Assembly: GCF_002215215.1 (NCBI RefSeq)
Contig: NZ_CP018632.1
Coordinates: forward strand, 7,064,501-7,128,500
Reading direction: 5' to 3'
Length of the DNA: 64,000 nt
From: Granulosicoccus antarcticus IMCC3135
Lineage (GTDB): Bacteria > Pseudomonadota > Gammaproteobacteria > Granulosicoccales > Granulosicoccaceae
In this document: one piece after another, positions 1 to 64,000 of the stretch
Layout: the number at the start of each line of letters is the position of its first letter
How positions within the stretch are numbered: the first letter of the stretch is position 1
Made by a program: the position numbers and the translations under genes
Notes under the pieces: model-generated
Told to the model about the DNA's origin: nothing
Database searches by the model: none
The model's input: the letters and a program-made list of their open reading frames with translations, nothing else

Positions 1-1472
1 TCTACTGCGCCCGCAACGGCACCCGCGCTCGCAGCTGCACCCGTGACTGCATCTGCGTTCTCACCTGATGATGCTGCAGCTTGCTTACGCTCCAGCCTTT
101 GTTGCGTCGCACCCAGCCATGGCTTGCCAGGCACAGTTCCATAGGGCGTGGCCCCATAGCGATGATCAGTACTCTCGGCATAGTCACGCGTCTCATCCAG
201 TTGCTCGGCTTCGGCATCAGTCAACACCAGGTTGATCTGCCGCAGCATGCTGATCGGCAAGGCGAGAAAGAAGATCCAGAACAGCTCCCGGGTCACCAGA
301 AAACGGGCTTCCGAGTAGTTGCTGACCAGGTAGGCGGCGACAAAACCGAGGACAAAGAGAACTCCGACCTGCTGCCGTTCGTATTGGCAGTAGAAGATTT
401 CGATCAACTGCTGCGCCACCATCAGAAGGGCGATGACCGCCAGCGGCATGCCCACTTCGGAGGCAACCTGTAACAGACCATTGTGAGCGTGATAAACCAC
501 CCAGGTAAAGTCGAACAGACTTTGCTGAATCCAGATGGTGCCATCGGTCGGAAACCACAGGGAACCATAGCCGACACCTGTCAACGGATGCTGCAGAATC
601 AGTTTCCACACCTGCCCCCAGACTTCACCGCGCCCTGTCAGGTCGCCAGTACGTCCGACCAGCTCTGCCGTATCGATATTGGCAATGGCCAGCGCAATGA
701 CTGCCGTAAACAGCACGGCCATGAATGCCATGCGGATAAATCCCAGATGAAAGCGACCGGCAATGAAGAAATACAGAGATAGAGCACCAGCAATCAACAT
801 TGCCAGTAACGAGGTGGCCGACTGACTCAACGCCAACGCCCCCAGACACAGACCCGCCAGCAGAAAACACAGCAGCTTCAGACTCGTGGCCTGAGTGGAA
901 TCACTGAGTGTGATGTAGAGCAACACACCCACTGCTGCCCAGAACCCCAGATCGTTCTTGGAGTTGAAAACACCACGCCAGACCTCAATCCCCTCATAGG
1001 CCTCGATCCCCAGACCCGGCACAGCGATCGCAGCTCCGATACTGGCCAGAATGCATAGACCCAGGACCACTGCGAATACCCGCAAGGTTGTCAGCAACGG
1101 TACGGTGAAACCGATATAGACCGCCAAAAGCGAGCTTCCCACCAGGTGCACCGTTCGTTCCGCGGATACCCGAGCGTCAATGGACCAGGATACTGACAGG
1201 ATGCTGCCGAGCATCAGAACCACCAGCAGGATACGGTATCGGACCAGCCAGGAAATCCAGTTGATGCCGTGGTTGAACATGAGTCCAAGCAGCGCTGCCA
1301 CATACAAAAGCAGCCAGAGCGGCGTCAGGATCTTTTCGAAAGGTCCACCCACAAAAACCATGATGGTCGGCATGACGCCGGTTCCCAACAATATGGTCAT
1401 CACCAGCACGCTCAGAGCAACCAGTGATCCACGCGAAGGCGCACTCCGCTCGGTATAAGTTGCTACTCGCAT
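1..1472 (-). CDS. O-antigen ligase family membrane protein (3'-truncated by window edge)
   Basis: Multi-pass inner-membrane protein of the Wzy/WaaL O-antigen ligase superfamily, which joins or polymerises surface glycans on the periplasmic side. The frame is open from ATG 1472 to base 3, so the C-terminus lies outside the window. The sequence shows many hydrophobic segments, the family motif GVFNSKNDLG (residues 167-176) and the periplasmic-loop motif YHAHNG (residues 327-332) followed by LLQVASEVGMPL. The last visible 60 residues are Gln/Ala/Gly-rich and polar, a cytoplasmic-type tail. The start is chosen because the open frame begins to look membrane-like there; a strong ribosome-binding site is not obvious. 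Polymerase versus ligase cannot be decided, since no partner genes are visible. Family assignment is firm. Confidence 0.88.
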   Translation of the reverse strand, partial: MRVATYTERSAPSRGSLVALSVLVMTILLGTGVMPTIMVFVGGPFEKILTPLWLLLYVAALLGLMFNHGINWISWLVRYRILLVVLMLGSILSVSWSIDARVSAERTVHLVGSSLLAVYIGFTVPLLTTLRVFAVVLGLCILASIGAAIAVPGLGIEAYEGIEVWRGVFNSKNDLGFWAAVGVLLYITLSDSTQATSLKLLCFLLAGLCLGALALSQSATSLLAMLIAGALSLYFFIAGRFHLGFIRMAFMAVLFTAVIALAIANIDTAELVGRTGDLTGRGEVWGQVWKLILQHPLTGVGYGSLWFPTDGTIWIQQSLFDFTWVVYHAHNGLLQVASEVGMPLAVIALLMVAQQLIEIFYCQYERQQVGVLFVLGFVAAYLVSNYSEARFLVTRELFWIFFLALPISMLRQINLVLTDAEAEQLDETRDYAESTDHRYGATPYGTVPGKPWLGATQQRLERKQAAASSGENADAVTGAAASAGAVAGAV

Positions 1473-1630
1473 GCCGCACCTGCGGGGTTGGTCGACACCC
1501 CGGAATAAGCCCAGATTTTCATCGCACAATGATAGCTGTTGACGTTGACGGCTGCTTGATCAACTGCGCCTCTATCGGCGCTAATGTCTTGGACTTTTGG
1601 GCAAAGCTGGGTACCTTGTCACGAATATTA

Positions 1631-1770
1631 CTCAAAAGCTGCTTGAGAAGCGGTGCACACAGATACAACAGGCCCTCAGTCAGGTAGCTGCATGCTCTGC
1701 CCGGAACCCGCCTCAAGCTTGTCAATATAGTAGAGGATCACTGCCAGCAGACGATGCCCAGCAGAAAAAG
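1631..1770 (-). pseudogene. Decayed duplicate of the comM 3' end
   Basis: This stretch aligns with the last ~140 bp of the intact comM gene (2937-3080), same strand. The alignment holds the encoded C-terminal motif (APLL after a Leu/Tyr-rich stretch), the CTCAAAA...TTGAGAAGCGGTGCAC segment and, further on, CCTCAAG...CAGACGATGC. Small gaps and many substitutions break the reading frame. It is a degenerate partial copy, probably from an old tandem duplication or recombination that also captured the lipoprotein gene between the two copies. The rest of the 1473-1899 gap (about 290 bp) shows nothing recognisable apart from the likely promoter of the downstream lipoprotein gene. Confidence 0.6.
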
Positions 1771-1899
1771 CACTATATTTCATCTCGCAGATGCGCCATT
1801 CAAACTATACGTTCCGACAGTCTGTGGACATTGAATTTCGTTAGTGACGGGCACAGATGCTAGTCTGTAGCCAGACTCATTGAACACTGGACAGGACTC

Positions 1900-2826
1900 T
1901 TGAATATTTCAACTGGATTTGGAAGTGCAATAATTGCTTTGACGGTCCTTACGGCTTGCAGCAGTTCTGATGATAACGAACCGGTCAGCGATACGATTCC
2001 GCAAGCTGACGTCATCACTGATCCCGCCCCCTTGTTCGACGCCCCGGGCGAGTATGGCTGCGAAAATTGTCCGGATAGTGATGCCGAAAATTTTTCGATC
2101 GCCACATCTGACACGGCACTTAACTTCAGCAGCTCTGTCCTTGGTGCCGTCGGTGATGGTGAATTCTATATTCTGGGCGATGATGGCTCGGCTATCAGCG
2201 GTGTCATCCCCACCAGTAGCACAGGCAGCTTTGACTTCACTACACCGGTATTTTGTGGTGTACAGATCATCAAATGCGTCTGGTCAAACGAGGCTGGCAG
2301 CTATGTACTCATCACAGAGATCACACGCGATGACTGTACCAATGCTGAAATTCAATTAACGCTCAACTGGGACGACATCGGTGCAGATTACGAGCTACAC
2401 CTTATAAAACAAGGTGGTCGAATCAATGACAACGATACCGACTGCACCTGGACCAGTTGTATCGGCGCAGGGCCTGACTGGGGATTGGCTGGCGACACCT
2501 CCGATAACCCACTCAAAGATGTCGATGATACGGGCTCTTTCGGGCCCGAGAATATTTTCCTTAACAATCCGGAAAACGAAACATATACCGTCATGGTCGA
2601 GCACTGGGGTTCGGGAGGCGCCGAATCTGCCGGCAACCTGATCTTCAATGTCGCTGGCGAAACCACATTGGCAGAAGTCACTAACCTGCCCTCACATTTC
2701 GTCTGGAATGTGGGCACCATCGAATGGCCATCAGCAACAGTCGTGCTGGACGGTCGCATTATTGATTGCACAGCGGACTGGTCAGGAGGCTGCACATTGG
2801 ACCTGCCAGGCAATCCGCCTAACTGA
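1900..2826 (+). CDS. Secreted lipoprotein with a YfaP/DUF2135-like beta-sandwich region
   Basis: Predicted 308-residue exported lipoprotein of unknown function. It begins with a short signal peptide and lipobox VLTAC (lipidated Cys20), followed by a Ser/Asp/Pro-rich linker. Cysteines occur in spaced pairs (CENC near 47-50; CTWTSC near 187-192), consistent with disulfides outside the cytoplasm. Residues ~160-250 contain an aspartate-rich pattern, a WDDxxADYELHLI stretch and a DVDDTGSFGPENI stretch before YTVMVEHW; this is how DUF2135/YfaP-type domains look, but I cannot confirm the family. The start codon is TTG at 1900 with ACAGGA a few bases upstream; no ATG precedes the signal peptide in frame. 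It stands alone, convergent to comM. Confidence 0.75.
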   Translation: MNISTGFGSAIIALTVLTACSSSDDNEPVSDTIPQADVITDPAPLFDAPGEYGCENCPDSDAENFSIATSDTALNFSSSVLGAVGDGEFYILGDDGSAISGVIPTSSTGSFDFTTPVFCGVQIIKCVWSNEAGSYVLITEITRDDCTNAEIQLTLNWDDIGADYELHLIKQGGRINDNDTDCTWTSCIGAGPDWGLAGDTSDNPLKDVDDTGSFGPENIFLNNPENETYTVMVEHWGSGGAESAGNLIFNVAGETTLAEVTNLPSHFVWNVGTIEWPSATVVLDGRIIDCTADWSGGCTLDLPGNPPN

Positions 2827-2936
2827 TCAGCCAGATTGATGGCCCAACGACAGGGCGGCTATCTCATAATTCAACACCACAGGCGGTAGGCATGAATGCC
2901 ACACCGCTACCAGTGTCGATGGTTTTCGTACATTTC

Positions 2937-4472
2937 TCAAAAACTGTTGAGAAGCGGTGCACGTCGGTACGACAGGCTCTCAGCCAGGTGGCGGCATTCG
3001 ACCTTAGCATCAGCCTCAAGATCAGCGATGGTACGAGCCACTCGTAACAAACGATGCTGAGCCCGCAAAGTCAGGTTCAGGCGTGTAGTGGCCTGCCGTA
3101 GCAAGTCGCTGGCAGACTTGTCGAGCTGTGCATGCTCATGCAGAACCCGTGGCGCTAACATGGCATTCGTCATGTGTTGCCGATCAAGCTGGCGATCGCG
3201 TGCCTGCACTACCCGCTGCCGGATCAACTCACTGCTCTCATTGTCGCCAACCACTGGCGCGCCCACCGCCAGATGCAGCTCGCGTTGCATATCCACATGC
3301 AGGTCTATGCGATCCAGAAATGGCCCTGAGATGCGTGACTGATAACGCATGATCACATCCGGTGTACAGTTACAACGCACCACGGCATCATTATAGTAGC
3401 CACAAGGACAGGGGTTCATCGCCGCTACCAACTGGAAGCGCGACGGAAACTCTGCTTGCCTGGCGGCTCTGGAAACCGTTATTCGGCCCGTTTCCATGGG
3501 TTCGCGTAAAACGTCGAGGACGGAGCGTGAGTACTCCGGCAATTCATCGAGGAATAAAACGCCATGATGGGCCAGTGAAATTTCTCCAGGCATGGGATTT
3601 GCGCCCCCTCCCACCAAAGCCACGCCAGATGCCGTGTGGTGAGGTGCACGAAATGGACGAATTCCCCAATGCTGCGCATCAAAGCCGGTGTAGCTGATAG
3701 AGGCCACCGATGCTGCCTCCATCGCCTCCATCTCGCTCATGGGTGGTTGTATACCCGGCAGTCGACTGGCCAGCATGGATTTACCAGTGCCGGGCGGACC
3801 TGCCATTAGTAAATTATGTGCCCCTGCCGCCGCTATTTCCAGTGCTCGCCGGGCCTTATGCTGGCCTACGACATCCGACAAATCGGGCACTGTCGGGCGA
3901 CCTTGCAGACCCATCGTAGCGTTTTCACCAGAAACGCCATACAGCACCAACGGCTCCTTGTGACGATGCTTGAGCTGCCGGAATGCCTCTTGCAAACTAT
4001 CAACCGCGTAGACTCGCGTGCGTCGACTGCGAATGGCTTCGGCAGCATTAGCCGTTGGAATGAAAAGACTGAAGCGCGATTCTGCGAAGGCATGCGAGGT
4101 AGGCAGAATGCCACTGACCGAGCGTAATTCTCCGGTCAGGCCAAGCTCTCCCAGCACCATCAACCCATCCAGCGCCTGTTCGGGCAACTGCCCTGTCGCC
4201 TGCAGAATGCCCAGTGCAATGGGAAGATCGAAACGGCCACCGCGCTTGGGCAGATCCGCCGGCGCCAGATTGACGATGATCTTCACCTGCGGAAAGGTCA
4301 ACCCCATGTGCTGTATAGCGGCTTTAACCCGATCTTTGCTCTCACGCACCGCTGACTGCGGCAGACCGACAATTGACATACCCGGCAGACCGCCACCGAT
4401 ATGAATTTCAACGATTACGGGCAGAGCCTGAACTCCGCATAGCGTGCACGAATGAACCGTGGCGTAGGACAT
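2937..4472 (-). CDS. comM: ComM/YifB family Mg-chelatase-like AAA+ ATPase
   Basis: Cytoplasmic AAA+ ATPase of the ComM (YifB) family. ComM is known as a hexameric branch-migration helicase that helps integrate incoming DNA during natural transformation; the gene is also common in species not shown to be competent. The sequence shows the N-terminal ChlI-type subdomain with IVGLPQSAVRESKDRV (residues 34-50), Walker A GPPGTGKS (225-232), Walker B LFLDEL (306-311), an AMNPCPCGYY stretch and the C-terminal Mg-chelatase domain ending in RRAPLL. At 511 residues it is full length. The gene is isolated, convergent to the lipoprotein gene, with its start just inside a GGAGG-like upstream sequence. Its 3' end has a degenerate copy about 1.3 kb further on. 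Confidence 0.95.
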   Translation of the reverse strand: MSYATVHSCTLCGVQALPVIVEIHIGGGLPGMSIVGLPQSAVRESKDRVKAAIQHMGLTFPQVKIIVNLAPADLPKRGGRFDLPIALGILQATGQLPEQALDGLMVLGELGLTGELRSVSGILPTSHAFAESRFSLFIPTANAAEAIRSRRTRVYAVDSLQEAFRQLKHRHKEPLVLYGVSGENATMGLQGRPTVPDLSDVVGQHKARRALEIAAAGAHNLLMAGPPGTGKSMLASRLPGIQPPMSEMEAMEAASVASISYTGFDAQHWGIRPFRAPHHTASGVALVGGGANPMPGEISLAHHGVLFLDELPEYSRSVLDVLREPMETGRITVSRAARQAEFPSRFQLVAAMNPCPCGYYNDAVVRCNCTPDVIMRYQSRISGPFLDRIDLHVDMQRELHLAVGAPVVGDNESSELIRQRVVQARDRQLDRQHMTNAMLAPRVLHEHAQLDKSASDLLRQATTRLNLTLRAQHRLLRVARTIADLEADAKVECRHLAESLSYRRAPLLNSF

Positions 4473-4600
4473 GGAACCTCCGTGTTCCAGTTGAGTAATG
4501 GCTAGAGCCTACCAGCACAGCCTGGTTGGCTGACAGGACGAGACCTGCTCAACTGTATATAAATACAGAGTCCAGATTAGGCGAGGATCCTGACAACAAC

Positions 4601-4963
4601 TCAGGCAATCATCTTGCGGCCTGGTCCCATCTTGTGGCTTGGACCGTATTCATTATCACCATCACTCTCCTTGATCAGAAATATGATCAGGATGATAAAA
4701 CCAACAAACGGAACAAGTGTGATCAATTGCCACCAACCTGACTTCCCAGTATCGTGAAGCCGCCGAGCCCCAATGCTGAGACTGGGAACAAACATGGCCA
4801 AACCAAATATCAAACCCAGGATCATTGTTCCCAGCAAGCCATCCAATATTGCCAATACAACAACAAAAATCATATAGAACAACATATACATCCAGAATTC
4901 TTTTCTTCCGGTTCGTCCTTCGAACTGCGCATATTGTCTAATTGCGTCGACAAAGTGTTCCAT
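4601..4963 (-). CDS. DUF805 family small membrane protein
   Basis: A 120-residue protein with three or four hydrophobic segments and the DUF805 hallmarks: an N-terminal FEGRTGRKEFW stretch (residues ~14-24), a central RRLHDTGKSGWW motif and a final hydrophobic segment before a polar tail. DUF805 proteins sit in the inner membrane; their function is unknown. A good ribosome-binding site (AGGAGAG) precedes ATG 4963. The gene is monocistronic as far as I can see. Confidence 0.9.
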   Translation of the reverse strand: MEHFVDAIRQYAQFEGRTGRKEFWMYMLFYMIFVVVLAILDGLLGTMILGLIFGLAMFVPSLSIGARRLHDTGKSGWWQLITLVPFVGFIILIIFLIKESDGDNEYGPSHKMGPGRKMIA

Positions 4964-5264
4964 TGATCTCTCCTGGCTAATTCAATGCAATTTCAAGATA
5001 GCTAAATCTCGACAATCGCAGAGTTTAGTCCGATTTTCAGCATCAGTGTCTGCTTGCCGCAGGTACACCGTCCGCTCGTTGGCTTGCAATGGCGATTCTG
5101 CCTATGCGACCGCCAACTGCTCTAGTCAGCATGCAGCTTCGAGCAGATTCCCCGTGAACTCGACCAAGCTTGTCTTGCATGGGTATTTTTTGCAACCGAA
5201 GGTACCCAACCACTTAGTTCACTAACATCAAGCCTCAATCAAAACCCAAGACGACTACATAACC
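4964..5264. other. Intergenic gap, divergent promoters
   Basis: About 300 bp between the divergently transcribed DUF805 and BON genes. No open reading frame with a ribosome-binding site and no convincing RNA structure was seen. It must contain promoters for both flanking genes, but I cannot place them. Confidence 0.4.
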
Positions 5265-5579
5265 ATGAAAAACATCTCGCGTTTACTGTGTGCTGTGACT
5301 ATCAGCGCTTTTGTCGCTCTGACTGCCGGCTGCGCCAGCACCGCAACTCAGGAAAGTACTGGTCAGATAGTAGATAGCTCAATCATCACAACTAATGTCA
5401 AAGCTGCACTGGCAGGTGACGACTTGGGCACACTGACGAGTGTTGAAGTTGAGACATTCAAAGACATCGTGCAACTCAGCGGATTTGTCAACACTGAAGA
5501 AGAAAAAACCACAGCCGGCACCATTGCAGAAGCAGTGGACGGCGTGATGAAGGTCGAAAACAACCTCATCGTGAAATAG
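5265..5579 (+). CDS. BON-domain lipoprotein (OsmY-like)
   Basis: Predicted 104-residue outer-envelope lipoprotein. Signal peptide with lipobox LTAGC (lipidated Cys23), then a single BON domain (residues ~37-104) containing the typical IVDSSIITTNVKAAL helix and the VQLSGFVNTEEEK strand-turn. BON domains are known to bind phospholipid or other envelope components, and BON lipoproteins are often induced by osmotic or general stress; the role here is inferred. It is followed after 137 bp by a 25-residue membrane peptide, with a long inverted repeat between the two. Confidence 0.9.
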   Translation: MKNISRLLCAVTISAFVALTAGCASTATQESTGQIVDSSIITTNVKAALAGDDLGTLTSVEVETFKDIVQLSGFVNTEEEKTTAGTIAEAVDGVMKVENNLIVK

Positions 5580-5625
5580 CCTCTCGATAGGAAGTTTCGT
5601 GAAGACATTCCCGATTTAGTAACAC

Positions 5626-5683
5626 TTGGTACCGGTTAACAGGCAGAAAATTGTACTTTGACCTGACGGTTAACCGGTACCAA
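5626..5683. repeat. Perfect 15-bp inverted repeat
   Basis: Arms TTGGTACCGGTTAAC (5626-5640) and its exact complement (5669-5683) flank a 28-bp spacer. Each arm contains overlapping small palindromes (GGTACC, ACCGGT, GTTAAC). It could fold into a stable stem-loop between the BON gene and the following small ORF, or be a pair of operator half-modules. There is no T-tract on either side, so a classical intrinsic terminator is unlikely. Confidence 0.75.
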
Positions 5684-5716
5684 TTTCGACATGACAAATA
5701 TTCATCTGGAGGCACA

Positions 5717-5794
5717 ATGCCACGCAATATCATTTATATCGTCGGAGTGGTAGTTATCGTAGTTGTAGTTTTGAAACTGGCTGGAATTTACTAA
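5717..5794 (+). CDS. 25-residue single-span membrane peptide
   Basis: Short ORF beginning MPRNIIY, then a run of Ile/Val/Gly hydrophobic residues (about 6-22) and ending in Tyr. A strong ribosome-binding site (GGAGG, 5708-5712) lies five bases before the ATG, which is the main reason to call it. Short proteins with an MPRN/MSRN start and one transmembrane helix are common near envelope genes in Proteobacteria; they have no assigned function. It may share a transcript with the BON gene. Confidence 0.65.
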   Translation: MPRNIIYIVGVVVIVVVVLKLAGIY

Positions 5795-5900
5795 CACAGC
5801 TTCTTCATCCCGCTCGCAAGGCCAGAAGAGAGATGGACAGGTTTGTCGTGATGATTACCTACAGGCTTGATCCATCCTCGATGCTGCCGATAAATCTCAT

Positions 5901-7052
5901 TCAATCAGTACTACCATTGGCTTGCACGATCTCGAAAGCAATCGTAGCCGAGCTGATAAATCCGCCAAAGCCGAACAATTGCACGGTTGCTATATGACGA
6001 CCTATAGGCAGATTACTGGCATCGTATTGCCAGATCATTGGTACAAAGCCTTGTTCCTCTTCAGATTGGAACTCATAGTTGACGTAAAAGCCTGTCTCGT
6101 AGAATGAACTGTCGAGAACCCATCGATCCTCTACAGGCACATTGATTTTGAAGATGGCCTCACCGCTCACTTGCGGTAGACCACTGACAGATGTCGTTTG
6201 CTGCTCAACAAATTCTATTGATACTCGCGGTTCAAAGCTACGCGGTAGAAAAAAGTCTCTTGATAGCCGTTGGCCGTTTCTCTGCAACTGGATAGCTGTC
6301 AGATTCACTTCTGGTTCTGGCAACTTTTTATGCACTCGGTACTGGCGATAGTCACGCTTATTGTTGCCTGTGCTGATGATGGTGAACTGTGGTAATTGAT
6401 AGGCCATCACGACAAACCACCGATCATCACGATCGGCAAAATACTCCACCTGGTCAGCGTCATACCCGTCCCAGCGCACGACAACCTTGCCACTGGCCAC
6501 AGGCTCCCACCGCCTTATTGCACGCATCATAGGTCCCTCATCCACTCCACTGCGCACGAGTACGCGTGATGCGTATGGCACATTGAATGACAGTTCAGTG
6601 CGACCACGAATTGTCCACGCAAGATCAGCAATTATCTCGCCGCCCGAGTAACGAGTGGGATCATCTATCACGACATCTTCATTGGCATAAGTGGCCTCGA
6701 ATACGGGTGTCCACGCCTCATCAGGCACCACCACACCTTGATCGTCCTTACCATCCCAAGTCACCGCATAACGGCCGCTTTGATAAGGTTTTTCATCAAG
6801 CAGCCGTCTGATTACATCACCATCAGCACTTTTAATTACCAGTGACACTTGAGTATCGTTGTCGGTAGCGAAGGCAAAATCGTGCGTTTTCCTCAGTGAT
6901 GGATTGAACTCTTCAACGTCACTCCATAACAATCCGATAGGCTTCATGGAGTTTTCTGGTGCTATCTCCAGGTATCGTATTTCGGCGTGAACGGTGTTTG
7001 CACACATGCACGCAACGACGACAAATACAAACCATCTGATACCTCGACTCAT
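5901..7052 (-). CDS. Secreted protein with FlgD-type Ig-like domains
   Basis: A 383-residue exported protein with a cleavable signal peptide (residues 1-23, ending VHA). It contains at least two segments of the FlgD Ig-like type: SGRYAVTWDGKDDQG (around 92-106) and SGKVVVRWDGYDAD (around 187-200). In FlgD and in many surface proteins this beta-sandwich serves assembly or display. The rest is beta-rich without a family I recognise. It is the last gene of the RHS-containing cluster; its start overlaps the end of the preceding TolB-like gene by 4 bp, which implies translational coupling. The same WDGK/WNG motif recurs in the first gene of the cluster, suggesting the two act in one assembly. Confidence 0.8.
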   Translation of the reverse strand: MSRGIRWFVFVVVACMCANTVHAEIRYLEIAPENSMKPIGLLWSDVEEFNPSLRKTHDFAFATDNDTQVSLVIKSADGDVIRRLLDEKPYQSGRYAVTWDGKDDQGVVVPDEAWTPVFEATYANEDVVIDDPTRYSGGEIIADLAWTIRGRTELSFNVPYASRVLVRSGVDEGPMMRAIRRWEPVASGKVVVRWDGYDADQVEYFADRDDRWFVVMAYQLPQFTIISTGNNKRDYRQYRVHKKLPEPEVNLTAIQLQRNGQRLSRDFFLPRSFEPRVSIEFVEQQTTSVSGLPQVSGEAIFKINVPVEDRWVLDSSFYETGFYVNYEFQSEEEQGFVPMIWQYDASNLPIGRHIATVQLFGFGGFISSATIAFEIVQANGSTD

Positions 7053-7951
7053 GGCTTGATCTCCAGGTTACGGATGTCCATGATCGTATCGGGTAGCGTT
7101 ACTTGCACAGCCTCATCACCTTCCAGGCGCATCAGGGATGTTCCTGAAGGTGTTTTTCTGATGAAAAAAAGTGTTCCGTTCTGATCAGTCACCGGCTCAC
7201 TGTCCCTGAATGAACCGAAGGTCAACTGTTCAACTGGCGCTCCTGGCTGTGGACGCATGCGCCAGATGTGATAGTACCTATCTGGTGCATTAGAAGAAAA
7301 ATACAGCCAATTATCTGCACTGAGATGAGGCTGGTTAGACACATGATTCAACAAGGTCAGTTGAAATTGTTTTGCTGTGTCGTTCTCTCTTTGCCAGATC
7401 TCCCAGATCATGCCCTCACAATCATCAACACAGCTAGCAGTGGAGTAAAACAGATCATTGGTGTCTCGTGTGTAGGGTTCAAACTGAGCCGAGCGTTTAC
7501 GCACTAAATAGTGCTTCCTGCCTGTGTCACCGGACACTGCCACAATATTAGTGGAGCGACTTTTACCATCGGGCATCTCCACCAGATACAGCCATTTTCC
7601 ATCTTGTGAGTAGAATGGCTGGGTATAACGGAGAGTGCTATCCAAAGCTGCACCTGCGGTGTCAAACACGGGCGTTGTTGTTTGCGCGTTGAGATCGTAT
7701 GTATACAACACACTATCAGAGCCGATAAACGCTACCCTCTGAGTGCTAGCACTGTAGCTCATGACCCTTGGGTTCCTAATAGCTTCAACCACGATCAACT
7801 CACCCTGCTTTTCCACCATGACCTGCCACTTGTCGGTGAGAGCGATCAAGGCCAATCCTGCGGGTACTGCCGCAGAGGCTAAGCTGGTGGTGCTAAACAA
7901 CAGCAGCAAGAGAACACTCCACACGCTCACGAACTGTGTAAGCAACTTCAT
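7049..7951 (-). CDS. Periplasmic TolB-like beta-propeller protein
   Basis: A 300-residue exported protein with an N-terminal signal peptide (1-27) followed by repeated PD40/WD40-like blades. Repeated strand patterns such as QPFYSQDGKWLYLVEM, QPHLSADNWLYFSSNAPD and SEPVTDQNGTLFFI are the usual TolB-type blade signatures (DG..LYF). TolB-like propellers serve as protein-protein docking platforms in the periplasm; no enzyme site is seen. It follows the ferric-reductase-like gene by 3 bp and overlaps the next gene by 4 bp, so it is within one operon. Confidence 0.8.
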   Translation of the reverse strand: MKLLTQFVSVWSVLLLLLFSTTSLASAAVPAGLALIALTDKWQVMVEKQGELIVVEAIRNPRVMSYSASTQRVAFIGSDSVLYTYDLNAQTTTPVFDTAGAALDSTLRYTQPFYSQDGKWLYLVEMPDGKSRSTNIVAVSGDTGRKHYLVRKRSAQFEPYTRDTNDLFYSTASCVDDCEGMIWEIWQRENDTAKQFQLTLLNHVSNQPHLSADNWLYFSSNAPDRYYHIWRMRPQPGAPVEQLTFGSFRDSEPVTDQNGTLFFIRKTPSGTSLMRLEGDEAVQVTLPDTIMDIRNLEIKP

Positions 7952-7954
7952 GAT

Positions 7955-8650
7955 TTACTCCTCAGTTTTTCCGGACAGACTTAAGGCATGCATCGCCTGT
8001 CTGCGCCGACTTATAAGAGCATACACAACACCAACAATAAGGAATCCGTAGAACATCATCATAACTACTCCACGGGACTCACTACCGATACTGGCACTGT
8101 GCAAGACGATCAGCGCAATACAAGGGTATACCAAGAAGCGATGTATCCTTGCCCATTTGAAGGAAACTTGACGTGCCAACGAACCCATGACGATAACCAT
8201 CATTATGAGATAGGCAGACACAACCCCTACCGAAACCATTGCATCGTAAAAACCTGAATTGAATCGAGGCAACAGCAGAAACCATGGGGCGTGCTCGGAC
8301 CGCAACTGTACCGCTGTCATGAAACAACCCACATGTCCGACGATAGTTACCGCTATGAGAAGCGCTAGCGTCTGATGCCTATGTATCGGCCAACGGCTGC
8401 GTGCACCACGCACACCGGCAACCCCTATCATCAACATACTCAGTACTTGCAAGGCCACCAGAAAAACCGCATACAGCGCAAACAGCTTGGACAGCAGATA
8501 GAATTGCTGTCCGGCAGGAAGCTGTGCTTCCAGAATCCGTACAGGATGCCCCACAGACTGAACCCATAGAATAAAAGGCAGGAGTAGAACCACCAGAAAC
8601 ACAACGGCAGAAAACACCTTGACACGAACCTCCGATTGCTCCATTCGCAT
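7955..8650 (-). CDS. Ferric-reductase-like (YedZ/MsrQ-type) heme membrane protein
   Basis: Multi-pass membrane protein of about 231 residues. It has six or so hydrophobic helices and conserved histidines at helix ends (HRHQ, VGHVG, RIHRF and VLHSA stretches), the arrangement expected of the ferric reductase-like transmembrane domain that carries two hemes. Such proteins pass electrons across the membrane (as MsrQ does for MsrP) but no MsrP partner is present here, so the acceptor is unknown. The frame is open back to 8839, overlapping the upstream lipoprotein gene by 100 bp; I prefer the internal ATG at 8650, which has GGTAGGGA upstream and gives a short N-terminus before the first helix. Confidence 0.7.
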   Translation of the reverse strand: MRMEQSEVRVKVFSAVVFLVVLLLPFILWVQSVGHPVRILEAQLPAGQQFYLLSKLFALYAVFLVALQVLSMLMIGVAGVRGARSRWPIHRHQTLALLIAVTIVGHVGCFMTAVQLRSEHAPWFLLLPRFNSGFYDAMVSVGVVSAYLIMMVIVMGSLARQVSFKWARIHRFLVYPCIALIVLHSASIGSESRGVVMMMFYGFLIVGVVYALISRRRQAMHALSLSGKTEE

Positions 8651-8739
8651 ACTCGTGTCCCTACCAGCGTTGATTTCCTGCTCAAGACGATAGCATGCAC
8701 TGATGTGCTTCACTAGCCTATTGAAGTCCAACTGCTTCC

Positions 8740-9270
8740 CTACACGCCCATTAAGGTATCCCAGAACGAAATTGTTCTTTCCGTGTACTGTTTTTGCAGT
8801 GTCATACTCACAGATACGGCGTTCTGATTTGGTCCACAACCTTCATTCATCAAGTAATTGAAGGACAGTTCATGGCCAGCATGGTCAAGGCTTAGGTTCT
8901 TCTGACTAATCCTAGCGGTATAGACCCCGTTGGATCTCTTTTTGAACAAGGCTATTGCTGACTCGGGAATTGCAACATCCTCGTCAGTTTGGATATTTTT
9001 CAGTGTCATCGCCTGTAGGACTACTTGGCAGGCTTCATGGATAGCACCACTTTCCGATTCAAACCAGAGCAACAATTCGTACGGAGGACCATTGACGCTG
9101 GTGTCATCGTTCAGATCCCGCATTGTACCTCGCAGCTTTGCATGCGCAACCAACGAGGTCAGTTGTAATTCTGGTTCAGTAAATTCATAATTTTTATGTA
9201 CTTTCATACTACATCCAAAACACGCAGATAATACTACTGCGATAACAATCAGAGATCTGATGTAAGTCAT
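8740..9270 (-). CDS. Small lipoprotein directly downstream of the RHS gene (candidate immunity or accessory protein)
   Basis: A 176-residue predicted lipoprotein: signal peptide and lipobox LSAC (Cys17), with a second Cys at 20. The mature part is polar and mixed alpha/beta with two cysteines further on (EAC near 81 and GCG near 146). I recognise no family. It begins 9 bp after the RHS stop codon. In RHS and other polymorphic toxin loci the immunity gene usually occupies this position, and a periplasmic or outer-membrane lipoprotein would suit a toxin acting outside the cytoplasm; this is inference from position only. It could equally be a structural subunit of the same exported complex. Confidence 0.7.
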   Translation of the reverse strand: MTYIRSLIVIAVVLSACFGCSMKVHKNYEFTEPELQLTSLVAHAKLRGTMRDLNDDTSVNGPPYELLLWFESESGAIHEACQVVLQAMTLKNIQTDEDVAIPESAIALFKKRSNGVYTARISQKNLSLDHAGHELSFNYLMNEGCGPNQNAVSVSMTLQKQYTERTISFWDTLMGV

Positions 9271-9279
9271 GTCGACAGA

Positions 9280-12200
9280 CTATTGAGTCAGATGATTATA
9301 GGTGACGATAAAGCGTTGTGGATTGAACATATCCACAGGAGAGGTGCCAAACACAAAATACGGAAGCACATCAGCAATGCCATGCGGAATACCACCCAGA
9401 AAACGTGGCCCGAAAAAGTTGTAGGTACCTCCGTTAGCAGCGGTGATCACCAGGTTATCATCGCAATCGAATACAGCCTCGCTACGACCATTAGGAGAGA
9501 CGAATTTACGATTACCATCGTTGCCTTCTCCCATCCGATGATAGATAGACTCGTTGCGTGTTAACTGCGTCCAGCCATCCACATCTCCAATATCCGATAC
9601 GTCATCGTTCCAATAGTTTCTTGTCCAGTTCACGATGGCAATACCTCCTACTACTATTCCGCCAATACAAACACCACCGCACGCAAACTCTCCAGTGGAA
9701 TCAAAGTAAAGAAGGGGGTTGGCACTGGCGTAACTATAAGTATTGAGTCCATCCATCAGGCCCATGGGATCAGATTGGATATACCGACCATGCTTCGGTT
9801 CATAATACCGTTGGTTGTTGTAATGAAGATCAGTTTCGGCATCAAAATACTGGCCAGGAAACCTTACATTGAATTGCACTGTATTCTGCGGCGCTGTAGC
9901 AGCGTCCAGGGTCTCGCCATACGGGCCAGCATACGATTGCCAACCCAGCGAACCAGCGGAATCCACCAACGATGTCGGTGTCATCAAGTGATCCCCCACC
10001 ACTTGGTAGTCTTCGGATAATTCAGAGTATTCCAGCGGCATCAATGCTGCGCCGTAGCGATAACGCTTGTCAGGTGCACCAGAAGAAGCACTAGTCTCAC
10101 CAATGAGCATGTCGCCAGCCCATTGGAAGTTGGTAGTGATTGAGCTGGCAATTTTTCGAGTGCGTCTGTTCATACCATCATAGGTGTACCGGGATAGTTC
10201 AGTAGGCACCTCGTTTTGCACCTCAACTACGCTGCTTAAACGGTCTCGCGCGTTGTAATTGTACTGGGTTTCAATACCGGTCAGCTTATTGACCCGAGAG
10301 GTGAGATTACCGGCCGCGTCGTAGCCAAAACTGAACGTATTGTCTTCCAGCAATTTGTTGAATGCATCATACTGTTGATCGGATTCGGTGCGATTGTGTC
10401 GAGAATCGTACTGATAAGCGAAGGATTGGCCTGTGTTTGCAGTTACTAGCCTGCCAATGACGTCGTAGGTAAAACTCATAGGGCCATTCGGTGCACCTTC
10501 AATCTGGATGATTCGATCAAGCGTATCCCATGTGTACTGCAGTAAGTCACCACTGAGCGATGAATGGTCTAAAGCGAGTATTCTTCCCACCGCATCATAG
10601 GATTTGGTGGAGCTCCTGTTCCCGGGTCTGGTGTGAGTTACCTGCCTTCCCACTTTATCGTACGTAAAACCATGCGCACCTGATGGCGTTACCAACTCAC
10701 TAATAAGCCCTCTCGCATCGTAACTGTAACTCACAGTCTCATCCGAATGTGTAGAGGAGAGCACCTCACCCTCATTATTGTAACTGTATGCTACCGTGCT
10801 GCGCCCTTGTCCCTCGGATAGTACCCTGCCTAAAGAGTCATAGGTGTAGTTGATAGTTGGACCCGCACTACTGATGCTCAGTACTCGCCCGAGCACATCA
10901 TAGGTATATCTTCGTCTGTCGGCACCACCAACAGCGCTGTCACCAGATACATCTATACCAGTCATACGCTGACTGCGATCAAACGTGAACTGATAGACCC
11001 GCCCACGGCTATCTGTCATCGACGCCGGTAGATTGCTGGTCTGGTAGGTATAGCTCTTTGTGTATCCGTCGGGGCGTGTTTCGTTCAGCAAACGCCCGAA
11101 GCCGTCGTATTCGTACTCGTGCTCGAAACCAGCAGAATTACGCAGAGATAACACGCGACCCGCAGCATCGTATCTATAAGATGTCGTGTTACCCATCTCA
11201 TCGGAAACACTTGTCTGGCGATCCAGAACATCATAGGAGAATGTTGATGTGTCGCCTGCCGGATTAACCATGATCTCCATATTCCCTCTGTCATCATAGG
11301 TAAACGTGCTGGTTCTTCCCAACGCATCTGTGGTTGATATCAGGTACCCCGGAGCGTCAGTAGCGGCAACCGTTCGATGCCCTTCAGCATCAGTGAAGGA
11401 GCTCAAGTCACCATTCATTGCGTAGCTAAGTGTCGACACATTCCCTGCGGCATCGACAAGCTGTGTTGGATTACCGAACATGTCATAGTTTGTCCGGTGG
11501 ATGCGGCCTGATGGTGTAGTGAGAGTGATTACTCGGTCTGTATCACCCTGATACGTGAAGCTTGTAGTTCCGTCCGGCGAAGTTGTTGATGTCATTCTTC
11601 CTAGTGTGTCGTATGTACCCGTGAACTCAGTACCCAGCATGTCCACGAGTTTCACCATATTGCCATCCTCATCGTATTCACGAAAATACGCTGTACCTCG
11701 ATTCACAGGTGGCATTACTTCTACGACATGACCTTGATCATCGACTTTATAGGCCCAGCGTGCACCGACAGAATCGGTTTTGTAAATGAATCCAGATTGC
11801 TCGGTGTAGGTCAGTATGTCGTCTGCTATTGAATAACTATCTACTACGCTGTGTAAGCCGTACACAACACTAATCATCAGCACATCGGACTCATCATAAA
11901 CGGCGTTTAGTAACGAATACACTTGGGCGCTTGCCTCTCGCACACCGTTCTCATATTCGTACCGTCGCACGCCCCCAGCGGGATCTGTCACTGAAGCTAA
12001 CGTGCCTTCCGCATTATATGCATACTCCCACTCACGCCCACTATGATCCGTGACGGAAGTCACATGACCTGTGGAATTGAATGCAAATTGCAGGAAACGG
12101 CCGTGTTCGTCGGCAATCCGGTTAAGCACACCATTGCTGTATGCGTAAAGAATGCTGTTGCCGTTTTTATCCTGATCCGACGTTATTTGTCCAAGGCTGT

Positions 12201-12771
12201 TGTAGATTTCCGAACTGCCATCAATGCGCGTCAATTGTGTGGTGTTATCAGCATTGGCCGTGAGGGTATAACCGGGCAGCCCTTCAGGGGCTGTGTATAG
12301 TCCAGTGGAGCTTTGGTCGAAATAGTAACGGCGCCCATTTGACAATCGATAGACATACTGTGCAACGACCTCCGCAACTCCATCCACATCTGTGGCCCGA
12401 TACTGCAACACTTTAACCAGCGACTTTTCACACTCAGCCGTCCAACCTTTACCGAAAAAGCCTTCTCGTGCATCAAACGCACGATAGGTGCGTGTTAATG
12501 ACAAATTACGTCTACCAGGGATAGATACGTCAGTATCCCTCCAGATGAACTCCCGATTCTGTAGCATGACTGGCGAGCCTGTCTTTGACTCATCACAAGG
12601 ATCACCGGTCTCATCATCTTTTTCAGGCTGTTCTGGACCAGTGAATGCGTCATGTGTGTTCTGATCATTGGCATTGTCGGCTGCAAAGATACTTCCACTT
12701 ACGATCGGTCCGCACAACAATAAGGTGAACAGTGTGGATCCAACAAGATGCACTATTTTTTCAATGTTCAT
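9280..12771 (-). CDS. RHS/YD-repeat protein with variable C-terminal tail
   Basis: Large 1163-residue exported protein. A signal peptide (1-31) precedes an N-terminal DUF6531-type region (GDPCDESKTGSPVMLQNREF, then RTYRAFD and FGKGWTAEC). YD repeats of the type YxYDxxGRVLS fill residues ~200-900. The RHS-associated core (PGQYFDAETDLHYNNQRYY, GRYIQSDPMGL, NTYSYASANPL, ~970-1028) ends the conserved part. The last ~135 residues (encoded by about 9283-9690) are unrelated: a hydrophobic Gly/Ile segment, then KFVSPNGRSEAVFD, GGTYNFFGP and DVLPYFVFGTSP. RHS proteins form a closed shell around a C-terminal toxin or effector released by cleavage; here the tail resembles an uncharacterised C-terminal module I have seen on other RHS/polymorphic toxins. 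GAGG precedes ATG 12771. It is second in the cluster, 24 bp after the PKD lipoprotein gene. Confidence 0.92.
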   Translation of the reverse strand: MNIEKIVHLVGSTLFTLLLCGPIVSGSIFAADNANDQNTHDAFTGPEQPEKDDETGDPCDESKTGSPVMLQNREFIWRDTDVSIPGRRNLSLTRTYRAFDAREGFFGKGWTAECEKSLVKVLQYRATDVDGVAEVVAQYVYRLSNGRRYYFDQSSTGLYTAPEGLPGYTLTANADNTTQLTRIDGSSEIYNSLGQITSDQDKNGNSILYAYSNGVLNRIADEHGRFLQFAFNSTGHVTSVTDHSGREWEYAYNAEGTLASVTDPAGGVRRYEYENGVREASAQVYSLLNAVYDESDVLMISVVYGLHSVVDSYSIADDILTYTEQSGFIYKTDSVGARWAYKVDDQGHVVEVMPPVNRGTAYFREYDEDGNMVKLVDMLGTEFTGTYDTLGRMTSTTSPDGTTSFTYQGDTDRVITLTTPSGRIHRTNYDMFGNPTQLVDAAGNVSTLSYAMNGDLSSFTDAEGHRTVAATDAPGYLISTTDALGRTSTFTYDDRGNMEIMVNPAGDTSTFSYDVLDRQTSVSDEMGNTTSYRYDAAGRVLSLRNSAGFEHEYEYDGFGRLLNETRPDGYTKSYTYQTSNLPASMTDSRGRVYQFTFDRSQRMTGIDVSGDSAVGGADRRRYTYDVLGRVLSISSAGPTINYTYDSLGRVLSEGQGRSTVAYSYNNEGEVLSSTHSDETVSYSYDARGLISELVTPSGAHGFTYDKVGRQVTHTRPGNRSSTKSYDAVGRILALDHSSLSGDLLQYTWDTLDRIIQIEGAPNGPMSFTYDVIGRLVTANTGQSFAYQYDSRHNRTESDQQYDAFNKLLEDNTFSFGYDAAGNLTSRVNKLTGIETQYNYNARDRLSSVVEVQNEVPTELSRYTYDGMNRRTRKIASSITTNFQWAGDMLIGETSASSGAPDKRYRYGAALMPLEYSELSEDYQVVGDHLMTPTSLVDSAGSLGWQSYAGPYGETLDAATAPQNTVQFNVRFPGQYFDAETDLHYNNQRYYEPKHGRYIQSDPMGLMDGLNTYSYASANPLLYFDSTGEFACGGVCIGGIVVGGIAIVNWTRNYWNDDVSDIGDVDGWTQLTRNESIYHRMGEGNDGNRKFVSPNGRSEAVFDCDDNLVITAANGGTYNFFGPRFLGGIPHGIADVLPYFVFGTSPVDMFNPQRFIVTYNHLTQ

Positions 12772-12795
12772 GTTGTCGCCTCGATGATCTAATCA

Positions 12796-15066
12796 TTAGT
12801 AACGAATTCTCTGCATCACATGCGCCGGTAGCGAGGTGCCGCCGTATGCATCCACTGCGACTAACTGCAAACGATAGCCATCAGGGGCAAGCAGATTGCC
12901 GGCGTTGTCACGCCCATTCCAGCTCACGGAAGTGTCACCTGGGGCAAGGTTCGGAAATGTTTTTCTAAACACCTCCGCGCCACTGTTGGTACTGGCAACA
13001 GTAAGTTCGATACTGGCAGGACGCGACAGATTGAAGCTGATCACACTTGGTACTAGCGCAACCGATCGTGTTGGAAAGTAAATAGGAAAATCGGCCTGCT
13101 GGTCAGAAATAACAGCATGGTGAGTTAGCAGAATTGCATTGTCAGCTACACTTTCAGCGATCACCCCCGGCACGTACGCGTCTCGTGTATCTACCACCGG
13201 CAATAACTTGCCAGTGGTGCCCTCACCATTCCATTCGATATGGTAGTCCCCGTCAGCAAAATACCGTGCACGAAAAAAACTGGAAGAAGTTTCGAGAACA
13301 TCGTTGCCGCGCTGAGTTACATAAGCGGTTACTCGATTGATGCCATAGTTATTCAGCGTAATAGGATAAGAGACAGGCTGATTGTTGAACGGCTCAATAC
13401 CAGCACGTAATACCTGAGTATCTACGCTAATACTTGGATAGTAATTCTTTACTGTTTGCGTATCCCGTAAATCCAACGTTTGCTCGGCACCTGCCACCTC
13501 AAAATTAAGCAAGGCATAGTACAAGCCTGGAGCAACGATCTGACCTGTAGCGTTCTTGCCATCCCATTCCAAAGTGTACTCACCTGTGGAGCGCGAACGC
13601 CTATCTCCCAGCGTTCTGACAGGATCGCCAGATTCATTGACAACCATGATCTCGGATACCGAATCACCACCAAGCGTTAACATCACCGATGCTGTTTCAG
13701 CCGCTAGCGGATCCATAATATTATCACTGATCGAGATACTGTGATTTGCATTCACGATCACCTCGACAAAACGTTTCCCTACTGTTCCATCAGCGGCTGT
13801 AACGAGAAATGTCAGGTAGTAGTTGCCGGGAACTTCATAGGTGTGATCCACAACTACCAATCCACCGGTTGTCGTTACCGGTACGCTGGCATCGAAGGTA
13901 CCATCCCCATCGTAGTCAACATCGCCACTGACAATTCCGGTGCGCCCGGGATCAGTCACCTGAAACCGGATGCTGGCAGCATAGGGCGCATCACCTGATA
14001 GATTGCCTGGTGAGCTTATCAAGGGTATGGGACCACTAGCAGCCTCAACCCGGATCGAAGGAGCGCTGCCAATGGTGGCAAGTCCCAGAGTATCGGTAAT
14101 TCGAACTGACGGAGTAAACGAACCCGCCGTTTCATAAACCATTCGCAACTCACTAACGAACTCCCCTCGCACCAATCTGGGCTCGGATGTTTGATCAAAG
14201 ACCCCATCACCGTTAGTATCCCACTCAATGGATTGGATCTCTTCTGCATCATAGGCCACTAGCTCGAAGGTGACACTAAACGGCACTTCACCAGCTGAAA
14301 ATCGACTTGAGATATACAGATCATTGATTTTTGGCGCTTCATTTTCAACCACAATGATACTGGTGGCTTCAGCCTGATTACCTCCGTCGTCCCAGACACG
14401 TATGCGGGCTGTATAGGTGCCTGGATTATCATAGGTATAATTCAGCGAACGACCTATCGTGTCAAACTCATCGAGCGTAAATCCACCGGTACGAATGCCA
14501 AGGTTGTCGAATCCCTGAGCGCCTACTCCGAGCCCACCATCATTGGGACCACCATCACCCTCAAAATCCCAGAAATAACGACTTATATTTGTGGTGGATG
14601 AAACAACCGGTGTGAACCTGACCGTCAAGGGTGAAAAACCCGAACTTATGTTACTTTGCAACATGACGGCGGCTACCGCGTTGACTGTTACAGTGATTCG
14701 CTGTCCAAAGCTACCTTCACGCCCGGTAACGGTTGCCAACAGCACGTATTCGGTAGTCTCTGTGGGGGTGACCAGAAGTTCACCGGATTCTGCCAGAATT
14801 GTATTGTCAGGTAACAGCTTTACCGAGCTTGCATTCGGCACTGTCCAACTGAGTGAGGTGCTGTCGCCCTCGACAATAGTTAATCGCGTGGCCACAAACT
14901 GAGCGCCATTAATATCGCTGAGTGGCGCAAAGCTTTGATCGTCCGGAGGAGGCTCAGCATTATTGCTGGAACCACCACCACATGATGACAAAGCAATAAC
15001 GGCAAACAATGTAATCCATCGCGCAACAAACGGCAAAGAGTTCAAATGCGCCAAATATTTAAACAT
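12796..15066 (-). CDS. PKD- and FlgD-Ig-domain lipoprotein, first gene of the RHS cluster
   Basis: A 756-residue lipoprotein: signal peptide with lipobox ALSSC (Cys29), a Ser/Asn/Pro linker, an Ig-like region (residues ~50-130), three PKD-type domains (~140-435, with YFWDFEGDGG, IEWDTNGDGVFD and VDYDGDGTFD cores and NPGTYTARI-type ends), then FlgD-type Ig domains (TGEYTLEWDGKN, DGDYHIEWNGEG and DTSVSWNGRDNAGNLLAPDGY). The Asp-rich DGD loops suggest calcium binding. Such multi-domain arrangements act as surface scaffolds. It precedes the RHS gene by 24 bp. Because the last gene of the cluster carries the same FlgD-type domains, a shared exported assembly is plausible. No strong ribosome-binding site is visible; the ATG is fixed by the signal peptide. 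Confidence 0.85.
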   Translation of the reverse strand: MFKYLAHLNSLPFVARWITLFAVIALSSCGGGSSNNAEPPPDDQSFAPLSDINGAQFVATRLTIVEGDSTSLSWTVPNASSVKLLPDNTILAESGELLVTPTETTEYVLLATVTGREGSFGQRITVTVNAVAAVMLQSNISSGFSPLTVRFTPVVSSTTNISRYFWDFEGDGGPNDGGLGVGAQGFDNLGIRTGGFTLDEFDTIGRSLNYTYDNPGTYTARIRVWDDGGNQAEATSIIVVENEAPKINDLYISSRFSAGEVPFSVTFELVAYDAEEIQSIEWDTNGDGVFDQTSEPRLVRGEFVSELRMVYETAGSFTPSVRITDTLGLATIGSAPSIRVEAASGPIPLISSPGNLSGDAPYAASIRFQVTDPGRTGIVSGDVDYDGDGTFDASVPVTTTGGLVVVDHTYEVPGNYYLTFLVTAADGTVGKRFVEVIVNANHSISISDNIMDPLAAETASVMLTLGGDSVSEIMVVNESGDPVRTLGDRRSRSTGEYTLEWDGKNATGQIVAPGLYYALLNFEVAGAEQTLDLRDTQTVKNYYPSISVDTQVLRAGIEPFNNQPVSYPITLNNYGINRVTAYVTQRGNDVLETSSSFFRARYFADGDYHIEWNGEGTTGKLLPVVDTRDAYVPGVIAESVADNAILLTHHAVISDQQADFPIYFPTRSVALVPSVISFNLSRPASIELTVASTNSGAEVFRKTFPNLAPGDTSVSWNGRDNAGNLLAPDGYRLQLVAVDAYGGTSLPAHVMQRIRY

Positions 15067-15194
15067 TACGGTACCTGCGCGGTGCGAGTTAATTACAATC
15101 TTACATAATTAACATATTTGGTAAAGCCTTTAGAAAACATCCAGGGCTCTTACCAGAGAATAGCGATCGTCACGAGGGCGTGATGTTTTCTGGC

Positions 15195-15231
15195 CAATTG
15201 AAGTGAATAGTTGTTCTATTCACATCAATTG
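15195..15231. promoter_or_regulatory. Imperfect 16-bp inverted repeat upstream of the RHS cluster
   Basis: CAATTGAAGTGAATAG (15195-15210) and CTATTCACATCAATTG (15216-15231) pair at 15 of 16 positions around a TTGTT spacer. It lies about 130 bp upstream of the first gene of the minus-strand RHS cluster and about 80 bp downstream of the ChrB/rhodanese gene. It could be an operator for the cluster or an RNA hairpin ending the upstream transcript. There is no T-tract, which favours the operator reading. The remainder of the 246-bp gap (15067-15312) holds nothing I recognise. Confidence 0.55.
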
Positions 15232-15312
15232 AGGGTCAAAGTTGGCAAAATTATCGCGTCTGCAGTAGATCAGTTTATTCTTGGATAGGCTCATAGCAGC
15301 GTTACGGCGACG

Positions 15313-16293
15313 CTACTGGACACTCGACTTCTTTACTGCAATACGCAGTAGTTGCTCCATGGCTTCGTATTCCGTCATCGCCATAGCACCTGCAACCGGC
15401 AGCCCAGCGGTGTGCCAGCCTTTGATCCCATATGGCTTCATTATGACGGCATCGACACCGAGAATACGAAGTTTTCTGGCCGCCTCATACCCTCGGAAAT
15501 CTTTCACGCAATACGCAATGACACGATCAGCGCGGCTGAACAATTGTGCACTATCACTATCAAGAGAGCGAAGTGTCATGTTGATTGCTCCGGGGATATG
15601 ACCCTCCCGGTATTCACGTCGTTCTCGCGTATCCAGAAAAACAATTTCTTCCCTCCTGGCAATCGCCTGGAGCACTTCGCTAAGGTCCATTTCAGGAACT
15701 TTCGCACTATCCTCCATGGACTTTTTTTCCCTGCTCACAACGGTACTGCATCCCTTACGTGGCTGTAGTGTTTGTATGCCAGTGTCAATCGATAACGTCT
15801 GTGCGGCCAAGCCACTGGCCACGCGATTAAAGAATTCAAAATAACACGATTGCGTTACCTTATTTCTACCTATATCCAGCTGCATCTGACGAAACGCAGT
15901 CTCGACAAGCTGGCTGTACACCTCCTGATTCGGGTTCCACGCATTTATTTCGATGTCATGAATGATATCGCCTAGCTTTACGGCTATTTGATCAGAGATG
16001 TTATAGCTCTGCATCAACGCTGAATAAGTGGTGGCGGTTCCGGTTCGATTATACGACGCTCCCGGCATGTCAAACGTTGTAACACCAGATACCGCTGTGG
16101 GGTTTTCGACCAGACTCACTGGCAGTGGATTGATAAAGGTACGAATTAGCCACACCGACGCCCATTTATCAGGACCTTGGCCATCGGTTGTCTGGAATGT
16201 AGATCGCGCCCAGCCAAAGTTTATCGGCACAGTGAACAACAACAGCACCAGCACAAGAAAACGTAAAATCAACCTTCGAGTAATAACTTGCAT
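15313..16293 (-). CDS. Exported ChrB-like / rhodanese fusion protein
   Basis: A 326-residue protein with an N-terminal hydrophobic export or anchor segment (residues 7-28). Residues ~40-145 resemble the ChrB C-terminal domain (chromate-resistance exported protein): DKWASVWLIRTFINP, FDMPGA, then ALMQSYNISD and IIHDIEIN. Residues ~202-300 form a rhodanese domain with FLDTRERREYREGHIPGAI and the active-site loop around Cys262 (AYCVKDFRGYEAA). Rhodaneses transfer sulfane sulfur or bind thiols; the ChrB-like domain function is poorly known. Two further Cys (150, 182) could form a disulfide. The frame extends upstream to a TTG at 16374, but ATG 16293 puts the hydrophobic segment near the N-terminus and is preferred. 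The gene stands alone. Confidence 0.75.
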   Translation of the reverse strand: MQVITRRLILRFLVLVLLLFTVPINFGWARSTFQTTDGQGPDKWASVWLIRTFINPLPVSLVENPTAVSGVTTFDMPGASYNRTGTATTYSALMQSYNISDQIAVKLGDIIHDIEINAWNPNQEVYSQLVETAFRQMQLDIGRNKVTQSCYFEFFNRVASGLAAQTLSIDTGIQTLQPRKGCSTVVSREKKSMEDSAKVPEMDLSEVLQAIARREEIVFLDTRERREYREGHIPGAINMTLRSLDSDSAQLFSRADRVIAYCVKDFRGYEAARKLRILGVDAVIMKPYGIKGWHTAGLPVAGAMAMTEYEAMEQLLRIAVKKSSVQ

Positions 16294-16480
16294 GATGGCC
16301 ACCGGACATTTCTGATATTGGTTTAACACTGAATATTGAGATGCACCCACAGGATGCATCTCATATTTATCCAATACTTTTGCACAGATCTTTTAACAGC
16401 CTCATTCAATGAGGACCAGTGTCAATCAGCCTAATTCCACACCCCTAGCTGAATGAAAAAATGGCATGACACAAACTGGA

Positions 16481-16751
16481 TACTAGTAGTCCAACCGGAA
16501 GATATTTTCATGTTCAGAGCCTCAGTGTGCCTTCCCGACAAGACGCCTCGACGAAGGCGTACCGGGGTACGTCAAGGAGAGGCAACGCAGACGGCGAGGC
16601 ACACTGCGGCTCCCTTCGGGCGAGCCAGACAGCCGCGCTGCCTGCGTTGTCCTTGCTCGACGTACCCCGGTACGCTTTCGCAATGGCGTCTTGTCATCAC
16701 GGCTGTCTGGCTCGCTGAACATGAAAATATCTTCCGGTTGGACTACTAGTA
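16481..16751. repeat. 271-bp palindromic element (MITE-like, cloverleaf-capable)
   Basis: Perfect 37-bp terminal inverted repeats (16481-16517 and 16715-16751) begin TACTAGTAGTCCAACCGG. The interior is also largely self-complementary: GACAAGACGCC...GCGTACCGGGGTACGTC on the left pairs with its counterpart on the right. Each half also contains its own hairpin: 16518-16531 pairs with 16598-16611 (13 of 14) and 16621-16635 pairs perfectly with 16700-16714 (15 of 15). The element can therefore fold as one long hairpin or as a cloverleaf. Both strands read an ORF starting with the same LVVQPEDIFMF because of the symmetry; these are not genes. It is a non-autonomous palindromic insertion of unknown parent. 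Confidence 0.85.
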
Positions 16752-16824
16752 ATTGAAGTAAGCGACAAACCAAACCTTACTGGATCTACGCAACTTCGTG
16801 TGGGTCATTTACTGCGCTCAATAG

Positions 16825-16880
16825 TTGACGTCCTCCCCTCCCTGAAGAAAAAGGGGATTCCTACGGCGTTCAAGCACATG
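16825..16880 (-). ncRNA. Predicted 3' part of the TnpB guide RNA (omega RNA) scaffold and right-end hairpin
   Basis: Just after the tnpB stop, the minus strand reads GGAATCCCC, a loop with CTTCAGGG, then AGGGGAGGACGTCAA. This CCCCT/AGGGG hairpin followed by a TCAA end is the standard right-end pattern of IS605-family TnpB elements, where the guide RNA scaffold ends. The ~20 nt downstream on the minus strand (CTATTGAGCGCAGTAAATGA, from 16824) would then be the guide. The 5' limit of the RNA, inside tnpB, cannot be read from sequence alone. Confidence 0.5.
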
Positions 16881-18153
16881 CCTGAATCGCTTCGACGGAA
16901 GGCCGCCCCGTGGGTTCCTGCTTCACTGGGGCTGCCTTAACTGCATGTTCGTGCAATTCAGGTCTAACGTCCCCTCCACCGGAATGCCGGACCAAGGCCA
17001 TCACGGCGTGTCCCGCCGCTACGATATTCTTTGCCGCATTAACATCGGCGTTCTCTGCATGCCCACAAGAGACACAGCAGAAGCTCTCTTGAATTTTGCG
17101 GTTCTCTTGCGCTATATGGCCACAGCCTGAGCATTGCTGACTGGTGTACTGAGCCGGCACCACGATCAAATCACCACCCGCCCACTTGAGTTTGTAGCCC
17201 AACTGTCGACGGAATTCACCCCAACCTTGATCGAGAATTGCTCGATTGAGACCCGATTTGGCCTTGACGTTTTTTCCTGGAGCTTGTCGGGTGCCGGAAG
17301 CCGAACGAGACATATTGCTGACCTTCAGGCCTTCGATACACACCACCGCGTGATTTTGTGCGGGGCCGCCCAGGCAAATGAGGTGTGATTTCTGATGTAG
17401 GTAGTCGGCTCGGACATTGGTGATTCGAATATACAGGCGGGCAATTTTTGCTTTCTGTTTTTTCCAATTACGGGAATACTTGCACCGACGAGCCAGCGAT
17501 CGCTGTGCGTGTGCCAATTGTCGTTGAAGTTGTGCAAAACTGTTCTTTGGCAAATGAATGACGCCGTCGCTTTGTGCGGCAAAAATAGCAATGCCCAAGT
17601 CGAGACCAATCGCTGTTGTGGATGGGTGTAGAGGAGTATCAACCTGTTGCGCAGTTTGAATTGAAAAGAACCATTTACCGCCTCGCTCACTGACGGTGAT
17701 ATTGCGTAGCGTGCCGATGACATTACGGCTGTTTCGGTAGCGCATCCAGCCTAACTTAGGTAGAAAAATACGATTATTGGTCTGATCAAGCTTGAACTGT
17801 TTGGGCTCGGGGAAGCGAAAGCTATTCCCACGGCCTTTCTTTTTGTACGAGGGGAAAGCAGCGCGTTTGGAAAAAAAGTTCTGATAGGCCCGATCAAGAT
17901 CTTTCAGCGATTGCTGCAACGTTTGAGCGGGTGCGAGTTGAAGCCACAGTGTGTCTCGATCTTTACGCCAGGTTGTCAGGCTCTTGCACATCTGGACATA
18001 GCTGATGTACTTCAGTTCGGCCTTATGGTTCTCTTGCTGAAGTGCCAATGCCTTGTTGTAGACAAACCGGGAACAGCCTGCAAACTGCCACAGCTGGCGG
18101 GTTTGTTCACCATTGGGGCGTAGCTCGAACTTGAAGGCTTGTAGACGTTCCAT
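16870..18153 (-). CDS. tnpB: TnpB RNA-guided nuclease
   Basis: A 427-residue TnpB, the IS605-associated RNA-guided DNA endonuclease related to Cas12. It cuts the empty donor site so that the element is kept. All active-site landmarks are present: RuvC I GLDLG (Asp185), RuvC II CIEGL (Glu274), zinc finger CSGCGH...CVSCGH (Cys341, 344, 360, 363) and RuvC III NADVNAAKNI (Asp370). The N-terminal helix-turn-helix start (AFKFELRPN) is typical, and the length is usual. ATG 18153 is chosen over an upstream in-frame start at 18192 because family members begin at this point. The C-terminal ~40 residues overlap the region expected to encode the guide RNA scaffold. It appears intact. Confidence 0.93.
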   Translation of the reverse strand: MERLQAFKFELRPNGEQTRQLWQFAGCSRFVYNKALALQQENHKAELKYISYVQMCKSLTTWRKDRDTLWLQLAPAQTLQQSLKDLDRAYQNFFSKRAAFPSYKKKGRGNSFRFPEPKQFKLDQTNNRIFLPKLGWMRYRNSRNVIGTLRNITVSERGGKWFFSIQTAQQVDTPLHPSTTAIGLDLGIAIFAAQSDGVIHLPKNSFAQLQRQLAHAQRSLARRCKYSRNWKKQKAKIARLYIRITNVRADYLHQKSHLICLGGPAQNHAVVCIEGLKVSNMSRSASGTRQAPGKNVKAKSGLNRAILDQGWGEFRRQLGYKLKWAGGDLIVVPAQYTSQQCSGCGHIAQENRKIQESFCCVSCGHAENADVNAAKNIVAAGHAVMALVRHSGGGDVRPELHEHAVKAAPVKQEPTGRPSVEAIQACA

Positions 18154-18277
18154 GGACTGAATAATACACTGGACCGATAGAGAGTATGCCACAAATACCC
18201 ATTAAACACTGTATTTATAAACAGCTGTTAGAGGGTGTATTATTACTATCGAATCAGGAAAATCTTCGAGCTAGACG

Positions 18278-18296
18278 AAAAAGAGGCTCCGCCTCT
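18278..18296 (-). terminator. Intrinsic terminator (minus strand)
   Basis: On the minus strand AGAGGC, a 3-nt loop GGA and GCCTCT are followed by a run of five T. The position is directly downstream of the group II intron 3' end and upstream of tnpB, so transcripts from the intron side would stop here. CTAG repeats lie on both sides. Confidence 0.7.
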
Positions 18297-18300
18297 AGCG

Positions 18301-18370
18301 ATCGGGATAGGGGCCGACCGAAGTCGGGCCCCTCCCACACCACCCGGCATGCGGGTCCGCACCGGGCGGT
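18301..18370 (-). ncRNA. Group II intron domains V and VI
   Basis: Domain V (18339-18370): on the minus strand ACCGCCCGG pairs with CCGGGTGGT, an inner TGCG pairs with CGCA around a GACC loop, and a TG bulge separates the two helices, with a CGC triad near the base. Domain VI (about 18308-18333) is the GGGGCC...GGCCCC hairpin with a TTCG-type loop, followed by TATCCCGAT containing the likely branch-point A. Confidence 0.75.
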
Positions 18371-18384
18371 TCGAGAAGTTGAGG

Positions 18385-19755
18385 TCATGAGAGACGAGGT
18401 ACACCGAGGCTATCGTAGTACTTTACCGATAGAATAAGGTGCAATCCCGAAAGGCTGTTGTGCCAACAACGTTTGCTAGAGCAAGCGATGAGCTTAGCCA
18501 ACTCCTGCGAGGCACCGAGACGACGTAAAGCGTCATACGCCGTACGGCCGCGTCGCCAGTGCTTGAGCTGGATAGCCCGCAATCGGCGTCGTATCCAGCC
18601 ATCCAGATCACGGAAGATTTTCGGCGTTTGTGCCAGATGAAAGTAAGCCTTCCATCCGGGAATGAAACTCCGAAGTTCTACCGCAACTTGGACAAGGCTG
18701 CGACCACCGACGCGACGTGTGATCTGCCGGATGCGCTGCTTGAACTTGACGATTGCCGAGGGCGATACCGCGATCTTGACCGTGTTCCCACTCCACCGCC
18801 GTAAGCAGTAGCCCAGAAATTTACGACCAAACACGGGCCCGACTGCAGTCTTTGCCTCGTTCACCCGAAGGTGCAGTTTTGCATACAGCTTCCGAAGAGA
18901 GCGCAGTACCCGTTCCCCCGCCCGTTGACTACGAACATACACATTGCAGTCATCGGCGTATCGGGCAAACTTGTGTCCGCGCCTCTCCAGAGCCTGATCC
19001 ACTTCGTCCAACAGCACATTAGCCAGTAACGGTGAAAGAGGGGAGCCTTGTACGGTTCCCTCCAAGCGTTCCACCAATACGCCGTTGATCATGACGCCAG
19101 CTCGAAGAAATCGTCGAATCAACCGAAGAACGGCCTTATCGTCGATTCGCTTACTCAGCCGGTCCATGAGAACGTCGTGATTGACCCTGTCGAAAAATTT
19201 CTCAAGATCCAAATCAACCACCACCTGATAGCCTTGTTGCACACACTGCTGTGCATGGAGCACAGCGTCATGAGCACTTCGACCCGGGCGAAAGCCGTAG
19301 CTGAATTCCGAAAACGTCGGGTCAAGCAGGGGTTGCAGTACTTGCAACAGTGCCTGCTGGATCAGGCGATCAATGACGGTGGGTATCCCCAATTCCCTGG
19401 AGCCTCCACCCGGTTTCGGAATTTCCACGCGTCGCACGGCCGATGGCCGATAACTACCGCGCAGCAATTCATCCCGGATCACTGGCCACTGGGTTTGAAG
19501 ATATTCAATCGTTTGAGTGATTGAAAGACCGTCTACGCCCGCACTACCTTTATTGGCTTTGACGCGTTTCCACGCCTCCACCATGTTCTCTCGCGAGAGC
19601 GCCTGCTCAAGCAGATTCTCCCGCCCCAAGCTTTCGGTTCGTTGAGGCACCGACACCGCTTCACCGCGTGCAGGAAACTTTCGGGCTTCACCCGTTCGTC
19701 TCTCACTGCGCCTCGATCTCCCGAGTTTCTGGTGCTTTGCTTTGTCGAGCGTCAT
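18385..19755 (-). CDS. ltrA: Group II intron reverse transcriptase/maturase
   Basis: A 456-residue intron-encoded protein. Reverse transcriptase motifs are in order: AGVDGLSI (72-79), EIPKPGGGSRELGIPTVIDR (111-130), FSYGFRPGRSAHDA, VVDLDLEKFFDRVNHD (180-194), QGSPLSPLLAN (236-246) and the catalytic YADD (266-269). A maturase/X domain follows with FRDLDGWIRRRLR and the LKHWRRGRT stretch. No HNH endonuclease domain follows, so retrohoming would rely on nicked or single-stranded DNA, as in class C introns. The frame is uninterrupted and catalytic residues are intact, so the intron may still be mobile. It is the only protein in the intron, starting at ATG 19755. Confidence 0.95.
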   Translation of the reverse strand: MTLDKAKHQKLGRSRRSERRTGEARKFPARGEAVSVPQRTESLGRENLLEQALSRENMVEAWKRVKANKGSAGVDGLSITQTIEYLQTQWPVIRDELLRGSYRPSAVRRVEIPKPGGGSRELGIPTVIDRLIQQALLQVLQPLLDPTFSEFSYGFRPGRSAHDAVLHAQQCVQQGYQVVVDLDLEKFFDRVNHDVLMDRLSKRIDDKAVLRLIRRFLRAGVMINGVLVERLEGTVQGSPLSPLLANVLLDEVDQALERRGHKFARYADDCNVYVRSQRAGERVLRSLRKLYAKLHLRVNEAKTAVGPVFGRKFLGYCLRRWSGNTVKIAVSPSAIVKFKQRIRQITRRVGGRSLVQVAVELRSFIPGWKAYFHLAQTPKIFRDLDGWIRRRLRAIQLKHWRRGRTAYDALRRLGASQELAKLIACSSKRCWHNSLSGLHLILSVKYYDSLGVPRLS

Positions 19756-20137
19756 CGTCTTCTAGCTCTCCTTCTCGTTTAGCCCTTCATCGCATGATGA
19801 CGACTACTATGGCCTCTGCTGACTTCTCACTCCGACCAGACGATCGTCGCCCTTTCAGGCACAAGGTGAGATCTCCCCGGGTAAGACTGCAATCCTTCCC
19901 CACACAACCGCCGAATCTACATTATCTCCCTTTGACCACAAGAGCTTCGCGATGATAGGCCCGCTCGCCCTGGTTGATAACGCCTCAATATTCGGTTCTT
20001 GTTCATCGGCTCGTGGTTTCGCTAGACACTTCCTCCCCACGCTTGGTCGCCCTTGCGCAGTTGTGCTTCACTTCGGTCGCTATGGTCAGCTTCCGGGAGG
20101 ACTTTCACCTCCAAGATTGCACCCATGCCGGGCGCAC

Positions 20138-20190
20138 CTATCCATCCCCGCCCTGAAGGACGAGGCTTTCCGCGCGTTGGGGTAAACGCT
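20138..20190 (-). repeat. Solitary TnpB-type right-end hairpin forming the intron 5' exon
   Basis: The minus strand reads CAACGCGCGGAAAGCCTCG, then CCTCGTCC TTCA GGGCGGGG (8-bp stem with two G-T pairs, 20146-20165), then ATGGATAG and the intron. The pattern AACGC..GGAA.CC...CTTCAGGG.GGGGA is shared with the intact TnpB right end at 16835-16870. I read it as the remnant right end of a second IS605-type element. Between it and the CoA-transferase stop (20191-20346) there is no room for a tnpB; that stretch contains only a 56-codon open frame without good support. Confidence 0.5.
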
Positions 20191-20346
20191 TATTTAGCAG
20201 GTAGTATTTCGGCAAATATCGGAGGTCTGGAAAGCTGCTCAGGTGAGCTTCCAGCATGAGAAATTCCACCTCAATTCGGTCGCCCTGCCTCTTTCCAGGA
20301 TTCACTGCCATGTCCGCATTGAAGGGCAGGATCCGAAGATTGATGA

Positions 20347-21522
20347 CTACAGACCAAATTCTGCGATGATATCAGCCGAGTGCTGACCGATTTGCGGGGC
20401 TGCATGTCTTGATCGCGGACGGATACCATCCACCCTGATCGGACAACGCATCAATGACAACTCGCCACCGGCATGATCGTGGAGCTTCTGCACCATGTCC
20501 AAGGCTTTAAATCCCTCACTGCCCAGAAAATCGGACCAATCGGCAACCCGCGCGCACCAAATATCTTCGCGCTCGAGTATCTCCAGCCAGTGCGCCGTGG
20601 ACTGGTGGCGTAATCGTTCCGAGAGTATGTTCTTGATGCCATCACGTTCCACAAACCAGGAATCAGGTCGTTCGGCATAGGGGATAAGTGCTTCAATTTC
20701 CAGTAAATCAGCCAACCTACCCAACGGTGTCATGGCGATAGCCAGAAATCCATCAGCAGTTTCATAGACCCCATAAGGTGCGGCCAGTCCCACATGAGCA
20801 GAGCGATAGCGGGCACGCCGTGGAGCCCGTCCTCCATCGTTCAGATAGGTTGCCAGTACTTCAAACTGGAAATCGCTCATGGCTTCGATAAGGCTGGTTT
20901 CGATATGACTACCCCGCCCGCGAATACCGCGTTTGACCAGCGCAGCAAGAATGCCCTGTGCGGTATTGGCCCCGGCAAACATGTCCGCCACCGCCAGACC
21001 GAAAGGAACCGGCCCGTCAGCGTCACTGCCGTTGAGCCACATGACGCCGGAACGCGCCTGCGCCAGCAGGTCCTGTCCAGGATATTTTACCCACGGCCCA
21101 TGAGTGCCATACCCGCTGATTGAAGCATAGACGATGGAATCATTGACGCTCTTGATCGAGGCATAATCCAGCCCAAGACGCTCAATGACGCCGGGGCGAA
21201 AATTCTGCAAAAACACATCAGCCTGGCTGACCAGCGACAACAACTTCTGCTTGTCTTCAGGGCATTTCAGATCAAGAGCCAGACTCTCCTTGCCTCGATT
21301 GATGGCATGAAAGAGCGTGGACTCACCGTTGATCAGCGTATCGGACAAGTACAGTCGTCGTGTCAGATCGCCTCCATCCGGACGCTCTATCTTGATAACC
21401 CTTGCCCCCAGATCCTGCAATCGCAAGGAGGCATACGGTCCGGCCAGAAACTGACTCAGATCAATTACCAGCAAACCGGACAATGGCAAATCTTCAGCGG
21501 GCCTCGATTCTGATTCAGGCAT
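20347..21522 (-). CDS. Family III (CaiB/BaiF) CoA-transferase
   Basis: A 391-residue cytoplasmic CoA-transferase of the CaiB/formyl-CoA transferase family, moving CoA between organic acids through an aspartyl-CoA anhydride. It starts with the family signature GLLVIDLSQFLAGPYASLRLQDLGARVIKIE and has FRPGVIERLGLDY and a catalytic-Asp region GLAVADMFAGANTAQG. The frame extends to 21618, overlapping the IclR gene; ATG 21522, 9 bp after the IclR stop and preceded by GAGAAG, is preferred. It is paralogous to the CoA-transferase two genes upstream; such proteins sometimes work as heteromeric pairs. The substrate is unknown; the divergent dehydrogenase/TRAP operon suggests an imported organic acid. 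Confidence 0.92.
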   Translation of the reverse strand: MPESESRPAEDLPLSGLLVIDLSQFLAGPYASLRLQDLGARVIKIERPDGGDLTRRLYLSDTLINGESTLFHAINRGKESLALDLKCPEDKQKLLSLVSQADVFLQNFRPGVIERLGLDYASIKSVNDSIVYASISGYGTHGPWVKYPGQDLLAQARSGVMWLNGSDADGPVPFGLAVADMFAGANTAQGILAALVKRGIRGRGSHIETSLIEAMSDFQFEVLATYLNDGGRAPRRARYRSAHVGLAAPYGVYETADGFLAIAMTPLGRLADLLEIEALIPYAERPDSWFVERDGIKNILSERLRHQSTAHWLEILEREDIWCARVADWSDFLGSEGFKALDMVQKLHDHAGGELSLMRCPIRVDGIRPRSRHAAPQIGQHSADIIAEFGL

Positions 21523-21530
21523 CTTCTCGT

Positions 21531-22367
21531 TCACGAGCTGGACTGGTTTTTGGACACAGGACTCATCGCGGTGTTCATGACGCCACTTTCTACCGCGATC
21601 TGCAGAACGGTGTCGCATACGACATCGGCAATTCGGGTGACATCAGGGCCATCAGCATGACGCAAAGTCGACACCACCAGCGCAGCTTTGACTCTGGATG
21701 TGGCCGTCCCCACCAGTGCCCCGACATCCAGTCCTCCCACGAATCGTTCACCATCAGTGAGCTCGAACCCCCTCTCCCGGATGGAATGCAGCCGGGTGAT
21801 GAAAATATCGCGTGACTCTTCAGAACGGGATGAGAAATCGCTTGAGTGTTCCAGGTACTGATTACGTTCGTCAGTACCCATCGAAGACAGCAGCACTCGC
21901 CCCGAGGTGGTATTGAGCAGTGAATGGCGCGAACCGACTTCGATAGACAGGCGAATAGGGTTAGGACTCTCAACCTGCGCCATGATCAGTACCTCACCGT
22001 CACGAATCATGCTCAGGTGACAGCTTTCCGACAAGGTTTCCGACAGTTCCCGCATGGCCGGCAAGGCTACTCGCAACAATTCTTCGTAGGGCGAATGTGT
22101 ATGGCTAAGCTCAAACAGCTTGAGACTCAGACGAAATCGCCCACCGTCGGTACGCCTCAGGTAATTGCGTGCCGCCAGTGCATTCAGAATGCGGAACAAC
22201 TCGTTCGGGTTGCGATCAAGCGCACGGGAAATTTCAGCCTGATTCATGGGCGATTTCGCAGCGGCCAGCAACTCGATGACATCCAGCGCTTTGTCCAGCG
22301 CAGGAACAGCATAGTTCGGCTCCTTCTTGCCAGCCTCACTGGCAACTGTGACAGTGGTAGACGTCAT
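21531..22367 (-). CDS. IclR family transcriptional regulator
   Basis: A 278-residue regulator with an N-terminal winged helix-turn-helix (PALDKALDVIELLAAAKSPMNQAEISRALDRNPNELFRILNAL, about 22-64) and an IclR effector-binding domain (LRVALPAMRELSETLSESCHL; RERGFELTDGERFVGG). IclR proteins bind small organic acids and usually control neighbouring catabolic genes. It lies between the two CoA-transferase genes on the same strand, with 44 bp upstream and 8 bp downstream, so it is cotranscribed with them. Its probable targets are the palindromes in the 23576-23820 divergent region. The tail is Ser-rich. Confidence 0.92.
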   Translation of the reverse strand: MTSTTVTVASEAGKKEPNYAVPALDKALDVIELLAAAKSPMNQAEISRALDRNPNELFRILNALAARNYLRRTDGGRFRLSLKLFELSHTHSPYEELLRVALPAMRELSETLSESCHLSMIRDGEVLIMAQVESPNPIRLSIEVGSRHSLLNTTSGRVLLSSMGTDERNQYLEHSSDFSSRSEESRDIFITRLHSIRERGFELTDGERFVGGLDVGALVGTATSRVKAALVVSTLRHADGPDVTRIADVVCDTVLQIAVESGVMNTAMSPVSKNQSSS

Positions 22368-22411
22368 GGGTTCTCCTGTTCGACAGTATCGCGGGTACTG
22401 TACTCGATCGA

Positions 22412-23575
22412 TCAGAGCGTACCAAAAAATGTATCAGTGTCCGCACCCAATGCGGGCGCACCTCGTGTGCAGCCCATGCGCATGCCATTGACCTTGATAG
22501 GGCAGGCGGTTGTACGTACACGCTGCCCCGCCTCGCCGATTTCCTGAACCGCATCAAGAGCCTTGAAAGCCTCGTTTTGTTCAAGCTCTGGCCATTGCAG
22601 CACCTCTGCACACCAGACACCGGCAGGTTCAAGCACCTCTAACCATGTCGCCGTTGGCGCTGTCACCAGATGTTCCACCAGCACCGCCTTGATTGGGTCG
22701 CGCTCCTCGAATGCCAGAGTAGGATCCACATAAGGTTCCAATGCCGCACAGTCGAGCAATTCCCTCAAGACTGCAATGGCTGTCATTGCCACCGCGATGT
22801 AGCCATCAGCCGTACGGTAGATGCCATAGGGCGCTGTGCCATTGACATTGGCATTATTAACGGCACTGCGCTTCGGCTGCACAGCGGCTCCGTTGAGATA
22901 CCCGGTGAACTGTTCGAATTGCAAATCCATGGCTGAACTCATCAGGTTCACTTCAATCAATGAGCCCTTGCCACTCCCCGCACGATGCAGCAAGGCTGCC
23001 AGCACGCCCTGAACCAGGTGGGCACCGGTGAGCACATCGCTGACAGCCAAACCCACCGGCACCGGATCGTCGCCATCATTGCCAGAGAGCCAGGCCATGC
23101 CTGAGCGAGCCTGCACCAGCAGATCCTGCCCCGGCTTGTCACGCCAGGGCCCTTCAGTGCCGTAACCCGAAACGACGCCATACACCAGGCCCGGATTGAA
23201 CTCTGCCACCTCGCCATACCCCAGCCCGATGCGCTCCATGACACCCGGCCGGAAATTATGAACCATCACATCGGCGGACTTGATCAACGTTTTAACGCGC
23301 GCCAGATCGTCGGCGTTCTTCAGATCAGCCGCAACGCTGAACTTGTTTCGGTTAATGGTGTGGAACAGCAACGAGTCATCACCACAGGCCTGATCCGCCA
23401 CATAGAGCTGCCGACACGCATCACCACCTGCTGGTCGCTCAACTTTAATGACTTGCGCACCCAGATCAGCCAGACGCAAAGCGCAGGAAGGTCCTGCCAG
23501 AAATTGTGAAAAATCGAGCACTCGAATTCCGCTCAGAGGACGGTCAGCTGCAGGCATATCCATGGATAAGACCAT
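22412..23575 (-). CDS. Family III (CaiB/BaiF) CoA-transferase, second copy
   Basis: A 387-residue paralogue of the CoA-transferase at 20347-21522, with the same landmarks: GIRVLDFSQFLAGPSCALRLADLGAQVIKVE, FRPGVMERIGLGY and GLAVSDVLTGAHLVQG containing the expected catalytic Asp. It is the first gene of the minus-strand operon CoA-transferase, iclR, CoA-transferase and faces the SDR gene across 245 bp. Two diverged paralogues around one regulator suggest either a heterodimer or two related substrates. Confidence 0.92.
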   Translation of the reverse strand: MVLSMDMPAADRPLSGIRVLDFSQFLAGPSCALRLADLGAQVIKVERPAGGDACRQLYVADQACGDDSLLFHTINRNKFSVAADLKNADDLARVKTLIKSADVMVHNFRPGVMERIGLGYGEVAEFNPGLVYGVVSGYGTEGPWRDKPGQDLLVQARSGMAWLSGNDGDDPVPVGLAVSDVLTGAHLVQGVLAALLHRAGSGKGSLIEVNLMSSAMDLQFEQFTGYLNGAAVQPKRSAVNNANVNGTAPYGIYRTADGYIAVAMTAIAVLRELLDCAALEPYVDPTLAFEERDPIKAVLVEHLVTAPTATWLEVLEPAGVWCAEVLQWPELEQNEAFKALDAVQEIGEAGQRVRTTACPIKVNGMRMGCTRGAPALGADTDTFFGTL

Positions 23576-23820
23576 TATTTCTATTTGAGCTTCAAGTTTA
23601 TATATAAATCATATAATTTTCCATAAATAATTTCCAATTGATTCAAACAGCATAAACGCCATTTTCCATACTTAATGCACGAACACAGTGCAAACAGAAC
23701 TTGACAAACAACGCTAATAAATTTCTAATTCATATATGAATTCTACATTTACAGCAAAATATTGCTCCTCATACTCATGCATAACCACACAAACTTACCA
23801 ACTCTGAGCCTCAGCACACC
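23576..23820. promoter_or_regulatory. AT-rich divergent control region with two palindromes
   Basis: The only space between the CoA-transferase/IclR operon (minus) and the SDR-TRAP operon (plus). It is much more AT-rich than its surroundings. It contains TTTATATATAAA (23597-23608, 12-bp palindrome), AATTCATATATGAATT (23727-23742, 16-bp palindrome) and TTTCC repeats near 23618-23635. These are candidate operators for the neighbouring IclR-type regulator; the binding site cannot be proved by eye. Confidence 0.5.
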
Positions 23821-24540
23821 ATGAAAACCATTGTCATCACCGGCGGCAACAAAGGCCTGGGACTGGCTCAGACGCAACGTTTCCTATCCGATCACAGGGT
23901 GGTAGTGATTGCCCGCTCCAAAGGCGAACTAGACACACTCCCCCATCAGGAGAATCTTGAATTCGTCGAGCAGGACCTTTCGCAATGGCGCGATACCCAG
24001 TGGCTGGACAGCGTGTACGAAAAATGGGGCCCCATTGGCGGCCTGGTCAATAACGCCGGCATGCATCTGAAGAAGCCCGTCTGGGAGGTCTCAGGGGATG
24101 AACTCGAAAACGTGCTGGACCTGAACGTGAAGGCGATGTTCACCGCCTGCGGGCGCTACGTTGCCCTGCATGAAGAGCACGGCGGCGCCATCGTCAACCT
24201 CTCCTCCATGGGTGGGCTAATGGCTTTGGCAGGCGCCGCTGCCTATGTGACGGCTAAAACAGCGGTCATCGGCCTGACGCGCAGCATTGCCGTGGATGCT
24301 GCCAGCAGAAACATCCGCTGTAATGCGGTGTGTCCCGGCTTTATTGAAACCAACATGACGCGCGCCATTCTGGCTAAAGACCCGGCACGACGCGACAAGA
24401 TCGAGGGCCGCATTCCTTCTGGTCAGTTTGGTACTCCGGCCGATATCGCCGATGCCATTCACTTCTTGCTTGGCGACAACGCCAGGTATGTCAACGGTAT
24501 AGCCCTGCCTGTCGATGGCGGCTATTCCATAGGATTCTAG
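23821..24540 (+). CDS. Short-chain dehydrogenase/reductase (SDR)
   Basis: A 239-residue classical SDR, an NAD(P)-dependent oxidoreductase. Cofactor motif TGGNKGLGLA (residues 7-16), NNAG (~79-82), catalytic Ser in IVNLSSMGG and YVTAK (Tyr/Lys ~144-148) are all present, with the C-terminal VNGIALPVDGGYS. It opens the divergent catabolic operon; the zinc dehydrogenase begins 9 bp after its stop. Likely role is oxidation of a hydroxyl group of the imported substrate or the reverse; the substrate is not deducible. Confidence 0.93.
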   Translation: MKTIVITGGNKGLGLAQTQRFLSDHRVVVIARSKGELDTLPHQENLEFVEQDLSQWRDTQWLDSVYEKWGPIGGLVNNAGMHLKKPVWEVSGDELENVLDLNVKAMFTACGRYVALHEEHGGAIVNLSSMGGLMALAGAAAYVTAKTAVIGLTRSIAVDAASRNIRCNAVCPGFIETNMTRAILAKDPARRDKIEGRIPSGQFGTPADIADAIHFLLGDNARYVNGIALPVDGGYSIGF

Positions 24541-24549
24541 AGAAAACCC

Positions 24550-25599
24550 ATGACTTATCAATCAACCTGCCTGATGGCTGCTGGTCAGATCGAACTTGCC
24601 GATGCTCAGATGCCATCAACTATCGAACCCGGCTTCGTGCGTCTCAAAATGGCAACGGCAAGCCTTTGCGGAACAGATTTGCATTATTACAGGCACTTCG
24701 CCAATGCAGGCTTTGAACTGGACAACCCCGTGACACTCGGCCATGAAGCCTGTGCCCATGTCGTGGATGCCAATGGCAGCGCACTTCTGCCAGACACCCT
24801 GGTTGCCCTCAACCCCATCATCAATTGCGGTCTCTGCGAACAATGTCTGATCGGTCAGATCAATCTCTGCACCGCCAAGCGTTTCCCCGGCTCGGCTACA
24901 ACCAAGCCTCATATGGATGGATTCTTTCGCGAATATTTCGACTTCCCCGCCACCTGCTGTCGTCCAGTGGCCGCCGATGTAAACCCGGACCATCTGACGT
25001 TTGCAGAACCCCTGGCCTGTGCTATGCATTCGGTGAATGTAGGCCAGATAAAGGAAGGCAGCGAAGTACTAGTCACCGGTTGTGGGCCAATGGGTTTACT
25101 GGCCATCGTTGCCGCAGCCGCCAAAGGCGCCAGAGTCACTGCAACGGATATTCGTGCTGAAACTGTCGACCTGGCGAAACAGGTCGGCGCCAGCGAAGGT
25201 TTCATCAGTGGCACAACAGAAGCTGCCGAACGTACTGCTACTTTCGACACGGTTATTGAGGCCAGCGGTTCGGCCCATGCATTCAACCTGGCACTGAATC
25301 TTGTCAAGCGACAAGGCATCGTTTCGATTCTGTCGAATATTCAACTGAGCGATACCCGCATAGAGTTGCATCGCATCATGCTCAAAGAGGTGCGTGTGCT
25401 GGGCTCATTCCAGTTCAATCGAGAATTTGAAGAAGCCGTTCGGTTGATCGAATCCGGGACACTGCCGCTGGATCCTTTGATTGCTGCACAGTTTCCCTTG
25501 TCGCAGACCGCAGAAGCACTGGAGCTGATGCTCAGCGGAGGTGCTGCTGGCAAGATTCTGATCAAGAGTCTGGCCGCCAACGCCCCTTGCGCAGCCTGA
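24550..25599 (+). CDS. Zinc-dependent alcohol/polyol dehydrogenase
   Basis: A 349-residue medium-chain dehydrogenase similar to threonine, sorbitol or idonate dehydrogenases. Catalytic zinc region CGTDLHYY and GHEACAHVVD (Cys ~38, His ~61, Glu ~62), structural zinc loop CGLCEQCLIGQINLC (~95-109), and nucleotide-binding VTGCGPMGLLAI (~175-186). It acts in the cytoplasm. The second gene of the operon, it follows the SDR by 9 bp and precedes the TRAP binding protein by 47 bp. Two dehydrogenases of different families side by side suggest successive oxidations or an epimerising oxidation-reduction. Confidence 0.92.
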   Translation: MTYQSTCLMAAGQIELADAQMPSTIEPGFVRLKMATASLCGTDLHYYRHFANAGFELDNPVTLGHEACAHVVDANGSALLPDTLVALNPIINCGLCEQCLIGQINLCTAKRFPGSATTKPHMDGFFREYFDFPATCCRPVAADVNPDHLTFAEPLACAMHSVNVGQIKEGSEVLVTGCGPMGLLAIVAAAAKGARVTATDIRAETVDLAKQVGASEGFISGTTEAAERTATFDTVIEASGSAHAFNLALNLVKRQGIVSILSNIQLSDTRIELHRIMLKEVRVLGSFQFNREFEEAVRLIESGTLPLDPLIAAQFPLSQTAEALELMLSGGAAGKILIKSLAANAPCAA

Positions 25600-25646
25600 A
25601 CCACCGAGCCCGTCAACCATCCACTTGAAAACGAGGATATCACCAC

Positions 25647-26663
25647 ATGTCATATACGGACCGTTCACTCATGAAAAAAAACACAATCCCCTTTAGCGCA
25701 ACTTTGACCCTAATCGCAGGACTACTGAGCGCAGGCACCATACAGGCTGCCGAATTTGAAATACGCCTGGGTCACGTCACATCCGACAAGGAGCCCGTAC
25801 AGCAGGCTATTGAAGAGTTTGCCGCCAACGTCGAAGAGCGCAGTGAAGGTCGTGTCGATATCAAGATTTTCGCCAATGGCCTGTTGGGTACCAACCCCGA
25901 AGTCTATGAGCAGGTTCGCGCCGGTGCTCCCATCATCACGGTCTCCGACCCAGGCTACCTGAGTGACTTTGTCGCTGATTTCGGTGTGCTTGGCGGACCG
26001 TATCTGATGGATGATCCCATGCAGTTTGCCAAACTCGAAGGCACCGAACTGTATGACAACATGAAGTCACGCCTGCGAGACGAGGCCGATATCGAGTTGC
26101 TGGCAATGAACTGGCTGTTCGGCTCTCGTCATCTGATTGCGGACAAGCCCGTCAGCAACCCTGAGGACATTGCCGGCATGACAGTGCGTACACCGCCCAA
26201 CGCCATGTGGGTCAAGACTTTCGAAGCCATGGGTGCACGCCCCACGCAACTACCATGGACAGAAGTGTATTCAGGACTGTCTGCAGGGGTTGTTGATGCA
26301 GCCGAGGCACCTCTGCCCTCAATCTACGGGGCCAAGCTCCACGAAGTCAAGAAGGTCATTTCTCTGACCGGACACTTCAAGGGCTTCACCGGACTCGTCA
26401 TCAATGCCGACTATTTCAGTAACCTTCCTGAAGACATTCAGACCATTCTGAGTGAAGAGGCACTGGCTGCCGGCAAATTCATGACCAGTCTGATGATTGA
26501 ATCTCAGGAAGAATGGATTGCCAAGCTTGAAGCCGAAGGCGTGACGTTCAACCGGGATGTGAATACTGCAGCATTTCAGAAAAAGACTGCATCCGTCTAC
26601 AAGGAGTTTCCAGCCTGGTCTGACGGCCTCTACGACAACGTGCGCGCCATTCTGGACAACTAG
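25647..26663 (+). CDS. TRAP transporter solute-binding protein (DctP family)
   Basis: A 338-residue periplasmic binding protein that captures an organic acid and delivers it to DctQM. A signal peptide ends at about IQAAEF; the mature part carries DctP landmarks IRLGHVTSDKEPVQQAIEEF, the carboxylate-binding region ADKPVSNPEDIAGMTVRTPPN (Arg ~180) and PWTEVYSGLSAGVVDAAEAPL. ATG 25647 has AGGA upstream; a second in-frame ATG at 25671 starts directly at the Lys-rich part of the signal peptide and is also possible. It belongs to the SDR operon. Confidence 0.93.
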   Translation: MSYTDRSLMKKNTIPFSATLTLIAGLLSAGTIQAAEFEIRLGHVTSDKEPVQQAIEEFAANVEERSEGRVDIKIFANGLLGTNPEVYEQVRAGAPIITVSDPGYLSDFVADFGVLGGPYLMDDPMQFAKLEGTELYDNMKSRLRDEADIELLAMNWLFGSRHLIADKPVSNPEDIAGMTVRTPPNAMWVKTFEAMGARPTQLPWTEVYSGLSAGVVDAAEAPLPSIYGAKLHEVKKVISLTGHFKGFTGLVINADYFSNLPEDIQTILSEEALAAGKFMTSLMIESQEEWIAKLEAEGVTFNRDVNTAAFQKKTASVYKEFPAWSDGLYDNVRAILDN

Positions 26664-26717
26664 ATTCAAAGCCCTTCAAAGCCCTTCAAACCATCTTCGT
26701 CAAATCCTGTCTCATCG

Positions 26718-27227
26718 GTGATTATCCGCATGCAACGTCTCATACGCGTATTACTTACCTTGGAAACCACAGTGGCAGGTGTCGCTACTGCCGGTGTTGT
26801 GCTATGCGTGATATGGGGGGTATTCACTCGCTACATTACGGCCCAACCGGCAGTCTGGACGGCGGAGCTCTCGGGCATTCTATTCACCTGGATAGTCTTC
26901 CTGGGCGCTACCGCCGCCTTTCATGATGATCAACATATCCGTGTCAGCCTGCTGGTTGATATTTTGCCCATCAGGGCACGACGGGTCATACGCGTTCTGG
27001 TAGATCTACTCATGATCGCCTTCCTCATCTACGCCGCCTGGCTCAGCTACCTCATGATGCTCAAAGGTGCAACACGTCCTTCACCCATCCTGCGTATTCC
27101 CTTTTCTCTGGTCTATCTGGCACCTCTGCTCGGTTTCGGACTAATGGCCTTCAACGCCCTACTTCGACTGGTCGGCCTGGTTCCCGATATCAACAACTCT
27201 GACGCCGGCTCGGAAGGTGCACTATGA
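26718..27227 (+). CDS. TRAP transporter small permease (DctQ family)
   Basis: A 169-residue inner-membrane protein with four hydrophobic helices and the DctQ pattern AELSGILFTWIVFLGATAAFHDDQHIRV (about residues 50-77). It forms the membrane complex with DctM. The start is GTG 26718 or ATG 26730. Its 3' end overlaps the DctM start by 4 bp, so the two are translationally coupled. Confidence 0.9.
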   Translation: MIIRMQRLIRVLLTLETTVAGVATAGVVLCVIWGVFTRYITAQPAVWTAELSGILFTWIVFLGATAAFHDDQHIRVSLLVDILPIRARRVIRVLVDLLMIAFLIYAAWLSYLMMLKGATRPSPILRIPFSLVYLAPLLGFGLMAFNALLRLVGLVPDINNSDAGSEGAL

Positions 27228-28504
27228 GCGAATTTTTTCCGATTTTTGCTCTATTACTGGGAATAGCCATCGGCATGCCGGTCGCATTTGCCATAGCGGC
27301 TGCCGGCTTGCTTTTCTTCGTATTCTCTGGCGCCATGCCCAGTGAAGTATTCGTGCAGCGCCTCGTTTCGGTCACTCATTCATTTCCCTTGCTGGCTGTT
27401 CCTCTATTTATCATGACCGGTGTTGTCATGAATTTTGCGGGAATCACACAACGCATGATGAACTTTGCCGAGTCTCTGACTGGACACTGGGTAGGTGGTC
27501 TTGCTCAAGTCAACGTCATGCTCAGCACACTACTGGGCGGTGTCGCTGGCTCGGCCAATGCCGACGCTGCCATGCAGTCCAAGATATTGGTACCCGAAAT
27601 GACTCGCCGAGGTTACGACCCGGCATTCTCCTCTGCTGTCACAGCTGCATCATCGGTCATCAGTGTCATCATTCCTCCGGGCATCGGTCTGATCATCTAT
27701 GGCTTTATGGGTGACGTATCCATCGGCCGTCTGTTTCTTGCCGGTATCGTGCCCGGATTGATGCTCTGCATGTTGATGATGCTGACCGTTGGCCTGATCG
27801 CCAAACGAGCGAAGCTTGAACCTGCCTACGCGCATCGTGCCACAGGCCGTGAGCGCCTGCGGGCTTTGCGTGGCGCCTCTCTGGCTTTGATGGTTCCTTT
27901 CGGCATTGTGATCGGTATCCGCTTCGGCTTTTTCACACCGACAGAAGCCGGCGCCATGGCCGTTCTGTTTTCGACCATCGTCGGCTTGATATACCGAGAA
28001 CTTCACTGGCGCGACATTCAACCCATTTTGCAGCAGACCATCCAGGCAACAGCCATTGTGCTGCTCATCATCTGTGCCGCGAACGCCTTTGGCTTCTATA
28101 TGACCTGGGAAGAAATACCCAAGCGAGTAGCCGATGGCATGCTGGCTCTGAGCCAGAACCCCTACATACTATTGCTATTGATCAACCTGTTGCTCATTGG
28201 CGTCGGCATGTTCGTCGAAGGTACCGCCGCACTGATCATACTGGCACCGATACTGGTACCTGTTGTCATTCAGGTGGGAATTGATCCCGTGCATTTTGGC
28301 ATCGTCATGGTGCTGAACCTTACTATTGCAGGTGTGACCCCTCCTTTGGGAACCCTGATGTTCACAACCTGTGCCATAACCGGTGTCTCAATCGGCAATT
28401 TCATTCGAGCAGCCGTACCGTTTTATATCATGCTGTTTCTTGCCTTGATGATTCTGACCTTTGTACCTGCTGTCTCACTCTGGCTGCCCGATCTCTGGAT
28501 GTGA
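27224..28504 (+). CDS. TRAP transporter large permease (DctM family)
   Basis: A 426-residue permease with about 12 transmembrane segments, the sodium-driven transport subunit. Typical stretches are PLFIMTGVVMNFAGI, GGVAGSANADAAMQSKIL, VISVIIPPGIGLIIYG, FVEGTAALIILAPILVPV and VMVLNLTIAGVTPPLGTLMF. Together with DctP and DctQ it makes a complete TRAP system. The ATG overlaps the dctQ stop. Confidence 0.94.
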   Translation: MSEFFPIFALLLGIAIGMPVAFAIAAAGLLFFVFSGAMPSEVFVQRLVSVTHSFPLLAVPLFIMTGVVMNFAGITQRMMNFAESLTGHWVGGLAQVNVMLSTLLGGVAGSANADAAMQSKILVPEMTRRGYDPAFSSAVTAASSVISVIIPPGIGLIIYGFMGDVSIGRLFLAGIVPGLMLCMLMMLTVGLIAKRAKLEPAYAHRATGRERLRALRGASLALMVPFGIVIGIRFGFFTPTEAGAMAVLFSTIVGLIYRELHWRDIQPILQQTIQATAIVLLIICAANAFGFYMTWEEIPKRVADGMLALSQNPYILLLLINLLLIGVGMFVEGTAALIILAPILVPVVIQVGIDPVHFGIVMVLNLTIAGVTPPLGTLMFTTCAITGVSIGNFIRAAVPFYIMLFLALMILTFVPAVSLWLPDLWM

Positions 28505-28559
28505 CAGTTCAACAAATAGTACGCCAGCACAGACCATTGTCACTTATGAGGAAACACGC

Positions 28560-29312
28560 TTGAATACTGAAGACGGTACCGTCCGTATCGAACGCCATGG
28601 CCCTGTCGCCGAGATCGTGATCGACAGACCGGCCAAGCACAATGCACTGACACCTGCCATGTATCGCGGCATCGGTGCCGCCTGCGATGAGGCGAATCAG
28701 AATGATGACATTCATGTCGTTGTATTCAGCGGCGCCGGTGAACGTGCATTCTGCGCAGGCTCCGACATCAGCGCGCTCGAAGGCTACGAAGATTTCTGGG
28801 CCTGGCGCAATCGCTACGATTACATTCCACCAATCAGGGCATTGCGCAAACCGGCGATTGCAGCAGTCAAGGGCTGGGCACTGGGTGGTGGTCTGGAAAT
28901 CGCCCTGGCCTGCGATATTCGCGTGGTAGCTCGTAACTCGGTATTCTCGGCACCAGAAGTGACACTGGGCTGGAATGGCGCAGGCGGTGCAGCTCAACAT
29001 CTCACCAGAATGTGCGGCTATGGCCAGGCCATGAAGATTCTGCTCACCGGCGATCGCTTCGATGCTGAAGAGGCTCACCGCATCGGTATGGTCGAATGGC
29101 TGGTTGAAGTCGGTGAAGAGCGTAACAAAGCCCTCGAAGTGGCCGCGCAAATTGCGGGCAATTCCAATATTGCTACCCAAGCTGTCAAAGCTGCCGTACG
29201 CAGTGCACTGGAAGGCGGTGTTGATGCCGGTCTTCGCATGGAGAACGAACTCATGTCACTGTGTTTCGCCAAGCGAGAACTGGCGAAAAAGAACCAGCAG
29301 GAGAACTCATGA
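28560..29312 (+). CDS. Enoyl-CoA hydratase/isomerase family protein
   Basis: A 250-residue crotonase-fold enzyme acting on CoA thioesters. The oxyanion-hole segment ERAFCAGSDISAL, GGGLEIALACDIR and APEVTLGW carry both glutamates used by classic enoyl-CoA hydratases. The frame is open back to 28461, inside dctM; a TTG at 28560 preceded by GAGGAAA is the most likely start, since the upstream residues do not resemble the family. With the CaiB-type transferases across the divergent region it points to a CoA-thioester pathway for the imported substrate. The following gene overlaps by 4 bp. Confidence 0.85.
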   Translation: MNTEDGTVRIERHGPVAEIVIDRPAKHNALTPAMYRGIGAACDEANQNDDIHVVVFSGAGERAFCAGSDISALEGYEDFWAWRNRYDYIPPIRALRKPAIAAVKGWALGGGLEIALACDIRVVARNSVFSAPEVTLGWNGAGGAAQHLTRMCGYGQAMKILLTGDRFDAEEAHRIGMVEWLVEVGEERNKALEVAAQIAGNSNIATQAVKAAVRSALEGGVDAGLRMENELMSLCFAKRELAKKNQQENS

Positions 29313-30499
29313 GCGCACAATTTACCGGTTTGACCTGGGATCATCCGCGCGGCTACGATGCTCTGGCGCAATCTGCCGAGCGAGTCAATCATGGCCTCAC
29401 AACCCCACTAATCCACTGGAACAAGCAACCTCTGGAAGGATTTGAAAGCGCGCCGATCGCAGAGCTGGCAGCAGCAAACGATCTATTGGTACTTGATCAC
29501 CCGCACCTGGGAGAAGCTGTCGCCAGTGGCTGCCTCATACCGCTGGACGAACTCTACAGTGTCGAACAGATACAATCCTGGTCCAGTCACTGTGTCGGCA
29601 ATTCTCTGAACTCCTATCAGATGGATGGAAAAACCTGGGCTTTGCCTCTGGACGTGGCAACTCAGGTTATTGCCCGACGAGCAGACCGGATTAGCGAAGC
29701 ACCTCAGAACTGGGCCAGCATTGAAGCATTATCCAGGGATCTGCCGGTCGCACTGTCGCTGGCAGGCCCGCATGCCATTCTTAACGTGATGTCCATTGCC
29801 GCGGCCAGTGGAGCACTACCAGGTGGTGTACATTTTCTTCCCGATGACGCCCTCCGGCAGGGCCTGGAATTGATGCAACGCCTGTATGACAGACGCCCTG
29901 CAGGAAGTGAAACCCTTAACCCCATAGCGCTGCTGGACTCCATGTCACATTGCGATGACATTGCTCTGGTCCCGTTGATATTCGGTTATGTCACCTATTC
30001 GATACCTGATCGCTATCCGCATCATGTCGCATTTTCTGACTCTGTCCTCATGCCATCTGCAGAGACGAAAGCCGGTTCGAACAGCCGATTTCACGGTGTA
30101 CTGGGCGGCACCGGCATTGGCTTCTCCACCCGCTCCATCCCCTCTGCGGCCCTGCTGAGCCATATTGCCGATCTGCTGTCCCCTGCCTGTCAGCAGGAGC
30201 TGTTTCCAGAATTTGGCGGACAACCCTCGCTGCGCAGCGCCTGGCAGAATGAAAACGTCAATCGCTCCATGGGCAATTTTTATCTGGACTGTCTGGCCAG
30301 CGCCGAGGCTCCCTTGCTCAGACCGCGATTCGACGGCTACATCGCCTTTCAGTCTGCAGCAGCACAGACTGTTCGAGACTGCCTGGCCGGCATTCATACC
30401 ATCGATGATTCAATCAAAGGCATACGCCAACTCTGGACTCAAGCACGGTCCGAGGCACGGGGTAATCTTGATGATCGTTACATTATCAGGGAGAACTAG
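29309..30499 (+). CDS. Solute-binding-like protein without signal peptide
   Basis: A 396-residue protein with the layout of a family 1 extracellular solute-binding protein (hinge stretches LLVLDHPHLGEAVASGCLIPLDEL, KTWALPLDVATQVIARR and GVLGGTGIGFSTRS), but it begins MSAQFTGLTWDHPRGYDAL with no signal peptide or lipobox, so it should stay in the cytoplasm. ATG 29309 overlaps the enoyl-CoA hydratase stop (ATGA), which fixes the start and the operon membership. Proteins of this type recur in operons with CaiB and enoyl-CoA hydratase genes, but I know of no assigned function. A cytoplasmic ligand-binding or enzyme role is inferred. Confidence 0.7.
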   Translation: MSAQFTGLTWDHPRGYDALAQSAERVNHGLTTPLIHWNKQPLEGFESAPIAELAAANDLLVLDHPHLGEAVASGCLIPLDELYSVEQIQSWSSHCVGNSLNSYQMDGKTWALPLDVATQVIARRADRISEAPQNWASIEALSRDLPVALSLAGPHAILNVMSIAAASGALPGGVHFLPDDALRQGLELMQRLYDRRPAGSETLNPIALLDSMSHCDDIALVPLIFGYVTYSIPDRYPHHVAFSDSVLMPSAETKAGSNSRFHGVLGGTGIGFSTRSIPSAALLSHIADLLSPACQQELFPEFGGQPSLRSAWQNENVNRSMGNFYLDCLASAEAPLLRPRFDGYIAFQSAAAQTVRDCLAGIHTIDDSIKGIRQLWTQARSEARGNLDDRYIIREN

Positions 30500-30514
30500 T
30501 TGTATTACGATCCC

Positions 30515-31522
30515 TTAGCCTTCCAGCCTGGCTGCATGCATCGACTGCAGCAGCTGACTCTGTCGTCTGGCGGAGACACGATCAACCACGACGGCCGCCA
30601 GTAGAACCGTGCCTCGCACAATGTCGTAGATATAGGGCGAGGCGTTGAGTAGATTCAGGCCATTGTCGATCAGCACCAGAAAGAATGCACCGAAAACACT
30701 ACCCACAACCGTACCACTGCCCCCGGTAAGCTTAGTGCCACCTAGAATCACGGCGGCGATAACAGTAAACTCGATACCAATACCAATTCCGGACTGCAAC
30801 CCTCCGACCCTGGCAAGAAGTATCAAGGCTGCTACGCCGGTGACGAAACCACCGATGGCATACACAAGAATTGTCACAGAGCTACTCGGCAGATTGGACT
30901 CACGCGCCGAACGTGCTGAACTACCCATGGCACGGGTATAGACACCCAGGCGTGTGTGGTTCAGAAGATACACACCAGCCACGAAGATGATGAACAGCAG
31001 GATGATGGGCACGGGCACACCGTATAGTCGGCCATTACCCAGAAAGCCCATTTCTCGCGGAACCGGAATATTTTGCGCACCGGTCATGTGAATGGCCATA
31101 CCGCGATAGATCGAATAGGTTGCAAGTGTTGTTATCAATGGCGATATTCGGAAGCGGATGACCAACAGTCCGTTAATGCCTCCTAGCAGAGTTGCACAAG
31201 CGATGGCTGCGGAGAATGCCAGCAGATAGCTCTGTGTCTCCAACATGAGCTGTGCAAACAGCGCCGATGTAAAAAACAAGATGGCTCCCATCGAGATGTC
31301 GATGCCTGCCGTGATAATGATGAATGTCATGCCGATGGCCATGATCGCAGTCACTCCTGACTGGACAAGCATGGATTGGAAGTTCGACAGGCTGAGAAAG
31401 ACTGGTGACACCAGCGCCAGCAATGCAGCGAACAGAATATTAGCAATGGCAATCGGAAGCCATTTTTGCCGGGTAAACAAGGTACGGATAGTATTGTTCA
31501 TTGCTTCATGCTGCCTTGTCAC
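30515..31522 (-). CDS. Sugar ABC transporter permease (RbsC family), second permease
   Basis: A 335-residue inner-membrane permease with eight to ten hydrophobic segments and RbsC/XylH-type stretches: GMTFIIITAGIDISMGAIL, GGINGLLVIRFRISPLITTLATYSIYRGMA and IEFTVIAAVILGGTKLTGGSGTVVGSVFGAFFLVLIDNGLNLL. It is the last gene of the four-gene importer operon, overlapping the ATPase gene by 17 bp, and is convergent to the solute-binding-like gene. Two non-identical permeases in one operon suggest a heterodimeric channel. Confidence 0.92.
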   Translation of the reverse strand: MTRQHEAMNNTIRTLFTRQKWLPIAIANILFAALLALVSPVFLSLSNFQSMLVQSGVTAIMAIGMTFIIITAGIDISMGAILFFTSALFAQLMLETQSYLLAFSAAIACATLLGGINGLLVIRFRISPLITTLATYSIYRGMAIHMTGAQNIPVPREMGFLGNGRLYGVPVPIILLFIIFVAGVYLLNHTRLGVYTRAMGSSARSARESNLPSSSVTILVYAIGGFVTGVAALILLARVGGLQSGIGIGIEFTVIAAVILGGTKLTGGSGTVVGSVFGAFFLVLIDNGLNLLNASPYIYDIVRGTVLLAAVVVDRVSARRQSQLLQSMHAARLEG

Positions 31523-33011
31523 CCGCGCTGGCCGCCAGGGAGATTATTTTCACTGAATCAAATTCTTCACGGCTGAACTGACCCACAATACGTCCCCTGC
31601 GCATCACCAGTATCCGGTGCGACAGATGCAACAGTTCCGGCAGATCAGAAGACACGACAACAACGGCAGCCCCTTTTCGAGCAAGATCCTTTACTCGGTT
31701 GTGAATATCAAATTTGGCACCGATATCAACACCCTTGGTCGGCTCATCGAGCACCAGGACTTCAGGCTCCGTTGCCATCCAGCGACTCAGCAAGACTTTC
31801 TGTTGATTACCACCACTAAGCGCATCCGTTCTGACATTGATATGGGGAATGGCTATGCCCATTTGCGCCACCATCGTCTGAGCCGATTTTCGCTCACCAG
31901 AAAAACCTAGCCTCAACAGTCCTCGTTTGATGAACTTATGAATGGCAGCCGCTGACAAATTTTCCCTCACGGGACGATTCAGAAACAATCCATTGGTGCG
32001 TCGATCTTCAGGCAGGTAACAGGCATGCAGTTGTTTCATGCTCGCCACCGACCTGTCGGGCACCGGCTTACCGTGTACAAAGACCTTGCCACTGGCAGAG
32101 CGCAATCCGAAGATAGCTTCAGCCACTTCAGTACGACCAGCGCCCATCAGGCCCGCAATGCCCAGTATCTCGCCCTGCTGCACGGCAAACGATATTTCCC
32201 TGAAATCCACCGAGGATAGATTTTCCACACGCAGTGCTTCAGACGCCCCGGAGAAGGGTTCGATGTCTTCATGGATGGCTTCGAACGAGCGCCCCACCAT
32301 CAGCTCTTCCAGTTGGCGTTGCGACACCTCAGCCAGTTGACCGCTGGCCACCTGCTCACCATCGCGCAGTACAATATAGCTATCGCAGACTCGGTATATT
32401 TCCTCCAGAAAATGCGAAATGAATATGATGGCAATACCACGACTACGCAGCTTGTCCAGAATCACGAACAGCTTTTCGCGCTCCACCGCCGTCAGTGAGG
32501 TGGTTGGCTCGTCCAGAATCAGAACCCGGTCGGCGTGCAGCAATGCTTTGCCTATCTCAACGATCTGCTGTTTGCCCGCGCCCAACGAATCTACGCTTGC
32601 CTGAGGGTCTATTTCGATTCCCAGAAAATCCAGTTGCTCGCGCGCAATCTTTTCCATTTCCCGCCAGTCAATTCGCATTGCTGATCCTGGCAAGGCGCTG
32701 ATGCACATGTTCTCTGCCACCGTCAGAGAACCAAACAGGCTCAGCTCCTGGTGGACGGCAGAAATACCATGGGCGTGCCCCTCGTTGCGTTCGACAAGCT
32801 GACCGTCCACGAAAATCTGACCGTCTGTTGGCTCCAGTAAGCCACACAGCATGTTCTTGGTCGTGGATTTACCTGCTCCATTTTCTCCAACCAGCCCCAC
32901 AACCTGACCGGGAAACAGATCAAATGAGACTCCATCAACTACGGTTTTTCCGGAAAACGATTTCTTCAGCCCTCGAAACGATAGCAGTGGCGTTGCATTA
33001 TCCTTGTTCAA
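31506..33011 (-). CDS. Sugar ABC transporter ATPase (RbsA/XylG family)
   Basis: A 501-residue protein with two fused nucleotide-binding domains. First domain: Walker A GENGAGKST (around 40-48), signature LGAGKQQIVEIGKAL, Walker B VLILDEPTTSL. Second domain: degenerate Walker A GLMGAGRTE, signature LSGGNQQKVLLSRW, Walker B VLVLDEPTKGVD. This asymmetry is usual in the ribose/xylose/galactose import family. It lies between the two permease genes, 0 bp after the first. Confidence 0.94.
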   Translation of the reverse strand: MNKDNATPLLSFRGLKKSFSGKTVVDGVSFDLFPGQVVGLVGENGAGKSTTKNMLCGLLEPTDGQIFVDGQLVERNEGHAHGISAVHQELSLFGSLTVAENMCISALPGSAMRIDWREMEKIAREQLDFLGIEIDPQASVDSLGAGKQQIVEIGKALLHADRVLILDEPTTSLTAVEREKLFVILDKLRSRGIAIIFISHFLEEIYRVCDSYIVLRDGEQVASGQLAEVSQRQLEELMVGRSFEAIHEDIEPFSGASEALRVENLSSVDFREISFAVQQGEILGIAGLMGAGRTEVAEAIFGLRSASGKVFVHGKPVPDRSVASMKQLHACYLPEDRRTNGLFLNRPVRENLSAAAIHKFIKRGLLRLGFSGERKSAQTMVAQMGIAIPHINVRTDALSGGNQQKVLLSRWMATEPEVLVLDEPTKGVDIGAKFDIHNRVKDLARKGAAVVVVSSDLPELLHLSHRILVMRRGRIVGQFSREEFDSVKIISLAASAGDKAA

Positions 33012-33974
33012 CTAGGACCTCCGGGCACTGAGTTTCATGGAAAGCCAGGTACCAAAGAATATCAATAGCCCCTGAATGATCAGCTGGTCATAAAATGGAA
33101 TCCCCATCAGATTCAGGCCACTGATCAGCACTGCCAATAATGCAACTCCAAGCACCGTGCGGGCAATCGAACCATCGCCACCTTCCATGGTCGTACCTCC
33201 CAGCACCACAGCTCCGATGACAATCAGCAACAATGTATCGCCAACTCCCGGTATGGCATTGCCCAAGGTGGCAATACTGATGAAACCAGCGATACCACCC
33301 AGCAAACCTGACACCGCATAAACACTGACCTCGGTAAACCGGACATTAATACCCGAGTAGCGAGCCGCGTTACGATTACTACCAATCAGCATCACTCGTC
33401 GCCCCCAGTCAGTCTGGGTCATCGCCACTATGCAAACTCCCACGACCACCAGACCAACCCAGGTGACCGCAGGAATGCCGGCGATGGTCAGAAAACCAAA
33501 ATCGATCATCGAATAAGGTGTTCCCTGCACAGCGATACCTTTGGACAGAACGAAAGCAATACCTCTGGCAATCAACTGAGTCGCCATGGTCGTGATGAAA
33601 GGCGTCAGTCCCAATACACCGATGAGAAGACCATTGACCAGACCAAAAACCAACCCCACTGCCAACGCTGCAAGTGCTCCCAGCGTGACGCTGCCGGTTG
33701 CAGCCATCACTAGACCAGAGGTGACCGCACTGACACTGATCACGGTAGAGATCGACAAATCGATACCCCCCATCAGGAAAACCAGGGTCATTCCAATTGA
33801 CGCAATCAGCACGACCGAGTTTGCAGTCAGCAGGGCTTCGATATTCCCCGACGTCATGAAATAGGGAGAAAACAGGGAAAAAGCAACAAACAGTGCGATC
33901 AGCACTGGAGCCACGGGGTAGGAACGAACAGAATCTGACAGTGTCTTTATCATTTCAATTAGCTTCCGCTGCAA
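33012..33974 (-). CDS. Sugar ABC transporter permease (RbsC family), first permease
   Basis: A 320-residue permease of the same family as the one at 30515-31522, with GMTLVFLMGGIDLSISTVISVSAVTSGLV, GLVNGLLIGVLGLTPFITTMATQLIARGIA and LLIVIGAVVLGGTTMEGGDGSIARTVLGVALLAVLISGLNL. It follows the binding-protein gene by 55 bp and abuts the ATPase gene. Confidence 0.92.
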   Translation of the reverse strand: MQRKLIEMIKTLSDSVRSYPVAPVLIALFVAFSLFSPYFMTSGNIEALLTANSVVLIASIGMTLVFLMGGIDLSISTVISVSAVTSGLVMAATGSVTLGALAALAVGLVFGLVNGLLIGVLGLTPFITTMATQLIARGIAFVLSKGIAVQGTPYSMIDFGFLTIAGIPAVTWVGLVVVGVCIVAMTQTDWGRRVMLIGSNRNAARYSGINVRFTEVSVYAVSGLLGGIAGFISIATLGNAIPGVGDTLLLIVIGAVVLGGTTMEGGDGSIARTVLGVALLAVLISGLNLMGIPFYDQLIIQGLLIFFGTWLSMKLSARRS

Positions 33975-34029
33975 CAGACCGGGAAGCGCCCAGCGCTACC
34001 CAGCCTGTTACACACTTGATGAGCAAAGA

Positions 34030-34983
34030 CTATTTGGCGCCCCAGATCGTGGCTTTGTTCGCCTCGATGTCGTCAGTGGTATAAAAATTTCCGCTGATGA
34101 CATTCACTCGATCCACGCTCTCGCCATTCATCAGGCGTGTTGCCAGATCAACAGCGGTTTGACCGGTTGCACTCAGATCCATGACAACAATGCCGTCAGC
34201 CGTACCATTGAGAACAGCTTGATATCCGTCATTGGAACCGTTGACGCCGGTTATGACCACATGGCCTTCTTCGCCAACCTTCGCAAGCTTGCCCAGATCA
34301 GTCAGTACGGTTTCCACTGAAGGGATATGCGTGTCTGTAGCGGCATAGACCGCATGCACCTCTGGATTGGCCTGAAAAGCATTCTGAGCACCTGAGAGAG
34401 CACGTGCAGAATCCCAATCGGTTGGCACTTCCACCAGCTTTACATTCTCCAGATCCGCAAGCTCCTCACGAAACCCCTTGCTTCGATCGATGCCGTTCTG
34501 GTCATTCAAGGCGCCAATCAGCTCGACAATGACTTTCTCACCAGCTACATCTTTTAGCTGTTCAGCAGTGTAAGCACCCGCCAGGCGACCATCAGATAGA
34601 GAGTCGGGCCCTACAAATGCTGCCACCACCCGGCTGTTTGGTAAATCGCGATCATAGGCGACGACCGGAATACCAGCACGTTCTGCGGCGATAAGCGCAC
34701 GTTCGATCGTGTTCTGATCGACTGCGCAGACCAGAATGGCATCGACACCTTGCGTTATCAGCGACTGAATCTGCTGATTCTGTGTCTGGGCATCACCATC
34801 GGCAACCAGCTCGACAAGCTCATAGCCACGCTGTTGTGCTTCGGCCTTGATGGCATTGTTGACACCGACACGACTTTCAAACAACTGGTCGACAGAGAGC
34901 CCCAATGTGATTTTGTCCTGGGCCATAGCCCCGGAAACTACGGTCATTGCGAAGGCAAAGAACAAGGATAGTAAGACTTTCAT
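34030..34983 (-). CDS. Sugar ABC transporter substrate-binding protein (RbsB-like)
   Basis: A 317-residue periplasmic binding protein of the ribose/LacI-like fold. Signal peptide residues 1-20 (ending GAMA), then KITLGLSVDQLFESRVGVNNAIKAEAQQRGYELVE, SLITQGVDAILVCAVDQNTIERAL, AAERAGIPVVAYDRDL and VYAATDTHIPSVETVL. The frame is open to 35091; ATG 34983 is preferred because AAGGAA precedes it and a normal signal peptide follows. First gene of the importer operon. The sugar cannot be deduced. Confidence 0.92.
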   Translation of the reverse strand: MKVLLSLFFAFAMTVVSGAMAQDKITLGLSVDQLFESRVGVNNAIKAEAQQRGYELVELVADGDAQTQNQQIQSLITQGVDAILVCAVDQNTIERALIAAERAGIPVVAYDRDLPNSRVVAAFVGPDSLSDGRLAGAYTAEQLKDVAGEKVIVELIGALNDQNGIDRSKGFREELADLENVKLVEVPTDWDSARALSGAQNAFQANPEVHAVYAATDTHIPSVETVLTDLGKLAKVGEEGHVVITGVNGSNDGYQAVLNGTADGIVVMDLSATGQTAVDLATRLMNGESVDRVNVISGNFYTTDDIEANKATIWGAK

Positions 34984-35453
34984 GGCGATAGATTCCTTGG
35001 TTGTTGTATTTTCTGCGCGAACGCACCCGCAGCTCAAGTTCGCTGTATGCAGGCTTTGCCCGGCAGTTGATGACTGCGTGGTTATTGACATGCATTCCGC
35101 TGAGCAATTGTCCAGGTGACTGCATTCTGAAGTTTAGTTATACCAAACAATGCATAAAACTAAAAGCAGTTGTTTCACTGCTAGAACTATCAATCACATT
35201 GATTCACTATGATTAGGCTACTTATCCGACTATTATGAAGTTTTATTGTCAGCAGAAATCACACTGAATCAGTCAACCTCACAGATCGTCAAGCTATTTT
35301 CGTTATACCAAACAACACAAAAACATGGAAGACATTTTCCCACTCAAAATCACTCGATTATTTGCGGGCACCCGCAAACCACGCAAAACGATAGCGTTCG
35401 ACCGAGACTGGTGCTTGCGGGGCTAGTGTCAGAAGCAGCGGTGGATTAATCCA
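34984..35453. promoter_or_regulatory. Control region upstream of the sugar importer with direct repeats and a palindrome
   Basis: About 470 bp between the importer operon and the RclR-like gene, without a credible ORF. It contains a perfect 14-bp direct repeat GTTATACCAAACAA at 35137-35150 and 35302-35315, and a palindromic hairpin TTTGCGGGCACCCGCAAA at 35361-35378 (8-bp arms, 2-bp centre). The direct repeats lie 150-330 bp upstream of the first importer gene and are candidate activator sites. The hairpin could terminate or control the upstream AraC-type gene; it has no T-tract. Confidence 0.45.
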
Positions 35454-36317
35454 TCACTTGGAAATCTGCTTCCTGTACAACGTGGGCGTCACCCCAAGCC
35501 GCTTCTTGAAGGTCCGGGTAAACGCAAGATCTGATTCATAGCCAACCCGATTAGCCACTTCATACAATGGCAAATCTGTCTCAGCCAGCAGCTGACCCGC
35601 TTGCTGCATTCGCAGCTGTGTCAGGTAGTCAAACATGGGCTGCCCCACCAGAGTCTTGAAGCGTTTCGCAAATGCGGCGCGAGACAAGCCGACATCTGCA
35701 GCCAGCAACTCAAGCGACCATGACTTTTCAGGATGTTGATGCAAGCGTTGCAATGCCTTGCTGATGTACTTGTCAGCGAGTGCCTTTATCAAAGGTGCAT
35801 CACCTTGCTGGCCGAAATTCATTCGTATCAGTTCAACAATCAACACTTCAGTCATCCGGTTGACCACAATCTCGGTACCGGGCCGCATGGAAAGATACTC
35901 ACGACTTAGCTGATCAAGAATCGCTTTCAGCCAACCCAGTGACTGCAAGTGCTGGTCGCGGATGACAATGACTTCTGGAAACAACTCGGACAAGGGCGTT
36001 CCCAACATATTGTCGAACGTGCAGTAACCACATAACAGCAATGTATCTCCAGCGTGCCCGGAGGCATCAGAGGTTGTCGACTCACTTCTGAGCAGATGCG
36101 CTCGTCCCGGCGCCATGAACACCAGATCACCGGGGCCCAGGTGCTCCACCAGGCCATCAGATTCGAGTCGACAGCTACCGCGCCGAATCTGATGAAAGCT
36201 GGCTCCATCATCGCCTGAATATCGTTTCTCCCAGGGCGGATCAAGTTGATCGCAAAAATACACGGTTCCCGTAGCGCGCAAGGTACGCAGCACATCACTC
36301 AATACGTCTGTAGTCAT
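35454..36317 (-). CDS. RclR-like AraC family regulator (redox-sensing type)
   Basis: A 287-residue regulator with an N-terminal cupin-like sensory domain (1-160) and a C-terminal AraC double helix-turn-helix (about 185-285: SLELLAADVGLSRAAFAKRFKTLVGQPM; YEVANRVGYESDLAFTRTFKKRLG). In E. coli RclR, Cys21 and Cys89 sense hypochlorous acid. Here Cys22 (VYFCDQL) and Cys96 (LLLCGYC, with a further Cys99) occupy matching places. It is divergent from a DUF417 gene, the family of RclC, a known RclR target. The E. coli arrangement and the two cysteines together make a reactive-chlorine or oxidative-stress regulator likely. No rclA-type flavoprotein is in the window. Confidence 0.82.
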   Translation of the reverse strand: MTTDVLSDVLRTLRATGTVYFCDQLDPPWEKRYSGDDGASFHQIRRGSCRLESDGLVEHLGPGDLVFMAPGRAHLLRSESTTSDASGHAGDTLLLCGYCTFDNMLGTPLSELFPEVIVIRDQHLQSLGWLKAILDQLSREYLSMRPGTEIVVNRMTEVLIVELIRMNFGQQGDAPLIKALADKYISKALQRLHQHPEKSWSLELLAADVGLSRAAFAKRFKTLVGQPMFDYLTQLRMQQAGQLLAETDLPLYEVANRVGYESDLAFTRTFKKRLGVTPTLYRKQISK

Positions 36318-36359
36318 GAAGTCTGTAAGACCAAGGAAATAATAGACGATCAGTGTATC

Positions 36360-36424
36360 AAATGTGGATTATCGAATACTGTTGTAACCAGGCTACATCC
36401 ATATCATTACCCCCATTGAAGCAC
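36360..36424 (+). promoter_or_regulatory. Shared upstream module, copy 1
   Basis: A 65-bp segment aligned without gaps to 45489-45553 (about 53 of 64 positions identical). Conserved blocks are TGGATTATCGAATACTGTT and ATCCATATCATTA..CCCA. An 8-bp inverted repeat (ATGTGGAT here, ATATGGAT in the other copy, against ATCCATAT) spans the module. Since both copies precede DUF417 genes and one lies beside the RclR-like gene, it is the likely binding site of that regulator, possibly including the promoter. Confidence 0.6.
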
Positions 36425-36532
36425 ACACATCACGCTCCTGTTGCACCTCGCAACGACGGTCTGACCAAATATCGACTTCCTGAACATCACCTCATTCCTG
36501 TTCACCCTAACCTTATAAACGAGACATTTATC

Positions 36533-37051
36533 ATGAGCGCAACCCTACAAAACGTTCAATCAAACATCCCTGCCAACTCAGCCAGCGCCACTAACGATCA
36601 ATCCATGAGTCAGCAGATTTCACGACTCGGAGATCATGCCCTACTAGCCTCCACGGTCACGGTATTGGCCTGGATTGGCGCCATGAAGTTCACCGCTTAT
36701 GAGGCTGGTGCAATCGAAGGTCTTGTGGCATCCAGCCCTCTGACGGCATGGCTCTACAGTGTCTTCAGCCTGCAGGGCGCCTCCAATCTGATAGGTTCGG
36801 TTGAAATTGTCATTGCACTGACGCTATTGATCGGTATTCGCTACAGACCAGCAGCCATTCTTGGTTCGTTAGCAGCTATTGCAACGTTTGCCGTCACATC
36901 AAGCTTTCTGTTGACAGCTCCCGGTTGGGAAGCAAGCCTGGGCGGCTTTCCTGCACTGTCGGTCGTGCCTGGTCAATTCTTGCTCAAAGACATTGTTCTG
37001 CTCGGTGCAGCTATCTCGTTGCTGGGCAAGGCATTGTCCAGAAAGAGCTGA
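36533..37051 (+). CDS. DUF417 / YkgB (RclC-like) inner-membrane protein, copy 1
   Basis: A 172-residue inner-membrane protein with four hydrophobic segments. DUF417 hallmarks match RclC: WIGAMKFTAYEAGAIEGLVASSPL (residues ~46-69), GSVEIVIALTLLIG and GFPALSVVPGQFLLKDIVLLGAA. RclC is needed for hypochlorite resistance in E. coli; its biochemistry is unknown. Start ATG 36533 after an AAACGAGAC sequence; upstream codons in the same open frame are promoter DNA. It differs from the second copy (45904-46422) at only seven residues, so the duplication is recent or maintained by conversion. Confidence 0.88.
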   Translation: MSATLQNVQSNIPANSASATNDQSMSQQISRLGDHALLASTVTVLAWIGAMKFTAYEAGAIEGLVASSPLTAWLYSVFSLQGASNLIGSVEIVIALTLLIGIRYRPAAILGSLAAIATFAVTSSFLLTAPGWEASLGGFPALSVVPGQFLLKDIVLLGAAISLLGKALSRKS

Positions 37052-37165
37052 TAACAAACAGACTGGACAGGAGCCGGGCTGAGGAATGCTTCCAATTCCC
37101 CAGTCCCGTTGAATGTCCAAAACCGGATTCAGCTCAAGACTGGCTCTGTAAATATTGAAAAAGCC

Positions 37166-40100
37166 TCAAAATATTACGGAATAACAATAAAGGGACACAG
37201 ACAATGTCCGCATGCCGCCATTGCTATCAATGCTCAGCGTGCCTACTAGTTCTTCTTGAATATCTCCACACTGCGCGGTTACCTCAACACTTTGACTTCC
37301 ATCGGCGGCAACATCACCACTGACAGGTGTGGCCGTCAACCAGAAACTGCTACTGCTCACACTAAAGTTCAACACGGCATTACCGTCGTTACGGAAGCTG
37401 ATAGAAGCGGAATCAATAGCTTCGCTTTCGCCTACAAAATCCCCCTGATTTCCATGATAGGCACTCAGTTCCAATGGGCCAGAATCAATCTCACTCTCTG
37501 GGTATGGATCGATCTCACTCAGGATGGCCTCTGGCCCTTGAGTACAGGCAATAGACACAGGCACTGTTTGTGTGCCGCCATTACTATCAACGAACAACGC
37601 ACCCGTCCGTGTCTCTTCATCCTGCCCGCACTGTCCGGTCACCTCAATATTCTGAAATCCATCCACGGCAACATTGCCACTGACAGGCTTGACCGATAAC
37701 CATGACTGGTCACTGGTGACGCTATAGCTCAACACGGCATTGCCACCGTTACTGAAGCTGAATGAACTCGTCGCACTCGTCGGACTTACATTTACAAAAG
37801 CGCTCAGATTCAACGCCTCCGGATCAACCCCTCTCAGTATCGCCTCCGGCTCTGGACTACAGACAATCGATACAGACACTGTCCGTGTACCGCCATTTCC
37901 ACCAATAGTCAGTGTGCCCTTTCGTGTGTCTTCACCCTCACTGCACTGCGCAGCGACTTCAAGGCTTTCATTCCCATTCACCGCAACCGAACCACTGGCA
38001 GGTTCTGCCGTTAACCAGGCCTGGTCACTGGTGACGCTGTAGTTCAACACCGCATTACCGTCGTTACTGAAGCTGACGGAGGAGACATCACTCTGATTCA
38101 CATCAGCACTCAGAACCAATGAAGCCGGATCAATCTCACTCAATATTGCCACTGGTTCTTGGCTACAGACTATGGATACAGCCACCGTCTGCGTGCCGCC
38201 ATTCCCTCCTATGGTCAGTGTGCCCGTTCGCGTGTCTTCAATCTCTCCGCACTGAGCGGTGATCTGCACGCTTTCGTTCCCATTCACCGCAACCGAACCA
38301 CTGGCAGGTTCTGTCGTTATCCAGGGTTGGTTGCTAGTGACGCTGTAGTTCAACACCGCATTACCGTCGTTACTGAAACTGACGGAGGAAGCATCACTCT
38401 GGTTCACATCGGCACTCAGGCTCAATGAGCTCGGATCAATCTCACTCAGTATCGGCACTGCTTCCTGACTACAGACAATGGACACAGACACCGTCCGTGT
38501 GCCGCCATCACCACCAATGCTCAGTGTGCCCGTTCGCGTGTCTTCAATCTCTCCGCACTGAGCGGTGATCTGTACGCTTTCGTTCCCATTCACTGCAACA
38601 GAACCACTGGAAGGTGTCGCCGCAATCCAGGACTGATCACTGGTGACGCTGTAGTTCAACAAAGCATTGCCAACATTACTAAAGCTCACGGAGGAAGAAT
38701 CACTTTGATTTACATCGGCATTCAGACTTAATGAATTCGGACTGATGGCACCCAGAATGGCCACTACAGGTGCGTTTTGCGTGACGGTAAATGAACTGGA
38801 AACCGACTCTGTGATTCCATCAGTTGCCGAAACAGTTAATGAGTAAACACCAGCATTGGCCAATCGCCCCGTAATCAAGCCCGTAACCGGATTGATCTGC
38901 AGCGCCGATTCTGGACTACTCGTCAGAGTGAAGCGCAATGCAGCCCCCTCAGGATCGGAAAAACTCTCTGAGACATTGACAGAGATCAGCACTCCGCTCT
39001 CTACAGGTCCAACATCCTCAATTGAGCCAGCAATGGGCCTTTGATTCTCTCGAACTTCCAGGTCCAGTATCCCTGTGACTAATGATTCCAGATCTCGCGC
39101 TTCCACCTCTACACTGTAAGTTCCTTCGTCACCGGGCCGGGCTGCACCTGAGAGAATACCCAACTCGGTCACTATGACACCGCCTGATGGGGGCAGAGTA
39201 CCTGCAGCAGTGTTGAATGATAGCTCACTACCTTCCGGATCTTCAAAAAACCGGGAGAGATCAAATGCCAGGCCCATACCGACAACAACAGACTGAGCGG
39301 GGATTGAAGAAATCAGAACAGGAGGTTGATCATCACTGACTATATTTAGTGTCACAGTAGCATTACTGACAAAACTGCCATCAGTAACCGAATACACAAA
39401 ACTATCACTGACACCGTCGCTTCCAACACCCTCGGGGCCGGCATTATATAGATAGGTGAAACCGCCATCGGATCTTAGATCGAAACTTGCAGCCCGCGCC
39501 GGAGCTCTTTCTGGCGAGGTGCTTATCGATAAAGTTTGATTGCTTTCATCCACATCGTCGGTATCGTTGCTCAACAGATCCACACCTCCCCCAGCCGTTA
39601 TCGTCAGCGGGATACCCGCAATGGCCGTAAAACTGTCGTCGACAGCCACCGGAGCTTCATTGATTGCAATCAGGCATAAATTGAATAGTCTGGCTGCTGT
39701 CTCTTGAGCGTTGTTGGTCGCTACCAGCTGATAGGACAAACTTACAGCTGCCTTGAGTGGCGGGACAGCCACCAAAAATTCGATATCGCTATCGACTTGA
39801 GTGTCCTGGATTACTTCATCAATCGTCACGCTGCAGTCTTCGGATGTCGTGCAAGCCTCATCCAGGGAAGTCTTTGCGCCGTCAATATTGAATCCTGCCA
39901 GCAAGCTGCACTCGCTACTATTTTCATCAGTGTGTGGCCGCAACTCCCAGCTAGTCTCAACGATAGGCAATCCTCCCAACTCCGCCAGAGAGACAAGGAG
40001 CGGGTACTCACCATCCTCTTCGTAGCGGACCAATGTCAGGTCATCGACTAAAGGCTCTTGAGTGTCCCCAGTAAATACGAAGGGATCGGTGCCGTTGTTA

Positions 40101-40576
40101 CGCTCGTCAAGATTGGTAAAACTGTCGCCATCCTCATTGAATTCAGATGAATCGAAAGTCAGAAAATCGAACTCCAGCGTAAGCTGGCTGTTAGCAGCGC
40201 TGGCCGCTACGGCCTTTCTCACCGTTGTCAGATCAAGACGCTGGTTAGCATCCATCGTGTCATACCAGGTGACCACGATAGCGAAATCCGTGTTCGCAGG
40301 AACATCCAGTGCCACCGTCCACGCGTCCGAATTGCCGGTACGGGAAGCGATCGTTGGAGGTATGGTGACCGGCGCCGAATTGAAGAAATAGGACAAAGTG
40401 ACTTCTGCAAACAACACTTCAGGGTCAACGGCTCGCGTTAGTGTTGCAGGCGGCGTCAGCTTTACCTGGGATGATTCGAACGAGGCTGTGGATGGACCGT
40501 TTCCAGAATCACAGGAAGTTAGAAAAGCGAAAATCGCGATGACCCGTAGCAATCGATATTGAATAGTCCATTTCAT
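37166..40576 (-). CDS. Large lipoprotein with cadherin-like, He_PIG and five BACON-like repeats
   Basis: A 1136-residue surface or periplasmic lipoprotein: lipobox FLTSC (Cys22) after a short signal peptide, an N-terminal beta-rich region, a cadherin/Big_9-like domain (DDSFTAIAGIPLTITAGGGVDLLSNDTDDVDES ... FTYLYNAGPEGVGSDGVSDSFVYSVTDG), two putative Ig (He_PIG) domains (QSVVVGMGLAFDLSRFFEDPEG; ESFSDPEGAALRFTL), then five tandem ~100-residue BACON-like units. The latter share SFSNDGNAVLNYSVTSDQ.W and ITAQCGEIEDTRTGTL. BACON domains are linked to mucin, glycan or protein adhesion. ATG 40576 has GGAGG upstream and is preferred over the open frame to 40642. Isolated gene. Confidence 0.85.
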   Translation of the reverse strand: MKWTIQYRLLRVIAIFAFLTSCDSGNGPSTASFESSQVKLTPPATLTRAVDPEVLFAEVTLSYFFNSAPVTIPPTIASRTGNSDAWTVALDVPANTDFAIVVTWYDTMDANQRLDLTTVRKAVAASAANSQLTLEFDFLTFDSSEFNEDGDSFTNLDERNNGTDPFVFTGDTQEPLVDDLTLVRYEEDGEYPLLVSLAELGGLPIVETSWELRPHTDENSSECSLLAGFNIDGAKTSLDEACTTSEDCSVTIDEVIQDTQVDSDIEFLVAVPPLKAAVSLSYQLVATNNAQETAARLFNLCLIAINEAPVAVDDSFTAIAGIPLTITAGGGVDLLSNDTDDVDESNQTLSISTSPERAPARAASFDLRSDGGFTYLYNAGPEGVGSDGVSDSFVYSVTDGSFVSNATVTLNIVSDDQPPVLISSIPAQSVVVGMGLAFDLSRFFEDPEGSELSFNTAAGTLPPSGGVIVTELGILSGAARPGDEGTYSVEVEARDLESLVTGILDLEVRENQRPIAGSIEDVGPVESGVLISVNVSESFSDPEGAALRFTLTSSPESALQINPVTGLITGRLANAGVYSLTVSATDGITESVSSSFTVTQNAPVVAILGAISPNSLSLNADVNQSDSSSVSFSNVGNALLNYSVTSDQSWIAATPSSGSVAVNGNESVQITAQCGEIEDTRTGTLSIGGDGGTRTVSVSIVCSQEAVPILSEIDPSSLSLSADVNQSDASSVSFSNDGNAVLNYSVTSNQPWITTEPASGSVAVNGNESVQITAQCGEIEDTRTGTLTIGGNGGTQTVAVSIVCSQEPVAILSEIDPASLVLSADVNQSDVSSVSFSNDGNAVLNYSVTSDQAWLTAEPASGSVAVNGNESLEVAAQCSEGEDTRKGTLTIGGNGGTRTVSVSIVCSPEPEAILRGVDPEALNLSAFVNVSPTSATSSFSFSNGGNAVLSYSVTSDQSWLSVKPVSGNVAVDGFQNIEVTGQCGQDEETRTGALFVDSNGGTQTVPVSIACTQGPEAILSEIDPYPESEIDSGPLELSAYHGNQGDFVGESEAIDSASISFRNDGNAVLNFSVSSSSFWLTATPVSGDVAADGSQSVEVTAQCGDIQEELVGTLSIDSNGGMRTLSVSLYCYSVIF
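37169..38765 (-). repeat. Five tandem ~306-bp repeats coding for BACON-like domains
   Basis: Unit limits are about 38765-38430, 38429-38124, 38123-37818, 37817-37509 and 37508-37169. The second and third units are most alike at DNA level (shared blocks such as TTCAACACCGCATTACCGTC and GTTCCCATTCACCGCAACCG), the last is most diverged. This gradient is typical of unequal crossing-over within a surface-protein gene, so copy number may vary between strains. Confidence 0.75.
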
Positions 40577-40943
40577 TTTGCAGCCTCCGAAGTAAGAGTA
40601 AAGCACTAACTCAGTGCAGAGCGAAAATAATTCCTGGCACAACCTGGAAACGGAGACCAGCTATGAATACAGATTGGGAAGCGACAGGCAAGCAAGACAT
40701 ACCAAACTATTCTTCATGCGCATTACCCAGCATCAGCTTTCCTGAAATAGTGCTCCATATTGAAGAATAATAATTGGTTTGAATATTATACTTATGGGTA
40801 CGATTGGGCATTTTTCGGCTTAATTCAGTTGCTATATCTTCGACTTCTGTTAGCTTAACCACGAGTACAAAATCACTTGAACTCATTATTATGAAGAACC
40901 AGAATCAGTTCATCTGACGACCGAATCACTATCAGGAATACTT
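40577..40943. other. Intergenic gap between divergent envelope genes
   Basis: About 370 bp between the BACON-repeat lipoprotein (minus) and the autotransporter-type gene (plus). No ORF, tRNA or strong hairpin was seen; it should hold two divergent promoters. Confidence 0.4.
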
Positions 40944-42416
40944 ATGAAAAAGGACAATATTGGTATTTTTGAATTGTTGACTCAGAGTTCTTTCAATCCA
41001 TACAACCAAGACCTCATAATGATGACTCAAGTCAGAAAGTACCGACTTGGGATTACTACAACATTGATCCTCTCATGCGTAACCACCTTTATTCCACAGC
41101 ATGCCCAGGCTCAGCAACTGGTCGTAGATGTCAATGTATTCGGCTTTAACAGCAACCAGGAGAATGCAAGCCAGCAGCTAGCTGGCGCCTGCACTGCTGT
41201 CGCGGACGACACCAGCGAGGCGGCAATGGATTTACTGAATACTTGCCAACTAATTGATGACCTTGATCAGAACAATCCAGATGATGTTGTACGACTACAA
41301 GAGATCCTGAATACATTCGCACCTGAAGAGGCCTTTTCGGTCAATGATTCAATCGTCTATGTATCGGACTATCAGACAACCAATGTTCTTTCCCGTATCA
41401 ACTCGTTGCGAAGAAGCCCCCCGACGACTGATGCCGATTCTGACTCTTCTGAATCGTACTGGCAGTCAGGATCTTCATCAACTCTGGCTTTTCTGGGAAA
41501 GGATTCAGCAACTGAACAGAGAGCAACAGGAGGCGGAGCGGCGGCTGTTGGTCCACTATCTCGCGTTGGACTTTTCTTCAGTGGTCAATTTTCCAGTGGA
41601 GATGTTGACGGATCAACTTACGAGCAAGATGCTGATATCAGCTCAAATAGTTTTACGACCGTTGCAGACTACCGACTTACAGACAGTATAGTTGCTGGCA
41701 TTGGATTTGGAGTTCTGCAGAATGAAACCACGTTTTCCAATGTCGATGGTGGTACTGACTCAGAAGGCTTCAATCTGACCGCTTTTGGCTCTTGGTATAA
41801 GGAGTCTGCTGGGTACATTGATGTAGTGCTGGACTTCGGCACTAACAGCCATGATCTTGAACGCGGGATTGGCAATGATCCAAGTGCACCTGTACTAGCC
41901 CAATCCAGCACGGACTCATCAGCCTTTTCTTTCTCCATCGGGGCGGGACGATACTTCTCGATCAGCAATTGGGATTTGGGCGGCTATCTACGGCTATCTC
42001 TGACCAACGGCACAATCGATGGGTATACAGAAGAAGCCAGCAATAATAATGATGGCTCAGGCTCTGTATTTTCACTCGACTCTCAGAAGGCTGAATCGAC
42101 AACAATGGTTATAGGTGTTGAAGCATCGCGAGTCATCAGTACCAGCAAGGCCATCTTGATTCCTGTGCTGAGAATCGAATACGAATCCGAAAACGAGGAT
42201 AGGAAGGATGACTTGACTGCAACTCTGGTAACTTCGCAGATCTCAACGTCTTACCGTGGAACTGAGCGAGACACGGCCTACACGAACCTGGGGCTTGGAG
42301 GAAGTGCTGTCTTCAAGAACGGAAAGAGCGCCTACGCCTTTTATGAAACTCACCTGCAGCATGATTTCGTCACACAGAACTGGATAAAATTTGGCCTGAG
42401 ACTTGAGTTTCAATGA
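40944..42416 (+). CDS. Outer-membrane autotransporter-type beta-barrel protein
   Basis: A 490-residue exported protein. A signal peptide (residues ~28-56, ending HAQA) is followed by a ~150-residue Asp/Gln-rich passenger-like part and a C-terminal barrel of about 280 residues with alternating strands (VGLFFSGQFSSGDVD, FSFSIGAGRYFSI, YAFYETHLQHDFVTQNWIKFGLRLEFQ). The final Phe-Gln with alternating aromatic pattern is the usual outer-membrane assembly signal. ATG 40944 has CAGGA upstream but leaves a long n-region; ATG 41019 or 41022 starts nearer the signal peptide. No cleavage motif or known passenger is recognised. Confidence 0.75.
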   Translation: MKKDNIGIFELLTQSSFNPYNQDLIMMTQVRKYRLGITTTLILSCVTTFIPQHAQAQQLVVDVNVFGFNSNQENASQQLAGACTAVADDTSEAAMDLLNTCQLIDDLDQNNPDDVVRLQEILNTFAPEEAFSVNDSIVYVSDYQTTNVLSRINSLRRSPPTTDADSDSSESYWQSGSSSTLAFLGKDSATEQRATGGGAAAVGPLSRVGLFFSGQFSSGDVDGSTYEQDADISSNSFTTVADYRLTDSIVAGIGFGVLQNETTFSNVDGGTDSEGFNLTAFGSWYKESAGYIDVVLDFGTNSHDLERGIGNDPSAPVLAQSSTDSSAFSFSIGAGRYFSISNWDLGGYLRLSLTNGTIDGYTEEASNNNDGSGSVFSLDSQKAESTTMVIGVEASRVISTSKAILIPVLRIEYESENEDRKDDLTATLVTSQISTSYRGTERDTAYTNLGLGGSAVFKNGKSAYAFYETHLQHDFVTQNWIKFGLRLEFQ

Positions 42417-42477
42417 GTCGGGATTTGATTGCTGTATTGTAGTGATCACATCAACAATACAGGCAAGCTGACCGATC

Positions 42478-43290
42478 ATGCCTTTACAACCAGTTGATGG
42501 GATAGCAATTCACTACGAACAACATTCCTCGTCCGCAGACACTTCCGCTGCAACTATCCTGCTACTTCATGGCCTCGGTTCCAGCACTCTGGACTGGTCC
42601 GAGCAAATTCCGGCATTGCTGCCTGTTTACGACGTACTCGTCGTCGATCTGCGAGGACACGGTCAAAGCGACAAACCGACAGGACCCTATTCGATACGAC
42701 AGATGGCTAACGATATTGCCAGAGCACTTGAACTCAGCAAGCTCCACGTCGTCGGCTTGTCTATGGGCGCACAAATCGCACTCCAGCTCGCTCTGGATCA
42801 CCCTGACATTGTCGCGACGGTAACCGCCGTAAATTCACCTGCAGACATGAAGCCTCGGCGTGTACGCGACAAGTTGGCTGTGATGCAACGCAAACTACTG
42901 GTCAGACTATTGGGGATGCGACTCGTAGGCCAGGTTATCGCCGGTAGACTACTTCCCGGTGATGAATTTGCCGAGCGCAGACAGTTGTTTGCAAACCGTT
43001 GGGCCGACAACGACCCAGCCTCCTATCGGGCATCACTCAACGCTATTCTGGATTGGGACATCACACCTGAGCTGTCACATATCAGTCAGGCCATTCTAGT
43101 GATTGCAGCGAGCGATGACTACACACCTCTGGCCTGGAAACAACGCATCGTTGAGCTGGCACCGAATGCGCTGATGGTCGTTATCGAAAACAGTCGACAT
43201 GCCATTCCGGTTGAACGCCCTCAGGCATTCAATGCCGCCTTGCTGGAATTTCTATCGAGAAACTCCAGACTCACCGCGCCCCATCTTTAG
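42478..43290 (+). CDS. Alpha/beta hydrolase
   Basis: A 270-residue cytoplasmic alpha/beta hydrolase. It has the oxyanion region LLLHGLGSSTLDWSEQIPAL (28-47), DLRGHGQSDKPTGPYS, the nucleophile elbow VGLSMGAQ (Ser ~96), a catalytic Asp region VIAASDDYTPL and a terminal His in NSRHAIPVE. Close to 3-oxoadipate enol-lactonase, esterase and PHA-hydrolase types; substrate unknown. Its 3' end overlaps the convergent beta-helix gene by 4 bp. Confidence 0.9.
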   Translation: MPLQPVDGIAIHYEQHSSSADTSAATILLLHGLGSSTLDWSEQIPALLPVYDVLVVDLRGHGQSDKPTGPYSIRQMANDIARALELSKLHVVGLSMGAQIALQLALDHPDIVATVTAVNSPADMKPRRVRDKLAVMQRKLLVRLLGMRLVGQVIAGRLLPGDEFAERRQLFANRWADNDPASYRASLNAILDWDITPELSHISQAILVIAASDDYTPLAWKQRIVELAPNALMVVIENSRHAIPVERPQAFNAALLEFLSRNSRLTAPHL

Positions 43291-44120
43291 TATGTACTTC
43301 CAGCGGCTACAACAGCACCAAATGGGACAACGGAGCCGGGACGTATCACAGCTCCATCACCGATGGTCGCAGCCTCTCCTATCTGTGCATCCTGCCCCAC
43401 CAGCACATCATCACCAATGACAACACCATAGCCAATAATGGCTCGCAGGCCGGTTTTCGAACATTTGCCAATCTCGATCTGACTGTCCAAATAGGCATTG
43501 GCTCTGATCATGGAGTCTTCTCCCAGCCTCAGTTCAGAGCTAATGAACACATCGTCTTCAATAATGGTGTTGGAACTCAGGTGATGAGCGGCACCAAGAT
43601 CAACGCGTGAACCAATGTTCACATTATCCAGGATATCCCCACCAGGACGAATTTTCGTATCGCGCCCTACCGTGAAGTCTTCACCAATGAACTCATATCC
43701 GAAAACTTCCGTATTGTTTCCAATAACTACGTTTGGCAGTAACGATAGTGGTCCTAGAAGTTGCGCCCCCTCGCCAATCCTTGCACCTTCTTCGATAACT
43801 GTACTTCCTCGATAACTGCCATTGCCGAAAATTTCAGCCCCGCGATAAAGAATGACCCCTTCGCCCAACACAGCACCGACAACATTAGCCCCCGGAAGGA
43901 TGACTGAGTCAGCGCCAACGAAAGATTCACTGATCAAGGCACCATAGATTCGTGCCCGCTCCCCGATAGTCGACTGACCATCAGCATAAGAACCATCCTG
44001 CAGGCGAGCACCTGCCTTGATCTCACTGTAATTTGATAGACCGGAGCTTTGTACACGCGCTCCTGATCGTACAATCGAACTGAAAACACTGGACCGACTG
44101 ACGCGCGCTCCACTTTCCAC
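43287..44120 (-). CDS. Left-handed beta-helix (hexapeptide repeat) protein
   Basis: About 277 residues made almost wholly of hexapeptide repeats (patterns such as IGERARIYGALIS, VGADSVILPGANVVG, IEEGARIGEGAQLLG and IGDDVLVGQDAQIG), giving a long left-handed beta-helix as in GlmU or LpxA but without a nucleotidyltransferase domain. Acyltransferase or sugar-nucleotide acetyltransferase activity is possible; the usual catalytic His cannot be singled out. No ATG is available: the listed GTG at 44120 is the first start codon, while a good AAGGTGAG ribosome-binding site sits at 44154-44161, immediately after the LysE stop, so translation may start a few codons earlier at an unusual codon. It is cotranscribed with the LysE gene. 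Confidence 0.75.
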   Translation of the reverse strand: MESGARVSRSSVFSSIVRSGARVQSSGLSNYSEIKAGARLQDGSYADGQSTIGERARIYGALISESFVGADSVILPGANVVGAVLGEGVILYRGAEIFGNGSYRGSTVIEEGARIGEGAQLLGPLSLLPNVVIGNNTEVFGYEFIGEDFTVGRDTKIRPGGDILDNVNIGSRVDLGAAHHLSSNTIIEDDVFISSELRLGEDSMIRANAYLDSQIEIGKCSKTGLRAIIGYGVVIGDDVLVGQDAQIGEAATIGDGAVIRPGSVVPFGAVVAAGSTY

Positions 44121-44162
44121 TGTTGAATTGTAGATGACTTCAGAGCGGTTCAGCTCACCTTG

Positions 44163-44849
44163 TCAGATTGCCCGAGCAACTCCAGCCGCAAAAAACAGTG
44201 AGAAGCTGATCAAGACAACACCAGAGCCCCTACTGAGCATCTGCGTGTATTTGTCGCTACCCTCCGTCTCAAGCAGACGATCCAGCGCGATAGCGACTAC
44301 GGAGAACCAGATGGCATTTGCCAGTATATGGACAACAATTAGTACAAATGATGTCAGCACAACATGTTGCGAATGTGCTGTCATTTGAGGAAATACCGCA
44401 TAGTAGAAGAGCGATATTTTCGGATTCAGGCAATTGGTCAGCAATCCATTTGTAAAACCTTTGCAGTAAGCGCTCATTGATAGTTTTACGACCTTTTTAC
44501 TAGAATCGTTCTTTACTACAAGTCCGTAATTCTTGGCCACTGGCTCTACTGCGCTCAACGGCAACTTCTTGATAGTGAAGGACTGTACTCCCAGATAGAG
44601 CAGGTAGAGCGCACCTGCAATTTGCATTGTCATCAACAATCCTGGCGATGCTGCAAGTAGTGCCGCTACTCCGAAAATCGATAACGTGCCATGCATCAAA
44701 AATGCTATGGCAAATCCGGAAATATTTGATAGTGCTTCGGCCTGGCCTCCACGTGCCACGCTTTTCGTGATTAGTGCAAAATTAGGCCCCGGAGAAACTT
44801 CTATGACGATTGCAATAAGGGCGAAGCTGATTATCTGTTGCCAATCCAT
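44163..44849 (-). CDS. LysE/RhtB family amino-acid exporter
   Basis: A 228-residue inner-membrane protein with about six hydrophobic segments and the family start FALIAIVIEVSPGPNFALITKSVARGG (residues ~9-35), then GFAIAFLMHGTLSIFGVAAL and FTNGLLTNCLNPKISLFYYAVFPQ. LysE/RhtB proteins export amino acids or their derivatives by proton antiport. It precedes the beta-helix gene by 42 bp on the same strand. Confidence 0.92.
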   Translation of the reverse strand: MDWQQIISFALIAIVIEVSPGPNFALITKSVARGGQAEALSNISGFAIAFLMHGTLSIFGVAALLAASPGLLMTMQIAGALYLLYLGVQSFTIKKLPLSAVEPVAKNYGLVVKNDSSKKVVKLSMSAYCKGFTNGLLTNCLNPKISLFYYAVFPQMTAHSQHVVLTSFVLIVVHILANAIWFSVVAIALDRLLETEGSDKYTQMLSRGSGVVLISFSLFFAAGVARAI

Positions 44850-45099
44850 GCTTTTCTATCCATAGTGAAAGCGAGTAGGTATTTCCAACGTGAACACAAT
44901 TGGTCTTTGAAGTTGCAGAGAAGTTGATGATTCTGCATTGCACTAGCGAGATTTTGCAGCCATGCCCGGAGTTGTGGGGCAATCAGGCTCAAGGTAGAGT
45001 GCGAGAATTTATTGGCATCATTGACTGACTTTCTGTGCCGCAGCATTGATATCAGTCCGGACACCTATGTACTAACTGATTGGGCGAACTATCAGTCAA

Positions 45100-45219
45100 T
45101 CACCCTGAACTGAAGCCGGCAAACCAACACGGATTCAACGCTTTCCATATCAAGATTTTGTGTGCGATTCCGACGTTTGTCAGCATCGATTCTCTGCTGT
45201 GAGAAGCGAGAATATTCAT
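45100..45219 (-). CDS. Possible 39-residue small protein
   Basis: Short ORF beginning MNILASHSRESMLTNVG and ending GFSSG. Its main support is a well-placed ribosome-binding site (GAAAGGAATC, about 9 nt before the ATG). No signal peptide, no family. It might be a leader peptide or a chance ORF. Confidence 0.3.
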   Translation of the reverse strand: MNILASHSRESMLTNVGIAHKILIWKALNPCWFAGFSSG

Positions 45220-45488
45220 GGTTTGATTCCTTTCAGGTAGATAGTTCTGCCGTCATTGGCAAAATTCGATCGCAAGAGTAACACCGCATTGTTCCTTGAA
45301 TGCTTTTGCAATATTTCAATATGGCAGGGAAAAGCTGCATGCCTCTTTATGTGTGAACCAACGCACAAAGCAAGGCCCTGGAACGAATAAGACATCGATC
45401 ATAGAACATCGGCCGGCAACCAACGAATACAACGCACAGATAGACGTGACATCGACACTCTTCACGTCAAGTAGACGATCGGTATATG

Positions 45489-45553
45489 AAATATGGATTA
45501 TCGAATACTGTTCGAGTCAAATTATATCCATATCATTAACCCCACTGAAGCAC
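45489..45553 (+). promoter_or_regulatory. Shared upstream module, copy 2
   Basis: Gap-free match to 36360-36424, lying 32 bp before the glutaredoxin ATG. ATATGGAT near its left end and ATCCATAT further on are exact complements. The more divergent centre (CGAGTCAAATTAT against GTAACCAGGCTAC) and the strictly kept flanks look like a bipartite protein-binding site. Confidence 0.6.
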
Positions 45554-45584
45554 ATCACATTCACATCTTCGTAAGGGCCGAACC

Positions 45585-45857
45585 ATGATCAACGTCGAAA
45601 TCTACACAAAAGGCTATTGCCCATATTGTCATCGCGCCAAAGCGCTGCTTGATGAGAAAGGCGTGAGCTACACAGAGTACGAAGTGTCCACCGATCAAGC
45701 ACGTCAGCAGGAAATGCGCGAGCGCAGCGGTCGCAGAACCGTACCTCAGGTCTTTATCAACAACCGCCACATAGGCGGCAGTGATGACTTGATGGCAGCA
45801 AACCATAGTGGGCTGCTGGACGAACTACTCAGCTCACATGCCGCAAAGACTGCATAA
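45585..45857 (+). CDS. grxC: Glutaredoxin 3
   Basis: A 90-residue dithiol glutaredoxin reducing protein disulfides and mixed disulfides with glutathione. Active site CPYC (Cys12, Cys15) in YTKGYCPYCHRAKALL; glutathione-binding TVPQVFINNRHIGGSDDLMA. It lies 32 bp behind the shared upstream module and 46 bp before the second DUF417 gene, forming a two-gene operon that fits a thiol-oxidation response. Confidence 0.94.
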   Translation: MINVEIYTKGYCPYCHRAKALLDEKGVSYTEYEVSTDQARQQEMRERSGRRTVPQVFINNRHIGGSDDLMAANHSGLLDELLSSHAAKTA

Positions 45858-45903
45858 GTAACATTTACGCCGTAATTCACAACTTTCAGACGAGATATCT
45901 ATC

Positions 45904-46422
45904 ATGAGCGCAACCCTACAAAACGTTCAATCAAACATCGCTGCCAACTCAGCCAGCGCCACTAACGATCAACCCATGAGTCAGCAGATTTCACGACTCG
46001 GTGACCATGCCCTGCTGGCCTCCACCGTCACGGTACTGGCCTGGATCGGGGCCATGAAGTTCACCGCTTATGAGGCCGGCGCAATCGAAGGTCTTGTGGC
46101 ATCCAGCCCTCTGACGGCATGGCTCTACAGTGTGTTCAGCCTGCAGGGCGCCTCCAGCCTGATAGGTTCGGTTGAAATAGCCATTGCACTGACGCTGTTG
46201 ATCGGCATTCGCTACAAATCAGCAGCCATTCTTGGTTCGCTAGCGGCTATCGCAACCTTTGCCGTCACATCAAGCTTTCTGTTGACCGCCCCGGGTTGGG
46301 AAGCAAGCCTGGGCGGCTTTCCTGCACTGTCGGTCGTGCCTGGTCAGTTCTTGCTCAAAGACATCGTTCTGCTCGGAGCTGCTATCTCGCTTCTGGGAAA
46401 GGCATTGTCCAGAAAGAATTAA
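45904..46422 (+). CDS. DUF417 / YkgB (RclC-like) inner-membrane protein, copy 2
   Basis: A 172-residue paralogue of the protein at 36533-37051 with only seven substitutions, among them Ala for Pro at residue 13 and Lys-Ser for Arg-Pro in the IRYKSAAIL segment. Same four hydrophobic segments and RclC-type motifs. Transcribed with glutaredoxin from the shared upstream module. Confidence 0.88.
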   Translation: MSATLQNVQSNIAANSASATNDQPMSQQISRLGDHALLASTVTVLAWIGAMKFTAYEAGAIEGLVASSPLTAWLYSVFSLQGASSLIGSVEIAIALTLLIGIRYKSAAILGSLAAIATFAVTSSFLLTAPGWEASLGGFPALSVVPGQFLLKDIVLLGAAISLLGKALSRKN

Positions 46423-46510
46423 CAGGACTGAACTACGATGGCTTAGCTGGTTTCATGATAGATGACGGTAAATGGACTTACCGCCCCGGCTAACACCAAC
46501 AGTGGCCAGC

Positions 46511-47200
46511 TTATTTACTTCCAGCAGTCAGGACTCGAGCAAGCCAAATGGTGTGTTTAGTGCCTTTGTGGCCATGCGCGAAAACAAATTTCTGAGCCAC
46601 TCGTAACCCGGAATCTCGCAGTCGCTTGAGAAAAATCGGATCAGGTGTTGCCGACCAGTAAGCAAGCACACCATTTGAATTGAGACTGTCACGCGCACAG
46701 GCGATACCCGCGGCCGAGTACAGCCAGTCATTACCGCTTGAACTGAGCGCTTCAGGACCATTGTCAACATCAAGTGCGATGACATCGTAGCGCTGCTTCC
46801 GATCTTGCAACAGATCAATGACATCTCCCTGATAGACCGTCGTCCGGGTATCTGACAGCGGGTAGTTTGCATAACTGCCCAATGGGCCCCTATTCCACTC
46901 CACCACCTCAGGCACCAACTCGGCAACGACAACACGCGACTGAGACCCGGTAGCCGCCAAAACCGCAGCCAGCGTGAAGCCCATGCCCAAGCCACCAATC
47001 AGAACATGGGCTGTTTCAACCTGATCAAGTAACTGGCATGACAGTGTTCCCAGAGCATCCTCAGAGGCATGCTTTCGCGTGGACATCAGCTCGCCTTTGC
47101 CTGAGATCACAATGCTACAGTCGTCCTTGCCCTGATACAGTTTCAACACTCGGTCGCCACCGGGTACTGATGCCTCACCTAAAAGAGTTCGATTTTTCAT
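46511..47200 (-). CDS. Spermidine synthase-like methyltransferase-fold protein
   Basis: A 229-residue protein with a Rossmann-type fold like the spermidine synthase family: LIGGLGMGFTLAAVLA (glycine loop, ~67-82), VVVAELVPEVVEWN (acidic residue for the nucleoside ribose), YDVIALDVDNGPEAL (~139-153). The polyamine synthase gatekeeper tetrapeptide is not obvious, so it may act on another substrate or be a SpeE-like protein without that activity. Monocistronic, convergent to the DUF417 gene. Confidence 0.75.
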   Translation of the reverse strand: MKNRTLLGEASVPGGDRVLKLYQGKDDCSIVISGKGELMSTRKHASEDALGTLSCQLLDQVETAHVLIGGLGMGFTLAAVLAATGSQSRVVVAELVPEVVEWNRGPLGSYANYPLSDTRTTVYQGDVIDLLQDRKQRYDVIALDVDNGPEALSSSGNDWLYSAAGIACARDSLNSNGVLAYWSATPDPIFLKRLRDSGLRVAQKFVFAHGHKGTKHTIWLARVLTAGSK

Positions 47201-47635
47201 TACATTATTCCAAACACGGTCAACAACTTACGAGCAACTCAGTGTTATACCGGAATGCTGCGACAGTCTGAGTTTTGATAAAAAGGCCATTTACGGCCAT
47301 CGCTACCTGCTCGATAGCCTCCGGCAAGTGATGGAAAATGACGTCTAACGCCCCTTCTCAACAAAGACCACCGGCTGATTGTACCTATCAGCGAACCACT
47401 GCACTACCGGCACATCACCAATATGGCTTGTGCCTCATGACTTGAGCCGATCTTTGCAGATCAATGTGTTCACCCAGTGCTGATCCCGCTTTCCCGACAG
47501 CAGAACTGACTACCTGTCGCTTTGCTGGCTCATGACAGAGCGCTGTCCTTCTTCCACCCGCCACCAGTCAAATCAACGGCATAGGGCTAACGAAAGACGA
47601 TAAACTCTGCTGTTAGTCATCGAAAATGTCTGTCT
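47201..47635. other. 435-bp gap without a gene
   Basis: Between the spermidine-synthase-like gene (minus) and the molybdopterin-domain gene (plus). A small inverted repeat AAAAGGCCATTTACGGCCAT lies at about 47281-47300. No ORF with a ribosome-binding site was seen. Confidence 0.4.
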
Positions 47636-48133
47636 ATGCGCTCCTTGATCCTGCTTTTTCTGATTTGCCTGTACGCTGGCAATAGTCTGGCAGCTGAACT
47701 TGCCTCCCCCAAGGGTGAGGTCATACTCACGATCTCCGGGAATATTGAACGGTCCAACAGCGTGCGTGGTGCCGAGTTTGACCTGGAGATGCTAGAGACA
47801 ATGGGGGCTACTTCAATAACGACGGATACTCCCTGGACAGAATCAAAGACGACTTTTACCGGCGTCAGAATGAGTACTTTACTGGATTCTGTTGGTGCCA
47901 AATCATCATCATTCCGGGTCATTGCATTTGACGAATACTGGTATGACGTGTCCGATGTAGATTTCGAAGAATATCCGATCATCGTGGCCTACAAACGAGA
48001 CGGTCGCTACATGGATACTCGTAGCCTGGGGCCGCTATGGGTGATGTATCCGTTTGATGATTTTCCAGAACTTTTGACAGAGAGAAACAAGGCTTCCTGC
48101 ATCTGGAATTTTGAATCGCTGATTGTCCAATGA
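47636..48133 (+). CDS. Periplasmic molybdopterin-binding (sulfite-oxidase-like) domain protein
   Basis: A 165-residue exported protein: signal peptide (1-19, ending SLAA), then a compact domain resembling the oxidoreductase molybdopterin-binding domain (VILTISGNIERSNS, FDLEMLETMG, FTGVRMSTLLDSVGA, VIAFDEYWYDV, LGPLWVMYPFDD). The conserved ligand Cys of sulfite oxidases is not evident (only one Cys, near residue 157), so it may not bind the cofactor. Its stop overlaps the histidine kinase ATG (ATGA), which suggests that it serves as a sensor or ligand-binding partner of the kinase rather than an enzyme. Starts near 47636 at ATG with a leader of good hydrophobicity. Confidence 0.7.
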   Translation: MRSLILLFLICLYAGNSLAAELASPKGEVILTISGNIERSNSVRGAEFDLEMLETMGATSITTDTPWTESKTTFTGVRMSTLLDSVGAKSSSFRVIAFDEYWYDVSDVDFEEYPIIVAYKRDGRYMDTRSLGPLWVMYPFDDFPELLTERNKASCIWNFESLIVQ

Positions 48134-49953
48134 AAGGAAAATACTGGCTGTTTGTCCTGATAACAGCCTTGCTGATGTGCGTCGCCGTCTTGTTTTTGGT
48201 GATGACACGACTCAATGAGGCGCGAACGAACCTGGCTCTGTCTGGCCCGATTGCCTACAATTACCTTCTGCAGACCGATCATAATCTGAACTCCTTCGTT
48301 GATACCCTGCAAGACTTTCGAACTATCAAGGATGATGTCGAAAAAGAAGAAGAGTCACGCAGCCTGTACCGGAAGAGATTTGATGTCGTCTGGGCAGGCT
48401 TCTCGATCTTCGATATCAATTTCCGGATCCAGTCAGTACAGCAGGATCAGGTAACAGAATTCATTGAATACGCCACCGATTACCTGACTCGTAACGAACA
48501 TCTGATGGCCGCTGACTATCACCTGTCGGATACCCAGGTAGCAGAACTGATTGTCGGTGCAAGATCGATATCACAAAAACTGGTCACTATCGGACATCAA
48601 TATTTCATACACGCCGGTCATCTCAGCGATCTTTGGCGCGGCAAGATTCACCGCTTGTATTATTTCTTCTGGTTTAGCGTCGTGCTTCTACTGCTCACCG
48701 GCACACTGCTGACAACCATGCTTCTTCGTTCAAACAAACGATCTGCAGAGCTGGTAGAGAAATCCTTCAAAACACAACGTGAAATGAAAAGTCTGATTGA
48801 AGAGCTTCGCAGCGGAAAGCTTGAAAGCAAGGCCAAGGATAGTTTCATTGCAGCAGCCAGCCACGATTTACGTCAACCTCTACATGCATTAGGGCTTTTT
48901 CTGGGAGCAACCGAAAAGCATATAGTCAGCGAAACGGGCCAAAAGGCGCTGAACGAGGCAAAACATTGCGCAGCCGAGCTCAACAAGTTATTCAACAGTT
49001 TGCTGGACCTGTCCCGCCTGGACGCGGGCGTCGTCGAGATTGACAAAGTCGATTTCAAGCTGGACCGATTGCTTGGCGTTGTAGATCAGGAATATTCTGC
49101 ACGGGCAAGACACAGCGAAATTTCCCTCAGCGTATGTAGTACGCTCGAGAACGTACATAGCGATGCTCTGCTACTGAATCGAATACTGAGAAATTTGCTG
49201 GAAAACTCGTTTACTCACAGCGGTGCCAGTGAAATAAAGATCGCTTGTGAAAGCAAGGCGCAGATTGTACGTTTGACACTATCTGACAATGGCTGTGGGA
49301 TACCAGCCTCTGAACAGGCGCACGTATTCTCTGAGTATTATCAGTTAGGAAATCCCGAGAGAGATCGATCAAAAGGCCTGGGACTGGGGCTCTCTATTGT
49401 AAAACGCCTGTGCGAACTGCTGGATGTCGACATTTCACTGGAGTCTTCAGCTGGAAACGGTACACAGTTCCACCTGGACATACCCATGGGTGCAGCCTAT
49501 TCAGCGATAGAAAATGATTCTGTTGCACTCTCGGACAACCGCATCCACTCTCCTACCGGAACGCTTGTCGCTGTCATTGACGACGATTCAAGCATTTGTC
49601 GCGGGATGGTGAGTGTACTGGAGAGCATGCACTTTGAAGTCGTTGCAGCCGAATCTGCTGAGTTGCTGATTGAAGAGTGCAAGTCATCGGTATTGACGCC
49701 CGATATACTGTTAGTGGACTACCGACTTCGTGATAATCAAACGGGTGACGCCGCCATACATTGTGTGCGATCTGCCTTGGGTATGGATTTTCCGGCAATC
49801 ATCATCACGGGAGATACATCACCAGCGCGTATGAACAATGCAGCACAAAGTGGCTTTGAATTACTGCATAAACCTGTTGAACCAGCAGACTTGGTCGAAC
49901 GAATCCGCGCACTTCTGGCAAGTAAGGAGCACCCTTCATCTGCGACGGGCTAA
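48130..49953 (+). CDS. Hybrid sensor histidine kinase
   Basis: A 607-residue inner-membrane sensor kinase with its own receiver domain. Two membrane helices (5-27 and ~177-200) bound a ~150-residue periplasmic helical sensor. Then the HisKA domain with phospho-acceptor His245 in ASHDLRQPLHALGLFL, the ATPase domain (LLENSFTHSGAS, LSDNGCGIP, KGLGLGLSIVKRL), and a C-terminal REC domain (VAVIDDDSS, phospho-acceptor Asp530 in LLVDYRL, HKPVEPADL). No separate DNA-binding response regulator is adjacent, so the phosphoryl group must pass to a distant partner. Overlaps the preceding molybdopterin-domain gene by 4 bp. Confidence 0.93.
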   Translation: MKGKYWLFVLITALLMCVAVLFLVMTRLNEARTNLALSGPIAYNYLLQTDHNLNSFVDTLQDFRTIKDDVEKEEESRSLYRKRFDVVWAGFSIFDINFRIQSVQQDQVTEFIEYATDYLTRNEHLMAADYHLSDTQVAELIVGARSISQKLVTIGHQYFIHAGHLSDLWRGKIHRLYYFFWFSVVLLLLTGTLLTTMLLRSNKRSAELVEKSFKTQREMKSLIEELRSGKLESKAKDSFIAAASHDLRQPLHALGLFLGATEKHIVSETGQKALNEAKHCAAELNKLFNSLLDLSRLDAGVVEIDKVDFKLDRLLGVVDQEYSARARHSEISLSVCSTLENVHSDALLLNRILRNLLENSFTHSGASEIKIACESKAQIVRLTLSDNGCGIPASEQAHVFSEYYQLGNPERDRSKGLGLGLSIVKRLCELLDVDISLESSAGNGTQFHLDIPMGAAYSAIENDSVALSDNRIHSPTGTLVAVIDDDSSICRGMVSVLESMHFEVVAAESAELLIEECKSSVLTPDILLVDYRLRDNQTGDAAIHCVRSALGMDFPAIIITGDTSPARMNNAAQSGFELLHKPVEPADLVERIRALLASKEHPSSATG

Positions 49954-50166
49954 ATAGTTAGCAGTGTTCTTTCTGAGAGAGGTTTTGTACAGTGCTTGTA
50001 TTTTCGCGATCAAGCGTAGACAGACACTTGCGCCTCGCCCCCACGATGTCAGCCCGGATCAAAGCTATCCAGAACCTGAATCCATATGGCGCCCTCTTCA
50101 GACGCCACATGGATTTCAATAAACAGACAAACCATAGGCATTGTCTGATAACAGATGGCTCAATGC

Positions 50167-51111
50167 TTAGAACGGGCTATCGGGATAGTAGAATTCCATC
50201 GCATTTTCTTTCGTTACCAGAACAGAACCGATGGTGAAGGTGCCTGAAACCGGAGAACTGGATGTCATGCCCACGGCTGTCAGTTCAATCGCGGTAGCGA
50301 TCATGCCAGGTGGATAGGTGACATTGGCCGGAATCATTTTGTCGCCGTCAGCCGTACGCTTGATCATCTCCTTCATCCCGGCACCACCCAGAACAAACTG
50401 GACATCGTCACGACCTGCCGCTTCGACGGCTGCCAGTATGCCGATTGCCATATCGTCGTCAGACGCCCAAACAGCATCAATTTTCGGATATTTCGACAAA
50501 AAGTCTTCCATCACAGTGAAGCTGTCGTCACGGTTCCAGTTGCCATGCTGCATGTCCAGCACATTGATACCAGAGCCATCGATAGCGGCAGTAAAGGCGT
50601 CTACGCGCTCGTTATCGATCGTGGTAGGAATGCCACGGAAAACGACGATATCACCGCCATCAGGCATATTTGAAACCATGAACTCACCCGCAACCTTGCC
50701 AAAGCCCGAGTTATCACCGGCAACATAGAGATCTTCAATACCGTCCACTGACAAACCACGATCAACAACGGTAACCCAGGCACCACTTTCTGCAACAGCT
50801 TGTATAGGTGGTGTCAGTGGGTCGGATTCGAAGGGCAGAACCACGAGAGCATCAATACCACGTGTGGCAACCATATCTTCGATATCGTTGACCTGCTTGC
50901 CCGCATTGGGCGCTGTTGCCAATACGAAGTCCAAGTCTTCGTACACTGCTTCCAGACGTTCGATCGCTTGCTTGGCGTGAAAGTTCATGCCGCCCGCCCA
51001 ACCGTGCGTTGCTGCGGGAATCGATACACCGATGACTTTGGTTTCCGCCATCGCGGAACCTGCGAACAGGCTTGCAGCAATGGCTGCGGATAACAAGGTG
51101 GTGTTTTTCAC
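50167..51111 (-). CDS. Sugar ABC transporter substrate-binding protein
   Basis: A 314-residue periplasmic binding protein of the ribose-type family. Signal peptide (1-22, ending SAMA), then KVIGVSIPAATHGWAGGMNFHAKQAIERL, RGIDALVVLPFESDPLTPPIQAVAESGAWVTVVDRG and IDAVWASDDDMAIGILAAVEAAG. Last gene of the xylose-isomerase operon; 40 bp after the permease gene. Confidence 0.92.
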   Translation of the reverse strand: MKNTTLLSAAIAASLFAGSAMAETKVIGVSIPAATHGWAGGMNFHAKQAIERLEAVYEDLDFVLATAPNAGKQVNDIEDMVATRGIDALVVLPFESDPLTPPIQAVAESGAWVTVVDRGLSVDGIEDLYVAGDNSGFGKVAGEFMVSNMPDGGDIVVFRGIPTTIDNERVDAFTAAIDGSGINVLDMQHGNWNRDDSFTVMEDFLSKYPKIDAVWASDDDMAIGILAAVEAAGRDDVQFVLGGAGMKEMIKRTADGDKMIPANVTYPPGMIATAIELTAVGMTSSSPVSGTFTIGSVLVTKENAMEFYYPDSPF

Positions 51112-51151
51112 TTTATCTTCTCCAAGGTTATAAACGAGGCGACTCTGGTTT

Positions 51152-52153
51152 TTAGGTGGCCGCTTTTGATTCGCGCTGAAGGATGACAGCTAGAATAATG
51201 ATGACTCCCTGAATCGCACCGTTCAGGTAGGGCGATACGAAGTCGGTAAGGTTCAGAATGTTATCAATAAGACTCAGGATTAGAACACCAATGACGGTGC
51301 CCCACACACGACCGAAGCCGCCTTTCAACACAGTACCGCCAATGATCACCGCAGCAATGGCCTCAAGCTCCCACAAGACACCGGTGGAAGATGAAGCTGA
51401 ACCCAGGCGAGGCACATACATGATGGTGGCAATACCGACCAGCATCCCCAATGCGGCATACGTGATCAGTCGAGTACGATTGACGTTGACGTTGGAATAA
51501 TGCGCCACGTGCTCACTAGAACCGGTAGCCGCACAATGACGGCCGAAAACCGAACGAGACATGAGGATCTGGCCAATGATGACCACTAATCCGAAGACGA
51601 TAATCGGCCAGCTCACACCCAGAATGCCATCGAAGTAGACCGGTCGATAGAAGGTTCGGAGCGAAAAATCCAGCGACAAGGTGCCACCGTCAGCCAGCCA
51701 CGTGACCAGACTGCGATAAATCCCCATGGAACCGAGCGTAACGATGAATGCCTCAATTCCCAGAGAGGTAATCAGGAAACCATTGAGCAGACCCGCTGCA
51801 ATGCCTGCCAGTAGCGCGACTACCATGCCAAGCAGAATAATAGGTATGCCCACACCCAGACTGGGCAAGGCGGCATTCATGACCAGGATCATCAAGCCTG
51901 CGATAAAGGCTGCCATGGAGCCCACAGACAAATCCAGCCCACCTGCAGTGATAACGAATGTCATGCCAACGGCGATGATGCCGATGAATGCTGAGCGAGC
52001 GAGTACATTGGTGATGTTCGCAGCACTGAGGAAATTCGAATTCATCATCGCACCGACTGCGACCAGAACAATCAGTGCGAGAACCGGGCCGATCACAGCC
52101 ATGGATGGCAATTTGAATCTGGCAGATGAATGTGAAGTAGTCGCGTCGCTCAT
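51152..52153 (-). CDS. Sugar ABC transporter permease
   Basis: A 333-residue RbsC-family permease with GMTFVITAGGLDLSVGSMAAF, GLLNGFLITSLGIEAFIVTLGSMGIYRSLV, VFGRHCAATGSSEHVAHYSNV and LEAIAAVIIGGTVLKGGFGRVWGTVIGVLILSLIDNILNL. It overlaps the ATPase gene by 4 bp. Confidence 0.93.
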   Translation of the reverse strand: MSDATTSHSSARFKLPSMAVIGPVLALIVLVAVGAMMNSNFLSAANITNVLARSAFIGIIAVGMTFVITAGGLDLSVGSMAAFIAGLMILVMNAALPSLGVGIPIILLGMVVALLAGIAAGLLNGFLITSLGIEAFIVTLGSMGIYRSLVTWLADGGTLSLDFSLRTFYRPVYFDGILGVSWPIIVFGLVVIIGQILMSRSVFGRHCAATGSSEHVAHYSNVNVNRTRLITYAALGMLVGIATIMYVPRLGSASSSTGVLWELEAIAAVIIGGTVLKGGFGRVWGTVIGVLILSLIDNILNLTDFVSPYLNGAIQGVIIILAVILQRESKAAT

Positions 52154-53694
52154 AGTGATCTGTCTTGAGCCAACGGTGAAACCGCAGCTGTATTTGATGA
52201 GGTTGCCTCAAGACCCATGGAGAGGCGAACGATTGAATCTTCGGAAATGTCTTGCCCTGTCAAGCTACCTTCGATCCGGCCCAGTCGCATCACCATGATG
52301 CGATCCGCCAGACCAATCAATTCTGGCATTTCAGAGGTGATCACGATGATGGCGTGCCCTTGTGCGGCCAACTTGCGCAAGAAGACATAAATCTGTTGCT
52401 TGGTACCTATGTCGATACCTCGAGTAGGCTCATCAACAATCAGTATGCGAGGCTCGGATAACATTACTTTAGCCAGCAATAATTTTTGCTGATTCCCGCC
52501 GGACAGATTCCCTACCCGAACCGTGCGGCTGCCAGAACGAATGTCGAACTCGGCAATAGCATCGCTCAAGGCGGCCTCTTCGGCCCGACGGTCTACCAGA
52601 AACGCGCCAAACTTGAACAAGGTTTGCAACGTCAGGTTCTCCCGCATCCCCCAATCAAGCACCAGCCCTCGCAGCTTTCGATCTTCAGTCAGGTAGCAAA
52701 GACCACGGCGTTGTGCATCTCCGGGTGTTTTCATTCGCACCTGCTCACCAAATAGCTTAATCGATGCAGCGGTGGCGGCGCGCAATCCACACAAGCCTTC
52801 CATCGCCTCGGTTCGACCCGAACCAACCAATCCACCGATACCCAGGATTTCACCCTTTTTCAATTCAAACGACAAATCCTGTGCATAGCCGGGAACCGTC
52901 AGATCCTTCACTGACAGAACAGTCTCAGCCTCATCGGGAACACCGGGCTTCGCCGGATACAGGTCCGAGACGTCACGTCCCACCATCGTCGTTGCCATGC
53001 CGTCCTCGTCAATTTCTGCACTCGGCCCTGAATACACCACAGCACCATCACGCATAACCGTGACTTGATCGGAGACGTCCGCTACTTCATCGAGCTTGTG
53101 TGAGGTAAACAGGATTGCCGCTCCGGCAGCTCGCAATAGACGAACCTGTTCAAACAACACTTTGGTTTCCCGGTTGGTCAACACAGCGGTGGGCTCATCC
53201 ATGATCAACAAACGCGCATCACGCGACAAGGCCTTGGCAATCTCTACCATCTGTTTTTCAGAGTTCGACAGCTCAGACACCAGAGCGTCCGGATCAACCG
53301 AGCACTCGACTCGATCCAGATAGCTTCGTGTCAAACGCCGCATCTGTGATTTGTCCAGCAACCAGCCTTTCCTGATCTCACGACCCAGGAAAATATTCTG
53401 CTCCACGGTGAGTTGCTCCGCCAGATTGAACTCCTGGTGAATCATGACGACACCAGCATTTTCACCATCATGCAGACTGTCGAAGACAACAGGCTTGCCA
53501 TCCAGCAAAATGACACCATCGCTTGCGCTCTGATAGCCTGCAAGGATTTTCATGGCCGTTGATTTGCCAGCTCCGTTCTCGCCAATCAACGCGTGCACTT
53601 CACCGGCGTGCAGTGTCAGGTTGATACTGTGCAGCACTTCGATCGGACCAAAGGACTTGCTGACGTTTTGAAGGCAGAGAACGGGGCTCGACAT
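52150..53694 (-). CDS. Sugar ABC transporter ATPase (double NBD)
   Basis: A 514-residue ATPase with two fused domains. The first has GENGAGKST (~37-45), LSNSEKQMVEIAKAL and LLIMDEPTAVL; the second has the degenerate Walker A GLVGSGRTE, LSGGNQQKLLLAKV and ILIVDEPTRGID. The signature in the first domain (LSNSEKQ) differs from the usual LSxGxxQ but this is common in the family. It abuts the Gfo/Idh/MocA gene with 1-bp overlap. Confidence 0.94.
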   Translation of the reverse strand: MSSPVLCLQNVSKSFGPIEVLHSINLTLHAGEVHALIGENGAGKSTAMKILAGYQSASDGVILLDGKPVVFDSLHDGENAGVVMIHQEFNLAEQLTVEQNIFLGREIRKGWLLDKSQMRRLTRSYLDRVECSVDPDALVSELSNSEKQMVEIAKALSRDARLLIMDEPTAVLTNRETKVLFEQVRLLRAAGAAILFTSHKLDEVADVSDQVTVMRDGAVVYSGPSAEIDEDGMATTMVGRDVSDLYPAKPGVPDEAETVLSVKDLTVPGYAQDLSFELKKGEILGIGGLVGSGRTEAMEGLCGLRAATAASIKLFGEQVRMKTPGDAQRRGLCYLTEDRKLRGLVLDWGMRENLTLQTLFKFGAFLVDRRAEEAALSDAIAEFDIRSGSRTVRVGNLSGGNQQKLLLAKVMLSEPRILIVDEPTRGIDIGTKQQIYVFLRKLAAQGHAIIVITSEMPELIGLADRIMVMRLGRIEGSLTGQDISEDSIVRLSMGLEATSSNTAAVSPLAQDRSL

Positions 53695-54839
53695 TACAGA
53701 CTCACCCAGGCCGAATCTTTTGCGGAAGACTCAACGCAAGCATTGATGAATGCCATACCAGCCATGCCCTGCTCAATACCTGGTAACAAACCCATGGCCT
53801 GTTCGCGTGATGCTCCAGCTTGTACAGCACGAATCGCATCAGCGGCTTCGCTGTACAGATTGGCAAAGCCTTCCAGATAGCCTTCTGGATGACCTGCTGG
53901 AACACGAGACAAGGCGTTAGCAGCCTCACTTGCCCCAGCCCCGGATCGAGTCACCAGCTGCCTGGGCTTTCCTTGTGAGGTGAACCACAAGTAGTTCGGA
54001 TCTTCCTGACTCCACTCAAGGCCACCTTTACTGCCGTAGACCCGGAGCTTTAAGCCATTCTCGTTGCCCGGTGCCACCTGACTACACCACAACATACCGC
54101 GCGCACCACCTGCAAAGCGCAACATCATATGCGCGTTGTCATCCAGCTTGCGCCCGGCACCAAAACATTGCAGATCAGCTGCCAGCTTCTCAACGCTCAA
54201 GCCGGTTACAAAACACGCCAGGTTGTGCGCATGAGTGCCGATGTCGCCTATCGAACCACCGGCACCAGAGCGCATCGGATCGGTTCGCCATTCAGCCTGT
54301 TTCAGCCCTTCGTTTTCCAAAGACTCGGTCAGCCAGTCTTGTGGATACTCGGCCTGTACAGTGCGAAGCTCCCCCAGCTCTCCCGCTTCAATCATGGCTT
54401 TGGCCTGACGAATCATGGGATAAGCTGTGTAATTATGAGTCAGCACGAACAAGGCTTTCGAGCTCTCTACAGCCTTGGCCATCTCGGCGGCCTGCTCCAT
54501 CGTGGAGGTCAAAGGCTTGTCGCAAATGACATGAATACCACGTGCCAGGAATTCTTTCGCCACAGCGAAATGCATATGGTTTGGCGTCACGATAGAGACC
54601 GCTTCAATGCCTTTATCCAGCTCGGCCTCCGCCGCCGCCATCTGCTGGAAGTCATCATAGACCCGTGGCAAACCCAGGGCCTCACCTGAAGCTTGCGACT
54701 TCTCTGGCGTCGAGGAAAGTGCACCTGCCACCAACTCGAAGCGATCATCGATACGCGATGCAATACGGTGTACGCCACCAATGAAGGCATCGTTACCACC
54801 ACCGACCATCCCGAGCTGAACCCGAGCCACGTATGACAT
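53694..54839 (-). CDS. Gfo/Idh/MocA family oxidoreductase
   Basis: A 381-residue NAD(P)-dependent sugar or inositol oxidoreductase. N-terminal Rossmann fold (LGMVGGGNDAFIGGVHR, residues ~9-25), VSIVTPNHMHFAVAKEFLARGIHVICDKPLT (the catalytic Lys in CDKPLT), then the C-terminal alpha/beta domain with GSIGDIGTHAHNLACFVTG. It overlaps the isomerase gene by 1 bp and the ATPase gene by 1 bp. Partner enzyme of the following isomerase; the pair resembles inositol-type catabolic modules as much as xylose ones. Confidence 0.92.
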   Translation of the reverse strand: MSYVARVQLGMVGGGNDAFIGGVHRIASRIDDRFELVAGALSSTPEKSQASGEALGLPRVYDDFQQMAAAEAELDKGIEAVSIVTPNHMHFAVAKEFLARGIHVICDKPLTSTMEQAAEMAKAVESSKALFVLTHNYTAYPMIRQAKAMIEAGELGELRTVQAEYPQDWLTESLENEGLKQAEWRTDPMRSGAGGSIGDIGTHAHNLACFVTGLSVEKLAADLQCFGAGRKLDDNAHMMLRFAGGARGMLWCSQVAPGNENGLKLRVYGSKGGLEWSQEDPNYLWFTSQGKPRQLVTRSGAGASEAANALSRVPAGHPEGYLEGFANLYSEAADAIRAVQAGASREQAMGLLPGIEQGMAGMAFINACVESSAKDSAWVSL

Positions 54840-55894
54840 CAGTCAATCCCCAGCATCTTGCGATTGGCGGCCTCATCGGTACCGCTGTCCGCGAAATCAT
54901 CAAATGCTCGCTCTGTGACACGAATAATATGATCTGCAACGAATTGCGCGCCTTCGCGTGCACCGTCTTCCGGATGCTTCAAGCAGCATTCCCATTCGAC
55001 AACGGCCCAACCGTCAAAGTCGTTGGCAGCCATCTTTGAAAAGATGGAAACAAAATCCACCTGACCATCGCCCAGCGAACGGAAACGTCCCGCACGATCT
55101 ACCCAGGGTTGATAGCCTGAATACACGCCCTGCCGCCCGGTTGGGTTGAACTCGGCATCCTTGACGTGAAACATCTTGATGCGATCCTTGTAGATATCGA
55201 TGTTGTCGAGGTAGTCCAGGCATTGCAGAACGTAATGCGACGGGTCATACAACATATTGCAACGCGGGTGATTGTCGACACGCTCCAGGAACATCTCGAA
55301 TGTCACACCGTCGTGCAGATCTTCACCCGGATGAATTTCATAGCAGATGTTCACATCGCTCTCATCGGCATGATCGAGAATCGGACGCCAGCGTGCAGCC
55401 AGTTCGTCAAAGGCGGTTTCTACCAGACCTGCCGGACGCTGTGGCCACGGATACATATAGGGCCAGGCCAGCGCTCCGGAAAACGAGGCGTGGTTCTTGA
55501 TACCCATGTTGGCTGAAGCAGAAACAGCTTTCATGACCTGATCCACAGCCCAGGCCTGACGCGCCTTGGGATTACCACGTACAGAAGGATCTGCAAATCC
55601 GTCAAATGCATCGTCATAAGCCGGGTGCACCGCAACCAGCTGACCTTGCAAGTGTGTGGACAGTTCGGTGACTTCCACACCATTTGCCAAAGCCTGACCT
55701 TTGAACTCGTCGCAGTAGGTTTTGCTCGTTGCCGCCTTTTCCAGGTCAAACAGACGAGCATCCCAACTCGGTACTTGCACGCCTTTGTAGCCGCAGTCTG
55801 CGGCCCACTTGGTAATGCTGTCCCAACTATTGAACGGGGCTTCATCACCCGCAAATTGCGCCAAAAACAGCGCAGGGCCTTTTAGGTTTTTCAT
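54839..55894 (-). CDS. Sugar phosphate isomerase/epimerase family TIM-barrel protein
   Basis: A 351-residue TIM-barrel protein of the AP-endonuclease-2/xylose-isomerase-like family. Metal-binding stretches include YKGVQVPSWDARLFD, VNICYEIHPGEDLHD, CNMLYDPSHYVLQ, KMFHVKDAEFNP and FDGWAVVEWECCLK. It isomerises or epimerises keto-sugars or inosose derivatives; exact substrate unknown. 36 bp after xylA. Confidence 0.9.
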   Translation of the reverse strand: MKNLKGPALFLAQFAGDEAPFNSWDSITKWAADCGYKGVQVPSWDARLFDLEKAATSKTYCDEFKGQALANGVEVTELSTHLQGQLVAVHPAYDDAFDGFADPSVRGNPKARQAWAVDQVMKAVSASANMGIKNHASFSGALAWPYMYPWPQRPAGLVETAFDELAARWRPILDHADESDVNICYEIHPGEDLHDGVTFEMFLERVDNHPRCNMLYDPSHYVLQCLDYLDNIDIYKDRIKMFHVKDAEFNPTGRQGVYSGYQPWVDRAGRFRSLGDGQVDFVSIFSKMAANDFDGWAVVEWECCLKHPEDGAREGAQFVADHIIRVTERAFDDFADSGTDEAANRKMLGID

Positions 55895-55930
55895 GACTCT
55901 CCCCTCCGATACACAGATTAAATAGACAGA

Positions 55931-57226
55931 TCAAACAAAACGATTGACGATATTTTCCAGCACTTCCTGCTGCCCGGATTTTGGCTGCGGATTCATGCCA
56001 CTGGACTCAACCGTCTGTGCAATGCTGGCAAGATCACTGTTCATCAGGGACTTGCCCTCTTCGCTGTCCCAGTTGGCATAGCGTGCGTTGCGCTTGTTCT
56101 CAAGCGTGCCATCTTCCAGCATTGCCGCTGCTGCTTTAAACCCACGGGCACACACATCCATTGCCCCAGCATGCCCGGCAATCAGATCGACAGGATCGAG
56201 TGACTGACGACGCAGTTTTGCATCGAAGTTTGTACCACCTTTGCTAAAACCACCGGCACGCAGAACTTCGTAGTACGCCATTGCCACTTCGGGCACGTTG
56301 TTGGGAAACTGATCGGTATCCCAACCCGACTGATAATCGTTGCGGTTCATGTCTATCGATCCCAGAATGCCCAGCGATGCTGCCAATGCCAGTTCATGTT
56401 CAAACGAATGGCCGGCCAGAATGGCATGGCCCTGTTCGATGTTCATCTGCACCTCGCCCTCCAGACCGAACTCTTTCAAGAAGCCATAAACCGTGGCAAC
56501 GTCAAAGTCGTACTGGTGCTTGGAAGGCTCTTGCGGCTTTGGCTCAACCAGGATGGCACCTTCAAAACCGATCTTGTGTTTGTAGTCGACCACCATTTGC
56601 AGAAAACGTCCTGCCTGAGCTCTTTCGCGCTTCAGGTCGGTATTGAGAAGCGTCTCATAACCTTCACGACCGCCCCACAAGACGTAATTCTGACCACCCA
56701 GTTTATGAGTGGCATCCAGGCATAATTTCACCGTGGCCGCTGACCAGGCGAAAATTTCCGGATCCGGATTTGTTGCCGCCCCTGACATGAAACGACGGTG
56801 ACTGAACATGTTGGCCGTACCCCACAGAAGGCGAGTCTTGTTACTTTCCATTTTCGCCGCAAAGTATTCGATGATTTCTTCAAAGTTCCTGCGGCTTTCC
56901 TTGAAGGTGGCTCCTTCTGGACGAATGTCAGCGTCATGCCAGCAGAAGAATGGCGCACCCAGGATATCGAACATCTCGAAGGCTACATCTGCCTTCAATC
57001 GAGCCTTGTCCATTGTGTCACCTGCCCACGGACGCTCAAAGGTCGCATCACCAAATGGATCACCACCAGGCCATGCAAAACTGTGCCAGTACGCTACGGC
57101 AAAGCGCAGCTGATCTTCCATCCGCTTGCCGAGTACCACCTCATCGGGGTTGTAGTGCCGGAAGGCCAGCTCTGTTGCGTCAGGGTTGTATTGTAGTTTT
57201 TCAATGCCAGAAAAGAAATCAGTCAT
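55931..57226 (-). CDS. xylA: Xylose isomerase
   Basis: A 431-residue xylose isomerase converting D-xylose to D-xylulose with two divalent metals. Catalytic His97 and Asp100 in [23 protein letters not shown]-type segment [18 protein letters not shown] (~181-198), metal ligands in [33 protein letters not shown] and [18 protein letters not shown]. Length matches class II isomerases. It overlaps the lacI end by 8 bp. No xylulokinase gene accompanies it in the operon, unusual for a xylose locus. Confidence 0.96.
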
Positions 57227-58325
57227 GGTCTTGGGTATGTCTCAACGTAGTATCTGGAATATGGGATGGCAGGTTGTCACGAACATAAATTGTCGGCACC
57301 AGATCCTGCATCGGTGGTATCTCTCGACCATCAATCAATGCCTTCAGAATAGTGATAGAGCGATTTATCTCTACATCCGGGCGTTGATCGATCACAAGAT
57401 CGATGTGTTTGTTCAACAGTGCCTTGTGCGTATGCGCTACCAGCTCATGCACAATGCAAAAAAATCGTTTGGGACGGGTGCATTGCTCCAGCGCCGCAAC
57501 CAGCCCGCTGTTGCCGGCACCCACGTTGTACACTGCGCTCACTTTGGGCTCGGCAACCAATGCCTCTTTCACCACAGCAGCCACTTTTTCGGCATCATCA
57601 CGCGTCATGATGGGATCGAGCAATTCTATGTTGGGATAATCTTCGCTGATGACCTCACGAAAACCGCTTAACCGATCTGCGTGGTCACGCGCATCAAGCG
57701 AGCCTACGATCATTTGAACACACCCCTTGCGACCGGCATGTGACAAGCCCAGTAAACGGCCTGCTGTGCGCCCAGCGGCAACATTATTGATACCGACATA
57801 GGCGGCACGATGATCGACGGGAAGATCCGAGACAAGGCCAATGATGGATGTTCCTTGCTCTTGCAGCTTTCTGAGAGGTTCTGCAATCTCCTCGCTCTGC
57901 AAACCCACAACAGCTATTCCATCATAGGATGCATCCACGATGGACAGTAGACTGTGTTTCAGACCCTCGACGTCAAACGCATCGATTTCACTCACATCGA
58001 CACTGATCTGATCGACCACCAGGTGCTCCACCAAACTGTCCAGATGTGCACGCACACGCGAAAAGAATGCGTTGCGCCCTTTTGGCAACAAAAAAGCCAG
58101 ACGGTAGGTTCGCTGACGCGACAGATTGGCCGCCGCCACGTTGCGGATATAGCCCAGCTCCGACATCGCGTCGTGCACTTTGCGAACCGATTTCTCGGCA
58201 ACGTTACCTCGGTCGTTGATGACACGATCGGCGGTTGCGTAGCTGACTCCCGCCACACGCGCAACATCGCTCAAAGTGGGGTTCTTACCCGTCTCTCTAG
58301 TTGCGGATGTATTGCTCGCGTTCAT
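57219..58325 (-). CDS. LacI family transcriptional regulator
   Basis: A 368-residue repressor: N-terminal helix-turn-helix ([38 protein letters not shown], ~17-54) and a periplasmic-binding-like effector domain ([46 protein letters not shown]). It heads the operon, so it controls its own expression and that of xylA and the transporter; an 18-bp-arm inverted repeat is just upstream. ATG 58325 is chosen because the alternative TTG at 58361 would lie inside that repeat. Confidence 0.92.
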
Positions 58326-58346
58326 GAACAGCAGTATGTCGCGAGA

Positions 58347-58387
58347 AATGATAGGCGTCAATCAATAAATGATTGCCGTCTATCATT
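58347..58387. promoter_or_regulatory. Candidate LacI-type operator and promoter
   Basis: Inverted repeat AATGATAGGCGTCAATCA (58347-58364), spacer ATAAA, TGATTGCCGTCTATCATT (58370-58387); 16 of 18 arm positions are complementary. It ends 22 bp before the lacI ATG. On the minus strand TTGACG (58361-58356), 17 bp and CATACT form a possible -35/-10 pair overlapping the repeat, so a bound repressor would block RNA polymerase. Confidence 0.65.
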
Positions 58388-58400
58388 TTGAGAATCAAGA

Positions 58401-59453
58401 CTAGTCAAGCTGCTGAACGCACTCCCCTTCTGCCATTGCATGTGAGGGTGTCAATGGCGTCAGATCGACATTCGGATCAACGATTCGAGCTAACAATAAC
58501 TTCATTCTGTCAGCATCGATTTCCACTGGCATCTGGCGAGTGACAATCGGCTGCCATGCACCTGCCTGTCTCTCGGCAACAGCAAATTCGAACACATAAT
58601 CATCCTCGACCCCCATACGAAGATCTGATAATACGAGCACATCATCTTTTACCGACAGTGCAAAGGCGCCGTGTGTGAACCAGTCCATTCGCTGCACCGG
58701 CCAGTGGTCAAGCCATTCACTACAGGCCTGCTTTCCATTGCTGTAGCTTTGCATGGATATCTCTGAGTCGCCATCCAATAAAGAGCTGTAGCCCTCAAAG
58801 TAGCGATCATCGGCTACCACAACGACACGCCACAGCACGGAAAACGGGAACGGTGCTATCAACACATGATTGGCCTCAACCGCACTATGTGCAAGTGTGG
58901 CTGACACCTTCTGACGCGTAATATGCTGAGCAACAAGCGTCCAGCCAAGATAGGTGCTGCTGATCAACAGCCCTGCAATAACCATTGGTCTGGCACGTAA
59001 CCACTGACGTCGCCAGGCCATGACAACCCCGACAAGCAACGGCAGGGTGTAGGCCGGATCGATAATGAACACCGAGCCCCAGGCTGTTGGTGGTGTACTC
59101 AGTGGCCACCATATCTGTGTGCCATAGACGGTAAAGCCATCAAGCAATGGATGTGTAACCAGCACCAACCAAAGTGCCAGCCACCAGCGACAAAAAGGCA
59201 ACTCAGCCTTGGGCATGAGACGCTTGCACAACACTGCTAATGGGAAGCTGAACAATGTCAGCATGAACAACGAGTGGCTCCAGCTCCGATGGTAGGTGAA
59301 ACTTTCAATGGCATCCGCATAGGGAACCAGGACATCAAGGTCGGGCAATGTGCCCACCACGGCGCCCACCAGCAAAGCGCGCCTGCCCAGCTTCTCACCT
59401 AATACGACATGCGCAATTGAGGCACCAAGAACGATCTGCGAGATAGAGTCCAT
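58401..59453 (-). CDS. DUF457/YdjM-type membrane-bound metal-dependent hydrolase
   Basis: A 350-residue inner-membrane protein. It begins MDSISQIVLGASIAHVVLG and has the family metal motif region VGTLPDLDVLVPYADAIESFTYHRSWSHSLFML (residues ~33-66) and HPLLDGFTVYGTQIWWPLS, then four or five hydrophobic segments and a ~120-residue soluble C-terminal part. Relatives are annotated as membrane hydrolases; the reaction is not established. It lies 5 bp after the indolepyruvate oxidoreductase gene and may be cotranscribed with it. Confidence 0.88.
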   Translation of the reverse strand: MDSISQIVLGASIAHVVLGEKLGRRALLVGAVVGTLPDLDVLVPYADAIESFTYHRSWSHSLFMLTLFSFPLAVLCKRLMPKAELPFCRWWLALWLVLVTHPLLDGFTVYGTQIWWPLSTPPTAWGSVFIIDPAYTLPLLVGVVMAWRRQWLRARPMVIAGLLISSTYLGWTLVAQHITRQKVSATLAHSAVEANHVLIAPFPFSVLWRVVVVADDRYFEGYSSLLDGDSEISMQSYSNGKQACSEWLDHWPVQRMDWFTHGAFALSVKDDVLVLSDLRMGVEDDYVFEFAVAERQAGAWQPIVTRQMPVEIDADRMKLLLARIVDPNVDLTPLTPSHAMAEGECVQQLD

Positions 59454-59458
59454 GCTTA

Positions 59459-62400
59459 CTACATCGACAAACCAGCATTAACCTGAGCCTGAACCTTCTC
59501 AACCGCCTCGTGTTTCACCATCCCGTAACCCCGTATATCCATCGGCATGGCCAACACCTTCGCCATCGCTGCGTGATTGTCTGTATTCAGCTGCTCTACC
59601 GAGCGTTCAATCACAGACAGATACCAGTCAATCAATCCGCGTTCCATTTTGCGCTCGGCCGTGTACGAGAACAGATCCAGCTTACTGCCACGCAATTTCT
59701 TCATCTTGGCCAACTGCTGGAAAACAGGTGTCATCCAACCACCAAATTCGCGTTTCATCGGTCGGCCCCGACCATCTTTCTTCAAGCTGATCAGAGGTGG
59801 GGCTAAATGATACTTCAAGGTGAAATCACCGCTGAATTGCTCATCAATCTGCTGCTTGAATACGCTACCGGTGTGCAGGCGTGCCACTTCGTATTCATCT
59901 TTATAGGCCATCAGCTTGAACAAGGAGCGCGCAACGGCTGTGGCCATGGCCTGCGAGCCACAAGACTGCTCTGCGACTTTTACGCGTTCAACTGCTTGTG
60001 CATAGCGTGCAGCATAAGCAGTGTCTTGATAGTCAGTCAGAAAGGCCACGCGTCGCTCGATCATTTTGTCCAGGGGTTCTTCGATTTTCACCGCTGGTTT
60101 CAACAGCGCATTCAGACGCTCCGGATCAGACTGCAGCAATCGACCGCAGGCAAAAGCGGTATGGTTTTTTTCTATCGCCACACCATTAAGCTCGATGGCG
60201 CGGTGTAGAGCCGCCAAAGAGACGGGAATCAAGCCTGCCTGCCATGCCAGACCCAGCATGATGATATTGGCAAACACGGTGTCACCCAACAAGGTTTCAG
60301 CGAGCTTGTTGGCATCGATACAGGGGACGTCATATTGCCCAATCGCCTGCTGAATCGTAGCTAGTCGCTCCTCCGTTCTCAGGCTTGCATCACGAATTCG
60401 TACAATATCACCGGTCGGCATCTCAGCCATGTTCAATACAGCCTGCATACCTTGCCGATAGCTGGCCGATGCTTTAGGCGAGGAACTGACCACGATATCG
60501 CAACCAATCAAGGCGTCCGCCGACAAGTTGTCGATACGTACCTGGTGAATGCTGTCAGGGTTTTCGCCTAGACGGATATAGCTGAGTACTGGGCCGAACT
60601 TCTGTGCAAAGCCGGTAAAATCCAGTACCGAGGCCCCCTTGTTTTCAAGGTGAGCAGCCACGGTAATCAGGGCACCCACCGTGACGACACCGGTACCCCC
60701 CACACCTGTGATCAGCAGATCGTAGGGCTCGGCCAGATCTGGCATGTCCGGTTCAGGCAACTCCCTGGCCCAGGCATCAAAATCTTGTTGCACACCTGCC
60801 TGCTTGCGCCGCTCACCACCCTCAATGGTCACAAAACTAGGGCAAAAGCCATTCAGACAACTGAAGTCCTTGTTGCAGCTGGACAGATTGATCTTGCGTT
60901 TGCGGCCAAAAACGGTCTCCTTCGGCTCAACGCTCAAGCAGTTGGACTCCACCGAGCAGTCCCCACATCCCTCACACACAAGATCATTGATCACCACGTG
61001 CCTGGCCGGATCTTCCAGCAGGCCGCGCTTGCGACGGCGGCGCTTTTCGGTGGCACAAGCCTGCTCGTATATCAAGACTGAAACACCTTGTACTTCACGA
61101 ATGGCGCGTTGCACTTTTTCCAGATCCCGACGGTGATGAATGCTCACCCCACTGGGCAATTCACTGGCACGAAACTTTGCTGGATCATCAGAGACCAGGT
61201 CAATATGCTTAACGCCTTCGGCACGAACCTCATGCGCGATCGCCTGCACACTGATTGGCCCGTCCACCGGCTGCCCGCCGGTCATCGCCACGGCATCGTT
61301 GAACAAAATCTTGTAAGTAATGGTGGCCTTGGCGGCAACCGCCTGACGGATAGCCATCGAACCGGAATGATAATACGTGCCTTCGCCCAGGTTCTGGAAT
61401 ACATGCTTGCGCTTGGTAAAGCGCGAAGATGCAGCCCAGTTCACGCCCTCACCGCCCATCTGAATCAATGAGGTCGTTTCGCGATCCATCCAGCTAGCCA
61501 TGAAGTGACAACCAATACCTGCCATGGCCTGGGATCCTTCAGGCACTTTTGTCGAGCTGTTATGCGGGCAGCCTGAGCAGAAATAAGGCGTGCGTGTCGC
61601 ACCTGCCACTTGCAATGCAATTACCTGACAGCTGCTCAATGCCTGTGCCCGCTCGACAAAACCCTGATCGGGGAATAGCTTGGCTAAACGACGCGCAACA
61701 ATAGGTACCAGCAAGCGCGGCGACAGCTCTCCCGTCCAGGGTACCAGGCGCTCACCTTGCTCATCGCGCTTGCCCACCATGCGCTCAGGCTTATCGCCTG
61801 GGTAGTCATAAAAGTATTCCTTGAACTGACTCTCGATGATCCCGCGCTTCTCTTCGATCACCAACACCTCGCGCTTGCCACGGACAAAATCCAAAGCATC
61901 TTCACGCGCCAGTGGCCAAACCATGCCCACCTTGTAGATATCAATACCTAAATCATGGCAAACCGCTTCATCCACACCTAACAGGCGCAATGCTTCCATC
62001 AGATCAAGATGGCCCTTACCGGTACTGACAATGCCAAAGACTGCGTCATCGAGTTTGTAGACATGCCGGTCAATCGGGTTGGCCTGCGCAAAGGCCAGCA
62101 CCGCCTCTTTCTTGGCTTCCAGGCGCTCTTCGATCTGTGGTCCGGGCAAGTCGGGCCAGCGATAATGCAAGCCGCCCACAGGCACTGTGAACACCGGTTG
62201 AGCAAACTGGCGATCGGACTGGATCTCAACCGACGAGGCGGACTCGACAGTCTCGGAAATTGCCTTCATGCCGACCCACATGCCACTGAATCGACTCAGT
62301 GCATAACCGTACTCGCCAAACGCCTGATACTCGGCAATGCTGGCAGGGTTCAGCACCGGCATGAACCAGGACATCAAAGCCACGTCGGACTGATGCGGCA

Positions 62401-62896
62401 TTGAGGAGGACACACAGCCATGATCATCCCCAACCACGACCAGCACGCCACCGGTGGGCGATGAACCGTAAGCGTTACCATGCTTCAGCGCATCTCCGGA
62501 GCGATCAACCCCGGGGCCTTTGCCATACCACAGACCAAAGACACCATCGACTTCTTTGTCTGGATAGCCTTCAACCTGCTGCGAGCCCAATACTGCTGTC
62601 GCTGCCAGATCTTCATTGACCGCCGGTAGAAATTCGACCCTGGCCGCCTCGAGAAGCTTCTTGGCGCGCCACAGCTCCATATCCACAGCACCCAAGGGCG
62701 AACCACGATAGCCCGAGACAAAACCTGCCGTATTGAGTCCAGCGGCTCGATCACGCCGTGCCTGATCGAGAATCACCCTGACCAATGCCTGCGTGCCCGT
62801 CATGTATACACGCCCCGAAGGTTGCGCATAACGATCAGCAAGCTCGTATTGCAGATTGACAGCTGGCAGTGGACTGTTGCTGGACGGATCAGACAT
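59459..62896 (-). CDS. Fused indolepyruvate ferredoxin oxidoreductase
   Basis: A 1145-residue 2-oxoacid:ferredoxin oxidoreductase with the alpha and gamma subunits fused, oxidatively decarboxylating aryl or branched 2-oxo acids to acyl-CoA with thiamine diphosphate. N-terminal pyrimidine-binding part (GFVSGYRGSPLGAVD; NEDLAATAVLGSQ), PP-binding part around QMGGEGVNWAASSRF and ILFNDAVAMTGGQPVDG, a [4Fe-4S] cluster segment CEGCGDCSVESNC with further Cys (CNKDFSCLNGFC), then the gamma domain (GVGGTGVVTVGALITVAAH, ~725-743) and a C-terminal extension. Length matches proteobacterial homologues. Likely controlled by the divergent AsnC-type regulator, for aromatic amino-acid breakdown. Confidence 0.94.
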   Translation of the reverse strand: MSDPSSNSPLPAVNLQYELADRYAQPSGRVYMTGTQALVRVILDQARRDRAAGLNTAGFVSGYRGSPLGAVDMELWRAKKLLEAARVEFLPAVNEDLAATAVLGSQQVEGYPDKEVDGVFGLWYGKGPGVDRSGDALKHGNAYGSSPTGGVLVVVGDDHGCVSSSMPHQSDVALMSWFMPVLNPASIAEYQAFGEYGYALSRFSGMWVGMKAISETVESASSVEIQSDRQFAQPVFTVPVGGLHYRWPDLPGPQIEERLEAKKEAVLAFAQANPIDRHVYKLDDAVFGIVSTGKGHLDLMEALRLLGVDEAVCHDLGIDIYKVGMVWPLAREDALDFVRGKREVLVIEEKRGIIESQFKEYFYDYPGDKPERMVGKRDEQGERLVPWTGELSPRLLVPIVARRLAKLFPDQGFVERAQALSSCQVIALQVAGATRTPYFCSGCPHNSSTKVPEGSQAMAGIGCHFMASWMDRETTSLIQMGGEGVNWAASSRFTKRKHVFQNLGEGTYYHSGSMAIRQAVAAKATITYKILFNDAVAMTGGQPVDGPISVQAIAHEVRAEGVKHIDLVSDDPAKFRASELPSGVSIHHRRDLEKVQRAIREVQGVSVLIYEQACATEKRRRRKRGLLEDPARHVVINDLVCEGCGDCSVESNCLSVEPKETVFGRKRKINLSSCNKDFSCLNGFCPSFVTIEGGERRKQAGVQQDFDAWARELPEPDMPDLAEPYDLLITGVGGTGVVTVGALITVAAHLENKGASVLDFTGFAQKFGPVLSYIRLGENPDSIHQVRIDNLSADALIGCDIVVSSSPKASASYRQGMQAVLNMAEMPTGDIVRIRDASLRTEERLATIQQAIGQYDVPCIDANKLAETLLGDTVFANIIMLGLAWQAGLIPVSLAALHRAIELNGVAIEKNHTAFACGRLLQSDPERLNALLKPAVKIEEPLDKMIERRVAFLTDYQDTAYAARYAQAVERVKVAEQSCGSQAMATAVARSLFKLMAYKDEYEVARLHTGSVFKQQIDEQFSGDFTLKYHLAPPLISLKKDGRGRPMKREFGGWMTPVFQQLAKMKKLRGSKLDLFSYTAERKMERGLIDWYLSVIERSVEQLNTDNHAAMAKVLAMPMDIRGYGMVKHEAVEKVQAQVNAGLSM

Positions 62897-63059
62897 GGCG
62901 CACTCTCATCGATCGTTAGAACGTACCGGGGATGTTATATCCAACTACTTGAACAATCTTTTCTATTTCATCGAAAAATACAGCCATATCGAAATATCTA
63001 TTCACACAAGGATGATAATGTGGTTATTCGAACCATTTACCCTGTCCTGAAATGAACCT

Positions 63060-63509
63060 ATGAATATTTCGGAGCAAGATCGGAAGCTCTTGGCCATTTT
63101 GCAACAGGATGGTCAAATATCCAACCAGGCATTAGCCGAGAAAGCGGGTATGTCTGCCTCGGCCTGTTGGAGGCGGGTTCGCGCTCTGGAAGAATCCGGA
63201 GTCATCAAACGCTACGCAGCCCTGGTTGATCATCGCAAGGCCGGAATCGAATTTCACGCTATCGTCCTGATCTCTCTGGAACGTCAGAACCGCAAGCAAG
63301 TCACACAGTTCATCGAAGCCATAACCGCTAAAGAAGAAATCATCGAATGCCTGGCTGCCACCGGTGATGCCGACTTCCATCTGCGTGTTGCCTGCACTGA
63401 TCAACAAGCCTTCAACCACTTGCTGGACGACTTCCTCTTTGAGCTGCCTAGCGTCTCACGCATTCACACGCATCTGATACTGAAGGAAATCAAACAGGGG
63501 CTATTTTAA
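63060..63509 (+). CDS. Lrp/AsnC family transcriptional regulator
   Basis: A 149-residue regulator: N-terminal helix-turn-helix (LAILQQDGQISNQALAEKAGMSASACWRRVRALEESGVI, ~10-48) and the C-terminal ligand-binding RAM domain (IVLISLERQN..., IIECLAATGDADFHLRVACTD). It responds to amino acids. Divergent from the indolepyruvate oxidoreductase gene with 163 bp between them, so probably regulates it. Confidence 0.94.
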   Translation: MNISEQDRKLLAILQQDGQISNQALAEKAGMSASACWRRVRALEESGVIKRYAALVDHRKAGIEFHAIVLISLERQNRKQVTQFIEAITAKEEIIECLAATGDADFHLRVACTDQQAFNHLLDDFLFELPSVSRIHTHLILKEIKQGLF

Positions 63510-63600
63510 GAGGCTTGCAACGAGCAGATCGATAATGGCCCAAAGCAAGTAACCGGCCTTAGGGATCGTGGAATAGGTTTTACGACCCCTTACATCACCC

Positions 63601-63626
63601 GCCTGTAGGAAAAACACCCTACAGGC
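63601..63626. terminator. Hairpin between convergent genes
   Basis: GCCTGTAGG (63601-63609) and CCTACAGGC (63618-63626) pair perfectly around an AAAAACAC loop. It lies between the convergent AsnC-type and BetT-like genes, so a bidirectional terminator role is plausible. No T-tract of usual length follows on either strand. Confidence 0.5.
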
Positions 63627-63644
63627 AAGTTCAGGCATCAATTG

Positions 63645-64000
63645 TCAGCTAATACGTAGAAACTCCAGATGTCGCTCGTACCGGTCCAGACAATCGTGAA
63701 TCAGCTGTGCTCCGGTGTAGCCCATGACATCGTAATCCTGACCACCGTCGCCAGAGAAGATCTCGAGGCGCGCGTACTTATCGTGATCGCCCACCATTCG
63801 TCCGCCGTAGCCCGGAACTGGAGATTCACTCACCTGCACCCGGTAGATAAAGGGATATTCACTGGAAAGCGTCCGTAGTTCAACGTAAGGCAGTTGCTTA
63901 CCCTTGCCGGCGTCAACCACTCCACTGAGCACCTCGGCTTCGACTTGCCCTGCAGCAAACTCCGCTACGATTTCATTGAGCGCTGGCCTGATCACTCGCT
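63645..64000 (-). CDS. BetT-like choline BCCT transporter, C-terminal fragment (5' part outside window)
   Basis: The open frame has no stop up to the right edge, so the visible 118 residues are the C-terminal cytoplasmic domain of a larger protein. YGGRMVGDHDKYARLEIFSGDGGQDYDVMGYTGAQLIHDCLDRYERHLEFL matches the long regulatory tail of BetT-type choline transporters (GGQDYDVMGW..EQLI.DVLDQYERH in relatives, from memory). The tail senses osmotic conditions in that family. Nothing can be said about the membrane part or promoter. Confidence 0.8.
   Translation of the reverse strand, partial: RVIRPALNEIVAEFAAGQVEAEVLSGVVDAGKGKQLPYVELRTLSSEYPFIYRVQVSESPVPGYGGRMVGDHDKYARLEIFSGDGGQDYDVMGYTGAQLIHDCLDRYERHLEFLRIS

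Follow-up and report, generated by a model that had tools for sequence, protein, structure and literature searches.

Sec-exported RHS polymorphic toxins, as described in the available part of Zhang et al. (2012; PMC3482391), combine a signal and RHS repeats with a variable C-terminal tip and an adjacent small gene. Bacterial teneurin-like proteins, in the accessible sections of PMC13018210, likewise have Sec signals, a YD shell, a polymorphic end and a downstream immunity gene. Among redox proteins, MsrQ–MsrP and the MsrQ-like (PF01794) extracytosolic electron-transfer clusters, in the portion of PMC8238504 at hand, place a stand-alone diheme membrane protein beside a periplasmic partner. Finally, the chromate regulator ChrB carries a ChrB_C domain and shows rhodanese similarity in its C terminus, according to the available text of PMC3817168.

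Here we describe a conserved gene set around an RHS gene of the marine bacterium Granulosicoccus antarcticus IMCC3135, the members of which we call U and A to F. To our knowledge, how Sec-exported RHS toxins mature and reach the surface of Gram-negative bacteria is poorly understood. The RHS protein, B, resembles both described groups in its N-terminal signal (by eye), its RHS/YD repeats, its variable end and the small gene beside it, a candidate immunity gene; it differs from the Sec-exported RHS polymorphic toxins in its fixed partner set of U, D, E, F and A. The terms FlgD, rhodanese, ferric, PKD and TolB are absent from the part of PMC3482391 that was available, as are FlgD, rhodanese and heme from that of PMC13018210. 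The membrane protein D is arranged like the diheme proteins of the MsrQ–MsrP and MsrQ-like clusters, except that its partner is a rhodanese/ChrB_C protein, U, which in turn differs from ChrB by an N-terminal export signal (read by eye) and a distinct, complete rhodanese domain. On sequence grounds, the known kind here appears to be the RHS polymorphic toxins and the new element the partner set, of which we found no description in the literature searched, most subscription papers lying outside it.

Organization of the locus

The window, that is, the whole stretch of 64,000 nucleotides that was analysed, carries the set on its minus strand. The RHS gene B (9280–12771) encodes a protein with 17 RHS-repeat stretches and an Rhs_assc_core (Pfam), has a DPxGL motif and is the only RHS core in the genome. 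Its N-terminal signal was read from the sequence by eye, as were the export signals of A, C, E, F and U. Residues 1028–1163 (9283–9690, minus strand) form a variable C-terminal tip, a candidate toxin. On the upstream side lies A (12796–15066), a lipoprotein (LSSC at Cys29, by eye) in which Pfam finds PKD and two FlgD_ig stretches (57.6 bits). Downstream of B follow C (8740–9270), a small lipoprotein (LSAC, by eye) and candidate immunity protein; D (7955–8650, from an ATG picked within an open frame that extends further upstream), a NOX/ferric-reductase-like membrane protein predicted to be diheme; E (7049–7951), a TolB-like propeller with one PD40 stretch (22.8 against a cut-off of 20.9); and F (5901–7052), an exported FlgD_ig protein (35.2 bits) on which the conserved set is anchored. 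Neither C nor the window's D reaches any family cut-off. The genes are separated by 24 bp (A–B), 9 bp (B–C), 89 bp (C–D), 3 bp (D–E) and −4 bp (E–F).

These results bear out much of what the first-pass annotation had read from the letters: six open reading frames on one strand with gaps of −4 to about 90 bp, PKD in the first protein, an RHS protein after it, FlgD-like domains in the first and last genes, and export signals on all but the heme protein. All six genes are present as it said, but it overlooked a seventh member, the variable tip of B and C as a probable immunity gene, and because of this the likely purpose of the locus went unseen. The seventh gene, U (15313–16293, minus strand), lies 246 bp upstream of A and encodes an exported protein with a ChrB_C domain (59.1 bits), a rhodanese domain (50.5 bits; both Pfam) and the loop CVKDFR. 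Between U and A is a near-perfect palindrome (15195–15231, no strand assigned), a possible operator, which occurs at a single site in the genome at three or fewer mismatches (0 for the reversed control). Promoter-like and terminator-like sites did not rise above the shuffled level. The GC content of positions 5901–16293 is 0.487 against 0.523 for the rest, and 4 of 108 segments of the same length, overlapping ones included, are as low.

A conserved gene set around RHS genes

Searches with F in 143, 369 and 244 genomes and a plasmid collection, together with a search for U in 398 genomes, defined 16 loci anchored on F. These are the window and G001, G004, G008, G011 and G015, from its genus; G095, G127, G618, G640, G723, G208, G259 and G937; and plasmids of Photobacterium sp. 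GJ3 and Candidatus Thiodictyon syntrophicum. Left out of the count were G013 (a 24-residue match), G068, and the matches and loci that had FlgD only; L017 duplicates the 43,432-base contig of G008, and the two were counted once.

E adjoins F in 15 of the 16 loci, the exception being G723, which has F alone and an RHS gene elsewhere in its genome. A U-type gene is present in 13 (not seen in G723 or in G001 and G618, where contigs end) and D in 10, the copy in G259 being on a separate contig that ends in the next gene. An RHS gene is likewise seen in 10 loci; the contig ends before it in G001, G015, G618 and G640. RHS genes on short contigs of G001 could belong to its broken locus, and G618, which is 81% complete, gave no RHS core match. 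G008 retains U-D-E-F with a truncated A and has no RHS core anywhere in its genome. Within the genus of the window the distribution is patchy, with full-length F in 6 of 27 genomes.

Linkage was also examined from the side of the other genes. Matches to D occur in 6 of 143 genomes, all within F-type loci, and so do all matches to U at strict thresholds (3/398 and 4/16). A matches in 15 of the 143 genomes, comprising five full-length proteins, all in F-type loci (homologues in G004, G011, G015 and G095), the truncated copy of G008 and nine PKD or FlgD fragments. None of U, D, E, F and A was found beside the RHS genes that these genomes carry outside the set, in the 15 places examined of 19, some with short flanks; the four places left out are all in G259. 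E is divergent in G127 (19% identity), G259, G937, G618 and Thiodictyon. A profile built without this group recovers all five members at an E value of 2e-14 or better, a test of five sequences, and each of the five has PD40 repeats.

U, A, B, C, D, E and F are one conserved gene set, joined in other families by T, a small gene ahead of B. The set stands above chance because it recurs in other families of the class, and the genes almost certainly form one system. The earlier proposal of one system around the RHS protein gains from the pairing of E with F and the confinement of D to such loci; independent scattering of homologues in related genomes, set beforehand as a refutation, was examined and did not refute it. 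On a tree of 22 RHS rows, membership of the cluster can be explained by 3 changes, compared with 7.1 after shuffling (as few in 1 of 500 shuffles), but the rows from the cluster do not form a single clade. Several segments from outside the cluster lacked a DPxGL anchor and were trimmed at a set position, the fragments L089 and L090 are not included, and we do not rely on this tree.

The order of the genes is reshuffled among loci. The window reads U-A-B-C-D-E-F, and G015 has U-A and E-F on two contigs. G004 and G011 read A-B-I-U-D-E-F, in which I is the small gene after B, and G008 reads truncated A-U-D-E-F. The order U-D-E-F-A-T-B-I is found in G095, G208 and Photobacterium, with the Photobacterium A split over two frames. 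G127 has U-D-big-E-F-T-B-I, as does G259 split over contigs; in G937, U-D is divergent from big-E-F-T-B-I. Here 'big' stands for a long protein, in which G127 and G937 show FlgD_ig together with TIG or beta-helix domains. T contains TPRs in the same two genomes, and there is no space for it in the window. U adjoins D in nine of the ten loci that show both, the window being the exception.

Variable tips and downstream genes

Among eight loci with B and a downstream gene, the cores of B align in all 28 pairs (and in 45 of 45 pairs among ten loci). The tips are related in a single pair of the 28, the window and G004 (z 43.7; next 3.0), and the downstream genes are related in that same pair, the only positive one (z 15.7; next 2.3), so that in the eight-locus comparison the sole relative of C follows a tip that also matches the window's. 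G259 and G937 are outside this 28-pair test, their downstream genes not being in the comparison; across all ten loci, one of 45 tip pairs is clearly related (z 44.5; next 3.8).

Two tips recur outside the set. For the window's tip the match is to a protein on a Psychrobacter plasmid (30% identity over 115 residues, 267–381 of 425), which is encoded near a ShlB/FhaC-type transporter but separated from it by IS3 genes; because Pfam gives this protein no name, its CDI nature is something that we infer. In G011 the final 72 residues of the tip share 65% identity with the end of a haemagglutinin-repeat ORF of 1582 aa carried by a Fusobacterium vincentii plasmid, where the gene that follows is not similar to the G011 downstream gene (E 0.15). 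C itself found no match in the plasmid collection. Searched against Pfam and NCBIfam, the tips of B met no toxin family over its cut-off, the RHS core alone being matched.

The downstream genes are of mixed types, as would be expected of tips with different sites of action: lipoproteins in both the window and G004, proteins with several membrane-helix-like segments in G095, G127 and G208, and proteins without such segments in G011, Photobacterium, Thiodictyon and G937. Photobacterium and G259 carry orphan tips behind B, and in Thiodictyon several small genes stand in a row, one of them annotated as MafI-family immunity. An orphan in G259 matches the initial 67 residues of the G937 tip region at 75%, and no match to the G937 downstream gene was found in G259.

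By these comparisons, B strongly resembles a Sec-exported RHS polymorphic toxin with an exchangeable tip. C is probably its immunity protein, because the core is kept, the tip is variable, the downstream gene matches together with the tip in the same pair, and relatives of two tips occur in carriers of the two-partner-secretion or CDI kind. As far as sequence can tell, we regard the toxin–immunity reading as very likely.

Other identities were tried and rejected. Delivery by a T6SS does not suit the window, whose genome (G000) has no VipA match and whose B has its signal by eye; VipA matches occur in 4 of 13 genomes searched. A Tc toxin B/C component was set aside with no SpvB among the Pfam matches of B up to E 1, and known anti-phage defence with no PADLOC match for the seven proteins.

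A predicted diheme membrane protein and an exported rhodanese

All ten D sequences have two histidine pairs, H-x13-H and H-x12/13-H. The model of D (pLDDT 86) best matches SpNOX (Z 15.4, 3.5 Å over 181 residues), on a scale on which helical models reach a Z of about 13 by chance arrangement, and the first 24 rows of fold matches are all NOX, DUOX, STEAP or b561 proteins (Z 15.4 to 10.2). Foldseek gave no match for D at E < 0.001 (best 0.08), and the D sequence found no match in the PDB. PF01794 (Ferric_reduct) passes its cut-off in one of eight D proteins scanned (G011, 30.3 against 28), stays below it in G208 (27.8), G259 (26.1) and Photobacterium (18.5), and does not match in the window, G004, G095 or G937. 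The model and the histidine pairs support a NOX/ferric-reductase fold for D, predicted to be diheme. An assignment of D as MsrQ (NCBIfam equivalog) was rejected, with one weak match among nine D proteins (E 8e-4). The phrase 'heme-type membrane reductase' in the first-pass annotation thus holds as a fold class, for a protein that two loci do without.

Those loci also lack the rhodanese. The loop C[VIL]KDFR is present in 11 of 13 U-type proteins, and the other two have ChrB_C only, with no rhodanese domain; the Photobacterium U is a rhodanese alone. Instead of D and U, Thiodictyon has a binding protein, a permease, an ATPase and a ChrB_C protein that lacks rhodanese, and G640 has an ATPase (Pfam), a permease-like frame (by eye; no Pfam match) and a ChrB_C protein. 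D and the rhodanese are absent jointly from both and therefore appear and disappear together in these loci. D is not obligatory for the system, since two loci lack it and have ABC-transporter genes in its place.

Further redox connections and structural clues did not hold. ApbE-type flavinylation of A or F was considered because of weak DUF2271 matches and the accessible part of PMC8238504; the [ST]GA[ST] motif is present in 0 of 15 F and 0 of 8 A proteins, and its presence in the two long 'big' proteins is likely due to chance. Redox coupling through the C-x3-C motif of E (10 of 15) was rejected, as the motif is present in G640 and so does not track D and the rhodanese. The fold of F matched many Ig/FnIII arrays at a TM of about 0.2, which is uninformative.

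Discussion

The explanation that we favour, and hold to be rather probable if the redox relay is set apart from it, is that of an RHS polymorphic toxin exported through Sec, accompanied by its immunity gene and by an envelope module of its own. B would enter the periplasm through Sec, fold its YD shell and bear an exchangeable toxin tip, from which the lipoprotein C would protect the producer; for these steps the sequence argument is strong. A and F, with their Ig-like arrays, and the propeller E may chaperone, anchor or display the RHS shell, and a part in display or maturation is the prediction for A, E and F towards which we moderately incline. The earlier suggestion that the assembly 'builds, anchors or displays' the shell is plausible. 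More weakly, D might use two hemes to carry electrons over the inner membrane to U, the periplasmic rhodanese, which would then keep some part of the exported machinery competent; this putative relay, drawn by analogy with MsrQ–MsrP, is tentative and falls somewhat short of even chances. Several observations count against the favoured explanation as a whole: the set without an RHS core in G008, the missing RHS match in G618 and the lone F of G723; the loss of D and the rhodanese in Thiodictyon and G640, and tips outside known toxin families; and, besides these, the unlike gene after the Fusobacterium tip, the window's D below Pfam cut-offs and the weak Foldseek E value for D.

B might instead be a surface adhesin or structural shell, with ligand specificity in its variable end and C as an accessory lipoprotein. 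The Ig and propeller domains of A, E and F are adhesin-like and the tips match no known toxin family, but tip and downstream gene co-vary in the one pair that allows a test, relatives of two tips are found in carriers of the two-partner-secretion type from other organisms and orphan tips lie behind two loci, and we consider this reading improbable. A related question is how a toxin of this kind would leave the cell. A, E, F and T could make up a new type of secretion machine proper, one that takes RHS toxins across the outer membrane, in keeping with the signal peptide of B (by eye), the window's genome without a VipA match and partners specific to this RHS subset; however, no barrel, POTRA or secretin match, and no outer-membrane channel, was seen among the set members scanned, and general machinery could serve, which makes such a machine unlikely.

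U and D, for their part, could be a separate metal- or oxidant-stress pair hitch-hiking beside RHS genes. ChrB_C is known from chromate resistance (PMC3817168, available part), D and the rhodanese are absent from some loci, U-D is a divergent unit in G937 and it persists without RHS in G008. Yet all six D matches in the 143 genomes and every U-profile match (3/398; 4/16) fall in these loci, and the pair persists despite the reshuffled order; we judge hitch-hiking unlikely. The RHS toxin with its envelope module remains our preferred account.

At its furthest extension, this account would describe a so far undescribed export and maturation pathway for RHS polymorphic toxins in gammaproteobacteria, in which FlgD_ig/Ig-like scaffolds and a propeller bring the shell to the surface, a rhodanese in the periplasm receives electrons from a NOX-like diheme protein and arms or repairs the exported toxin, and an ABC transporter takes over this step in some lineages. 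Taken whole, that pathway is a speculative proposal, and we think it somewhat doubtful. The joint loss of D and the rhodanese where ABC-transporter genes appear offers a comparative handle on what the step supplies. The set also provides a defined list of candidate partners for one subset of RHS proteins, including a surprising redox pair.

Sequence elements around the island genes

A 37-bp palindrome (15195–15231 of the window) occupies the intergenic region between U, which encodes an exported ChrB_C and rhodanese protein, and the PKD and FlgD_ig lipoprotein gene A; a genome search allowing up to three mismatches found it only once genome-wide. Downstream of the exported FlgD_ig gene F lies an inverted repeat (5626–5683) whose 21-nt arms are 90% complementary, and which is possibly a terminator. 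U adjoins a gene for an IS605-type OrfB/TnpB-like transposase (16870–18192). A group II intron (18385–20056) comprises a reverse transcriptase/maturase ORF (18385–19755) and two Rfam group-II matches (19782–19856 and 19886–20056).

Protein features in the window and in other loci

The only cysteines of the window's TolB-like propeller E form a C-x3-C motif (7415–7432; Cys173 and Cys177, zero-based numbering), which a motif comparison across the E set found retained in 10 of 15 proteins. Elsewhere in the window, one large protein (37166–40642) carries five BACON_2-type stretches, and its gene lies beside a 490-aa ORF on the opposite strand (40944–42416). At locus L104 (6636–16616), the place of A is taken by a 3,326-aa beta-helix/NosD-like/FlgD_ig protein that matches CHU_C (type IX signal) at 34 bits.

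On the Candidatus Thiodictyon syntrophicum plasmid (L071, 4029–12193), the RHS gene is followed 3′ by a series of small genes, among them one MafI-family immunity gene and one ankyrin gene by annotation; ISKra4 and IS66 transposases also occur among the genes of this interval. In genome G259 (L091, 8808–19815, and L092), the RHS gene B precedes several orphan RHS ends, one of which is 75% identical over 67 aa to the start of the RHS tip, the part past the conserved core, in genome G937.
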